NCBI RefSeq assembly: GCF_028372415.1
Contig: NC_092878.1
Span: 31,711,903 to 31,775,902, forward strand
Direction of reading: 5' to 3'
DNA: 64,000 nt
Source: Notamacropus eugenii
Lineage: Eukaryota; Chordata; Mammalia; Diprotodontia; Macropodidae
Shown here: positions 1 through 64,000 of the stretch, piece by piece
How positions within the stretch are numbered: the stretch's first letter is position 1
Layout: each line of letters begins with the position of its first letter
Position numbers and translations under genes: made by a program
The notes under the pieces: generated by a model
What the model was told of the DNA's origin: nothing
Seen by the model: the letters and a program-made list of their open reading frames with translations, nothing else
The model's database searches: none

Positions 1-700
1 AGTAGTCCTGCTTCAAAATGCAGGAGAATTTTTTTAAATTAAATTATTTTGTTACATTTTAAAGTTCAGGACTGTCTCCTGCCCTCCCTCCCTACCACAC
101 ACTAAAGAAAGTCACCCTTTTATCTATCTGCCTATCTACATATATGCATATGTATGTATGTACATATACACGTACAAATAAATTCATATATATGTACACA
201 CACACGCATATATAGATATATAGATATGTAAAATCTAACTATGCAGAATCATTTATGAGCTCTTTCTCTGGAGGTGGTTAGTATCTTTCTTCATAGAGGT
301 CTTTTGTAGTTGATTTGAGTATCTGTAATACTCAGAATAACTTTCGTCATTCACAGTTATTCTTCGAACAATTATTGCTGTTTCTGCGTACAACATTCTC
401 TTGCTTCTGTTCACTGAAATCTTTCTATGTTTTTCTAAAAATCAACCTCTCATCATTTCTTACAGTACAGTAGTATTCCATCACAATCATAAACCACAAC
501 TTGTTTAGCCATTCCCCAACTGCTGGGCATCCCCTCAATTTCCAGTTCTTTGCCACTACAAAGAGAGCTGCTATAAATATTTGGAAACATAGGTTCTTTT
601 CCTTTTTCCCTGATCACCTTGGGAAACAAAGTAAATAATGGTATTGCTGAGACAAAAGGTATACACAGTTCCATATCTCTTTTGGCATAAAGGAAATTCC
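1..700 (-). mobile_element. LINE-1 3' end fragment
   Basis: Read on the minus strand this is the end of marsupial L1. Plus-strand landmarks include 'agccattccccaactgctgg' (about 509), 'caatttccagttctttgcca' and 'gacaaaaggtatacacagtt', characteristic of the antisense of the L1 ORF2 end and 3' UTR. It is cut by the window start and is strongly diverged. Confidence 0.75.
118..235. repeat. Degenerate AT/AC-rich microsatellite
   Basis: Runs of TATC, ATAC, GTAT and TATA units lie within the L1 3' UTR fragment, a usual place for such arrays. Confidence 0.7.
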
Positions 701-1965
701 TTTTCATAGAGGTCTTCAAATTGAGGCTATATTACTACCTGTCAGAGAAATTGTGGACAGAATTGAGATGGCCTGTATGTCCCTTTCAATTCTGGGATTC
801 AACATATGAATTAGCTATGGGAATGAGAAAGCCAATTGTTATGTGACTCTCAGTTTCCTTATATATAAAATAAGGATAGATTTAAACTACATACCTCAAG
901 GTAATGAGATCCCTTTGTGTGCCTTAAGCACCATACAAATATAAGTTGCTAATTTTCCTGTCAACTAGCCTAACTGGGCTAGATGAACTTCTAACATTCT
1001 TTCGAGCTTTTAGAATTAAAAAAAAACAAAACAAAACACAATGGCATGATGGAAAAAGAATCTGGATGGAAATTAGGAGATCTAATGATAATGACAACAC
1101 TTTTTCATAGAATCAGTCAACCAGAGCTAGGTGTGAATAAGGACTGGACACCTCCTTAAATCAAAGACATTTCAACTAGATGCTACGAGAAGATGGTTCT
1201 ATTTGAATGAGGGACTTGGCAACACCTTGTGGGACCTACATACTACCAGAGAGTTACTTTAGAACCTGAATACTTGAATATATGACAAGGAAGAAGAGGA
1301 AGAGATAAAAAGGAATCACTTGGACTTGGAGGGAGAAGAACATTTCATCTGTGGCCTAGGTCTCCTCCCACCCCAGCTGAAGGAGTACCCCCCTTCAAGC
1401 TGCAAAAGACCCAAAGATTTTAGATTTTCCACCTTACCACTTACCATCAACATCCTAGAAGTGCCCCAGGATTGGCTGGTGACAACGTCTGTGTTGAAAG
1501 TCAAGGGCAAGACTGAACATGATGAGGAAATAGATTCAAAGGTCTACAAAGATTCCAGCAGAAAAACTATACTTCACCTAAAGGAATCACCTTCAGAATT
1601 ACAGAATTTTCAGGAACTATGAGTTACTCCTTTGCCATGTGTTCTAGAGTCTGAATCTGCTTTGTATCCTGGACTCTGTATGTAGTGATGGAAAAGTGTA
1701 TCGCAGACTTTGGGGGAAGGCTGTTTTCTACCAACTGTTCTTACTATCTACTAACTTTGTAAAAGAAAACCCTTTTTCTAAAAGGGTTAATTAATAACAA
1801 CTGATCATCATGGTAAGAAACATAACAGTAGTGCTCATAAGCCATAGCATTAGAAAACAGCCCCAACACCTTAGGGCTACCCCTAGACTCTGAAAAGCAA
1901 CCTACAGGCACCTTCTGGACCTTTAAGTCAGGGTTGAGAGGGAGCCCCAAGTTTATATGTGCTAT
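700..1965. other. No gene seen; faint MIR-like remnant
   Basis: About 840-1010 carries MIR-like words ('gtgactctcagtttccttat') and an A-rich stretch follows at 1017-1040. The small open frame at 1320-1622 shows no known domain or codon signal and I do not call it. Confidence 0.5.
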
Positions 1966-2220
1966 GTTATTAAGTCATTTTTCAGTCTTTTTTCAGTCTG
2001 ACTCTCTGTGACTCCGTTTGAGATTTTCTTGGCAAAGATACTGGAGTGATTTGCCATTTCCTTCTCCAGCTCATTTTATAGATGAGGAAACTAAGGCAAA
2101 CAGGGTGGTGACTTGCTCAGGGTCACACAGCAAAAAGGTTTCTAAGAACGGATTTGAACTCACAAAGATACCTTCCTGGTTCAGAACCCAGTGCTCTTTC
2201 CAGTATTCCATTTAGCTGCC
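1965..2220 (-). mobile_element. Marsupial CORE-SINE (MAR1/WSINE1 type)
   Basis: The reverse complement carries the diagnostic block reading about 'ctggagaaggaaatggcaaa', then 'ccagtatctttgccaagaaa'-like sequence and a cagtctgaaaaat end. The plus strand shows 'ttgccatttccttctccagc' at about 2050 and the tRNA-like head near 2180-2220. Confidence 0.9.
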
Positions 2221-2264
2221 TTATGTGCTTCATGGTGCAAAAGAACAGAAAATATATTGGATGT

Positions 2265-2510
2265 GGAGTAAGACAAGCTGCTACTAAATAACTATTACCT
2301 TGGGTAAGTGCTGAGCCTCAGTTTCCCAACTGTTGAAACCAGGTGGGGTTGGTCCCATCAGCTCTCACATTCTGCATTCTAGTCCTCAACCTGCCACCAA
2401 CTATTCATGTGACATTAGTCAAATCACTTAACTTTCCTAAGCCTCAATTTGTCCATCAGTAAAATAAGGTAGATGGAGTACTCTAGGATAATTTTTATCC
2501 CTAACATTCA
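2265..2510 (+). mobile_element. MIR SINE remnant
   Basis: The MIR core words 'caaatcacttaactttccta' and 'gtccatcagtaaaataagg' are present, diverged. Confidence 0.65.
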
Positions 2511-2564
2511 CTTATCATTTTATTCTAATTCATTGGCTTTTGTATAGTAATGTGTACTTTTTAG

Positions 2565-2815
2565 AGCAGGGTGGCACAGTAGGTAAGAGTGTTGGTCTGG
2601 AGTCAGGAACATTGTTCTTCCTAAGATCAAATCTGACCTAAGACACTTTTCTAGCTGTGTGACTCTGGGCAAGTCACTTAACTCTGTTTGCCTCAGTTTC
2701 TTTATTGGTCAAATGTGTTGGAGAAGGAAATGGCAAACCACTCCAGTATGTTTGCAAGAAAACCCTAAATGACGTCATGAAGAATTGGACAACAGCTGAA
2801 AAACGAATGGATAGT
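2565..2815 (+). mobile_element. Marsupial CORE-SINE (MAR1/WSINE1 type)
   Basis: The head 'gcagggtggcacagtaggta' leads through 'gggcaagtcacttaactctg' and 'ggagaaggaaatggcaaacc' to the tail 'aattggacaacagctgaaaa'. Confidence 0.9.
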
Positions 2816-2829
2816 AGCATGCTTTTCAG

Positions 2830-3030
2830 AGCACTGTCATATACATTCCCGTTGCATCTTCACTACAATTCAATAGGAGTTGGTAGGACTGTATTATTTC
2901 CATCTTACCGATGAGAAAACAGATGCAGAGAAAGCTAAACCACTTGCCTAAGGCCCAGCTCCAGCCCATGGCAAAGCCAGGATTATAATTCCAATTCTTT
3001 GACTTTGGTTCCAATGCTGTTTCTCCTACA
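2830..3030 (-). mobile_element. MIR SINE remnant
   Basis: The plus strand shows 'ttaccgatgagaaaacagat' followed by 'gcaaagccaggattataatt', the antisense of MIR. Confidence 0.7.
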
Positions 3031-3533
3031 CACATACAGATATGGCACCTATGTGATAAACACTTGCCACCTATACATTAAAGAAGACCAAGTCATTGAT
3101 TTTGCTACCCACTGATATACGTTGCTGTCCTTCTGATTCAAAGGTGACACACTGCCAATGAGTGGAGCCCAAGTATGCAAACGTGATAGAAACAACCAAA
3201 ACATAATCCTTCCTTCTCACACAAGAGCTTTCATATGGTTCAAAGCTAAAAAAAGTTTTGTATAGAACACGTCAGCAACCGTGGTTCCTTAGGCAAGAGT
3301 TCTTCTCCAAACCCATATTCAGAGAAAGCATTCCTCTTTCCATCACTCTTTAACTATACCTTAGGCCAATCACTTTTCATTTATTTTCCAGCCACTCCTG
3401 GCAGTGCTGGACCCTTGAAGATCATCTATTTGACTTATCTTCCTGAGAGGAGCAGTATTTCCCAGTAATATAACTCTAATCAGTAAGTAACACTAAGTAA
3501 CGACCCACAATTAGCAAAAGTCTATACTACCCA

Positions 3534-3790
3534 AAGGCAGCTGGGTGGTGCAGTAGATAAAGTGCCAGGCCTGGAGTCAGGAAGACTCATCTTCCTGAGT
3601 TCAAATCTGGCATCAGGCACTTACTAGTTGTGTGATCCTGGGCAAGTCACTTAACCCTGTTTGCCTCAGTTTCCTCATCTTCAAAATGAACTGGAGAAGG
3701 AAATGGTAAACCACTCCAGTATCTTTGGCAAGGGAACCCCAAATGAAGCTAGGAAAATTGGACACAACTAAAATGCTGCACAATAATAAC
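3534..3790 (+). mobile_element. Marsupial CORE-SINE (MAR1/WSINE1 type), well preserved
   Basis: A full-length copy from 'ggcagctgggtggtgcagta' through 'ctggagaaggaaatggtaaa' to 'aattggacacaactaaaatg', followed by an AAT-rich tail. It is the best example of the family here. Confidence 0.93.
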
Positions 3791-5510
3791 ATGCTAGCCA
3801 CTGGGAATGGCTGGCATTTACAGTCTGAGCCCCTGCCCAAGTTGAGAAGACATACATCTGCCTTAGGAATATCATGGGCATATACAAATGCTATATGTCT
3901 TCTCATCATCCATGATAAGCTTTATTCTACCCTTTCTCCTCCAGTAGACTCCCATACTCCCTACATCCATACAACCTATCAAGTTGTCAGGGGCCAACAG
4001 TGCCATTTGATGACCCAATCAAAGTAGTCTCTTGCACATTACTGCCTTTTTTACCCCTGACAAGTGGTCATCTGGCTCTTACCCTGTTTTATGGTGTAAT
4101 ATATTAAGCACTTATTGTATGCTAGCAATTGAAAGAGATACAAAGTTTAGAAAATCCTTCCTGGAAGCATGTTGACACAACCATCATGCCAGAAAGATGG
4201 CAGGATGACTCCTGGGGCTTAGCAGGTACTAAAAACTGACTGTGGATGATGCCAAGGGAAATTTCAGCTTGGAATGAGAGGGAATCTTCTAAAGAACTGT
4301 AGAGGATTAAACACAAAGATGATTATGATACAGAAATATTACTTGAAAATGGCATTAGAGAATGGAAGAACAAAGCACTGTGTGAAGCCTCAGAGGAAAA
4401 GCTATGCAAATATTACTAATAATAACAGCAAGTATTTGTATGACATTTTCCTGTTTTCCTTTGTGTTTGCCAGTCATTTTTACTGGCAACTTCTCAAGGA
4501 GATCAGGTTGCATGGCACTATTCCCATTCACCAAATAGGGTCACTGAGTCCCAGAGAGTTTGCCTGGCTTGTCCCAGGCTACAGGCCAGGTTTGAGGGAA
4601 GTCAGGAGGACTGGTCTAGATAAGCTGCATTTGGGACATTGCCATAGATCCTATTGTAATCCTGGACCTTGAGATGGATAACTTGACCACTCTCTTAATG
4701 CAGGGAGTCTCTGCTTGTCCCTAGACCAGACCCCTCGGCACCAAAGCTTGTCCCATAAAAAAAACGAAGGCACTTAAAAGACTCCTGTGTGCTATATATA
4801 AATCTAGTTAAATGGAAGCTAACTGCCAAACATTCTGCTGAACGCATACACACAGAAATCCTTCTAATATGATTATAAAGTATCATTTACTGTCAGGACA
4901 ACTGCTTGGCCTTATTCTTCCCTTATTTTAAGACAATAGCACCTTTAGCACTGCCACATTTTTGCACACTTCAGTGACCAGCTACTATTCAGAGTTTGAA
5001 TGGCCCTCAGCAAACGGTCCTTCTCATGATTCACTGTGGATTGAAATTAAAAAGAGGCAGGGGAGAAGATAGAGAAACTCCACAGTTAGGTTCCAGGGGC
5101 AGATATCTTATGCTCATTTTCAGCAAAAGATTTGCCCCAATTCTCCTGTCTATTGCTGATATTTGGGAAGTTAATGTTGGTTGCTCGCCTTAAGAGACAA
5201 TATGACTTGTTGATAAACAATCAAAAATCTTCAAAAATCACCAGAAAACTGGTAGATTGCCTTTCACAGGCTTCAACAGGTCTAGCATCTGGTAGCTATA
5301 TCAGTCACAATCTCTGTGAAAAGGCCCAGGAGAAGGATGATGTTAACAGAGTACCAAAGGAGAACCACTACTGGAATGATAAAACTTAATTATGATTAGA
5401 ACCAGAAAGTCCTAATACTCTAAGGTCATTTTAACCTTACAGTAAGCATCATTCCTTTACCTAGGCTGAGCCAAATCTGTTCATATGATTGGCTTTGTTC
5501 TTTTTCAGGT
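3790..5510. other. No gene seen
   Basis: AT-rich unique or unrecognisable sequence. The open frame 4274-4672 has no recognisable domain. A weak MIR-like patch lies at about 4430-4600. Confidence 0.5.
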
Positions 5511-5745
5511 TCATCTAGCAAATAACTTCCCTACTTACCTGACCTCCCCAACTGCTAATGTCTCCCCCCTCAATGATTAATTCCATATGTTCTGTATCCT
5601 GTAGGTACCCATTTGTGTACATGTTTATCTCCCCCATAAAAATGTGAACTTTTTTATGTTAGGGACTGCTTTTTAATTTTTTCTTTGTATTCCTCAGAAC
5701 AGTAGTATGTACTTAGTAAATGCCTGCTGGCTGACTGATGGAATG
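5510..5745 (+). mobile_element. L2-clade LINE 3' end
   Basis: Typical L2 tail words: 'tgtttatctcccccataaaa', 'gaacttttttatgttaggga', 'cttagtaaatgcctgctggc'. Confidence 0.8.
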
Positions 5746-6014
5746 ACATTCTCAATTTCCTTGAGCACCTGCCACTCAGTAAGGCACCCTATCAAGCAAC
5801 AAGATCAGAAGACAAAAATTAGGAACTCAGGGATTCAGAAGAGCCTCCCTCTGGCTTCTGGCTCTCAGACCAGTGTGGTCAACACAGAGTCATGGAAGCT
5901 GCACGTGAGAGTTGGGTAAGAGGTGGATACCAGAGGTGGATAAGCAGCCCTGAAAAGGGTTTGACAATCCCTCACCTCAGAGGTGTCTGTCCTCCCTGAA
6001 CATCCTGTACACCC

Positions 6015-6185
6015 TGTGACAAGAGTATGATGTAGGTACATAAGAACTGTTGCTACTTTATACAGGAGCAAAAAGATACAGAGATATTAAATAATTGGAC
6101 TAGTATGACCCACCTAGTTAATGGCTAAATGAGCACTTGAACTGAGGTCTCTTGACTTGCAGGCTCTCTACACTACTATACAATT
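6015..6185 (-). mobile_element. MIR SINE remnant
   Basis: The antisense MIR pattern includes 'acttgaactgaggtctcttg' and 'ctctctacactactatacaa'. Confidence 0.65.
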
Positions 6186-6759
6186 AATTTTAGTGCCTTG
6201 GTTAATACACTGGCATCTCCCCTGTGCACTCCCTCCTTCTCACACTAGAGTCCCAAGGAACACTACAACTTAGGGGCAAGGATTAATTTTATAACTCTGG
6301 GGCCAAGCTTGTGATCTTTCAAATCTCTTCAGCCTACTCCAATAACTTTCTTCCTGAGCTATGGAACTCAAGGCATTTGTACCAATTTGATCTAAGAAGT
6401 AAGTTTGTCTGTGCATTTCCTAATGAACAAATCTCCCCCTAAAAGATCATGTAAACAAACCTGCATGTGGTTTTCCACCAATCCTAGGGTTACTACTGTT
6501 ACCTCCCAAACAGAGAAGGATTATACCAACCCAAGTAGATGGAAGGGAGCTGGGGTTCCAGAGCAGTCAGCTCTCCAATACCCACATTACCTTGCTCTTA
6601 TCTTGCACACAAATGCAGACAGTTTTGGCATACGCTGCCTTCTCATTTCCACCTATTTAAATTCTTTCCTCCTCCTTTCTCTTATAGAATCAGTACAGGT
6701 ATCAACTTTCTTGATCCTCCCAGTTGAAAGTGATCTTGTCAAAATACTTCAAATAGTTA

Positions 6760-6930
6760 CCTCCTTTGCACGTTTACTCTGCATTGTATTTATTCACCTC
6801 CAGGTTATCCCCTCCCGCTCAGGCTATAAATTCATTGAGCAAAGAGAGTATGTCATTTTTTAAATGAATACTCAACACCTAGCAGATAGTTTTACATGTA
6901 ATATGAGCTTGATCGATGCCTGTCAAAATA
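6760..6930 (+). mobile_element. L2 3' end remnant (weak)
   Basis: 'ctataaattcattgagcaaa' followed by 'ctcaacacctagcagatag' resembles the L2 tail (attagactgtgagctccttgag... cagcgcctagcac). Confidence 0.5.
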
Positions 6931-7011
6931 ATGAACACTGAATGAATATGCACTAAGTGAGGGATTTATGCAGATATGAAATAGTGTTCATTCCAAGCTG
7001 ACTTGCTCTAA

Positions 7012-7275
7012 CTAATAATAATAGCAGCTAACATTTATATAGCATTTTAAGGTCTGCCATGCACTTTATATATGCTATGTCATGGGATCCTCATTTCAAG
7101 CCAATGTAATAGAAACCATTATTATCCTCATTTAACAAGTCAGAAAACTGAGGCTGAGAGTAGTTTAGTGAGTTGCCCAGGGTCACATAGCTAGTAAGTA
7201 TCTGAGGTAGGATTTGAATTCAGGTCTTCCTTACTCTAGTCCAGAGTATCACCCAGTATATCGAACAGCTACCTA
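7012..7275 (-). mobile_element. MIR SINE, nearly full length
   Basis: Clear antisense MIR: 'aataatagcagctaacattt', 'ctgaggctgagagtag', 'ttgcccagggtcacatagct', 'aggatttgaattcaggtctt'. Confidence 0.9.
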
Positions 7276-7379
7276 TCACAATTCTAACTAGCTCCCTCTC
7301 AATGTCAAATTGAATAGGTTCGGGGATACAAACTACACTATTACCCTTCTTTAATATTTCAAGATTTGTGACTTGCACA

Positions 7380-8270
7380 GGTGTTAATTCTAAGCAGGAT
7401 CATTTCACAAAACAGTGAAGAACAATGAATAGGAATATGTAGAAAGTTTGAAACTGGAAGAAGAAAAAGAAACAGACAAAAAAATGGAACAGATCTGTCA
7501 ACATTTCTATGGCCAATCATTTTCATCATTGCTGATCATGAAAACGCAGAATTCAGCCCTTGCCATGCTCTATAAGAAAATAAAATTGACACTACAGAGA
7601 TGAAAACAATACAAGTTTCACCAAAACAAAGTATGCACAAAAGAGGCTTATGTTGTTGGTAACACAATTTTGCAAGAACCTAGGGATCATTTTTGAAAAT
7701 ATCAGAAAGCACTGAAAATACCAAATGACCTAGGGAAGAGAGGAGGTATCACAAATGGTATTATTTTTATAGAGCAATTAAGACATCAGTAACTACTGAC
7801 CCAAATGCTTGTTTTCTCATCTTTATAAAATCTTTGTGAGAATGATCTACATACTATGAAAAGTACGCTTGATGAAAATATGAGATGGGAACGGGCACAT
7901 TTTTTTGAAACACTCAATCTAGACTGACTATAGGAAACATAAGGAACCAAAATTTGTCTAAGGAACATAAGATCTCATTGATTGCCATTTGTTGATTATG
8001 AAAAAAACATGTGAAACTCTAGATCAAAATGCAACATCAAAGGCACTCTTCTAATAAGGTCCCATGAATTAAGATCGTAAAAGAGTCCTTGGTAGATGCA
8101 AAGAGATAAATTTGTCCAGGGATCCTTTGAATTGCAACACCTATCAGAGGATGAAACAAGGATTTGTATGACCACCATAGGTATCTACCATGGTCATCTT
8201 CATTGTTTTAAATGAAGATACTTCTGTTTTAGTGAAGACAGAGGTCTTCCTACTGCTGATGCTGATTTTT
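7380..8270 (+). mobile_element. RTE-clade LINE relic (reverse transcriptase region)
   Basis: Decayed plus-strand reading frames show RTE-type RT blocks in order: STLDENMRWERAHF near 7865, LPFVDYEK near 7985 (the FxDYEKAFD block) and RMKQGF near 8150 (GVRQGD block). Many stops and frame changes indicate an ancient, inactive copy. I rate the clade call above the exact subfamily. Confidence 0.7.
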
Positions 8271-10530
8271 GCTGATATTTAGGAAAAAAAAACATTTATC
8301 TTTGTACTTTCTCAACTCTATCCCCCCTTCCTCTCCCACATCCCAACCCTCCCCCCCCTCCCCCCACACACACATTATATACTGATTTTATGGAAAAATC
8401 CATTCTGAGTTCCAAACCACTTAGAAATGGATTTTGGGAACACAACCCATTGGTAAGCTGGAGTCCTCCTATATCCGTCTGCATTCATTGTTGGAGATTA
8501 TCTGGGAAAACATGGGCTTCCTGCCTCAGCCCTATTACCCAACTAGCCCTGAGCTGGGAGTGAAATCAGACTTGGGCACAGAGGATTTGAGCCTGAGTGA
8601 ATTTGTGTCTGCATTCCAAAATGAACTAGGGAGTATCTATTGTTTTATATTATTCACATTAAACTTTCTCCTTGATTTGGATAATTGGGGTATATCCCCT
8701 TAGAAAGGAGTTCGTTGGCAACCAAGCAACTAAAATCATTTTTACTACTCTATTAGAATATTATGAATAATAATTTATTTACACAAAATGTTCCCATTTT
8801 GCCAGTTGTTTCTGCAGGACAGGGGTTTCCACACTTAATTATATCACAGATTTTCAGCTTGAAATATATGGACAGAACCAAGAAATGCTGGACAAGGGTC
8901 ATGGTAAATGTATACAATACAAAACTCCAAAGATAAAGTGTTGGAAATTTTAAAGCACAAAAAAGAAAGAAAGAAAGAAAAAACTTAAACCCTTTTCACA
9001 TTTTAAAAATGGCACACGTAAAAGTTTTAAGTACATGCAATACTTTATAGCAAATTTTTTGGGGGGAGGGGGGCCTGGAAATATTGCTGACATTGGAAAT
9101 TTTCTCCCTGAACTCCTTTCTGAATCATTTGGAATACCAGGATTCTGGGAAATATGGTCTGGGAAACAATGTTCCAATACAAAAAGTTGTACATGATTAT
9201 TCCAGTTTCCCCAAGGGATCACTGAGACCCAGAAAGATTGCCTCACTTAGCACAAGCCAAGGAGTAGTTAGGTTATAGGGCCTTCTATATCTACTTTCCC
9301 TAAATTATTCAAATCAAAACCCTTTTCCCAGAAGTATTTCTCATATATGCTAATGCTACTACAGAGGAATAAACATAATCCACTGATTTATTTGGGAATT
9401 ACTGTTACTTGCCAATGAATTACTCCAAAAGGCAGAGCCAAGTAAGTGTCTTCAAGAGTCTAGATATGAGAGAATTACCAAAGTAGACCAGCTCTGCTCA
9501 CTTCACAATTTTGCCAGGATCAATCTTGTTCACATTGGTGTGTAACCAATAAGTATGGGCACTTAGTGATATGGCAAAAAGTGAAGGTTATCACTTCCAT
9601 GTTAAAATCAATCATTCTTCTTAAAACACACAGGTCCCTGACTTTCTCATTCAAACAGTCATTTTATCTGGAAATTCAGAAGTACAATGGTGGTTAGACT
9701 TCAAGTATAAAATGAGCAACTCACATGAGCCTTTCCATGGTCTGACCAGAATCATGAGACTTTAGATGTCATCTTATCCAGTTTATCCAAAATTTTAATA
9801 ATAACGCAAGCAGAAAAAAAGGACATTTTCTAGGCTTTAGAAGCAGGATTTCATTATCTTATACAGTATAAAGCTGAAAAGTTACACAGACGAAAAATGT
9901 AAAAGTCACCACTGTTACGTACTTAAAATAATGCTAGGGAAACAGCTCCAGCTCATACATGCAAGCTGATACGCAACATAGAGGAAGAAAGGATGAAGGC
10001 ATTTCGTTCTTGTATTCCTAGTGTAGCTCTAATGAAGCAGTTTGCTTCGGTCCAGAGTGGCCCTGGCACATCCTCTGAGCTCAGTGGCAGAGGAAAGGAT
10101 GGAGAGCTAACTGGAGGGGCACATAGAGAATGGTGGGTCCAGGATGACCTAAAGGACCAAACAAATATCAGTTTCCATTTCAACTGTAAAACCTGTGATC
10201 CAGTCCTATTAGATCTTAGGGTTCACCACACCACAGATGACCTGGAAATAGGGTGATTTTTCTGGTCCTCTGAAAACAAAAATCAGCTGAGGCTTCCCAG
10301 GGACCCACAGGGCCTCCAAATGTACAGTGCCTGACCGGTTCACTTTGTGTGGCTTTCCTCTTACCTACAAATAAGATGCAGCTGCTGTCCTCTTGTGGTG
10401 AAATCGAGAATTGCAGCTCCCTCTTTGTGAGCTCCAAATGACTGTGTCATTTTCTCAATGATTTCTCATAATGCAAGGGAAACCAACTGGATTCACTATA
10501 AATTTGTGTTATCTAGCTTCAGCTGGACCC
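8270..10530. other. No gene seen
   Basis: Unremarkable AT-rich sequence with a C-rich patch at 8322-8367, a GAAA run at 8960-8980 and a G-rich patch at 9060-9075. The open frames at 8434-8703 and 9993-10256 match nothing I know. Confidence 0.5.
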
Positions 10531-10705
10531 TCACTGGCAGCTAGTGGTACAGAGAATAGGGAGTTAAACATGGAATTCGGAAGACCTGAGTTCAAATCTT
10601 GTCTCAGACACTTACCTGTATGATCCTGGGCAAGTCACTTAACCTGTGTCTCAGTTTCCTCACCTTTAAAATTGGGATCATAATAGCACCTACCTACTGG
10701 TGTGT
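10530..10705 (+). mobile_element. MIR-type SINE
   Basis: Contains 'gacctgagttcaaatcttg', 'tgatcctgggcaagtcactt', 'ctcagtttcctcacctttaa' and 'ataatagcacctacct'. Confidence 0.85.
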
Positions 10706-10709
10706 ATTT

Positions 10710-10797
10710 GAATATGTATGTGTGCATACACATATATACACACCTACATACACATATATGCACACATATGTGTGTATATATATGGTATATATAATTG
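10710..10797. repeat. AC/AT microsatellite
   Basis: Alternating TATGTGTG, CACATATA and TATATATGG units follow directly on the SINE tail. Confidence 0.85.
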
Positions 10798-10846
10798 TGG
10801 CATAGTTATTATCATTATTAGGAGGTAACTAGACAGAAGAGTGTTG

Positions 10847-11055
10847 CTGTGTTGTTGTTAAGTCATTTTTCAGTCAGATCTGACTCTGCGTGATCCCCAT
10901 TTGGGGTTTTGTTGGCAAAGATAATAGAGTGGTTTGCCATTTCCTTCTCCAGATCACTTATAGATGAGGAAACCAAGGCAAACAGGATCAAATGACTTAC
11001 CCAGGGTCACACAGCCATATTTGAACTCAGGAAAATGAGTCTTCCTGATTAGCTC
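10847..11055 (-). mobile_element. Marsupial CORE-SINE (MAR1/WSINE1 type)
   Basis: Antisense copy beginning 'gttgttgttaagtcattttt', with 'ttgccatttccttctccaga'. The tRNA-like head is cut by the MIR that follows. Confidence 0.88.
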
Positions 11056-11210
11056 AGAGACTTTGGGTAAGTCACTTAATTTGTCTGCCTCTGCTTTGTC
11101 TTTAGTAAAATGCAAACAATTGCCTCCCAGGGTTTTTGTGAGGATAAAATGAATGAAATATTTACCATGCTTTGTACATCTTAAAGTGTTATATAAATGC
11201 TGACTACTGT
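11056..11210 (+). mobile_element. MIR SINE, 3' two thirds
   Basis: 'gggtaagtcacttaatttgt' through 'tttttgtgaggataaaatga' and 'tgttatataaatgctgact'. Confidence 0.8.
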
Positions 11211-11219
11211 TATGATTTA

Positions 11220-11660
11220 ATTCCTTCCTAACTGAATTCCCAACTCACAATTCCAGAGAAGCTATTCCAAACCTTTTCTTCTCTCAAGCCTCCCATACTT
11301 TGCCTGGAAAATTGAGGCCACTTTATTCCTCACAATGATCTCCTTCTCCTTCATGGTTATCCTTCATGCCTGGAATATAATACCTACTTATCTCTACATT
11401 ACAAAATTCCTCTCTTCCTTCAAGACATCGCTGAAGACCTTTTACATGGTCTTTCCACATTCTAGCACCACCACCCCTCCCTCTCTACTTTATATTAAAC
11501 TACTTTGTTTTCATTCTCTTTATTATTCTCAGTATGTATGTATATATGTGTCTATATGTGTGTGTGTATTTGTTGTCTCTCTCATTAGAGCATAAACTTT
11601 TTGAGAAGAGGGATTATTTCATTCATCGTGTTTGTATTCCCAGAGCTTAACGTAGTAGGT
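11220..11660 (+). mobile_element. L2-clade LINE 3' end with internal TG microsatellite
   Basis: L2 words include 'gcctggaatataatacctac' and 'agagcataaactttttgaga', and it ends near 'agagcttaacgtagtagg'. A TATG/TGTG tract (11532-11570) has expanded inside. Confidence 0.75.
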
Positions 11661-11945
11661 TGATTGTCTTTCATTCTTAAAGACAACCATGACATCATGA
11701 CTTGCAAGTGAATTGTTAACTGGGGCAGGGCTGTACAAAATAACCAGCCTCTCTCTCCCCTCCAGAGACATCTGGGTGCAAGTGGCAAGACATAGATCAG
11801 GAAGACTAGGGATGGCCCCAATGCAATAGGAGACCTTGGCCTTTTTTAAGCTAAGGTCTTTCCCAGGTCTCTGACTCAAGCAACATCCATTCAGTGATTA
11901 AAGCTAGGTGAGAAATGAGGCAAAGAAAGGCCACTTTTACCTACC
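11655..11945. repeat. Unnamed marsupial interspersed repeat, copy 1
   Basis: The text around 'agacaaccatgacatcatga' and 'catctgggtgcaagtggcaa', through 'agctaaggtctttcccaggt', resembles a repeat I have seen widely in marsupial DNA but cannot name. Its first 65 bases match, in reverse complement, the end of the block at 18130-18270. Confidence 0.55.
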
Positions 11946-12544
11946 CAAAGCAAAAAAAATCAATTTGGGAGGGGAAGACTGTCAGGGTTTCTGGCCAAAA
12001 CAGAGACCATTGCAATTTATACTCACTCAGAGCCATCAGAGCCCAAAGACCAAATGAGACTTGAGCTGGAACCTATGGTGGGACAGTTAATGAGAGCCAG
12101 AGTGATTTGGGTTTAAGGTATGGTCCTTAAAAAAGAAATCTAGCAGATATGACTACACATCTGTCATTTGAAGGCCAGGACCAAGTCTGGAGAGGTTCAT
12201 AGGCTCAGAGAGCCCAGAGGTCATCTAATCCAAATCCTTAGTGTAACAGAAATGTTTTTTGATCTTGGCCATAGAGGTACATAAGAACTGTATGTTGCAC
12301 ATTTTCAGACTTTTTCAAGGTATTGATCTGTTACGTTGATTTTTTTTTTGGTTATTTTCTTTATTATATTCAAAAACCCCAGCATATTTCCTTCCTTTGT
12401 TCCTCTGGAAGGGAGAGGGGAAAGGATACTAGGGGAAACCATGGTGATGTGGTAGAAAAAGACCTCAATAAAAACTTTTTTTTAAGAAATAGCAAATTTA
12501 ATGGACCATAAAGAAAGCATTTTTCATAACCTGGCCCTTTCCTG

Positions 12545-12945
12545 TCTTTCTAGTCTCCTTCTCTCCATCTGTCCTACAGTTCAAGGACAATGCCCATCTT
12601 GCTGAGGTTTTTTGGGTTTTTTTTAACAAAACACTCCACCTCCCAGCTCCATGCACCTTCCCTGGCTGTCCCCCATGACTCCTTCCCTTTCTCTGCCTCC
12701 CAGCATCCCCCACTTCCTTCAAGTCTCAACTTTCTGCAAGAAGCCTTTGCCCGGCTCCCTTGTTACCAGCGCCTTCCTTCTGAGATTACCTACAATTTAT
12801 CATATTTATTTACTTGTAGACAGTTGTTTGTATATTGTTTCCTCCACTAGGTTATGTACTACTCAATAGCAGAGACTACTTTTTGCCTTTCTTTGTATCC
12901 CCAGCAGATAATAAGCACTTAATAAATCCTTATTGATTTTTTTTG
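12545..12945 (+). mobile_element. L2-clade LINE 3' end
   Basis: L2 3' pattern: 'agaagcctttgcccggctcc', 'agacagttgtttgtatattg', 'ctttgtatccccagcagata', ending 'cacttaataaatccttattg'. Confidence 0.88.
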
Positions 12946-12984
12946 TTTGACTTAATTTACCTCCCTTTGGTATATATATGCCCT

Positions 12985-13228
12985 ACAGTGAAACTAGGTG
13001 ATGCAGTGGGTAGTGTTGGTCCTGGAGTCACGAAGACTCATCTCCCTGAGTTCAAATCTGGCCTCAGACACTAGCAGTGTGATCCTGGGCAAGTTACTTA
13101 ATCCTGTTTCCTCATCTGTAAAATGAGCTGGAGAAGAAAATGGCAAACTCCTCCAATATCTTTCTCACAAAAATCCCAAATGGAGTCCCGAACAGTCAAA
13201 CACAAGTGAACATCAACAAGAAATGAGG
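12985..13228 (+). mobile_element. Marsupial CORE-SINE (MAR1/WSINE1 type)
   Basis: Full-length plus copy with 'gagttcaaatctggcctcag' and 'aaaatgagctggagaagaaa', and a tail 'cacaagtgaacatcaacaag'. Confidence 0.92.
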
Positions 13229-13242
13229 AATATGAAGAATTC

Positions 13243-13260
13243 GGGGGGGGGGGGGGGGGG
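13243..13260. repeat. Homopolymer of 18 G
   Basis: Eighteen consecutive G residues lie just past a SINE tail. A run this long is rare, hard to sequence and can form a G-quadruplex. Confidence 0.95.
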
Positions 13261-13784
13261 AACAATCCCATCCAACTGAATAACAACAATATACTTTTAA
13301 ATGCATTAACTTGGGAAATAATATGGCGTGACATTGACCTCCCACCTGCTTGACATGGACATTGTGAGAATCAATGAATTAATAGCTACAAATGCCTTTG
13401 GATTTCATGGGAGAAAACCTCTAAAGAAATATAAGGTATAGTATAGAAGGAAAGAGGGTTGGCCTGAAAAAAAGAAAATGGTGGTGGGTATTGAGGGAAA
13501 ACCATTTGGAGATCAAAAACTGTCTGGAAGTGATTGACAAGGTATTAGAACATATGACTGAATGTTTCCTTTTACTCATTACTCCATGTGTCTTATGTTA
13601 AAGCAGTGCTTAGTGCCTGGCACACAGTAGGTACTTAATAAATGTTAGCTGACTGTGGCTGTACCAACAAAATGTAATTTTGAAGGTTGGCTTACAGCCA
13701 ACTTTGACAGAGGTTCCTTACAAGACATTCAAGGAACAGAAATTCCTTAGTCTTTGACTGATGTGGAAATAGAGCTCTCCAGAG

Positions 13785-13813
13785 CTTGTGAATTGTGTGA
13801 GACAATTCACAAG
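13785..13813. repeat. Perfect 12-bp inverted repeat with 5-base loop
   Basis: CTTGTGAATTGT, loop GTGAG, then ACAATTCACAAG. The stem is perfect and would form a short hairpin on either strand. Confidence 0.9.
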
Positions 13814-14129
13814 GAAAAGGACCAATATGGTTTCTTCCAGACACCTGTACCCTGGAGGACTCCTTGCTGAGTGAATGGGAAAGCCGCCATATCTTCTCGT
13901 AGCTCCACTAGGTAAAGGCAACTAGCATACCTTGTTACTATGGTGATGACAGTCATAAAATGGCCAAGATCAAAGGGCATTTCTATGACACTAAGCTCAT
14001 AATAAGACATTTTCTAAATTCTCTGTGAAATAGACTGACAGTTTTGTTTTTTAAACTGAGCAGAAAAATGACTTCTTCCTATCTTGAACTGCATGATTTT
14101 CTTTTTTGAGAGTAGTAGATTAAAATATT

Positions 14130-14365
14130 TTTTTGGTCCAGAACATTGCTTTCATGAATAGAGGAAGTTCCTAGTAAGGAAACTCCTTCTACCGGTACAC
14201 ACTGGCATATGTTCTCCAATTTGTAGTCTTATATACTGAGAGGAGACTGAGAGGTTGTTATTTACATAGTCACAGACCAGTGTATGCGTGACAAAATCAG
14301 GATTTAAACCTAGAACTTCCTGACTCTAAGACTAGCTTCTCACGATGCCATGGTTTGCCTCTCAC
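14130..14365 (+). mobile_element. SINE-like repeat family B, copy 1
   Basis: It shares the order 'tgctttcat', 'ctagtaaggaaactcc', 'ctccaattt', 'agtc', then 'gatttaaacctagaacttcc' with the element at 20124-20353. The second half is MIR-like. I do not know the family name. Confidence 0.6.
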
Positions 14366-14689
14366 CAAACACTGCTCAGAAGACCATAGAATTTGGGCTG
14401 GAAGGCACCAGAGGAGCCATGCAGTCCACTCCCTTCATTCCACTTTTCCTACCCCCAGTCATCTGTGAAAAATAGAATGAACTCAACTGTAACAATGTCG
14501 AATTAAATCAATTGTGTTTTTTGAGGAAGATGGGAGCAATGGAAGGAACCTTGGTATAGAGGAGTCAGAAAGAACTGGGTTTGTATGCTGCCTTTGACAT
14601 GACCACACACAAGTCATTTAAGGATATGTAACTCTCTAAGCTTCCCTAACAGGACCATGGAAGGAACCTTGGGCATTCTCTCCCAATCC

Positions 14690-14815
14690 CCTCATTTTAC
14701 ATTTGAAGAAATGGAGGTACAGAAGTTTAAATAATTTGTCAAAGGTTACACAAGACATTCTGCAAAAGCTTTCAAGCTCAGGTTCTATAACTTTCCATTG
14801 CCACATGTTGCTTCT
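14690..14815 (-). mobile_element. MIR SINE remnant
   Basis: 'tttacatttgaagaaatgga' through 'gtcaaaggttacacaagaca' is antisense MIR. Confidence 0.65.
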
Positions 14816-15640
14816 CCCAGATTTCTTCCTGTTGATGAGAACTGTTGAGTTTCCACAAAATCACATAACTTTGATAAAGTGACCTAATAATGAAGGTGAC
14901 TTTACTCTTCCTTTCAGACTGGAAAGAAAAATGTTGTCAGAAGAAAGAAAATTAAGTGGGGAAGAGAATTTTGAAGAATAAGTAACAAAAATGACAACAT
15001 TCCAGCTGGGCATATTAACTGACCCTGGCATATGGCACAGCACTGAAGCTATGTGTTTCAGGGATATTTTTAGATGAGTTTTGTAGGGACGCCAGGGTCA
15101 GTTCATTTGGATACTGTTATCCAAATGGTTCCAATTTCACTTTCCCCTGTAATTTGCATATTCTCATCTGACAATGCCATGATGAACATCATTAAACGTT
15201 TATCATAAAGCAATTACATATTATTTAAACTCTAAGCATAAGCGTATGAAAAATGGATTGACTGTGATGTGACAAGATCGCATTGTGTAGTATAAGAAGT
15301 AGGGAAAGGCTGGATGCTCGAAGAGCTTAGAAAACTCGGCAGAGGAATTCAGCTTTGATATGGTACACTGTAGGTTGTTGATAATCTTGACATTATAATA
15401 ATCCCACACATTTATGTAGGTCTTGGTGGTTACAAATGCTTTGAGTATCACTTCATTTGATCCTGTCACCAATTCTGTGAGGAGTAATTTGCTTCAAAGT
15501 GTTTTAGAGGATTCATCTGGCAACGGTACGTAAAATGGATTGGGGGCAGGGAGGAAGGAAGAAGCCAGGGGAAAAGACTAGAGGCAGGAAAGCCAATTAG
15601 GAGGCCATTACAGTAATAGGAATCGAAATAATGAGGCAGC
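14815..15640. other. No gene seen
   Basis: AT-rich sequence without a recognisable element or coding signal. Confidence 0.5.
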
Positions 15641-15870
15641 CAGGTGATAGAGGATAGAGTCAGGAAGACCTGAATTCAAATGTGATCTCAGACATTTACC
15701 AGCTGCATAACCCTGGCCAAATCACTTAACCTCTGTCTGCCTCAGTTTCCTCAACTGTGAAATGGGAATAATAATAGACCTATTTCTCCAGGATTGTTAG
15801 TAGGATCAAATGAAATAATATTTGCAAAGCACACAGTGCCTGACACACAGTAAGGGCTTAATAAAAAAGT
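15640..15870 (+). mobile_element. MIR-type SINE, nearly complete
   Basis: 'gaagacctgaattcaaatgt', 'ctgcctcagtttcctcaact', 'gcacacagtgcctgacacac' and 'agtaagggcttaataaaa' in order. Confidence 0.88.
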
Positions 15871-15876
15871 TGTTTT

Positions 15877-15951
15877 CTTCCTTCCTTCCTTCCTTCCTTC
15901 CTTCCTTCCTTCCTTCCTTCCTTCCTTCCTTCCTTCCTTCCTTCCTTCCTT
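15877..15951. repeat. (TTCC)n microsatellite, about 75 bp
   Basis: A nearly perfect tetranucleotide array grew from the tail of the preceding MIR. It yields spurious lysine/glutamate/glycine/arginine repeats in the minus frames. Confidence 0.97.
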
Positions 15952-16199
15952 GGACATGGGTGTTGGTATTGGGAATGAAGAGGAAGGGACAAATCTATTC
16001 TCAAAGGAAAAAATGGACAAAACATAGTGAATGACTGGATGTGAGAAATGAAAGAGAAAAAGCTCCCAAAATTACTCAAAAGTTTCAAGCTTCAAAGACT
16101 GCAAGAACAGTGATGCTTTGGATAAGGAGAAAAGGGAACCGATTTAATGCAGTGAAGGAAGATGATGAATTTAGGTTTAGACAAGTTGAGCAGACAATG

Positions 16200-16360
16200 A
16201 CAGGCAACAGAAAGAACGCTAGAATCAACCACAGAAGAGGTAGGTTCTAGTCCAGACTCAGTTATTTATTAGGTGTGTAACCTTAGACAAGTCTCTGCGT
16301 CTCAATTTCCTCAACTGTACAATATGGGCATGAGATCACTGGCCTCAAACTTCAATTACA
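16200..16360 (+). mobile_element. MIR SINE remnant
   Basis: 'ttctagtccagactcagtta', 'acaagtctctgcgtctcaat' and 'ttcctcaactgtacaatatg'. Confidence 0.7.
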
Positions 16361-17290
16361 TGTTTAGGTTTAAAACGCTCATCTTTTTACTTTAGTACTA
16401 TTTAAATGCTTATTTCTTTTCCCCCAAATTTAAAAGAGTAGAATACTTTTTATGCATAGGACTACCTAAATATTATTTATATAAATATAAATATATAATA
16501 TTTATCAGATCTGTGCAATCTGAACTGTGACTTGTTTCCGAGATTATAGGATTCTGAAGGTCTCCCCCCAACTCTGACATTCACCTGGAAGAGTTGCACG
16601 ATTCTCATTCATGGGGGTACCCTCTCCAATGGTACAGATTACAATGAATACACACCTCGTCATGCTGTGATTACTGCCCATGTCCTCCCAGCACATCTCC
16701 TCCACAGGGGTCTGCCCAACATCATCGGAGACCTTCCCTTGCCAGGACAATGAGGTAATAAGGTAGTATATAATAAATTCATAATGATGAAGGTTCAGAC
16801 AAAAGTAGAATCAATACTTAATGGAACCAGGGCTGAGAAAAAGAGATGCACGAAATTGTGTCATTGACATAATAGGAAACCAAGCTCTATAACTTGTTGT
16901 TCTATAGGACTGTATAGGCATACAGCAGGTCAGCTTAGTACAAGGCCAGCCAACCTGTCCTGAGGTAGACCTGATGGTGAAGGTCTTAATGGATGGCCAC
17001 CACAAAATGGGTGTTTTCAGCCACAGGAGTTCATGACAAGTGTCTATTAGGACATGGAGAAGTTGCAATTTACATTAGTGGAGTGAAGAAATCGTGAGCC
17101 TTTTGAAATAAGTAGTATCCCTCAGCAAAGGTGGGTCAATCAATCAACTAGCATTTATCAAGTGCTTCCCAGGGTATGAAAGCTGATAATGCAAAGGACA
17201 AAAGAGTCATTGCCCTCAAAGAACTTAGATTTTAAGGAAGAGAACAGAGTTCTGAGTTCTGTGTATGTGAAATACAGGCTGTATAACTAC
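16360..17290. other. No gene seen; unclassified repeat-like block
   Basis: 16395-16510 is very AT-rich. 16540-16750 is denser in GC and open on both strands, with no protein I know; it begins with 'gattctgaaggtctcccccc', like the tail of MIR/L3-type repeats. 16890-17080 is also unassigned. Confidence 0.4.
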
Positions 17291-17292
17291 AT

Positions 17293-17510
17293 TAGTTGGG
17301 AAGCTAATTGGCACAGTGAACAGAGGACTCATCTTCTGAGTTCAAATCCAGCCTCAGACACTTACTACCAGTGTGACCCTGGATAAGTCACTTAACTCTG
17401 TTTGCCTCGGTTTCCTCTTCTTTAAAATGAGCTGGAGAAGGAAAATGGCAAACCACACTCCAGCATCTGTGCCAAGAAAACCCCAGATGGTTTCATGGAC
17501 ACCACCTTTA
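17293..17510 (+). mobile_element. Marsupial CORE-SINE (MAR1/WSINE1 type)
   Basis: 'gagttcaaatccagcctcag', 'aaaatgagctggagaaggaa' and 'ccaagaaaaccccagatggt'. Confidence 0.9.
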
Positions 17511-17604
17511 CCTAACTACAAGTTTTTACTCAATTCAGAATGGAATATTTTTCCATGGGAACACTTTTTGCATTTGATAGCACTAGACAGTGGTATGATG
17601 AAGT

Positions 17605-17790
17605 GAACTGAGAGTTGCATTTGGAGTCAGGAAGTAAACAAGCAGTTATTAAGTTCCTGACCTATGCCAGGTACTGTGTTAACAGTGAATGATACAAAGG
17701 AAAGTGAAAACAAAACAAAAAGACAATCTAGGTGTAAGTCTTGCCTCTGAAACCTAAGAGTTGCGTGACTCTGGGTAAAGTCACGAACTC
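17605..17790 (+). mobile_element. SINE interrupted by an L2-tail-like insertion
   Basis: The SINE text 'gcatttggagtcaggaag' stops at 17634 and resumes at about 17730 with 'aggtgtaagtcttgcctctg'. Between them lies 'taaacaagcagttattaagt' up to 'aaaacaaaaagacaatct', which looks like the antisense end of an L2-type element. Confidence 0.6.
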
Positions 17791-18129
17791 TTCAGACAAC
17801 TCTCTGAGACTATAAGTTGTGACAAACAGATGCCAATCTGCATTGGTAGCCCCCAACACCACTGAAATTACAAGTCAGCCCCCAAAAAATGGTAGTTCAT
17901 GAAAAAGGAAGATTAACATCTAAAGAAATTCCCTTTACAGCTTTGTGTTGGGAACATAATCATGAGATTCTTGGTTCTTTAATCAATTACAATTAAAATA
18001 GGTTCACATTTTTATAGTGCTGTATCATTGACAAAGGGCTTTACCAAGCAACAGAAGCTTGGCCTGGCAACTAATATTGGCCACACTGTAAGCCCCATGA
18101 AAGCAGAGACTACAGTATTTCCAGTCATC

Positions 18130-18270
18130 TTGACTTTTATTTTGCCTCTGGACTGGAGGAGAGAGTGAAGCTGATGACTTTGCCAAGCTCTGCCTCACTT
18201 CAATCCAATTTACATGCAAGTCAAGACACCACGCTTGTCATGTCATTCCTTGGTCCTTTTCGAGAAAGAA
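18130..18270. repeat. Unnamed marsupial repeat, copy 2 (inverse orientation to copy 1)
   Basis: 'tgatgactttgccaagctct' and 'tttacatgcaagtcaagaca', then 'ccttttcgagaaagaaggat', match in reverse complement the start of the block at 11655. Confidence 0.5.
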
Positions 18271-18329
18271 GGATGAACGATACCTTTACAAAAACTAACT
18301 CATGGGATTTTAACAGTAATCTTTTCAAG

Positions 18330-18470
18330 TAACTTGTACAAATATGACCAATCTCATTTTACAGATCAAGAAACTGAGACTCAGAGAATTTATGTAACAT
18401 TGTTGGCAACTGGAAGAGTCAAGATTCAAACCCAGAATTTCTGACACTGAAGTGAGTACAATATTGATTG
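18330..18470 (-). mobile_element. MIR SINE remnant
   Basis: 'ttttacagatcaagaaactg' through 'gattcaaacccagaatttct'. Confidence 0.75.
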
Positions 18471-18984
18471 ACAGAATAAGGACAGAGTTAGGAAACAGCA
18501 TGCTCTTTACTATGTCCAAAAGTCAAGATATCACTCTGTCTTGGTCAAACAACAACAATTATTACAAGACATAAAACTGGAGAAAGGGTAGGAGAAGAGT
18601 AAACTGGTAAAAAATGTCAGATTGTTAGTTTATTTTCCTGTTTAGAAAAGCTGGTTAAAAAGAAAATTGAATAAACTCTCATTTTTAATTTCCAGGTGAG
18701 CTACTAACTCTCCATCAGTACACATATAATTAGGATCCAAGATATTAATGGAAACTCTGAAAGTCACATGAACCTTTTCTCCATGACAACGGCGGGGGTG
18801 ACTAACCAGGCATTTCCTGCTTTTACAAAGATACAGATATTTACTGAAGTATAATGCAGTCCAAGGAGCCTAATGGAAATGGGTAAGTATACCTAAATCA
18901 ACACCAGTACCAAGTTACTGATATAAGTGCATGCATTTAGTCAATCCCAAACATAGCCTTCTGGATTACTGGGTGAGAAGAACT

Positions 18985-19115
18985 GAAAGGAAACATTTAT
19001 TAAGCATTTTCTTTGTTCCAGCAACTGTGCTAAGCACTTTACAAATATTCTCTCTTTTAATCTACACAACAAGCCAGTGCAGCAAGTGCCGTTATTATCC
19101 CCATTTTACAGTTAA
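18985..19115 (-). mobile_element. MIR SINE 3' part
   Basis: 'aacatttattaagcattttc', 'ctgtgctaagcactttacaa' and 'ttattatccccattttacag'. Confidence 0.8.
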
Positions 19116-19272
19116 GACATTATGATAGGGAGCAAATCCCTCCTTTATATGTGGGTATACAAAGCCTAGAAAAGGGAAATAGTGGGAAAGGACCAAAGAG
19201 GATGTAATAGGGGTTTTTTTAAGTCAATTAATAAAAGACAAAGCAAAACCAAGAAGGGATAAAACATAGTAC

Positions 19273-19504
19273 CTTCAATGCTCTGTGGACCCACAAGATT
19301 CATAGCCTGATGAGCCGCATATTCTACACGGGGCCTAGCAATGCCCAGCTGTTCCATCACTCCATGGAGCAACCTCTAAATATCTGCTTCTGAAACTCGG
19401 TCTGGAGTCCGAGGACTATGAGCAGATGATAGAGTCCATCCCAATGCTAGCCAAAACACCATGTTGTACAAGACAGCGCTCAGCATCATGGAGTCTATTG
19501 TCCC
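19273..19504 (-). pseudogene. SCG5: SCG5 (7B2) exon 2-like copy with one in-frame stop
   Basis: The minus strand encodes MMLSAVLYNMVFWLALGW (a signal-peptide-like start), then SPRTPDRVSEADI, a TAG stop (19378-19376), [19 protein letters not shown] and [16 protein letters not shown]. This matches the N-terminal exon of secretogranin V/7B2, the chaperone and inhibitor of prohormone convertase 2. Over the 49 residues after the signal peptide I count two differences: Q to stop and P to A. It is flanked by a tract plus AG acceptor (tttttttgcag) and a GTACTATG donor, so it is a genomic copy, not a processed one. No other SCG5 exon was found. Human SCG5 lies beside GREM1 about 11 Mb from TP53BP1. 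It could be a segmental duplicate, a relocated gene with a CAG-to-TAG change or base error, or an assembly misjoin. The exon identity is firm; the functional status is not. Confidence 0.85.
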
Positions 19505-20123
19505 CTGCAAAAAAAGGAGAAACCAACTATCAATCGGCCACAAGGAGAAAGGGGGCTGTGTGGTTTTCAAAAAAAGGGAATGGTAGGCAATTGAAACTTT
19601 AGGTTACTAAGCTTGACAGCAAATTCTGGTAAAATTCAAGGTTTGTGAGTGTTTAGAAAGGGAAGAGGTGATTACTGTGATCCTGCATGGGTGTAATAAG
19701 AACAAGGGAAGTCAAATGAACCTTATTTCTTTTTGTTGTCAAGGATTTGAACATAGTATATCTTGATTAACAAAGCCTTTTATAATACTCTTTTGGGCAA
19801 GATGGCAAAATGTGGACTGGCTAACGGCATAGTTAGGTAAATTCAGAACTGGCTGACTAACCAGACCCAAAGTGTGGTGATGAATGGATTGATTGATGTC
19901 AGACTGAAGGGAAAAGGGCTATGATGGAATGAAGCTAGATCCTAATCTAGCTCTAATCTATTCAAAATTTTCCCAATGATTTAGTGGAAGAAAGATATAG
20001 GTGGCATGCATTTAAATTTTCAGATGATACATAGCTAGGAGCAGCAGCTAATACACTAAATAACAGACCAGTGATCCAAATGAGTATGGATCAACTGAAG
20101 CTAACAAGGTGAAATATAATCAT

Positions 20124-20353
20124 GAGAGGGATATGGTACAGGTCTGTGCTTTCATTGGGATAGGGAGCTCCTAGATAAGGAAGTCCCTCTAACGATGCAA
20201 GTCAATACTCTCCAATATATAGTTTCAGAGTTGCCCAGAACATTGATTTAAATGACTTTCCAGGGGTCACTCAGCCAATATGGGCCAGAGGCTGGACTTG
20301 AGCTCAGGTTCTTCCAGTGTTAAAGTCAGATTTTCATTGTAGTGCCTCTCTAT
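20124..20353 (+). mobile_element. SINE-like repeat family B, copy 2, with target-site duplication
   Basis: It is flanked by the direct repeat AATATAATCAT at 20113-20123 and 20354-20364. This marks a retroposition into the L3 element. The internal order matches the copy at 14130-14365. Confidence 0.7.
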
Positions 20354-20839
20354 AATATAATCATAGATTAATTAAAAAAAAAAACCTTTGTATATGTGGA
20401 AAAATATATTAAAGATAAAAGTCCTCTATTTGGGCTTAAAAACACAGCTATCAAGTATAGGGCAGGAGACATGTGGATATATAGCAATTAAAGTGAAAAA
20501 AATCTGGAGGATCTGATGGATCAAAAACTCCATACAAGTCAATAAGTATGATGTGGCAATGCAACAGCAAAATCAAATGCAATTTTGGTCTTTATTAATA
20601 TTCAAAGGCAAGGCGGTGGTAGGTGGCCCTGCCCTTCTCTGGCTGATTCAGACAACATATGGAGCATTGCATCCAGTTCTAAGAAGTGAGCCCCTAAGAA
20701 GGGGTTGATCAAGGAAGTGAGGAGACTTGAAACCATGCCTTCTAAAGATTAAAGGAACTGGAATGTAAAGCCTAGAGAAGATTGAGGAGACAAAGGAATG
20801 GTTGCCTTAAACTTCTGAAAGTTTCCAAAGGGCCACAAT

Positions 20840-20990
20840 TTGGAGCCTTCATTTTACAGATGAGGAAACTGAGGCCCAGAGAAGAAAAATTACTTGCCCC
20901 AAGAGATGCATAGCATAGGTGGGAATTTGAACTCAGGTCCTCTGACTCTCCATCCAGGACTCTTTCTACTGCACCACACTGAGTTGGTCC
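20840..20990 (-). mobile_element. MIR SINE inside the L3 element
   Basis: 'attttacagatgaggaaact', 'gaggcccagagaagaaaaat' and 'gggaatttgaactcaggtcc' are antisense MIR. L3 text resumes after it. Confidence 0.88.
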
Positions 20991-21084
20991 TGGACAACAG
21001 AACATGGAACCATGAACAAAAATTACAAGGAAGCAGATTTCACTTTAATAGAAAGAAGAACTTCCTAACAATTGACTTGTTTTG

Positions 21085-22190
21085 CCAGCGGGGCCCTGGG
21101 GCGGGGGCTGGGTGACGCAGCAGGGCCCTGGGCAGAGCATCAGGCGTCCAGGTCCCACGATGCCACAGAGCAATGAAAGGCCAGCAAAGATCTCTGCTCA
21201 GCAAAAGCAGCCACTTGCCAGCCTTCTCAGAGAAGTGGAGGGCCGGGTTTGAGGGCCTTAAAAAGTTCTGCCTTTTACGCGCCAGGCAGGAGACCCGGAG
21301 GACCTGGCACAGGCTGTACCAATCCCTCCAGCGTGGGAGGAAGGTTCTTCGGCTCCAGAGGAAGTGGGGCCAGAAAACGGGCCTGGCTGCTCCCCATAGC
21401 TACCCAATCCCTGGCACTGTAAGCCCCCACATCCGGGGGCACCTCGTTGAAAGCCTGGCAGCATCTGTTGAGAATGCTGCCCAGGAATGCCAGTCAGAGG
21501 AAGAGCCCCGCACGGCAGCAGCTGGCTTGCCAGTGGGCAGTGTGTTAGGTCAGGCCAATGGCTGCAGGCAGAGGACTGACCACCAGGATCCTGGCAGGCT
21601 CAGGACAGCCAGCAGGGAGGGCCAGGTGGAGAGCAGCCCCACCTTAGTCACCTTGAGGAACCATAAGGGAAATGGTTGTTACTGCAGCTGCTACCAAGGG
21701 CTGGGCCCAAACATAATGGAGCCGGAGCAGCCGTCCCTAACTCCGGGAAGGACCCAGCTTAGCCAGCATAGTGGGGAAAAGGATATCACTGCTTCGGGTG
21801 TATAAGGAACTGTCCATGATTCCGTTTGGGTACCGGATCCTGAGGTCCCCCCAGTTTAAATCGAGGAGAACGTGTAAGCTTCGGACAGGCCAGCAGCGGA
21901 GCTGGGTGCAGAAGTTCGCCAGGGGCCATAGGGAGAAGCGCCAGGAAGGCTGCCAGAGGGTACTTGTAGCTCATTCCCTCACTCAGGTCCCAATAGCCCC
22001 GGCTCCCCTCCCTCAGGTTCCTTTCCCAGATATGGACTGCAGCGCCTTAGGGCCCACAGCAAAGGGAAAGAACTCAAGAACACCCAGTAGCCCGGGGCCC
22101 AGAGCCATGTGTCGGAGACGCCCTCCCTAGTCAGCAGAATGGCAATGTCACCCATGGTTGGGATCCATCCCACTTCACCAGACTGAGCAG
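21085..22190. other. Unidentified GC-rich block with a 210-codon open frame
   Basis: The block starts abruptly where an L3/CR1 relic breaks off (after 'cttgttttgcca') and ends before an L2 tail. It is clearly GC-richer than its flanks. On the plus strand it has open frames at 21173-21805 (MKGQQRSLLSKSSHLPAFSE...) and 21771-22130 (MGKRISLLRVYKELSMIPFG...), and a third start MPQSNERPAKISAQQKQPLA at 21161 that soon meets a stop. The mix of frames suggests a decayed retrocopy of an mRNA, but I see no poly(A) tail or target-site duplication and recognise no protein family. A chance long frame in GC-rich DNA is also possible. Confidence 0.35.
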
Positions 22191-22199
22191 TGAGATAGT

Positions 22200-22560
22200 C
22201 TCACCCAAACACACCAATCCAACCTATTTTTCTACTACTCCAATATTCCTTCTCCAGTTAAAGCAATTTAATCTCCTTCCTGTTCCAAGAACACAGCATG
22301 ATCTTCCCTGCCTCAGTTTCTTCTCTCTTATTGTTCCTCTCACTTGAAATGTCTTCATTTCTCCTTTCTGCCTAGTATTAACTCTCCTTAAAGCCCCACC
22401 TATTCCAAGAAAGCTTTTCCTATCTTTTCTAGCCTCTTCCTTCTCTTAACCATACAGTAGCAAACAACCAGATTGTTTGCTACTGTTTCATATAACCTTT
22501 GATTTTCAACTGGAACACAAGCTCCTTGAGAGCAAAATACTGTGAACATACACTTTGTGT
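22200..22560 (+). mobile_element. L2-clade LINE 3' end
   Basis: 'aaagccccacctattccaag', 'aacacaagctccttgagagc' and 'tgcctcacccaatac' follow the L2 tail order. Confidence 0.75.
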
Positions 22561-23527
22561 TTCACGGTGCCTCACCCAATACAAAAACCCACAGTAGATG
22601 GTCAAATTATTCATTTTTCAACTGTGTAGTGCAACAAATAAACCAAAATGCTACTTCATATTTTCATACGTGCCTTAAATGTCTAAGGAACGCCAATTTT
22701 AAGCCTACAAGTGACACCAAGTTGGTTGTGGCTAGCAAACATCTGCTAGCAACCTGTGAGAAAGAATGAGATGCTGAAATAGCCTTAAGCTGGAGAGGTG
22801 ATTAAAAAGAAACAGGATATAGTTCAATAGAGTACAAGGAAGAAAAACAAGCTATAAAATTCAAAGGTAAAGAATGACCAACTGGCACAAGGGCAACAAC
22901 AAAAAAAATTGAGGCAGCATGAAAATTTACCAGGTGATATAAATTATTACCTAAGCACAACAATGGGAGTTATATAAGGGAATGAATACAACATATAAGA
23001 ACTTTAGGATGTTCTGCCAAACCTGTACTTATCAGACTCTCAAAAAAATATGGTCCATTTTGGGCTTCACAAACTAGATGTGGAACACTGGAACTGGTGG
23101 TTCCAGAGAAAAGTAGCAAAAATAAAGATTCAGGGAAATGGAAACCTTGAGGAAAAATTCAACTTGGAGGGGAAAACCCTAAAAACCCTAAAAAATCCTA
23201 AAAAACAGAAAAGGATTATATATTGATAAAGGTGAATTAATACTATTTTTACATAGATGAAACAAAAGAAAATAAGTTGCTAAATTCTGCAAAAAATGCC
23301 TTTGAAAACATTTAGGGTAATTTATAAAAAAAAAAAAAAAAAGATCACTGAGGTGAGTAGGTTAAGTGTGGTAATTCAAGGAGGCAGAGGGTGAACTTCT
23401 GGCGATCCCTAATGGCTACTTCATTCTAAAACATCCCAAAGTCTCCTGAGAGTGCCCCACTCATTCATTGTCAGCTCTCTAACCTAAAGTGTCTCCCTCT
23501 TTTCCCTAAATGAACCTGTATTCTTAC
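22560..23527. other. No exon seen downstream of ZSCAN29 exon 2
   Basis: AT-rich sequence with an A-run at 23326-23342 and short CCTAAAA repeats at 23175-23205. No zinc-finger or Myb-like coding sequence was seen on either strand. Confidence 0.5.
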
Positions 23528-24429
23528 CAGTCCTTTGATGAGGTCTGAGCTTCTCTTTTAGGTTAAGTTGTTCCTGGGGCCTTAGTTCTGGGCAACTTGC
23601 CCATTCTTTCTTGGCCACAGCCTTGGGCTGGGACTCCCCTGCTTCCTGCTGAACACTTAGTAACTGCAGAGGTGATCTTAGAGGTGTCACCTTCTCTGCT
23701 CGAACTTCCTGCCCTTTCACAGGGACAGCGACCTAGACAGAATACCCGTTAGTTCTCAATGACAAGCTAGATTAGGGTGGGTTTCCAAGGATAAATACTT
23801 GAAATCAAAGGAGATCATCCCACAGGGGCAGAACCACACATCCCACTCCCCAGGCAGCAAAGAGCTTGAGAAAGGGGAGATCAAGATGCTACATTTGGTA
23901 AAGAAGTTCAAAACAATGCCCTCCTTTTATTCCCGGTACAAGAAACTGCTGAAACATTTTGGCATAGTAGATGGAGGATCAGCCAAACGGTCACCCACTG
24001 GTTTCCGTGGCAGAAATAATACCCATCGTACAGAGAGCCAAAGGGCCCTGTTGTACCCCCACTTCTCCTGTCGTGTGGTCCCTCACCCTGCTTTCGGAAT
24101 CCCCCGCTCCTCCCCGGGCACTCCGGCCTCTTGGGTTCTCTCTCCAAATCTTCTACCAGGGTCACGGCTTCCTCTCCGCTCTCTGGACGATGCTCCTGTA
24201 CCCAGGGCTGACTCTCCCCAGGCAGGACGGTCAGGAATTGCTCCAGCACCAGGGTCTCCAGGATTTGCTCCTTGGTCCGAACCTCTGGCCGTAACCACCT
24301 ACAGCACAGCTCCCAGAGCTGGCTGAAAGCTTCCCGGGGCCCAGCCACCTCCTGGTAGTGGAATCTCCGGAACCGCTGTCGGAAGGTCTCCGAGTTCCCC
24401 ACATCGCCTCTCAGAGCGGACTTGGCCAT
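23528..24429 (-). CDS. ZSCAN29: ZSCAN29, first two coding exons (SCAN domain); gene partial in window
   Basis: The first coding exon, 24429 down to 24087, starts [20 protein letters not shown] and carries a complete SCAN domain with family signatures such as [18 protein letters not shown] and [16 protein letters not shown] domains mediate dimerisation between zinc-finger transcription factors. The second coding exon, 23732 to 23528, starts [10 protein letters not shown] and ends before a GTAAGA donor; it matches the ZSCAN29 linker. The human protein continues with two Myb/SANT-like modules and six C2H2 fingers. None of these was found in the remaining 23.5 kb of the window in the transcribed direction. 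Exon 1 with donor G|GTGAGG is 343 nt and ends in phase 1, but exon 2 reads in phase 0. One G fewer would give a perfect CAG|GTGAGG in phase, so an extra base is suspected. The gene lies head-to-head with TUBGCP4. Confidence 0.9.
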
Positions 24430-25458
24430 CGTTCACAGAGGAGGCAGTCTGACATCAGACGGAGGTGTGGCAGCCGGGGCTTCCCCCGGCCTCCTCTCTG
24501 TCTTTGGGGACCTGCGGGAGGAGCTTCTCCCTGGGCAGAGAGGAATGGGAGGGTCCCAGGGGGCGCCCATTCATCCAAGGCCGTCCCAGGGCCAGCCTGA
24601 AGGAACCAGCTGGACTGGGAGCAGAAGCCAGGGTTAGGGACGGGAGCGGGGCTGCCCCAAAGCTGCCTCTGCGGCCTGAAGCAGCGAACCGCGTGTACTG
24701 ACCGCACCTCCACAGCACCGGGGGGTCTGGATCCTAACGGCTGCCAGGCGGCGGGAGGGGCCAGCGGCCCAGCACCCAGCACCCAGCAGGGGGCCCTCAC
24801 GGCCCGCCCCCCGCCCGATCCGAGCCCTTCCCAGAGCCCTCCGCGCCTGCCCCGCCCCCTCCGCTCCACTTTCACCACCTCCCCAGGCAACAATCGATGC
24901 AGGAACGTGTGGTCTTTGTTTTCCTCTAGTTTGGGGAACCTCGGGGTCCCGGCCCGTAACGGGCACGACAGGGGAGGGCCGGGTGGGCCCTGGGGGTCAC
25001 CGTGAGCTGGGGGTGACAGCCGACGGGGGAGCGCTTCTACACGGGGGACAAGACCCTGCGGAGAGGACCTGGGGTGTCCCGGAGCCTGGCGGAGGGAGGG
25101 AGATCGGGGTTCGGGAAAGGACAGGGCGCCCGGGCTTCGGTCTCTTTGTCTCGGCTCCCTCCGGCCGGGTCACTCTTGGCGTCGTCCCGTCCTTTCCAGA
25201 CGGTCACTGATTGGGCTGAGGGGAGCCCCAGGCACCCCCGTCCCGGCCTGCCTCCTCCATCTGTCCGCTCCTCTCCACCCCCGCCCCCTCCCACCGCTCC
25301 CCCCGAACCGAGTCCGGTCCCCGCCTCCCGGAGGGCCTCACCCGCTCCCGCTCCGGCCCCGGCCCGGCTCTCCAGCCTCCCAGACCAGCTCCCAAACCGG
25401 AAGTCCGCGCGGGAGACACCGAGGACCTTAGGGCGCGTGCGCCAAGGCCGCTGCCTGG

Positions 25459-25476
25459 ACTACGTCTCCCAGAGAG
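25459..25476 (+). promoter_or_regulatory. ZNF143/Staf-type motif 1 (ACTACGTCTCCCAGAGAG)
   Basis: This matches the well-known ACTACAATTCCCAGxxTGC promoter motif at most positions (ACTACnnnTCCCAG). It lies about 290 bp upstream of the TUBGCP4 ATG, just after the NRF1-like site. The same motif recurs in the same orientation 172 bp downstream. Confidence 0.65.
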
Positions 25477-25630
25477 CTCGGTGGACTAGAAGCGAACGTG
25501 GTCGCTCCGACCAAGCTACGTGAACGCTTCCGGGCTTCCATTGGCAGGGAAAAGGAAGCCCTCGCGCTGGCCGGTGCCTTTTTCTCTTCCTCGAAGGAAC
25601 TGTCTTTCCCGGCTAGTTGATTCGGCCGGA

Positions 25631-25649
25631 ACTACACTTCCCAGCGGGC
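25631..25649 (+). promoter_or_regulatory. ZNF143/Staf-type motif 2 (ACTACACTTCCCAGCGGGC)
   Basis: This is a close match to the ACTACAATTCCCAGCATGC class of vertebrate promoter elements bound by ZNF143. It lies 97 bp upstream of the TUBGCP4 start codon, so it is either in the core promoter or the 5' UTR. It is the stronger of the two copies. Confidence 0.75.
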
Positions 25650-25745
25650 CTTGCGCACAGCGGCTGGAGCAGCGCTCCTCCCCCGACGGCCGGGGGAGCT
25701 CGCGCCGGCGGACGCTGCCTCAGCGGCCCGCTGCCCGCCGTGGGG

Positions 25746-28700
25746 ATGATCCACGAGCTGCTCTTGGCTTTGAGCGGGTACCCGGGTGCCATCTTCACCT
25801 GGAACAAGCGGAGCGGCCTCCAGGTACGGCCCACCCTGAAGGGAGCGCTAATTGGAACTCCACCTGACGGGGAAAGCAAGGGGCGGAGTTAAGAGTGCCA
25901 GTGTTTAGGGCCGGGGCGGGACCTGGGGGGGGCGGGGTAAGGCGGTCAGAGGGGCGGGACCCTGGGAGTAGGGAGCGTGGACGGACTGCGGGGCCTGCGG
26001 TGGAGGAGCGGGGGGCGGGGCTTGGCCTGGGAGCCGCTAATGAGGGGGCGGAGCCTGGAAAAGGGCGGGAGGGGGTCGGCTCCCGGGGCTCTGGCGCGGG
26101 CTGGGGTAGAGGGGCGGGGCCACGACCGGGGTCTGCGCGAGAGGGCTGAAGAGAATGAATGGCCGAGGGAGAATTGTGTCACTTCACCCTGCCTGCCTCA
26201 GTTTCCTCATCTGTAAAATAAGCTAGAGAAGGAAAGGGCAAGCAGCTGCAGCGTCTGCCTAGGAACCCCAAGACGGTCCAAGGTGATTGCGGACCCTGCG
26301 CTGTGTTTTACGGTAACCAGCCCGGTCTGTAAGAATTAAGAAATGAAGCAGGCGGGTCAGACTTCTCCGAGGTCCGAGGTCCGCCCCCGCCTTGGCCGCC
26401 TCACAGCAGGGGTCCCCTGCCAGGCTCAGGCTGCCCTTTGACCCGAGCCCCCCTCCAGAGGCTCTGACCGTGCAGCCCCTCCTACGAGCCTCTTCTCCCT
26501 TGGACCCCCTGCTGGGAGAAGCTGCCCGCGCTGCGCCCTCTTCGTTCCTGACCCTCTGCAGTCTGTCTCTTGACCCCATCATTCAACGAAACTAGACTCT
26601 TCAGGTTACTAATGGTCTCTTTATTGGCAAGTCCTTGCTTCAGTATTTGACGTTTTACGCCCCCCCCAGCCCCCAGCTCCCGGACACTCCTCTCTCAGTT
26701 TGTAATACTTAATTTCCCCCCACCCGACTTTTGCCTACGTATGTGACCACTCCTCAGCTCCCCGGATGCAGGTGTGCCTGTGCCCTCTCCTTTCTCAGGG
26801 ACCTCGTTATCTTCCCCCCGCGGATGGCATCCTGCCTGGATATGCAGCCTTAGTCTCTTTCCCTGCATAGACACCTCACACCCTGCCCGTTAGGTATTTT
26901 AAACCAGGTGTTTTATAAGAAATTCAAACTCCACGTGTCCAAAAAGCCCTCCTCTCCATCCCTGAATCTCCTTTTCCTCCTGCTGACTTCCCGGTTCCTG
27001 TCCAAAGCTCCGTCTCCCCAGGCTCCCAGCCCAGATCCAGCCTTCCCTGTCCTTCTCCCTTAGCCTCCGTGTCTATCAGCGAGTCCTGCCTCTGCCTCTC
27101 ACACCCAAGCCGCCTCCTGAATGCATCCTCCCCGGGGTTCCCTTCTAAAACATGGACCTGACCATTTCCCTCCCCTGCCCAAGGAGCATTCCTAGCTCTG
27201 GCTGGGCTCTAGGCTCAGACTTCTCCACCGGGCATGGAGTATACCCTCACAGTCTAACTCCGGAGTGATCGATTAGACATGAGTACCCTTGACGCACTCC
27301 CTTGCAGCCAAACTGAGCCCATGCAATTCCCTTTCTCCTCCTTGTGCCTGTCACAGGCTGTGCCCTCTTCCTGGAGGCCCTTAGGTGCCATCTCCTCCAT
27401 GAGGCGCCGGCCCGCAGCTGCTAGTTCTCCCCTTGAAAAATTGTATTGTGTACGTTCTGTATTGACTTGCTTGCAAATATGTCGTATCTCCGCAGTGGAA
27501 TACTTAGATCCTTGAGGAAAAGGACGATTTTTCTTTGCCTAGCACAATGCCAAGCCTATAATGAGAACTTAATAAATACTTGCTGATTGATTATCTGCTC
27601 CTACTTGCATGCTAATGAATGCTGCTAGAGGAAGTCCCAGCACTGCTAATTAGGTCTTCCACAAATGGATATTACTTAATCTTGACTTGGCCTTCACTTC
27701 TGCTTGCCAGTTCTCTTCCCTGATTGACCTTCTGTCGTACTTGTCTCCCACCCCTTCCCTGCTCCCTCTGGACAGCAGGTCTCAACTCACACTTCACTCA
27801 AAGTTCAGGACTGTTCATCATGAGCTTCCTCTTCTCCTCTGTGGAATGTTAAGGGAATTTGAAGATCTTCTTTGACCATTAATAGACACATAGAGCCCTG
27901 GCTACAGGGAGTTTCTAATTAAGTGCTGGGGCACCTTCAAGCTCCTGAGCACTCAGCCAATCAGATGCCAAGTCTTTGTTATATATTCTGGGAGTAGGCA
28001 TTTGCTTTGGGGGTCCACTCATAAGAAGGATCTTTGGATTTCTTTGATTTCCTGGTGGAGATTCTGAGTAGCCATATGTTCGGAGCCCACACATCTCCGC
28101 CCCACACCCCGACTGCTCCGATGGCTGTGCTCCCTCAATCCAGTGATGTACATAAAGTGTACAGCAATATTGCTTTACCCAGACTGTTGGAGTTCTGTAT
28201 GTCTTTGTGCTAATTTCTCTGCTTGCATTTTCTCCAAGTTCAGGGTGCTGACTTTTCCCCTGAACTAGTGAATGTAATTAAAGTAGGATTGTTAACCCCT
28301 TTTTGAGCAGTCTTTCCTTTAAAAGCAGATCAAAGAACCTGTGCTAGCAGGCCATCCTGGGTGTGCTAGGGTGCTTGCTAATATACTCTGTTATGTACTT
28401 CAAATCATCTCGGTGTTATCCTCTCCTTTGCATTAGTCAAGGAAGAAGACATGGCCCTTCTCTTCACTAATGCCAAAGCCTCTACTTCAGAGATTCCTTG
28501 AACTTGGTTTTTTTTTTTTAACAGTTTGATAACATTTTCAATATAATTAGTTCTTTTGGCAATCTCATGCTTTTTATTTTTGCATATTTACAAACTTTTC
28601 TGAAAAAGGGGTCTTTGGCCTTCACCAGACATGATCTGCCAAAGGAGTCCATGACACAGTAAAAATGAAGAAGCCCTATTCTACTAAAACCTTTGATCAC

Positions 28701-31700
28701 CTCCTCTCCTATCTCCTCTGGGAACTTGCTCTTTCAGATATCTCTTTGCTCTCCCAAATTTCTAATCTCTCCCTGTCCACCGGCTCTTTCCATGATGCCC
28801 CATAAACATGCCAGCTGTTTTCTGTTAAACTTCTAGAAAAAGCTGTCTGCACTCATTGCTTCTACTTTCTCATTTCCCACATGTTTTTCAACCTCCTGCA
28901 TCCTTGCTTCTGTCCTCACCACTTGGCTAAAGTTACTGTGTATAAGGTTACCAGTGATCTCTGTATTATTAATTCCAGTGGTCTTTTCTCAGTCCTCATC
29001 ATTCTTGACTTCTCTGCCTCCTCTTTCTGACTTTCCCATCTCTGGATTTGTATGACATTGTTCTTTCATACTTCTCTTCCTCTCTGCTCTACCCATCCTT
29101 CTCAGTCTCTTTGCAGGATCTTCATCCATATCCTCCCGTAAGCACTGTCCCTGGGTGGGAGCACCACAGTGCTGGGTCCTGGACCCTCTTCTCCTTTACC
29201 TCTACTCTTTTACGGTGTTCACCTCTTGTTCCCGTGGGACCAACTGTTATCTCTTGGCAGATAGCCCTCATCTCAGTCCTGAGCTCTGGTGCCACATCTC
29301 CAACTATCCGTTAAACAACTGAAACTCTGAGTCATCCTTCATTCTTCCTTTAGCCTTTTCGTCCCCCAGGGATCAATCTGTTGGTAAGTCATACCTCTTC
29401 TGCCTCCATGACATTCTCACCTACGTTCTTTTCTCTCCTCTCATGGGAGCCTTCCTACTTGTGGTCCTCATCACCTTTCACCTGGACTATTGTAGTAACC
29501 TCTGATTTGCACTCCCTCCCTTTTTTCAGTCTGTTCTTTTTATGCCAAAGTCATATCCTTAAAGAATAGGTTTAACCATGCTACTCTTCTGCTCATGAAG
29601 CTTTAATGGCTCCCTGTTGCCTCTAAAATCAAATGCAAATTCACCAGTGTATGCCTTGAAATTGGAATAACTTTCTAATTGTTCTCCTTGCATCTGGTCT
29701 CCTCTTCTTCAGTCCACCCTCCACAGAGCTACCAAAGTAATGTTCTTAAAGCATATGTATGATCTTGTCATTCCTCTGCTCAAGGAGTTTCAATGGTGAT
29801 TTTTTGGCACTGGAAAAAAATTCAGACTTTTTTTGGGGAGAAGGGGAAGGGATCAGAGACACTTAAAGCCCTTCCCAGTTTGGCTCCAGCTTTTTTTTAC
29901 ACTAGGGTTACATATTACTTTCCTTTATATACTAAATGTTCCATCTGTACTGGGTTCTATTTATTCTTAGGAGAGAGCACCCCATCTCCTCTCTCTATGC
30001 CTTTACCCATGCTGTGCCCCATGCCTAAAAGGCTTTCCTTTTTCATTTTGCCTCTTGGGACCCCGCTCTCTTCAAGCTTCAGCTCAGAAGATAAGATGCC
30101 TCTTCCCATTTCCCATTTGTTGATACCCTTCCCCCATGACTTTTTATACATGTTGTATTTACTTATCTGTATTGCTCAGTATGATGTAAACTCCTTAAGA
30201 GCAGATGCAGCTGCATTTTTCCTCTGTTGCTCACCGTGCCTGTCCCAGAGGTGCTCAGAAAGTGGTCGTGAAATTGAAGAGCTCAGCCAAGGAGAAGGAG
30301 TCGGCGCTGTTCTTCCTCTTCTTTTTGAATTTTTTTGTGTTTAACCTGTGGTTTGGGTGGATTTTTTCCCTAAACTTTCCAAATTTAGCAACTTAGAAAG
30401 TTGTCTTATTTATAGACTTTCTCATCTTTGGTATTTAGTGAAGTGATAGGGTTTGAGAAGAGGAGAATTCTCTTACTTTTTTTGTTTAATTTCTTCATAC
30501 AATTGCCTTGCATTGTCTCTTGAGTAGTTTTTTTTTTTTTTAAGTTTTCATATGCATATGTTGGTGTGCCTCTTCATATCCCCTACAACTAGCACAGTCC
30601 TGGGCACACAGAAGGTGCTTGGTAAGTGTTTATTTATTGGTGGAATGTTAGAGATGGCAAGGCTGAAGGGATTAGGAAGGAAAAGGTAATTGCTTATTAC
30701 ATAGCTGCCTTGACCTCCTTCCAGATTATGAAAGTCCATTCAGGTGATGGATTCAAAATGTAGAATGAGACATTTTTTAGACCTAGACAGTACAAGAATT
30801 TGTTTGGCCCAACTATACACATTTATTACAGGGGTTTTGTTTTTCTTTTTTTCTTTTTAATGAGAGAGAAGGAGAGAAAGAAAATAAATGCTTGTTAATT
30901 GAAATTTTACATTTAAAAAATAAACACCATTTTCTTTTTAAGTGATATTTACATGAACAAAAAAAACTCAGTTTTTTATAGTCTATGATGAATTTGTTAT
31001 AATCACTTTAAAAAGATGCCAGTAATGTGCAAATAGTTATATTTTACAGAACTCTTCTGATAAATACACCTCACAAAAGGCAGAATGAGGAGAAAAAAAT
31101 GTCATCATAAAACATTTGGAGAAAAACATCCTGTCATTATTGTAAAGCATTTGGAGTATCCTCAGGGTGGGAGTCAAATGAATCAGAGGCATCTGTGTCC
31201 TTAATGTTGTTACCACTTTTGTAGGTGTCACAGGACTTTCCGTTTCTCCATCCGAGTGAAACCAGCGTCCTGAATCGACTCTGCCGCCTTGGCACGGACT
31301 ATATTCCCTTACAGAGTTCATTGAACGATATACAGGCCATGTGCAGCAGCAGGTGGGTGGTCGGCCCTTGAGGACAGTGGTGATGTTTTTTATACGTCTT
31401 GCATTTGGGCTCAGAAGAGCGCCAAGTATCGGTAGTATTAATAGTAACATTAATAACAGTGTTACGAATAATATTAATGACAGGAACATTTATAGAGTCA
31501 CTGAATTTGAGAATTAAATAGCCCAAACTCTTACTACAAGCAGTCCTTGAAGACTTCTAAAGGGAGAGAATTCATTACTTCCTGAGGTAACCCATTCCCT
31601 GCTTGGATAGGTCTAAGTCAGGGGCGGGGAACCTGCAGCCTCATGGCCACATGTGGCCTTCTAGGTCCTCAGGTACAGTCTGTTGATTGAGTCCAAGTTT

Positions 31701-34700
31701 TACAGAACAAAGGAGATATGTTCTGTGAAGTTTAGGTTCAGTCAAAGGGCCACTTTTGAGGACCTAGAGGACCACATGTGGCCTTGAGGACACGGGTTCC
31801 CCACCCCTGGTAGATGTTAGGAAGTTTTTTCCTGACATTGAGTATAAATTTGCCTCTCTGTGATTTCAACTCCTAGCTTCCTAGAAGCATAACAGATCCA
31901 TGTGATGAATGAAAGAGAGAGTCCTGTGGAAGATGGAATTCCCCTAAGGTTATTTACAAATGTGTCGTTATTTGAATTGTTTTTCCTGTAAGTTCTGGGA
32001 GTTTTTGTTCTACAGCATAAGAGTCAGCAGCGTACGATGTGAAGAGTGCTGGGTGGGGATCTGGTTCTGTCACATACTTCCTATGTGACCTTTGAGGAAG
32101 TAACAGAACCTCTCTGGTCTCAGAAGAACATCTGTCTATGAGTGGCATTATACACATTAGAAAGAGAGAGAAGGGAGTTGGAGGCTGGTTTTAAATTTAG
32201 ACTTCTGGCTGGGCTTTTGCTCAAGTTGGAGTTAAAAATATGGGTTCCGCAGATCCAATAGTTCTCAAGGAAGATGGATTTTTTTCAACAGAGGAGGAAT
32301 TCTGTCCTTTTTCTTTTTTCATCACAAAGTTTTTATTCTTCCTTAAGGCAAAGGGTTAAGAAGGTTCTGGCTTAAAATAAACATGACATCAGTTTTGGAA
32401 GGTGGGAATAGGAATTATGACTCACACTGATATAAATATTTACAAAATGCTTTCCTCGCAACATCCTTTTAGGTAGGGAGTATAAATATATTTTTCCCAT
32501 TTTACAGAGAAGTAAACCCAGGCTCAGAGAAGTGAGGTGACTTTGCTTCAGGCTGTTCACCTAATCGGTCTTGGAACCAGCACTAGAGTTCAGTTTTCCT
32601 TTGTCTTAGGACCAGTGCTCCACACTGCACCAAATCTGGACTCAGTCCCCAGTTCTACCTCTTGTGACCTTGGACAGATCACTTAACCTCTCTGAACCTC
32701 TTCCTCATCTCTGAAGTGAGAAAGTTGGACTGGATGAACTCCAAGGACCTTTGGTGTTGTCAGTCTGTGGTCCAACAATGTTAATGGGCAAACTATTTCC
32801 CTCACTCCTTTGTATGTTTCTTCTTACGGAGGTTAATTTGACACAGCTATTCAAACATCAGCAGTACAACTAATAATGACGTAATAACAACAAAAAGGAT
32901 AGTATTTAAATAATACTTAAAGGATTTTGTAAAGCACTTGACAGATGTACCATTTGGTCCTCACAGCAGCTCTGGGAGGTAGGTGCTGTTAGTATCCTCA
33001 TTTTACAAAGGAAACTGAGGCAGACAGAGGAAGTTTTACATGTCTAGGGTTCCACAGCTAGGAGGTGTTTTGAAGCCATATTTGAACTCAGGTCTTTGTG
33101 ACTCCAGGTTCAGCACTTGATCTGCAAGTCCCAATCCTGGAGCTAATTTAATTAGCCTTTGTTTAATCGCAGGATCACCATCTGTCCCAGCAAGGCCAGG
33201 GTGGATTACATGGAATTTATTTGCGGGCCTTCTGCACAGGTCTGGACTCCATCCTGCAGCCATATCGTCAAGCACTGCTTGACTTGGAGCAAGAGGTGAG
33301 GTAGAGAAGAGGAGAAAGAAGCAGGCAGTAATGCCCCTGAGTCCCCCAGTTTCCTCACTAGACCACATCCTTGGAAAGAAAATGCGGTCCTCCCTCCCCA
33401 CCATAGCTTGTCTTCCTTTAATTAGGGTTTCAGAATTGGGAAAATGCCTTTAATGAGCATATACCACTATAAGCTCTCCGTATTGTTCACTTAATGATCA
33501 AAGTAACTTCTTGCCTCTGTAAGAGGTTCCAGGGTATTCTGTGAACATTTTGCTTTCAGTTTTTAGTGACCTGTATCACTTTAGTGACCCTGTATCTTCT
33601 GTGGGAACCTAAAAGCACTCATTACCACAAGGTCTGTTCTCTCCCTCTCCCCAGCCAGTGTTCTTAGGTCATAGGTTAGAAACTTTTTGAGATGGTGTTT
33701 TTCTAATTATGTTTTTTATTGCAGTTCCTTGCTGACGCTCACCTTTCCATATCACATGTCAATTACTCCTTGGACCAGGTATCTTTGTAGATAATGGAAT
33801 ATCTTGGGTTCTTTTTGTCTGTTCTCTCAGTCTTTTAGGTATATTTGACTAATCTAGTATTTTGAAGAGCTCTCCTACTTCCAGATTCGGAATTTGAATC
33901 TAAAATTTTACATTTTGTACTTTTAATCTGCTTTATTATATGAGCATTATTTCATGAATTCTGAAGATAAATCGTCTCTTAACATTTGGTACTAAAGTTG
34001 TCCATGTTGATGTTATACTGACTATCCTGCCAGCCTCCAAAATAGGTGTTTCTAGCTAAAGATAGGCTGAGAGGAGTAGGCCCTTTTTTTGCCTCTTCTG
34101 GCTGGAGTTGATCTCTCTATCTTCATTCAGAAACGCCATCATTTCCAGAGCTTATGTTTATACTCCCTCTCTTACATTTGGAACACGTAAGAGATTACAT
34201 TAGATTAATTAACTTTTGCTTTGCTTTGTAGTTCCAACTTCTTTTTCCCTCAGTGATGGTTGTTGTTGAACAGATTAAGAGTCAGAAGGTAAGCACTTCT
34301 TTTATTCTGGTTAATGATGTACGTAATTCAGTGTGCTTAGTGATTTGCACCACATAGATTTCTTCAAACTGTTGTGTTTGGGGGAACCATGAAATTAGAC
34401 CTGAGAAGGAAAGGCATCATACATGTTGATCATTGATGGGAGCAAGGAGCTTTTTCCTCAAGGTCATGCTTCAGTATTAAGAGGTCACCATGCCTAAGTC
34501 ATTCACCTAACTTTGTTAAATGTACTTTTTACTTAGGTTGTTGCTATTATTACTGTCATGGAAAAATTGATTCCAAGTATTCTGGGAGACTGTTGGCTTT
34601 TGGGATCTGAGCTAGTAACTCTGAGATCAGCAAGTGCTGAGTAGATTACCTAGTCAAGTTGGGTTGTGAAAAGTACCCTCTGGCTCCCTGAGTCCTTTTC

Positions 34701-35021
34701 TCTTGAGTTGTTATAAGAACAATCACAGGAAGCAGCCTTGAAAGTAGTATAATTTTTACAAATTCATCCACAGCATTTTAAAAAAATCTGCAGTGAGACA
34801 ATTGGGTTGCATGTGACACACTCCTGTCCTCTTTCCCTCCTTCTACGCACTCCCAACCCCAGAGATATTTAATGAGACCTTTGTAAATGTCACACAGATG
34901 CAGAATACATATCAATACTAATGTATATGGGCTCCCTCCCTCTTGCCCCCTTCTCTTTCTCTCCCCCCCCAACTCTGATCTGTCTGTCTGCCTCTCTTAC
35001 ACATACACACTTGTACTTATG

Positions 35022-35072
<51 letters not shown>

Positions 35073-38000
35073 AATAAGTGCCACTTCTTCAGCTAAAAAG
35101 CCCAACCAGATAATTTAGGCCAAAGAATTGAATGAAGGGTAGGACTCTGTCCCACATAGAGGTAACCATAGCACAGAGGCAAAAGTATCTACTTTGGCTT
35201 CTTTCTTTGATGAATTGGACCAAACAGTTGCCAGCCCTCTACTTCATTTTGTGTTGTGTAGACACATACCCAGCTGTATGCACAGTGAGTTGTTTAAGTG
35301 CATCCCCTCCATTCCTGGAAGCCTTGTGTGGGCTTCTTCATGGACCTCTCTACCCCTGCAGCTTCTTTACACTCCCCTGTCCCCCCAAAATGAGAAGAAA
35401 AGTACCACCATGAATGGAGTTACGAGCCAGATGAAAATTTTCTCTCCTTTCCCATGTTAGCCTTCTCTGTCTCATTTCAATTGGGAAAGGAGAGTGAAAA
35501 ATCCAAGAAGAGCTGGTGGTTCACTCACCTTCTTTTCCATGATGGGCCTAGGGATGCTGTGGGCTGAAGTTCAGCAGAAATAGAAAAGATTTGCACATTT
35601 TACTAGACTTCACTCTGCACAATTGGAAATGTGCTACATCCATGTTATCCTTTCTGACTACAGAAGCAAAGATAAAAACTCTCTCCTTAAAGAAGCTGAT
35701 GGGGGGGCCGGTAGTTTTTACTTCTGAATTAACATATTCATTCTTGGCTGATGAATCTAGAACCTGTAATCTAAACATTTAAACATTCTTATGCAGTATC
35801 TTTGTGGAGAAGTTCTACTTTCTTCTTCCAGAACAAGCTAATAGGCATATCCCCAAGTAGATCTGGCTCAGGAGGAGATTGACTGACCCATTCAGTCACT
35901 TTTAGGAAACCCAATGGAATATGTAGCTAGTAGCACCTGCAAATATGGGGATCCAGGAAGGCTTCTTGCAGAAGGGGGGACTGTAGCTGAGACTTGAAGG
36001 ATCCAGGAAAACTAGGAGGCAGAGGTGAGGAGGAAAGATTTCCAGGCATGAGTGATAGCTGGGGAAAATGCCTGAAGTCCAGTGACAGAATGTCAGCAAT
36101 GAGGCCACTGTCACTGGATCAGTGTGTGCGTGTGTGTTTGTGTGTGTATTGGGGGAGTGAGATGAGGGAGTCACTGTTGATGTGTAAGAGGTAGGAAAGG
36201 ACAAAGTTATGGAAGTGCCACTGGAATTGATTCAGTAGGTCCCTCCTGGACCAATCATAACTGAATGTACAATTTAAACTGTGCAGCAGGCACTGTATAA
36301 TTTTTAGAAGTTTATCTTTTCCACAGATTCATGGGTGTCAGATCTTGGAAACAGTATACAAATACAGCTGTGGGGGACTGCCTCCTGTACGCAGTGCGCT
36401 AGAAAAGTAAGTCACAAAAACTTAAATAAGATTGACACAGTTCATCAAGACCATTTTATTTGCATATGATCTAAAACTTCTCCAAAATAGTTAGTAATAG
36501 ATGGGACTGAAAAGCTAACACTGAGCAGATAGGTCTATATGATCAAAGTAGGAGAGGCCAGGATGCCAGCCAATAAAGAATCCAGGATGGTACTACATAA
36601 AAGAGAATGAATTAGTGTGGATGACTTTAAGGTCCCTCTGATTGTCAGATCCCATCATCCTTAGGGTGTTACCATTATATATGCTGGGTTTTGCTTGGCT
36701 ATATTTGAGTATATCTTTTAAAGTAATTGCTATTTTCAGTCAGTAAGTCAACAGGCATTTTATTAAATGTTTACTATTTGCCAGGCTCTTTGCTAAGCCT
36801 GAAAATACAAAGAAAGGTAAAAATACTGTCCCTCCTCTCAAGTATCTTATTTTCCTAATGGGAGAAACAACTTTTAAACTATTTACATATAAGATATTGT
36901 TTATATGGAGTAGTTGAAAAGTAATTTCAGATCAGCCACTGGTATTGGGGAGGGACCAGGAAAGGCCTCCAGTAGATGGTGGGATTTGAGCTGAGTCCTG
37001 AAGTAAGCCAAGGGAGCCAACATGTGGAGAGTAGAAGGAAAAACCTCCCAGGCAGTGGGACAGCCTGTAACAAAGCATGGAGTTAGGAGAAGGCAGGAGC
37101 TGCTGGATTGTAAAGTATATGGAGAGAAGTAGAGGATAAGAAGACCGGAAAGGTAAGAAGGGGGCTAAGCAGAGAATTTTCTGTTTGATGCTGGCGGTGG
37201 TAGGGAACCAGCTCATATTGCCCATTTTATCTTACCTTCTTTAAAACTTGAAGTTAAGCTTCTGTCCTGGGTGGAAAGACTGGACTCTGATCTCCAAGTT
37301 TCCTTCTAATTCTAATATTTGGTTACTGCACAAGAACATCTTGGAAATACTTGAGCTAGTTCTGGAGAGGGTGCTTGATCTTCTCTTTTCATGTATTTTT
37401 GTAATGCTCCATTTCTAATTGAGTCATCCTCCCTTACCACATCCATTCCCTTCCTTTTTGGTGAAACAAGAGAAAAGGAGCAAACTGCTTTTGCTGGCAG
37501 AGAAACAGACTTCTCTGAGCTCATCTCATTGTGTTTTAGCAGGAATTTTCAGCTCTGAAACTCTTACGCAGGGTGAGAATAAACAATATGGAAAAGAAAC
37601 TGTCAAAATAGCTGAAGGACATTTTAAACTTAATATGGGAACTTTAATTATAAGAAATTTAATGACTAATTCCAAAAAGATAGGAATAAAAATGGAATGA
37701 TTATTTTTAGTGTAATGGACAGTTTCCCTTCTGACTCACCAAATTCTTACTCAGATCTTGGCCAGTACCCTCTAGTGACGTCCCAGAATGGCCTGGGTGT
37801 TTGTGCCCAGCAAGGGCTTTTATGGCATTGGTTTTTCTCTCCCTTTCTCCACTCAGGATCTTGGCAGTGTGCCATGGGGTCATGTACAAGCAGCTTTCTG
37901 CCTGGATGCTACATGGCCTCCTCTTGGACCAACACGAAGAGTTCTTTATTAAACAGGGCCCATCTTCTGGCCTTGTCTCTACTCAACTGGAGGAGGAGGA

Positions 38001-41000
38001 GGAAGACCTGGGCATTGGAGGCCTGACAGGGAAGCAGTTACGAGAACTTCAGGACCTGGTGAGGATTTGAAGGGAAAGGCAGTACATTCCACCAGATAGT
38101 GACCCCTTCGCCCTCTCACATGAGCTTGCACTGAGCCTGCCACCTCGGTGCCATCTGCGCCACTTCCTTCAGCCTGTCCCTCCTGATATTTGCCTTTGTC
38201 TGAATGAGGTTTGCAGGATGCATGGGAAAGAGCGCTGAAGAGTACAACCCCCACCTCCTTTGCTTGTTTGTCTAGGTCCAGACTTAACCTCCCTGGGGCC
38301 TATTTTCCTCGTCTCTAAAATGAGATTGGACTTGATCCAGTTCCAGACCCGTGAGTCTATGATAATCCATTAGGCTGGGCAGTTGTGAGGCCTTCTTCAT
38401 ACCATACTAATACCATACTTAGGAAGTGGACAGCTCCTTAAGTTGTGTCTCTCTGGCAGCTTTTTGATGCAGCTCAAGGTCTTAATTAGGATTCACAAAA
38501 ACCTATATAGATGCCAGTGTATTACATAAGAATCATAAATTCTTGGAACTGAGCATAATAGGATTTTTTTTTAGGACTTCACAGGTCTAGTCCAACCTAC
38601 TCATTTTACAGAGGAAGGAACTAAGGCTCAGAGCAGTTGAATGATTTAGCTAGAGTCCTGTAACTAGTTAATGGCAATGCTAGAACTAGAACGTTCATGT
38701 GTTGTGCCTCTCCTGCCTGCTAGCCACCAGGCTAGACTACCTCCTTGCAAGCACAGTACATGCCTGGCAGGTGGGAGTTGTACATCCCTGGGTTTAAAGT
38801 CCCTATTGCCCAATATATTAACTATGGAATATAAAGGATGGAGATAGATAGAGTTACTGCATACTTTCTTGTTTCCTTTGTCACTCTGTATCTCCTCACC
38901 CAGCGCCTGATTGAGGAAGAGAACATGCTGGCCCCATCCCTGAAGCAGTTTTCCCTTCGGGTGGAAATACTTCCTTCCTATATTCCAGTGAGAGTCGCTG
39001 AAAAAATCCTGTTTGTAGGAGAGTCTGTACAGATGTTTGAGAATCAGAATGTGAATCTGACCAGAAAAGGTAGGAAGTCCTGTCCTAACATCTCATCCCC
39101 AAGAGCTGGTCAAGAGCAGCTTTTATTGCCCATTGCCTCATGAGCCAAGGCAGTGGTCAGTGTAGTACATCATATTTTGAAATAAATCTTGTAAGAGGGC
39201 ACCATGATGCTTCTTGTCAGAAATCTTCAAAGCAAGGGAAGTGGCACCCAGTGGTTAAGAGCAAAAATTATTGCCCTGTATTTACTAGACCCTGGTTAGT
39301 TAGATTGTCTATAGTAACAAATGAAAGAATCAGAGCGTTGTTGATAGCATAGCTCCGAGGGTCTCTCCTCCTACTGTCCATGATACACAGGATCTATTTT
39401 AAAGAATCAAGAAGACACCTTTGCTGCCGAACTGCATCGCCTCAAGCAGCAGCCTCTTTTCAGCCTTGTGGATTTTGAGCTGGTGGTGGACCGGATACGC
39501 AGCACTGTTGCTGAGGTTTGCCTTTTAAGTGTCTGATCCAGCATATGTTTTCTGAGGGGGTGGATTGACCTGGAAAGATAGAGAGTGGAGCACAGCAGCT
39601 GCTTCTTCTAGCTGGCACTAGAGACCAGGGTGAAGAAATGATTCCTCAGGCCAGACGCTTTCTCCGTCTTTGGGTTTTAGGAATGCTGCCATAGTAAGTG
39701 TCCTTCCCTCTTACTGAGCTCAGTCTCTTATGGGACATGGAATGCCTTGCTAGCTGCCTGACGGTGACAGAGACACAATCCACTCAGCATCTCGCGTCAC
39801 AACGTTTTCTTTAGTTGAAGGCATAGATGAGATCTTTGTTTCACTTTGTGTGTGTATTTCTGCTCCACGGGAGCTTGGGACCAGATTGGGTTTTCCACTA
39901 AAGAACAAAAGGACGAAGGGCTAAGCTCTCTTGCTGCTGCCGTCTGTACAGGGTCTAGTAGCAGGTTTTCAGAAGGGTTTTTTGTAGACAGTTTATTGTC
40001 ATGATCATATGAGTAGTATTCTTTCCTGAGTCATTCAGTGGAATATAGAGCAGCTTTTTAAATAAAGAATCCTCCTTTGTAATGGTGTTCTCAAAATGGG
40101 ATTTCACTGATGTTCTTGTTTCCTCAGCATCTATGGAAACTTATGGTGGAGGAGTCAGATTTATTAGGCCAACTAAAGGTAATAGTTTCATTTATTTTTC
40201 TTTATTGTTAAAATGTAACTAACAGGAAATGACCTTTGCCTTCCCTAACTCTATTGATTTGGGGAAAAAAACCTATCCCTGGATTCTTAGGATGACCTTG
40301 TATACTCTTCCCCAAAATGAGCAGGCCATTGCTGGGTGTCATCTGAAGGAATAATTCCTTCCAGGATTTGCTTCTGTAAATACAAACATAATTGTAGAGA
40401 TATACCATACTGTAGGACAAAGAGATAGACATAAGTTTTCTTGTAATTTTATCATTTGTGTTGCCACCAAGTAAAGATATCAAATATACTGTAATCTTCC
40501 TGGCTTAACAGCACCACTAAAATTTCTCTTCTTGATATGCCTGTTTAGAGGGGCAGAATCTCACATCCATCTGTTGGGGACAGGAAGGAAATGACACTGT
40601 GTTCATTGGTATGGGGAATTCCCAAGGAAAAACATTCTATCAGTGTATATCAGTACCTTCTCTGCAACTCCTTGTTTTAGAGAATTTATGTGGAGGTTGA
40701 GTGATTTGCCCAGGGTCATACAACCAAGATCTATCCCAAAAGGGACTTGGACCCAGGTCTTCTTGACTCTGAGGTTGGCTCTTTATCCACTGTACCACGC
40801 TGCCTCCAAATCCATGTGTTAGTTGGGTCCTAATTAAGGAGACAGCTCTGCACTGTTTCTAGTTTAAAAGCCTTTCTACAGTCTGGGAACCTACTTTGCC
40901 AGTGTTACTTCATACTATTCCCTTTCATGAGCTCTGTGTTCTGACCATTATGATAACTAACTGTTCCCAAATGCTTCGTCTCCAGCCTCTTTCTTCTCAC

Positions 41001-44000
41001 ATGAGCCATCCCCCCCATGTCTGGAATGCATTCCTTTGTCATCTCTGCTTTGCAAAAGTCCTCGTCTTCTTCCTTCAAGGCTTAACTTGGGTTCCACTTC
41101 CTCAGGGAAGCCTTCGCTTATCTCCCCAGTTTTTAGTGCTTTCTGCTCTAATTTATCTTTAGTTTTACTTATTTAGGTAAATATTCCTTCTCCCAAGTAG
41201 ACTATAAGCCACTCAACAGTAGGGGTAATTTAATTTTCTTCTGTGTGTTCCTCTCTCCTTGGACAGTGCCTTATACATAATAGGAGCTTTGTGAATGCTT
41301 TAATTGGATTGAATTCAGTTCCTTGGATAGCGAAGAATTCCTAAGACTTGTGTGATTGTTGACTTGTATACTGACATTCTTTTTCAAAGATCATTAAAGA
41401 CTTTTACCTGCTGGGACGAGGAGAACTGTTCCAGGCCTTCATTGACACAGCCCAGCATATGTTAAAGACACCGCCCACTGCAGTAACTGAGCATGGTAAG
41501 TACTCAACAGAAGAGTGAATGACTAAGTTACTTTCCTTGAGAGAAGAGCCCAACTCTCAGCTTCTTCATTGAGGGCTTGAGGGGCAGCCTCCTTACCTTC
41601 TGTTGCTACCTAGGGAAGCCATTTCAGTGGGCCTGGATAGCTTCCATCACACTGCAGTCATCTCCTGGGACAAGCAGCCACATAACCAATGATATCTGTA
41701 TGAAATGGTGTGGTCTGGACCCCAAAGTCAAATAGTGTTTGTTCCTGACGGTCAGGCAGGGTTGGATGGGAGAACATTTCTTCCAGGCTTCATCATATAG
41801 CCAGGTGCTATTATTTGCTCCTTGTTCTTTCTCTCTGCCAGATGTTAATGTGGCCTTCCAGCAGTCTGCCCACAAGGTGCTGTTAGATGATGACAACCTC
41901 CTCCCTCTGCTTCACCTGACAATTGAGTACCATGGAAAGGAACATAAGGGTATTAATTCCCTTTCTCTCTCCTTCGCATATCATTGTTCCTCCCTTTTTT
42001 CCTGATGCTGCTTCCTTCTCTGAAGACGCTTATATGGTTTTCATCTTAGAGTTATCTACCTTTAGCACTCAGGGGGTCCTAAGAAATCTTCTAGTTCAGC
42101 CTCTTCATTTTAAAGATTAAGAAACAGGGATACAGGGTGGTTACACGACTTCCCGAGACTCATGAGTGGCACAGCCAGGATTGGAATCCAGACCACTTCA
42201 TTAGCAGCCAAGGGTTTTTTCATTATGCCATGCGTCAGTTCTTGTCTTATTCCAGCTGCCTCTGTCTCTAAAGACAACAAAATAATCTCTAAGATCTACC
42301 AAAAAACCTGCCTACACATTGTTTCCTTGCCCTCTGCCCACTATGTTTTCCTCCTTGTGTCTTAGACATCCCCCTGGTTTTTTCTCTCATGTTATTCATG
42401 TGCATTCTTCTTTCAACAAAACAAGTTGTCTGTCTTAATTAGACTGAAGTTTCTTCATTTTCTTTTTCTTTTTTTTTTTTTTGCCTTAGATGTTACTCAA
42501 GCACGAGAAGCACCTTCTCGGGACACCTCTCCCCGAGAAGACCCTGCGTCAGGCTGGGCAGCCCTCGGTCTTTCCTACAAAGTGCAGTGGCCTCTGCACA
42601 TTCTCTTCACTCCTGCTGTCCTGGAGAAGTAGGTTTACAAGACCTCTGTGAGCTTTTTGCTAGCAAACACTAACTATGGCAGGGAAGATAGAGGCCCTCT
42701 GACCAGTTGTTAGTAATCTGCAGGCCCAGGAGATACAACTTCAAGAATCCATCCATCTCCACCCCAGTCTATTTAACCTGCAGATGCTGACCTAAAACTG
42801 TTTAGAGAACTTCTGGTAAAAGAGCCCTTGGGGAAGTAGTATGGTTTAGTAGAAATAGCATTCACCTTGGAATCACTAAACCTGAGTGTGAATCCTGGCT
42901 GTGCCATTGGCTGCCTCTCTGTTGATGGGCAAGTCATGTAAAGCCCCCAGGCCTTAGTGTCCTCATCTGTTGAATGAGGGGGTTGGATTCAATAACCTCC
43001 AAACTCCTAGGTCTTCCTCATATGCCATGTTGCTTCTGTTTTTGAAATTAATTTGAGGTGGCAGTGATCGGCATAATAAGCTTGATGCTGGATGTGTCCT
43101 TGAGCCCTTTGAAGAAGGCAGGTTTCAACAGGGATTATTTTAGAATTGAAGGAAATTAGGTTTCTTATTTTTCTGTGTAAACTCATGCCAAGATGAGAGG
43201 TCACATAGTTCCAGTTCCCCTAGGAATCAACTCTTCTTCCAAGTGCTTGTCTTCAGTATGTGTCCTCTGACATTTCTCCCATGTCAGCAGCTGTCACGAC
43301 CTAGGGAGGAATAAAAAGTTTAGAATCACAGACTCTAGAATTGGAAGGGACCATACAAGTTATGTAGTACAGCCTCACTCCCAGGGCAGGAGTTCTTTCT
43401 CTGAAAGAGTAATTCAACCACCATTTGGATATTTGTGGAGATAGGAAACTCATTCCTTTTCAAAGAACGTTGTATCACTCTCAGACAGCTAACCATTACA
43501 TAACATTAAGAGTTCATCATGCACATGGCACAATCCTGAGCCCTAAGAGATTGTGGAAAAAACATGCCTGCCTTTGAGGGGTTTACATTCCCCAAAGGCT
43601 GGTCACCTGTTGTTTCTCATGACCTCTGTATAGTTCAGTGAACTTTGTAAGGCAGGTGTTGTTTGGCATGACTTGCAAAGTAAAGGTAGAAGGAGCAGAG
43701 GCTGTTTGGAATGCTGGGCCTCCCATGAGTGAAATGGAAAGTCCTGGGACAGAAACATGCATTGGGCTGAGCCTCAGGAGAAAGGAACAAGGACTTTGCC
43801 TCCAGTAGAGAGGGCCCTTCTCTGGCTAGCTTCAAATCCTTTCTTTTTGAAAATGGGAAAGAAAAAGGGAGGAAGAGGAGGAATCTGGGACTTGACTGAG
43901 GGGAAAGGGGAGGTAGCTGGGAATGGAAGAGTCTAGCTTCACGGTGGTTGTTTTGGACCCAGGTACAATGTTGTCTTCAAGTACTTGCTCAGCGTACGAC

Positions 44001-47000
44001 GAGTGCAGGCAGAACTGCAGCACTGCTGGGCTCTCCAAATGCAGCGCAAGCATCTCAAGTCTAACCAGAGCGATGCCATTAAATGGCGCCTACGGAACCA
44101 CATGGCCTTCTTGGTGGATAATCTTCAGTATTATCTCCAGGTCTGTGCTGAAAGTTGAATGGTACATGGGAGATGAAGAAAGGGCAGGAGAAAGGTCTTG
44201 CAGGGATGTTTTATTCTTGCCCTGGGGGAACGCTCATGAGAGAAACAAATTGGCCGTGGTTTTTAGGATTGCTATGTGGAATGGTATTGATGAGGCATAA
44301 GAAGCCCCAGAAGCACTAACAATCTCATATGAGCAGCACCACTAAGGCACTTATTAAGTTCTTGTGGATAGGATGACATTGGCATCACCCTAAAATCCTG
44401 CTCTGTTTTGTTGTGACAGGAAGCTGACCCTGAGATTTTTTGCAAGTTGTCAGTAAAGTGCAAGTCCTGACCATATGACCAGCCTCACTAAGTTAGGAAA
44501 GGCTTCACATTAGATGGTTGATTGTCAGCTGATGAATTGGTTTGGTCACAGCAATTCACAAAGACTGTCTGCTAAAGTATAGAGTGGTGGCAATATAATT
44601 CACTGAAGGAAGCATCCTCGGGATGAAATCTCAGGTCTTTGGCATCACTGAAGTTTTGGCTTTTTGAAGTGTTCCATAAGTCTTTAAATTTTAATAAAAT
44701 GTAACTGAGTCAGTCAGTATGAACATAAAACATCTGCTTTAATGACAGGAGGCTGGGTTGAACCAGGTTTTCAGCTTTCCCTACCAATGTCATGCCACAT
44801 AACAAGGGCTTTCTTGGTCAATTCAAGAGCACAGGGGAGTTTTCTGTGTTTTATTTTTCAGATGCCTCACTATCCTTTCTCTCCTAGAGTGATTGTGTCC
44901 CATAAAATACTTTAATTACTTCTAATTCTCCTTCAGGTAGATGTGCTGGAGTCTCAATTCTCCCAGCTCCTCCATCAGATTAACTCCACAAGGGATTTTG
45001 AGAGCATCCAGTTGGCTCATGACCACTTCCTGAGCAACTTGCTGGCTCAGTCATTCATCTTGCTGAAACCTGTAAGTGGGGCTCGTTTGGCTTTCTGAAG
45101 TTTTTATAGCACTAAATCTTCCCCTTCTTCAGATGCTGATTGAGTTGACAAGACAACAGGCTTCCATTAATCAGATCTTTATTCCCCATTTTTGTTGGTA
45201 TTTCGCAATATTTATAAATAGGAGACAGCACAGATGATATGTATTCAGGTTTCTGAGATAGATAAGGAACAGAAGAATAGTCTAAGGCAAAGGAAACAGA
45301 AACTGCTTTACATTAGCGTGTATGTGTGGTAATGATGAAAAGTAAGAGTGAGTGAAATGCTTGTTCTGCTAAAGATGTCTGTGAACTATTAGGATGGGGG
45401 TGGGGAACCTCTGGCCTCCAGGCCACATGTGACCCTCTAGGTCCTCAAGTGTGGCCCTGACTGAGTCCAAGTTTTACAGAGCAAACCCTTTTATTAAGGG
45501 GATTTGTTCTGTGTGGTTTGGATTCACTCAAGGACCTAGAGGGCCATATGTGGTCTGGAGGCTGCAGGTTCCCCACCCCTGCATTAGGATCAGCTGCCTG
45601 CCTTGGATGGTTTGAGTTCAGTTCTACTTTGGAGAGGGGATGATGGAACTAGAACTTCATCAACAAGTAGTCCTTTAGCACCTGCTCCATTAAGGCTGTA
45701 TATCAGACAGTCAGGATCCAAACCTCTCAAGGAGATTACAGTGTAATTGGGAAGACAGATTATGCATACAATTGTATTGTTACTATAGCACCAAATAAAT
45801 GGCACAGCCAGTAAATGCTAGAGTGCTTGGTAAAAATTAGGGCAGTCAGGGTTTCATGGAAGAAGTGGGTCTTAAGTTAGGCCTTGAAGAAAGACTTAGA
45901 GAAATGGAAAAATAAAAAGAGGAAAAAAGAAGTGTATTTTGCACATGCCATACAGGGGATATATAGAATGAATAAAGACATTCATGGATTTTCTGTGGCA
46001 TGTTCAGAAGATAATGACTAGAAATTGGGAATCCCAAAGGGTAAAGTAGTTTTGAGTAACTAAAGATAATGAGTTGTTCAAACATACTGAATTTGAGGTA
46101 CCATAGGACATTCCAATTGAAATGAATATATCCAGCAATCAGAGACATAAGCCTGGAGCCCAAGTAGAAAGGTTAGAATTGTAGGCGTGTTCTTGGGAAT
46201 AGAAGACCCTGAATCCTCTAAGCTGTCATTCCCCATAACATGCCCATTTTCCTTCTTTTACTATTTTTTTTTTTTAATATAGGTGTTCCACTGCCTGAAT
46301 GAAATCCTAGATCTCTGTCACAGTTTCTGCTCACTGGTCAGCCAGAATCTGGGCCCTCTAGATGAGCGTGGGGCTGCCCAGCTGAGTATTCTAGTGAAGG
46401 TAAGTCTGCCAGAATGGAGCTGGACAGGGACAGTCCTGACAGCTAGAGAGTAAGCTGCCATCCTCTTCTGTGGAATTTATTTAAATGAAATTTTGCTTTT
46501 TTTCAATTAACCTAAATCTACTTTCTCTCCGTCCCACCTTCACTCATCAATGAAAAAGAAAGTAAAACAAAACTCTTGTAATAAATATGTATAGTCAAAC
46601 AAAACAAATTTCCTCATTGGATAAGTTTAAAAAAACATTAAAACAAAGAAAAGGAAACTATAAACTGATATGTCTAATGAAAACAATACAAAATGTTTCA
46701 ATGAAATATTTACAGGTAGACTTCAGCAACATAGCACAGACATGTCAGTATGACCACGTTGGATTTATAGCAAGAAGGCATTGTTTGTTAGATATTAGTA
46801 AAACTATAAACCTACCTGACCATGTTAATCATAATGGCCAAAATCATGATTTTATGAGATGTAGAAAAGCGTTTGACAAGATACAACACCCATTCCTGTT
46901 TGAAAAAGACTAGGAACTAGCACAGGAATAAACGTATTTTCCTTAATTTGATAAGTAGTATTTATCTATAACCAAAGCCAGCATTATATGTAATGATAAA

Positions 47001-50000
47001 CTTATAAGTCTTTGAATCAGATTAAGGGTAAAGTAAGGATGTCCATTATCACGACCACAATTTGATAGAATGTTAGAAATGCTAGCTAGAGCAGTAAGAC
47101 ATGAAAGAGAAACTGAGGCAATAAGCATGGACAGAAGAAACACAGTTACACTTTTTGCATATGATGTAATGGTTTACATAGAAAGCTCGAGAGAGTTAAC
47201 TGAAGAATTAATTCAAACAACTTCAGCAAATTTACAAGATATAAAATAAACCCACAGAAATCATTAGCATTTCTGCATATTACCAACATAACTCAGGAGG
47301 AAGAGGTAAAAAGAGAAATTCTTTTTAAATAACTACAGAATGTGTAAAATACTTGAGAATCTACCTGCTAAGGTCATCACAAGAACTGTATGAATACAAC
47401 TACAGAACACTCGTAACATTAAGACAAATCTGAATAATTGGAGAATATTCATTGCTCATGAGTAGGCTGAGCCAACATAATAAAAATGACTGCTGCCTAA
47501 ATTAATTTACTTCTTTGGTGCCATTCAAATCAAACTATCCAAGGATTACTTTATAGAGCTAAGAAAAATAATAAAATTTATCTGAAAGAATAAAAGACTA
47601 AAAACCTCAAGGGAAATAGTGATAAAAAGAGGGAAGGAAGCAGGCCTGCAGTACCAGATGTTAAACTATACTACAAAACAGTCATCAAAATTATTTGGTA
47701 CTTGTTATGAAATAGGCTGATCAGGAAAACATATTAGGTATATAATATATAGAAGCAAATGAGCCCAGTAGCTTAGTATTTGATAAACCCAAAGATCCCA
47801 GGTGTTAGGGTAAGAACTTGCTATTTGACAAAAACTTGGGAAAACTGGAAAGCAGTCTAGCAGAAACTAGTGTATAGTTTAAACATCTCATACCGTATAC
47901 CAAGGTACTAGCCAAATGGGTATGTGTCTTAGACATAAGGGGTAACATCATAAATAGATTTTAAAAGCAAGGAAGAAATGACCTGTAAGATATTTGGAGA
48001 GGGGAAGAATTCATGCCCAAACAAAGAACAGAGAGGATCATAGGACAGTTTTGATTGTGCACAAAACCAGTGCAGCTAAAGTTGAAAGAGAAGCAAAAAT
48101 GGAAAAATATTTACAGCAATTTTCTCTGATAATGGACATAGTTCTAAAAATTAAAGGGAAATATTTCAGATTCACAAGAATAAGTCTCCCAGTTGTCAAG
48201 TGGTCAAAGGCTATAAACAGGCAGTTTTCAGAGGAAGAAATCCAAGCTCTCAGAAGTCAAATGAAAAAAATGCCTATATCACTAATAATTAGAGAAATAC
48301 AGATTAAAACAGCTCTGAGGTTCCACTTCATGTTCCTCAGTTTGGCAAAAGTGACAAAAAAGGAATATGGCAAATGCTGGAAAATATATAGGAAAATAGG
48401 CACATTAATGCATCATGTCAGTAGAGCTGTATACTTGGTCTAGCCATTCTGGAAAGCAATTGGGAGCTGTGCCCCAAAAGTTAGTAGTTTTCCCTAACCT
48501 TTCCCTTCCCTCCCTCCTGAATATATCATACTTCCCCCCTCTTTCCATTCTTTTAAGATCACCAAGACATCAGCAAAACCACTCCCAGGCTTTGCCTAAT
48601 TAGATTTCATATGACTCCTGGTGATGATAGGATTCAGGTGACATATCATCTCCCCATGTTTGCATGTAAGCAATTACACTTGTCTAGGCCTTTTTCATTG
48701 TTCATTTTTGTTTACCTTTTTATTTTTCTCTTAACTCCTGTGTTTGAACTTCAGAGTTTCTACCAAGCATTCATTAGGAATGCTTGAAAGTCCTCTGTTT
48801 CATTAAAAGTCAATTTTTAGTCCTGAGTATGATACTCAGTTTTACTGATGTTATTTTTGGCTCTAACCTTAAGTCTTTGGCTTTCTGAAATACTGTATTC
48901 CAAGTTCTCCATTCCTTATACTGATGGCTGCTAAATCACGTATGCTTCCAACTGTGGCTCTTTGATATTTAGATTCTTTCTTTTTGGCAACTTGGAGCAT
49001 TTTTTCTTTGACCCAGAAGCTATGATGTTCCTGGGAATTTTAGTTTGGGAGTTTCTTTCTGGACGTGATTGGTCGATTCTTTCCGTTTCTGCTTTGCTCT
49101 CTAAGTTCCAAGAGATATAAGCAGTTTTCTTTTACGAGTTCTTGAAGTAAGATGTCTAGGCTCTTATTTTTGTCCATGGGCTTCAGATAGTTCAATGATT
49201 CTTAAATTTTTTTTCTCCTGATGAGGTTCCCAGTTCAGTTGTTTCTGCTGTGAGATTCCTTGCATTTTCTTCTATTTTTTCCAGCCTTTTTGACTTTTAA
49301 TATTTTTTGATGCCTCATAGAATCATTGGCTTCTTTTTGGTCCATTCTAATTTCAGGAAGTTTGTTGCTTGAGCAAGGATCTGCACCTTTTGTGCCAAGC
49401 TGTTCATTCCTTTTTCAGTTTGTTCATCCATAGTTCTTGTTTCCTTTCCATTTTTTTCCTCACATGCTCTCACTTAATTTACAAAAATGCTTTTCATCTC
49501 TTTTTTTAAAAACTCTTGCTTTGTCTCTTCCAACAATTACAAGAGAGTTTGTGCCCAAGGTGTATTTTTCTTGTAGGCTTTGCTTTTAGATATTTTGGAG
49601 TAATCTTTTCATGGAGGCTTGTCTGGAGCTTCCCTGCCACCATAATAGTTACTTCCTAACTTCAAACTTGATGTTAGGCATGGGCTCTCCACACTTCTGG
49701 AGGGAAGGTCTAGGCAGATCCTGTGGCTGCTTTCTTGGAGTATTGAACATTGTAATTTGGGGTGTCCCCAAAGTGGTCTGATCCTGAGCAAAGTCTGATC
49801 ACTGCCTCTTGATCTGAGCTCTACAAGATCCTGCCCTGGGTTTGGATCTGAGCAGCAGTAGGCTGCTGGACTTTACCCTACCAGCTACCTGGAAAGCTGC
49901 CAGTTCAGAGTGATGGAGTTGTCAGCTCCCCTTTGGTCTAGAATTCCCACGAGGGTTATTCTTCTACAGGTGATCACACTGGGCTAGAAGCTGGCACCCC

Positions 50001-53000
50001 ATTCTGGGACCCACATCATTACTACTTCTGTACTCTCTGGTTTAGGATTACCACCCCCTGGGACAGGTTTCCTTCTCAGTCTGCCAAGAATCTGTGACCC
50101 AGAATTGGGTAGTGGCTACCAAAAGTGCCAGTTAACACCTGTTCCTGCTTTCTGTATGCAGTGCCCTAATATGGGTCTGGGGTTTCCTCTTGCCTTAGTA
50201 CACAGTGTCTCCCTAAGAGCTGCAGTATTTCATGCCTGGGGTGCTCTGTACCAGACTTCATCCCCAGTATTCGCAGACCTCTCCATCTTTCTCCCTAGAA
50301 TGACTTGGAGTGGACAAATGACTCAGTGTTACTTTTCCTAGATTTACCCATCAAGATTCAGTCTGGTGAGTTTTCTAAATTTGTTTGGAGTAATTTGGTT
50401 TTTTAGGGGATGGAGCTTGTTATACTGCTTCATGCTACTCTGCCCTCTTGGCTTCCTCCCAGAAACATCTTAAAATTCTACATGTCTAAAACTGAATTCA
50501 TTAACTTTCCCCAAAAAAGCTATCCTCTTCTGAACTTTCCTGTTACTGCTGAGGATAACACCAGACCTAGATCTCATCCTCAAGTCCTCACTCTCTTTTA
50601 CTCCCCATATCCAATCTGTTCCTATGTCCTGTTGATTTTACATCAAAACATGTCCTATATCCCTCTCTTCTGACACTGCACCTAATGCTCTAGTACCTGC
50701 CCTTATTACCTCATTCCTTTTCTATTGAAATAGCCTACTGGTTGATCTCCCTGCCTCTAGGCTCTCCCCACTCCAGTCCACCTTCCTTCCATTCGTCTCC
50801 CAAATTAATCTTCTTAAAAGTGCAGATTTCTCCATGTCAACTTCCTACTCAGTAAATGTCAATGGCTCCCTATAACCCCCGGGATCCAGTATAAAACCCT
50901 GTTTGGCATTCAAAGCCCTCCATACCCAGCCCTCTGCTGCCTTTCTACCACGTACTCTGTGATCCAGTGTCACTGGCCTCCTTACTCCTCCTCCCACATG
51001 ATTTTCTGTCTCCAAACTGCAGGCCTTGTCATTGCCCCCTATGCTTGGAATTCTCTTTCTGGTCATTTCCATTTCCTGGCTTCAAGATCCAGCTGAAACA
51101 TTGCCTTCTCCAGGAAGTCTTTCTTGATCCCCTTCACTGGGAGGCCTTCCTTCTCTGGAGAATTTCAGATCTACCACGTGTCCAGCTCGTTTGTACACAG
51201 TTGTTTCCTCCTTGAGAACAGAAACTACCTTGTGCCTCTATCCGTATCTGAAGTGCTCAGCACACTCCAGGCACAATAGACGGTTAACAAATCCCTACCG
51301 GATAACTGACACTGCCTTCTGGTTCCCAGAGATGGAGGCAGTTTCCTTGACATTGTTTTAATATTTCTTGTCTCATGAAATCGTTCTCTTTTCTTTAGCC
51401 CGTTCTGATTTTCATGGAGTCTTTTGCATGGGTACGGTTGTTCTTCTTGTTCAAACTATTCGTTCTCTAATTCTGTGTTCCATCCAGTTCTTTTCCTCTA
51501 CTGCTTTTATGTATAAAGAAAATTGTTTAAGCTTTCAACTTGGCTAACGTGCAACTTTGTTTTGCATTACTAGACATACTTGTAATAGGTTTTGGAGTTT
51601 TTTGCTTTCTTACTGGGTTTCGTAAGGAGTGAAGGGAATGTGTGAATTTGGAACCCCCGCAAAAAACAAGAAAAAGTCTTTGTGCATTGAAAAAGTAAGC
51701 TCTTGCATCTTCCTTTCTAGGAACTTGTACTCAAGCTGTATTTTTCTTCAAGACTTTGCTTATAGATGTTTTGGAGTCATTTTTTTCTTCTGCGTCTGCT
51801 TGACTCACCAATAATTTGTTGTGGTGGGATTCTTCTTTCTGTTTGCTCATTTTTCCAGCTTACTTCTCGATTTCAGTCTTTATGTGAAGTCCAGACTGGG
51901 CTATATTTGTGTCCTCTTGGGTCTTGATGCTGCGTTTTGGGGGGTATTATTGTTATTCCAAGGTCTCAGGGGAAGTTCAGGCTGGACCTGCAAGCTTCCA
52001 GTGCTCCCAGAGAGGTTTGATCCAAGGTGAAATGAGTGCCTTCCTCACGATCACAGCTCTGCAGGTTCCTGGCCTGGTTTGGGGTCTGAGCAACACAACT
52101 GGAGGCTTGCTGCTTACTGGAGTTCCAGTGGACTGCTGCTGGAATCAGCCACTATCACAGGAAAGCTCTGCAATTTAGGATGACAGAACAAAGGGTGCCC
52201 TTTGGTCTAGAATTCTTGCCTTGGTTATTATCCTACCAGCTTCAGACTAGGCTTGATGCTGAAACTGAGACCCCTTCCCACCCTCAGCTGCCAGCCCCAC
52301 TCCCCAGATCAGGGCCACATAGCTTGTTTCTCAAGTTGTTGCTTGCTCAGTGCATAGCCTGGAGCCTGTGACTGCTCCTTGGCCTGTAACACCATCCCTA
52401 CTAGGTACAAGACCCTTCCTCGCCCACCCTGTATCTGTGACCCAGCACTGGGTAGAGCAGTCAGTTGGCATTTGTTACTGTTCCCTGCACTTGCCCTGGT
52501 GTACAGCCACAATCAGTCCCCTGGACTTCAAGGCACTTCCTATGAAACTCTTCATCTTCTCCAGCTATAGGTAAAAGAAGAATGAGGTTTTGGGGTGAAT
52601 TCGCTTGAATCCCTGTTATTCCTTCCTGCAGGGTTTTAGCCGTCAGTCTTCACTCCTCTTTAAGATCCTTTCCAGCGTCCGGAATCATCAAATAAACTCA
52701 GATTTGGCTCAACTACTGCTACGACTGGATTACAACAAGTATTACACCCAGGCTGGTGGGACTCTGGGCAGGTAGGCACAGGTTAGGTATTCAGCTGACT
52801 AGGTTCCTGGAATCATACACTGCACCGGAGGGATCTTCTACTCCAACCCCCTTATTTTACAACGAGGAAATTGACACCTAATGTCTCAGACTGCCCAAAG
52901 TCACATAAATAGCAGTACCAGGTACTGAATTCAGCTTCTCTGACTTTATATCCAGTGGGCTGCCCTCTGCCTGTGTCATGCTGCCTCATGTAAAAAGATC

Positions 53001-53333
53001 AAGCTTTTTTATACTGAACAGTCTCTTCAGTACGATTTTTTCTCCCTTCTTATAGTGTGGGTTTGTGAGCAAGAGGGCATAGTAGGAATCATTTGCTCAG
53101 TTTTACCATTTATCTTTCTTCAAACTTTTTCCTAAAGAGAAAAAAAAAGACTTCTTTGGTCTTAGTAATTTTTTCTAAGCCTCCTCCCAGCTGATCTTTT
53201 GATGGTAACAGAAGACAGGCTAGGAGCTATCTACGATTCCTTGATTTTGAATGTGAAACTGTCTCACATCTATAGTTTTTTTGCAGGAAAAGTATGTGAT
53301 GGTGTCTTTTTCTTTTGCAGTTTTGGGGTATGA
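25746..53333 (+). CDS. TUBGCP4: TUBGCP4, gamma-tubulin complex component 4 (18 coding exons)
   Basis: This is a Spc97/Spc98 (GCP) family subunit of the gamma-tubulin ring complex, which nucleates microtubules at centrosomes. The protein starts [14 protein letters not shown] and ends GGTLGSFGV, about 666 residues, and is nearly identical to the human protein as I recall it. Coding exons: 25746-25823, 31225-31352, 33173-33295, 33725-33778, 34232-34288, 36327-36406, 37857-38058, 38904-39069, 39391-39515, 40128-40178, 41390-41495, 41842-41949, 42490-42628, 43963-44140, 44937-45071, 46283-46399, 52632-52771, 53321-53333. All have AG acceptors and GT donors, and all phases agree except at exon 2. 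That exon is 128 nt where 129 are needed, so the frame slips after GTDYI; the next residues should read like FTEFIE and instead shift by one base. Every other exon is clean, which suggests a sequence error or a very recent change rather than an old pseudogene. The start lies in a CpG island shared with ZSCAN29; the 3' end faces TP53BP1. Confidence 0.96.
26180..26290 (+). mobile_element. CORE-SINE 3' half
   Basis: 'ctgcctcagtttcctcatct', 'gctagagaaggaaagggcaa' and 'cctaggaaccccaagacgg' lie in TUBGCP4 intron 1 at the edge of the CpG island. Confidence 0.8.
26900..27595 (+). mobile_element. L2-clade LINE 3' region in TUBGCP4 intron 1
   Basis: A pyrimidine-rich L2 body ends with 'cttgcttgcaaatatgtcgt', 'tagatccttgaggaaaagga' and 'aacttaataaatacttgctg'. 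Confidence 0.7.
28690..30290 (+). mobile_element. L2-clade LINE, long 3' fragment with RT-domain relics
   Basis: 'accagtgatctctgtattat' and 'ccctgggtgggagcaccaca' belong to the RT region. 'ttgtagtaacctctgatttg' and 'aatggctccctgttgcctct' follow, and the 3' tail contains 'gatgtaaactccttaagagc'. The fragment is about 1.6 kb with no intact frame. Confidence 0.85.
31480..31880 (-). mobile_element. L3/CR1 3' end split by a hAT MITE
   Basis: The left part ends 'taacccattccctgcttgga' and the right part begins 'gttaggaagttttttcctga' then 'ttgcctctctgtgatttcaa'. These adjoin in intact L3 elements. Confidence 0.75.
31619..31809. mobile_element. hAT-type non-autonomous DNA transposon (MITE), copy 1
   Basis: It starts CAGGGGCGGGGAACC and ends GGTTCCCCACCCCTG. 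Long terminal inverted repeats contain CCACATGTGGCC on both arms. Flanking 8-mers GTCTAAGT and GTAGATGT match at 5 of 8 positions. It has no coding capacity. Confidence 0.85.
32385..32635 (-). mobile_element. MIR SINE
   Basis: 'cccattttacagagaagtaa', 'caggctcagagaagtgaggt' and 'accagtgctccacactgcac'. Confidence 0.85.
32640..32765 (+). mobile_element. MIR SINE remnant
   Basis: 'gaccttggacagatcactta', 'acctctctgaacctcttcct' and 'gaactccaaggacctttggt'. Confidence 0.75.
32870..33125 (-). mobile_element. MIR SINE, nearly full length
   Basis: 'tttggtcctcacagcagctc', 'aggtgctgttagtatcctca' and 'aaactgaggcagacagagga'. Confidence 0.9.
35019..35068. repeat. (CA)n microsatellite
   Basis: A pure CA run of about 40 bp follows imperfect CATACA units, in TUBGCP4 intron 5. 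Confidence 0.95.
35925..36240 (-). mobile_element. L2-clade LINE fragment
   Basis: The antisense L2 signature 'gctgagacttgaaggatcca', 'tttccaggcatgagtgatag' and 'aaaatgcctgaagtccagtg' is present. A GTGTG tract interrupts it. Confidence 0.8.
36735..37215 (-). mobile_element. L2-clade LINE 3' end
   Basis: 'catttattaaatgtttac'-like tail, 'atacaaagaaaggtaaaaat', 'gggaccaggaaaggcctcca', 'gagctgagtcctgaagtaag' and 'agaccggaaaggtaagaagg'. This is the reverse complement of the L2 3' end. Confidence 0.85.
38570..38740 (-). mobile_element. MIR SINE remnant
   Basis: 'ctcattttacagaggaagga', 'actaaggctcagagcagttg' and 'gtaactagttaatggcaatg'. Confidence 0.8.
40680..40805 (-). mobile_element. MIR-type SINE remnant
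   Basis: 'tgatttgcccagggtcatac', 'ggacccaggtcttcttgact' and 'tatccactgtaccacgctgc'. Confidence 0.8.
40885..41315 (+). mobile_element. L2-clade LINE 3' end
   Basis: 'catgtctggaatgcattcct', 'caaggcttaacttgggttcc', 'gggaagccttcgcttatctc' and 'ataggagctttgtgaatgct'. Confidence 0.85.
42065..42225 (-). mobile_element. MIR SINE remnant
   Basis: 'ttctagttcagcctcttcat', 'ttaaagattaagaaacaggg' and 'cagccaggattggaatccag'. Confidence 0.75.
42835..43010 (+). mobile_element. MIR SINE
   Basis: 'gtatggtttagtagaaatag', 'tgaatcctggctgtgccatt' and 'ctcatctgttgaatgagggg'. Confidence 0.85.
43310..43510 (-). mobile_element. L3/CR1 3' end remnant
   Basis: 'ctagaattggaagggaccat' and 'taggaaactcattccttttc' follow the antisense L3 order. 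Confidence 0.6.
45395..45581. mobile_element. hAT-type MITE, copy 2, with 8-bp target-site duplication
   Basis: It has the same terminal inverted repeats as the element at 31619 (ggggtggggaacct ... ggttccccacccctg). It is flanked by TATTAGGA (45387-45394) and CATTAGGA (45582-45589), 7 of 8 matching, as expected for hAT insertion. Confidence 0.9.
45640..45900 (-). mobile_element. L2-type fragment (weak)
   Basis: 'caaacctctcaaggagatta', 'cagtgtaattgggaagacag' and 'gcagtcagggtttcatggaa' resemble antisense L2. Confidence 0.55.
46580..48480 (+). mobile_element. LINE-1 ORF2 remnant (RT to C-terminal region)
   Basis: Decayed frames show L1 reverse-transcriptase blocks: [20 protein letters not shown] (46750), [12 protein letters not shown] (46865) and [20 protein letters not shown] (about 47150, the FADD block with D to Y in its second position). 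Toward the end, 'acaggcagttttcagaggaa' and 'actaataattagagaaatac' are the L1 ORF2 end. It is heavily mutated and inactive, and lies in the last long intron of TUBGCP4. Confidence 0.88.
48490..50455 (-). mobile_element. LINE-1 5' part (5' UTR and ORF1 remnant)
   Basis: The 5' end sits at 'ctgccctcttggcttcctcc' (about 50440-50460), the antisense of an L1-like 'ccaagagggcagagtagca' start. The 5' UTR runs to about 49600 and ORF1 coiled-coil and C-terminal relics run to about 48730. It abuts the plus-strand ORF2 fragment, so the two cannot be one simple insertion. Confidence 0.7.
50456..51310 (+). mobile_element. L2-clade LINE 3' region
   Basis: 'ccaatctgttcctatgtcct', 'tagcctactggttgatctcc', 'caatggctccctataacccc', 'caaagccctccatacccagc', 'ctccaggaagtctttcttga' and 'tgctcagcacactccaggca' follow L2 order. 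Confidence 0.92.
51315..52570 (-). mobile_element. Second LINE-1 5' part
   Basis: The 5' UTR resembles that of the 48490-50455 element (for example 'aaggtgaaatgagtgccttc' and the tract before 'cagctatagg'), with an ORF1-like stretch at 51340-51640. It stops just before TUBGCP4 exon 17. Confidence 0.6.
52795..52990 (-). mobile_element. MIR-type remnant
   Basis: 'tattttacaacgaggaaatt' followed by 'actgcccaaagtcacataaa' and 'ccagtgggctgccctctgcc', in TUBGCP4 intron 17. Confidence 0.7.
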
Positions 53334-55311
53334 ACCCTGTGGTTGAGATTCAGGAGCTAAGTTGGCAAGATTGCAGTTTCCATCCGTCCAGAGGTGATTC
53401 CGTCTGTTGCTGAAGGTTCATGGAAACATTCTCTTCTACTTTTATAACTGAGAAATGCAGTTTAATCCGCTCTCTTGTCATGAAGCCGTTAACTTGTACT
53501 AAGGATATCATTTGTCACCATTAAAAAAAAAGTTAGCTTCATTATACATCAAAACAGAAGCGAATTTTTTTCTGGCCTTGTAGAAGAGTTTATTAATCCT
53601 CCTTCTATGAGTTTGGTGGTAAAGCATGACTTAGTTAATAGTCAAGTGACCGTGACTGAACGTGTACTTCTATTAGAAATACATTCTGAACAATCATTAT
53701 AATATGACCGGAAAGTCAGATCTGCTTATGGCACACATTTGGAAAGAGGATCGTTTTTGCACATTAGATTTCTAGATGTCATTAGCAAGAAGGGCAACAG
53801 GTAAACTTTCTATTGACTTGATAGCTGTTCTTCCTTATTCACAGTTTTTCCACTGTCTTTGAAGAAGCTAAAAGATCTTAATCCATGAATCAAAAAATCA
53901 AACAACTTCCAACTATCTCAGCTTCAACTTAATGATTAAGTGGCTGTGTCTGTCAGAGAATTAAGATGTACAGAAGCTGGGGGCGGGGGGGAGGGAAATA
54001 GAATAAAGACCCCATGTGAAATTTCAGCTATAAAAGGGCATTAGTAGTTTAAGTCACAAATTCCACACCCAACTATATTAGTGCTACGAAAGCAGAAGCA
54101 ATTAGCAGTTGTTTTTTTGTTTTTTTCTGGGGGGTGATGGGTGGTATTTCAGAGGTATGGGAGACTCCCCTCCCTCCATCAATGCAGCTCTGCAGCCAGT
54201 CTGCAACTCAGGCCTTAGAGGTACCCAGAGCGCCAAGGAGTTAAGTGGAAATAGTCTGTGTGGCAGAGACAGGGCTTGAACCTAGGTCATCAGGAGTGTC
54301 GTAACACCATCAAAATAAATATTTATTAAACCCTCACCACGGTACTGGCTTCTCTGTGTAGCAGATTAAAACTAGTCTAATATCCCCTCACTCTTCAAGG
54401 CAGTCAGTCACTGAGCAGGGATTTTCCCATTGATGTCTCTTAGAAAGCAGGAGGAAAGGGGAGATATTCAGGTATCTCCTAAAAAAGATGGATGGAGGTG
54501 GTCTCTCCTTCTACCACAGACCTCAAAGGGACTACCTTAACTGGTTTTGGTAGTAAGGGCCATGGTTACAGTAATTAAATGTATGCCTTTTTGGAGTTTT
54601 GAAAATTTCTAAGTGTTCAGGCAGCTACTTCATTTTATAGGACTTCAGAGCTTTTGACCCGGTCCCAGCCCAATCCTAGACTCTCCGCTAGCTAGCTCCA
54701 CAGGACAGCTTACCATACTTCAAAGGAAAGCCCTTCAGAGTTCAGTGGGGTCTTAGCATCCCTAAGTTTAGTAATTTCATATTTGAGAAAGTATATGTAA
54801 CTTACCAGTCCTATACTCACTGGAAAGAAATATTTTAAGGCAAAGAATATTCTCCACTTATCTTTGGAATGTCTTGGTACAAAATTAACTAGAAAAAACA
54901 AAAATGGTCACCACTAAGCCTACTAAATACCAAATAGCAAATCTGAAAGCCCCTCATCCCCCTTATCTGCAAGGCCAGATGCTCCTCTTCCAAAAGGTGA
55001 TGAGGACTCTCTTCTGCTTAAAAGTCGTACAGTTGGGAGTTCTTGATCATTTTCCTGACATGGACCCCCTCTGGCAGTCTGGTGAAATCTGTAGATCCAC
55101 TCCTAAGAACTGTTTTCACATTCATGAAATACATAGGATTACAAAGGAAACCAATTATATTGAAATACATTTCTCAAAATACTAAAAACAAGTGGTTCAA
55201 GCACCTCTGCCATACAGGTAATGTTCTTTTCTCCTATTCCTTCCTTCCAAAAGAAACTCAGAAAAAAACAAAGGATAAAGAATCAGTTACTACAACCAAA
55301 GAGATTCAACA
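53334..55311. other. TUBGCP4 3' UTR and tail-to-tail intergenic gap
   Basis: The first several hundred bases are probably 3' UTR. The rest holds a G-rich patch at 53981-53993, a T/G tract near 54110-54150 and no gene I can support. The small open frames at 54904-55185 and 55043-55435 are not convincing. Confidence 0.6.
54002..54007 (+). terminator. Candidate poly(A) signal AATAAA for TUBGCP4
   Basis: A canonical AATAAA lies 669 bp after the TUBGCP4 stop. A T/G-rich tract follows at about 54110-54150. An ATTAAA variant at 53520-53525 and another AATAAA near 54315 are alternatives. Only transcript 3' ends could choose between them. Confidence 0.5.
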
Positions 55312-55317
55312 TTTATT
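55312..55317 (-). terminator. Candidate poly(A) signal AATAAA for TP53BP1
   Basis: TTTATT on the plus strand gives AATAAA on the minus strand 140 bp after the TP53BP1 stop codon. This would make a very short 3' UTR; more distal sites are possible because the space to the TUBGCP4 end is about 1.3 kb. Confidence 0.5.
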
Positions 55318-55456
55318 TTATCATAAAAGTTCAGCAAAGAAAACTATATACAATGATCCATGCATGAAGTCCGGTTACACACAAGACATATTTAAAACCT
55401 GGTTAAAACACAGTCTTCACAATAGCAGGGAATGAAATTGATGGGGCCGAGCATCT

Positions 55457-58400
55457 TCAGTCAGCGACATAATCATGTTTATATTTCGGATGCTGCTTGA
55501 ATCCAACTCTCTCCCCAGCAATGAGGCACTGGATCACCCACTCTTGTGACACCACGGGCAGCTGTAACGCTTCTGCACACTTCAGCACTGAGGAAGGGCA
55601 CGAGGGGTCTGTCACCACAACGTCAAATACCCCCAAAGCAACATCTGAAAGAACGAGCAGAAAACAAATGGAAAGAAATACATCACAGCCCTCTGTTATG
55701 AGGAAGGACGTGCCCTCTAGCCAGCCCATTCCACTTTGCCCAAACTAGAGACCTGTTCCGTCCATCAAATATCTATTTGAATTAGGACGTTTCAGTAGAA
55801 GGATACCATAGTGAGCGTCCCTGAACCCACAGAATGGTTGTGTCTGGGAAAAGGTTTGGCAAATACATCACTGGAACCAAGCGGAAACTAAGAACAGCCC
55901 TGTGCTGGTGTCATGGTGGCTCACCTCACCTCTTCAAGTTGCTTGTCTTCTCTCAGTAGAACACGAGCAAGATCTACCTGTCAGGACAGGAACTTTGACC
56001 ACAAGGCCCAGTCATTATAAAAGCTAGCCTGCCGTTGGCAAGAGGAACAATGCACTTCTTGGGGAAGCAGGGGCTTCCTAACATCCTTTCAATAGATACC
56101 TTTGTTCTGGGCAACTGAGTGGTGCTGCTTCACTGAGGCTGCTCCCCCAGTCATGAGGATCTCAGACCAGAGTTCCAGGAAATTTTGCTGCTGGTCGGAT
56201 ACTAAAAGGACCTTCAGATTATGGAAAGGATTCTCACGGGGGTGCCTACAAAAAAGGGAACAGAATCAAAGATGGAAAAGAGCAAACGCAGGTCTTAATC
56301 TTCTTTGGGGGAAAACAAGAGAATCAATAACCCTACATAGAGAGTTCTCGTATATTTGGATGTTTTGAAAAGCAGGCTTCCTGAAGGAGCACGCTCTTGC
56401 ACATTCACAATTTCTGCAAATAAAGCCTTCAAAACTCTTCTTTTTAGGCCTTAGTGTGGAGATCCTGGTAGGCTTACCCCCTCCACTGCTCTGATTATCT
56501 CAAGTCTAACTGGTCCTCTGGTTCAGGGTCACTCCCGAACCTATCCTCCCAGAGGTCAGAAACATTTTTAAATGCTCTAAATTATGCAAATCCTTGTACA
56601 CATTTCAAAAACCTTAACTTCAGGACTAATTCTCTTGGATCCCATTGGTGAACCAGTTTAGCTCTACACAATCCTTTCTTGAGTCCCTAGGCCCCTTATC
56701 CTATCACTGATTGTAAGCTGCCAAGCCTCAGCCTTGGATCGTTCCTGGCACAAGTGCTGCTGAACAAAGGCAGATGAGACCCTTGCCTCCTTGTATTTTA
56801 TGGGAAAAAACTGAGGTCATTCACCGTAAGGTACGTCTTCTCCTTCCTCACACTCAGATACCTTCTGTTACTGTATGTCCTTCACTCCTATCCCACACGA
56901 AGAAGTGGGGCTTAACAAGGCTGATCTCTACACTTGTTCAAGAGATCCCATTCCATCCCATTCCCTCCAAAAGACTGCCCCATTTGTCATTCCTATTTTG
57001 TAACATTTCTTTTTGCGAATTTTTTATTTTAAATTTAAATACAAAGTGAGAAAAGAAAAGAAAACCTGCCCTGTATACAGTAGACCGTAAGAGGATTCAA
57101 TATAAAAATACATTTCCATTTCAAGAAAATCTATAAGATAAACACTACATGTTGTTTTCAAAGTTGCCCAGCTTTGCTTCTTTGTTGGTTTTGTCCTTTT
57201 TACTTTATTTTGCCCCTCCCTTTCCTCCCACCCTAGAGGAGGCTACAATGAAGTATGGATCTGGGGACATATACATAGATATCTACAAATATATCCATAT
57301 ACACTTAAGCAAAAATATCTAAGACATACTATGCTTACTTCCTCCCATCATCTGTTCTCTGAAGGTAGATAGCATCTTCCTTCATAGATGAAAGTCTCCA
57401 TGTTTTTCTACAACAACCAGCTCATCATTTCCTACACCACGGAAAAATTCCAACCCAATCACATCCTATTTGAGAGACTGTCTAGGAAACTATTTTCCCA
57501 CTTTTCTGCATTCCTTCTATTCTTCACTGCATATGTTTTATCTGTGTAAGAAAGTTTTCATTAAAAATAATTGAAATCATCCTTGTTTACAACAATGCTC
57601 TCACATTATAATACAGTCTAAGTCTTGATGCTGCTGAATCTTCCTTGACATATTTTTTCCTGGTTTCTTTGAAGTTTCTGACCTTTTGTTCTTAGAAATG
57701 ACCTTTGTTGTTGTTTCTAACTCGGTAAAATAATTTTTTAGTAATTTAATTGGGAAGACGCTGAATAGATTAGTTAGGTAAAACTGTCATTTAAAAATTT
57801 ACATTGGCTTTGCCTACCCATGATCAATAAATAAACATTACTTCAATTATTTAGATCTGAGTCAAGTGTTTCAGGGTCATGTTCATACACTTCCTGTGTC
57901 TGTTCTGGCAGGAATGTGTCCAGGTGTTTTAAATGGTCCAAGACAATGTTGAATAACATCATCGACACAGTGTCGCTTTTCTATCTTTTACTTTTGATTA
58001 AACCTATTTAACTTTAAGCTGTGTCTTCGATCATGATTACCATCCCTGCTCTTTTTTACATACGAACGTCTACCCCTGTCCTTTATTTTATCTGTGTTCA
58101 TCTCTCATTTTTGTTTCCTGAAAGCAACAAACTCTTTAATTAAAATTTTTAATCTGCTATCCGTTTCCATTCTGTGGGTAAATTTGCCCCATTCACAGTC
58201 TAAGCTACAATGATCTGTTGTGCATTTTCCTCCCTATTCCCACCCTATTTATTCTATCCCCCCGCCCAGTCCTCCGCTTTACTTCTCCCTGCTACCTTGC
58301 CCTCTTATTCCTTAACCTACCCACCCCTCTGAAGTCCTTCCTTTATCCTCTCCCCTTATCCTCTCCCCTCCTGAATTTAGAAGACTTTTATACATACCTA

Positions 58401-61400
58401 CCTACATGTGTTTCCCTCTCTAATCCACTTCTGAGGAGAGTAAGGTTGCAGCACGCCTCCCCACTAGCTTCTTCTGTACAAGTTTTTCCTTTCATGCCCC
58501 ATCTGTATTAGATAACCGAGCCCTCGTTTGCTTGGATGTTATGTATTATATTTCCCCTTTTCAGTTCCTTTATTGTCCATTTTCTTCCCCATGCAGGACT
58601 GTACTTCACTTTGTTGGATAAATTACCCTTGCTTATTACCCCAGCTCTTTCCCGCTACAGGACACAGCAGCTGTCTGATCTTGCGTCATCCTTATTGTAG
58701 GTCCACGATATCTGGGTTGTTTTTTTCTTGTTGCTTCCACGGTTTCCTCCTTAACCTGGGAGCTCCGAAGCTTGGCCATGATGCTCCTCTAAGTTTACGT
58801 CCTGAGCTCTCTTTCAGGGGATGATCAGTGCAATTCTTCTATTTCAACTTTACCTTCTTGTTCTAGAACTTCAGGACAATTTTTCCTTGATAATTTCTTA
58901 GAGTACAGTATAAAGATTCCTTTCTTCAGTGTAGTTTTCAGGGTCTGACTATTCTTATATTTCTCTCCTTGATCTGTTCTCCAGATCAGTTGTTTTTCTG
59001 ATGAGATATTTCACTTTCTCTTCTATTTTTTCATTCTTTTGATCTTGTCTGATGATTTCGTGGTGTTCTAGAACATCATTAGCTTCCCCTTGCCCAATTC
59101 CAATTTTCAAGGAATTATTTTCTTCCTTAAGTTTTTGATTCTCCACTTCCAGTTGGTTGGTTTTCTTTTCCTAATTTTCTTGATTTTTTTTTTCTTTTTT
59201 CTAATTTTTCCTTGATCTCTCTTGATTTTTAAAGTCCTTTTTAAGTTCTTCCAAGAACTCTTTTTGGGGCCATTTGACGTTTCTCATGAAAATAGGAGTG
59301 GCTTTTTTAGCTCCATTATCTTCTTCTCAATAGTAACCCAGATCTTCTCTATCCCCATTGTAATCATCTGTGGTTGGGTTCTTTCTCCTTTCTTTACTTA
59401 TTTCATTCATTTATTGATTGTTTTATTTTATTGTTAGCAGCTGTCAGTGCAATTACGTTCTAGTCCCAAGGTACAGGGAATGCTGCCCCAAGCCTCGGAT
59501 CTTTCCTACTGTTACATGGGACCCAACCTAGAGCTCTTCTCTCCACTCCTAAGCCACACATGATTTTGCTCCCTCTGGTTCCTCGGGTGGCTGCAAACTA
59601 CAGCTGTCATTTCTGCCCTGGAACTGAAGCCAGGTATTCTGCTGTCCTGCAAGTGCCCACAGCCAACAGGGTCCCTGCTCCTTGCAACTGCAGTCACTAG
59701 GTGTGTGCTAGCTCCTCCTCCCTGCAGCCAGTCTGGGACACATCTGGTCAGCACAGCTGTGCTTGGTGTCCCTTGGCAGTGGAAAGTCCTTCAATCTTCT
59801 ATTCAGCTTTCAGACACCCCCACCTCCCACCTCATCTCCCCAACACTGTTCTGGAGATGAAAGTTTCTGAAGCTGGGGCTGCCTATCAACCTAGCTGCCC
59901 CAGGGCTTGTTTGTTCACTCTGTGGGATTGGCTTGGAGGTGTCTGCACTTCATTCAGATAGAAACTCAGGCCCCTGGAGTTTGGGTCTTTCCTGGAATCT
60001 TCTCAAACTGTGTTAGGCAACAACTGCTTTACCCCTTTATTTCTGCTGCTCTTAAGCAAGGTCTTTCTTTTGTGGAGAAAATGTGGAGAGCTGAAAGTTT
60101 TCTAACCTACATGACTATCTTCCCAGAATCCTCTCTTTATAACTTATTTTTCATATTTCATTGCCTCCTCGTTTCCTTTCTACTGCCTAGAGAAACATAG
60201 ACAACGTATCTCCTCCATCCTGAAAAAAACAGCACTTGATCCTTCCATGCCTTAAATCATCCTGTATCTCTTCTGCCCTGTAAGACTAAACCTGAAAAAG
60301 CCATCTGTAACAAGCGCCTTTCTCTCCTCTCACTCTCTTCTTAACGCCTTGCAACCTGGCTTCCAGCTTCATCAATCTACTGAAATTGCTCTCTCCAAAG
60401 TCACCAACGATCTCTTAATTGCCAAAACCAACGGGCTTTCTCAGTCCTCATTCCCTTCGACCAAACCAGAGCCTTTGATACTTTCTTCTCTCCAGGTCTT
60501 TTAGACGTTACTGTCTCCTGGTTCTCCTACTTATTAGACAGCTCGGTTTCAGTGTTCATGCCCTCTAATTACAGGTGTCACACAGGGTTGTGTCCTGAGC
60601 CCTGTTCCTTTCTCCCTCTATCCTACTTCACTTGGTAATCTCATAGTTCCCATGAATTTAATTCTCTTCTCTGTGTTGATTTTCAAATTTACCTGTCCCA
60701 ACTTCTCCTGATGTTCAATCTCTCATTTCCAACTTCTTTTCAGACATCTCAAACTAAACACATCTAAAAATCACTCATCTCTCCCCCTAAACATTCTCCC
60801 CCACCCCATTTCCCTATTCCTGTCAAATGTAACACCATCCTCTTAGTCCCTCGGGCTCATAATGTAGGAGTTGTTCTGGACTCTTTACTATCTCTCATTC
60901 CCATATCCAATCTGTGGCCCAGGCCTGTTGATTTTACCTTTGCAACATCTCTCAAATATGTCCCCTTCTCTCCTCAGACAGGCCACACCCTGGTACAGGC
61001 CCACCTGCTTCCGATCTCTTCCTGCTCCTGTCCACCCTCCAGCCACCAAAATCATTTTCTTGAAGTGCAGGTCTGACCATGTCAGCCCTCCACTACTCAA
61101 TACACTCCAATGGCTCCCTATTGCCTCCAGGATCAAATATAAAATATAAATATAAAATTCTGCTTGTTTTTAAAATCTCATTTTCTACAGAAAGACTTTC
61201 CCAACCCCTCTTAATTCTAGTGCCTTCCTTCTTTTAATTATTTCCTGTTTATTCTGTATTCAACTTACTTGTACATAACTATCTGCATCTCTCCCATTAG
61301 ACTGTAAGGTCCTAGAGGGCTGGGATTGTCTTTTTTATCCCTAGTACTTAGCACAACACCCAGCACGTAATATGCACTTAATAAATGCTTACTGAGTGAG

Positions 61401-62209
61401 AAGCCTTTCTCACCCAAAGCTTATCACTGCACACAGTACTGCCCTGCCCAGGTTCTCACTTGCACATTTGCTACAATGCTACTGAATTCAAAATGGACTT
61501 CAGAATCCTTACCATTCCAGGATCCTCTGTTCCTGAAGACTGTACCCAGCTGGCAGCAAGTAATTTCGATAGTTCTGGAGCTGGTTGGCATGGCAGCTGT
61601 CGTGGACCCAGACATGAGACACACAAGGGATCCCACTGGCAAGGCACAAGAAGTACTTGCGGGTCCGACAGTGCTGATCCGCAATCAGAAGACACTGATA
61701 GGCCACATTACACTGAGAAGGAAGAAATTCAGCAGATACACTCAGTGATTTTGTTCTAAGATGATCCCTGAAAGGTATTCCCAACAAATTGAAAGGGGAA
61801 CTGAGACGAAGCCCTCCAGACAGTACCATGTGCCTTAGCCCGTCCAGGTGCCAAAAAAGCTTCTTATTTCCCTTTAATGCAACTCACCAAACCTCCAGAA
61901 TGCCCTAATGCCCCTGCAGAAATTCGCAAATAATGCCAGTCTACAGGCCAAAAATCAGAAATGTGAAGTGCAAATTTCTTTCCAATTCCAATCCCCATCT
62001 TTTCTGTTCCTAGCAACAGTATTCTCCCCATGCTAAGCCTCAACTTTATGCCCTACTTACCCCAGCATCTGATGTACAGCAACTTCATGTAGCTACAAAA
62101 GAGGAAATGCTCACCTGGGCTTCATTGAAGTCTTCAAGAATGTAGCCAGCTCCTGCTCGAAGCTGGGACTCTGTATACTGCTTGTTGTAAGGGGGAGCTT
62201 CCAAAAATT
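55457..62209 (-). CDS. TP53BP1: TP53BP1, last four coding exons (tandem BRCT region); 5' part beyond window
   Basis: TP53BP1 (53BP1) is a chromatin-bound adaptor of the DNA double-strand-break response. Its C-terminal tandem BRCT domains bind p53 and gamma-H2AX. Exons in transcript order: 62209-62115 ([20 protein letters not shown] and on), 61712-61513 ([20 protein letters not shown] and on), 56245-56100 ([20 protein letters not shown] and on) and 55644-55457 ([20 protein letters not shown], ending YKHDYVAD and TGA). Phases join exactly (AA start, TG/G, G/AT). Each exon differs from the human protein, as I recall it, at only a few residues, so the domain looks functional. The upstream exons with the Tudor domain and most of the 1900-odd residue protein lie past position 64000. 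The gene is convergent with TUBGCP4; the two stop codons are about 2.1 kb apart. Confidence 0.95.
57000..60140 (-). mobile_element. LINE-1 with 5' UTR, ORF1, endonuclease-region relic and 3' UTR; RT region missing
   Basis: Minus strand, in order: the 5' end near 60140 ('ggattctgggaagatagtca'), a 5' UTR, an ORF1 coiled coil ([20 protein letters not shown], 59140-59080) ending [13 protein letters not shown]-binding-domain relics ([13 protein letters not shown] near 58780), an ORF2 N-terminal endonuclease-like stretch near 58150-57950, and L1 3' UTR text near 57000-57490. The RT and C-terminal parts of ORF2 are absent. It lies in a TP53BP1 intron and is inactive. Confidence 0.75.
60215..61400 (+). 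mobile_element. L2-clade LINE, 3' fragment with RT region
   Basis: 'aaagtcaccaacgatctctt', 'tttagacgttactgtctcct', 'ggttctcctacttattagac', 'acaggttgt'-like block, 'caatggctccctattgcctc', 'cattagactgtaaggtccta' and 'cacttaataaatgcttactg' follow the L2 order nearly to the end. This is the best L2 copy here. Confidence 0.93.
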
Positions 62210-62499
62210 CTACATCAAGTGAGAAGAACCAGTAAAATCCAGTTATTGCCAGAAACTTCTCATTTGTGATCTCCTATTTTATACTTGGCTTCCTACTACC
62301 CATTCTCCCACTCCCCAGCTGTCTCCAAAGCCAGTTCAAGGGTCTCCCCATGGATCAAAAGAGTTCTTGAAAGGTGGAAAAGGCTGCCAGAAGAAAGGGT
62401 GGTGGGACAGTTGAGGAATGGAGATAGGACAATAAAGGTGGAAAGAATATCGAGAATCTTCCCAGTCAGGACTGCATCTAGACCATGGCTGCTTACAGG

Positions 62500-62720
62500 G
62501 ATTGAAATCCCCCAACTTCCCAGGATAGTCTGTTCCAATGTTTAATAACCCTTACCATCAGGAAGTTCTTCCTTATGTCTAACCTAAATCTCTCCTGCTG
62601 CAAACTAGCCCATTTCCTCTAGTTCTGTCCTCTGTGGAGATGAAGAACAACTGATGAGTACTCTCTTTACATAGACCTTCACACATCCCCCTCATTCACA
62701 CTTTCCCCCCACCCACACTA
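62500..62720 (-). mobile_element. L3/CR1 3' end remnant
   Basis: 'gatagtctgttccaatgttt', 'catcaggaagttcttcctta' and 'tgtctaacctaaatctctcc' are the antisense L3 end. Confidence 0.8.
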
Positions 62721-63300
62721 ACACTTAATGTGCCCAAAACGCTGGAGGCAGAGGCCGGGCAGGGGGAGCAGTACAGGAGTGCTGGAGGACAAAAAGGGAG
62801 ACATCCCAATGTAATTTATGGATTATCCGGAAAAACTGTCTCAATTTTTGTTGAAAAATTTTTCTAGAATGTATTATTAGCCAACGCCTTAGTAGAGGAT
62901 AATAAAAGAAAACCTGTTATTTGATAAATCAGATATTATATTTAGATGAAATCTGAATATTAATGATTACCATATAATCTTAAAGTTGCTGTAGAAGGTG
63001 GCAGTCACTGATACCAGGTTCTATCCTGAAAGCTTTAGGGGTGTTGTTTTTAAACAAATCCTCAATCCATTTTTTTTTCTTTTGGGTCACTTACTCCTCT
63101 CCAATGTAAATGGAATATAGAAATTACAAATGAGAGAGAAAATTCTGGTTAAGGCTTCTAGCCGACTGGATTCAGATTAATTCGTTTTAATGTTAAAAAA
63201 AAAAAAAAACAAAACCCAATCCAGTGCATGGTTTTCTATTTCAACCCTCCACCCTCCCCATCAAAAATTTCCAGAAATAATCACCTTACTCTATAATATT
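62720..63300. other. TP53BP1 intron; nothing distinctive
   Basis: AT-rich sequence with an A-run at 63195-63209. No exon or clear repeat seen. Confidence 0.5.
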
Positions 63301-63515
63301 AGCTCATATTTATATATAATGCCTTTAAGTTTATAAAGTACCTTCCCCACAGCAACTATTGTGAGGTGCACAGTGAAATGTTAGCTTCGTCTTAGAGAAG
63401 AAAGGAAGGCACAAATGTTAAGCTACTTGCCTAAGGTCACACAACTAATAAACAGGAGAGCTAAAAACTGAACCTGGGAGATATCCTCCAGTCCACTATT
63501 CTAGGTCAAATATAA
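63300..63515 (-). mobile_element. MIR SINE
   Basis: 'ttaagctacttgcctaaggt', 'cacacaactaataaacagga' and 'tccactattctaggtc', with a weak 3' part to the left. Confidence 0.8.
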
Positions 63516-63981
63516 AACAGCACTCCAGGAGAAAATCAGAGCTGCAGGTCCCTGCTTCCGGTACCACCTCACACACTCAATGAACTCCTGAGCCAGTCAT
63601 TTACATCTAATGCCTCAACCTATTGATGTTTTCCACCAAGTTTCTGTTTGCTCTTGTTCTAATTATTCCTCTTTTGTGCAGACTTTAGCTACTCTATATC
63701 TCTCTTAAAATAAATACCAAAACTGGACATCTACAAAGGTCTGACCCGACACCACAAGAATACAATGCAGCGTCATTATGTTGACTTAATAGTCCGTGAT
63801 GATGAGTCACATTCACCTTCTAGTACATTAGTAATTTCATTTCAATTGTTTTTTGTTATAGGACTGCTAGTTTTGTGCCTATTTAGGTTTTAACCTCCAA
63901 CTGTATTGTCTTATATATTCTCTAATTTATCCCAGTTACTACGGATTCAACGTCTGTATTTGGAGATACAATTTTCCCTAC

Positions 63982-64000
63982 CTGATGGGACAGAACCAAA
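63982..64000 (-). CDS. TP53BP1: Possible 3' end of a preceding TP53BP1 exon at the window edge
   Basis: On the minus strand the last 19 bases of the window read FGSVPS plus one base G, followed by a CAG|GTAGGG donor. The next known TP53BP1 exon (62209) needs exactly one preceding base, and G plus AA gives the conserved E of EFLE. Human has a GPTGSSEEEEE-type linker here, so GS could align, but the evidence is only a few codons. Confidence 0.4.

Follow-up and report, generated by a model that had tools for sequence, protein, structure and literature searches.

The window analysed here is the whole 64,000-nucleotide stretch C24:31711903-31775902 of the Notamacropus eugenii assembly (C24 denotes contig NC_092878.1), and the 3.445-Gb assembly served as the search space. 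The window carries part of an SCG5 (7B2) copy, a fragment of ZSCAN29, a copy of TUBGCP4 and part of a copy of TP53BP1. The features, in window coordinates, are as follows.

1..22206, minus strand: SCG5-derived segment, with intron 2 (1-19272), exon 2, and the intron 1/promoter side (19505-22206)
19273..19504, minus strand: SCG5 (7B2) coding exon 2, probably of an unprocessed pseudogene copy; TAG in frame at 19376-19378
22206..22209, no strand: duplication junction; similarity to donor SCG5 upstream sequence ends at 22206 and similarity to ZSCAN29 intron 3 begins at 22209
23528..23732, minus strand: ZSCAN29 exon 3, with acceptor and GTAAGA donor; the last ZSCAN29 exon found in the window
24124..24429, minus strand: ZSCAN29 exon 2, SCAN domain (aligned part)
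25746..52775, plus strand: TUBGCP4 copy, 17 coding exons; frame shifted by the loss of one base near 31306, in exon 2
55463..62210, minus strand: TP53BP1 copy, 3' exons (BRCT part); no Tudor exon match is listed to the right of the window

The SCG5 exon and its neighbours in the window

When translated, the minus strand at 19273-19504 yields the initial coding exon of 7B2, interrupted by a single TAG. A tblastn search of the whole window with human 7B2, a sequence that Pfam assigns to Secretogranin_V, matched this exon at 79.7% identity over 74 residues (E 4e-34). The exon is entered through the acceptor CTCCTTTTTTTGCAG, preceded by a long pyrimidine tract, and ends in GAAG before the splice donor GTACTATG, the coding match stopping exactly at GT. 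The first-pass annotation had placed an N-terminal 7B2 exon on this strand, flanked by an acceptor and a donor and with one in-frame TAG in place of a conserved Q. The tblastn alignment and comparison with a stop-free SCG5 locus bore out the identification, both splice sites are present, and the corresponding codon of the stop-free locus is CAG. Its count of 47/49 identical residues became 46/49 on the tblastn alignment, taken from the equivalent of human Tyr27 (after the signal peptide), with the changes Y>H, Q>stop and P>A.

The human 7B2 search found no second convincing SCG5 match in the 64-kb window, and the genome-wide 7B2 search placed exon 3 of this copy ~18 kb to the left of the window. 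Pfam returned no family for the exon, whether queried in two pieces or with X at the stop, and PDB gave no match for one exon piece or for human 7B2. Rfam at gathering thresholds and a tRNA scan of the window found none. The exon holds 5 CpG, a number reached by 11 of 950 windows from the left region and by 153 of 1785 from the right region; such retention hinted at constraint, yet it also fits a recent origin. A perfect (CTTC) repeat of 18.8 units lies at 15877-15951 of the window, and matches to SINE consensus sequences together with a low CpG content point to a marsupial source. On the other side of the junction, the ZSCAN29 query matched exons 2 and 3 only, i.e. a 5' fragment, and nothing convincing was found in the 64-kb window for ADAL, GREM1 or zinc fingers.

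The stop-free SCG5 locus and the window copy

A genome search with the exon gave 22 matches, 21 on C24 and 1 on C2. The 7B2 search located a stop-free SCG5 on the same contig as the window, 12.5 Mb away, with exon 2 at C24:19253941-19254165, exons 3 and 4 and the terminal exon downstream, and no stop in the four matched exons; GREM1 at C24:19142933 adjoins it. The short exon (residues 168-180) and exon 1 gave no separate match in this search; the SCG5 gene is described as six exons over 55 kb with a non-coding exon 1 (PMC1936990). The first-pass annotation had suggested looking for a complete stop-free SCG5 elsewhere, and this locus beside GREM1 at 19.25 Mb is free of stops in the four exons matched. 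A relocated gene, one of its proposals, is thus wrong, since the stop-free SCG5 still adjoins GREM1. Its other proposal of a young duplicate was right: the window holds a recent, intron-containing duplicate of SCG5 on the same contig.

Window positions 18238-22206 were aligned directly to this donor locus, and 1-18237 were assigned by the spacing of exon 3, which lies 37.6 kb from exon 2 in the window copy vs 38.4 kb in the donor. Identity was 96.2% over the 2807 bases of 18238-21044, within the range of a segmental duplication (>1 kb, >90% identity), and 92.3%, gaps included, over 20337-22206. The introns of the two copies differ by 46 substitutions in 2465 positions (K2P 0.0189; 98% alike, gaps aside). 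Exon 2 differs at 3 of 232 bases (229 identical), so that the exon belongs to the SCG5 family by its likeness both to human 7B2 and to the stop-free exon. All three differences are nonsynonymous: R to S within the signal peptide, the Q codon turned into the stop, and P to A.

The window copy keeps exons 2, 3 and 4 and the terminal exon at donor-like spacing, with splice sites. The exons are not fused without introns, as in a processed pseudogene, and the match halts at the splice donor. The terminal coding exon was read in two units, the window's own among them, and in both it is 97.9% identical to the donor with a broken frame; together with the TAG of exon 2, this leaves no intact SCG5 reading frame. 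Because introns are retained and the terminal exon is present with a broken frame, the copy is an unprocessed pseudogene; it extends from the promoter side as far as the terminal coding exon and seems to span the entire gene. Any product would be cut short by the stop and by the frameshift of the terminal exon, from which we infer that the exon does not serve a 7B2 function. A duplicate lacking the last SCG5 exon was considered and rejected, as both units read contain the terminal one; probe L078, predicted from the donor at ~19.31 Mb, mapped to 19.159 Mb and so corrected the idea of a truncated duplicate. If neutral change is assumed to run at ~2.2e-9 per site and year, the SCG5 copy would be ~4 million years old and its spread would have taken place <1 million years ago.

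The match on C2 (C2:345856315-345856921) consists of SCG5 exons fused together with several stops in the 7B2 search and is, judged from its sequence, a retrocopy of SCG5. It is dead like the window copy, but the window copy keeps its introns and splice sites.

The composite unit and its array on C24

A typical unit is ~266 kb long and holds a piece of ARHGAP11A, SCG5, the 5' end of ZSCAN29, TUBGCP4 and the 3' part of TP53BP1; it was sampled at exons and with 700-base probes, and copy number and order are as in the assembly. Exon 2 has 20 array matches in two C24 clusters, 12 at 29.9-33.1 Mb and 8 at 54.5-56.3 Mb, in both orientations. Neighbouring copies are 245-272 kb apart in 16 of 18 pairs, the other two being 305 and 457 kb apart. 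A probe downstream of SCG5 detected at least 20 copies plus the donor at 19.159 Mb among the best 40 of 2673 candidates, and an ARHGAP11A-side probe detected 21 copies plus the donor at 19.279 Mb. A probe inside TP53BP1 detected at least 21 copies, one of them the fullest TP53BP1, at 54.35 Mb, among the best 40 of 7030 candidates. GREM1 matched C24 strongly at a single place, its own locus, and therefore lies outside the array.

The TAG was found once in each of 19 of the 20 exon-2 copies, in the identical codon in all 15 copies compared, and exon 2 lies ~24.6 kb from TUBGCP4 in 19/20. The base error and the assembly join that the first-pass annotation had entertained for this exon are thus unsupported. 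Because it is present in 19/20 copies, the TAG would have been fixed before or during the spread. The exon-2 sequences fall into four classes (9, 6, 4 and 1 of 20). Divergence between copies averaged 0.0033 K2P (105 pairs, 15 copies), and identity between four units was 99.6-99.7% over ~27 kb, gaps aside. Around exon 3, four of 12 array loci gave ~98.5-98.7% over 3.17 kb, again in the range of a segmental duplication. The clusters did not separate in a tree built from 15 of the 20 copies (5 changes vs a shuffled mean of 5.2; few branches well supported). Expansion and homogenisation may have proceeded by unequal exchange between long, near-identical units, and the intermixing of copies from both clusters at a mean distance of 0.33% would go with such exchange. 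Taken together, we put a probability of roughly 0.94 on the reading that the window exon belongs, as exon 2, to an unprocessed SCG5 pseudogene within a composite unit present in ~20 copies in two C24 clusters.

The junction at 22206/22209 was mapped from both sides and shows no long homology (one junction read). The ZSCAN29 intron 3 side matched the copy at 31.46 Mb, which has Myb exons, at 98.2% over 1886 columns with 10 mismatches. The ARHGAP11A RhoGAP exons and adjacent sequence in the clusters derive from 19.279-19.281 Mb. Along C24 the donor order is the SCG5 side (19.159-19.257 Mb) and then the ARHGAP11A side (19.279-19.281 Mb), whereas the unit, in window orientation, has the ARHGAP11A side and then SCG5; the blocks are swapped and their orientation is kept, as in duplications by way of circular DNA. 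DNA of the ARHGAP11A-SCG5 region (donor C24 ~19.16-19.28 Mb) was copied along with its introns and now adjoins ZSCAN29 intron 3. The swapped pieces are as expected from a DNA circle or, with the same block order, from a brief tandem duplication at the donor, and this step is less certain.

ARHGAP11B, a single gene of the human lineage, duplicates part of ARHGAP11A, which neighbours SCG5; the array has ~21 partial ARHGAP11A copies joined to other genes. The only ARHGAP11A C-terminal exon match listed in the clusters, at C24:31422520-31422948, is partial, lies left of ADAL and may mark the opposite edge of the donor DNA. For the exon of query residues 43-76, identity to the human query was 71-74% in the array and 82% in the donor, a change exceeding that expected from the ~2% DNA divergence elsewhere. 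At C24:32007010-32011344, a distance of 2-4 kb separates ARHGAP11A exons from a TUBGCP4 exon (exon 14 of the copy at 32.01 Mb); the unit there was probably cut by an inversion or deletion, and its TUBGCP4 copy is probably truncated.

Parts of the neighbourhood that took up the SCG5 sequence were also located. ADAL exons and ZSCAN29 Myb exons adjoin one TUBGCP4 copy at 31.44-31.49 Mb, where some ADAL matches list stops that may be intron read-through. This is the only ZSCAN29 copy found with Myb exons and ADAL, and no SCG5 exon-2 match lies within 190 kb of it. The TP53BP1 N-terminal exon was found once, at 54.3056 Mb, where a second short match lists a TAG. The Tudor exons of TP53BP1 are present in 19 copies in the clusters; the second one contains TAA in 18/19, the sole TAA-free one being on the side of the N-terminal exon, and the copy read at 33.06 Mb has its TAA within the exon and has lost the acceptor as well. 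The two ends of the ancestral ADAL-ZSCAN29-TUBGCP4-TP53BP1 neighbourhood thus appear to lie in different clusters, ~23 Mb from each other, and a rearrangement may have divided a single array. ADAL matches at C4:417607181-417607924 are fused and carry stops, and look like an ADAL retrocopy.

Chromosome type was assessed with PHF6, which we take to be an X/Y gene in marsupials. PHF6 exons are single on C25, the better-matching and X-like copy, and diverged on C63; the genome search found none on C24, which does not fit a sex-chromosome amplicon. Because PHF6 is on C25 and C63 instead, C24 (171.2 Mb) looks like an autosome, with C25 and C63 behaving as X and Y. An X or Y location of the array was rejected by this placement, although C24 could be a neo-sex chromosome. 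The diverged PHF6 exons at C63:320393-395292 mostly occur twice in inverted order, consistent with a Y-linked palindrome.

TUBGCP4 copies and rival explanations

A TUBGCP4 exon gave 20 genome matches, every one inside the clusters. Eight copies were read exon by exon and all eight have the 17 coding exons, but only the one at 30.98 Mb is clean and fully intact. The copy at 33.09 Mb has an open frame and has lost the exon 7 donor. A common nonsense codon interrupts exon 11 of those at 30.18, 30.45, 30.71 and 31.48 Mb, and the exon 16 acceptor is lost too at 30.18 and 30.45 Mb. The copies at 54.44 Mb and in the window carry frameshifts that differ from each other. Stop and frame counts of exons 2, 11 and 13 in all 20 copies matched the exon-by-exon readings and revealed broken copies at 31.25, 54.70 and 54.96 Mb, so that TUBGCP4 is broken in at least 10 of 20. 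Besides the probably truncated copy at 32.01 Mb, this leaves eight copies, which have no lesion in these three exons. Compared with the window copy, TUBGCP4 exons of three copies showed 14, 7 and 6 substitutions in ~2030 bases (0.69, 0.34 and 0.30%), or 15, 9 and 7 differences with indels included, vs whole-region divergences of 0.39, 0.37 and 0.35%. These three comparisons give no clear sign of constraint on TUBGCP4.

The array is young, high in copy number and built of long units, which would suit a selfish array with meiotic drive like that of mouse R2d2, or one favoured for extra TUBGCP4; the 17 coding exons in all eight copies read, one of them fully intact, also speak for this. With at least half of the copies broken and exon substitutions not clearly below the regional average, however, there is no visible sign that selection keeps many copies working, and we hold this reading to be unlikely. 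Its more specific form is a long shot: a selfish, drive-like array holding all detected TUBGCP4, in which most copies decay privately and one or a few are kept. TUBGCP4 is a gamma-tubulin ring component, and if this reading is true the cargo would be one that acts in spindle assembly. Such arrays are also difficult to assemble, and over 3.2 kb several copies show few differences or none (e.g. 31.274 and 54.722 Mb), as would be expected if an assembler had falsely duplicated or over-expanded one or few copies in the animal. Four exon-2 classes, copy-specific TUBGCP4 lesions, both orientations and flanks that differ (ADAL with the ZSCAN29 Myb exons at 31.44-31.46 Mb, the TP53BP1 N-terminal exon at 54.3 Mb) argue against such an artefact, and haplotype duplication would not put copies >20 Mb apart in mixed orientation; we regard it as distinctly improbable.

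The GTAAGA donor of ZSCAN29 exon 3 and the SCG5 acceptor lie 4 kb apart on one strand, so the SCG5 exon might be spliced as a cryptic exon to the ZSCAN29 fragment, as the first-pass annotation had suggested. This is very unlikely. The window holds a 5' ZSCAN29 fragment, no SCG5 exon match lies near the ZSCAN29 copy that keeps its Myb exons, and the TAG ends the 7B2 frame; neither of two exon-2 donor choices tried opened the ZSCAN29 frame, so that no ZSCAN29-SCG5 fusion frame resulted, a weak point, as the donor may have been chosen wrongly. Strong conservation of the protein and intact splice sites would also be seen if the TAG were a base error and the window the true SCG5 locus, but a stop-free SCG5 lies elsewhere with GREM1, the TAG recurs through the array, and the terminal exon is broken in both units read, which makes this reading next to negligible. 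We therefore retain the array of composite units with an SCG5 pseudogene.

Mosaic segmental duplications of this kind are known and the present instance is new. In the parts of the open-access literature on SCG5/7B2, ZSCAN29, TUBGCP4, TP53BP1 and ARHGAP11A that came up among the matches listed, the array is not described. Recent mosaic segmental duplications include human ones for which an origin from circular DNA has been inferred, with swapped order in one orientation as the signature (PMC7450558). Those duplications and the array both consist of high-identity, intron-containing blocks from distant loci, with A-B turned into B-A, orientation kept and, here, one resolved junction without long homology; unlike those cases, the composite occurs ~20 times in two clusters, with a single junction resolved. 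Mouse R2d2 (PMC5144960) is a comparable copy-number-variable locus with a duplicated gene, Cwc22; drive was measured there, whereas the array is known from one assembly and its genes are unrelated.

A function of the exon itself is not likely, and the array is the finding. It holds every detected TUBGCP4, while the fullest TP53BP1 and the ADAL-ZSCAN29 flank lie in clusters ~23 Mb apart, and it is a natural case of a single-copy housekeeping locus surviving amplification. It informs how copies homogenise or vanish and how distant donor DNA enters a repeat. Annotation from a single window could yield false SCG5, TUBGCP4 and TP53BP1 genes.

At the edge of the array, a divergent (89%) exon-2 copy at C24:29935309-29935517 is split, has no TAG in its matched pieces and lies without an adjoining TUBGCP4. 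This copy at 29.935 Mb may be an early-branching one that could date the stop.
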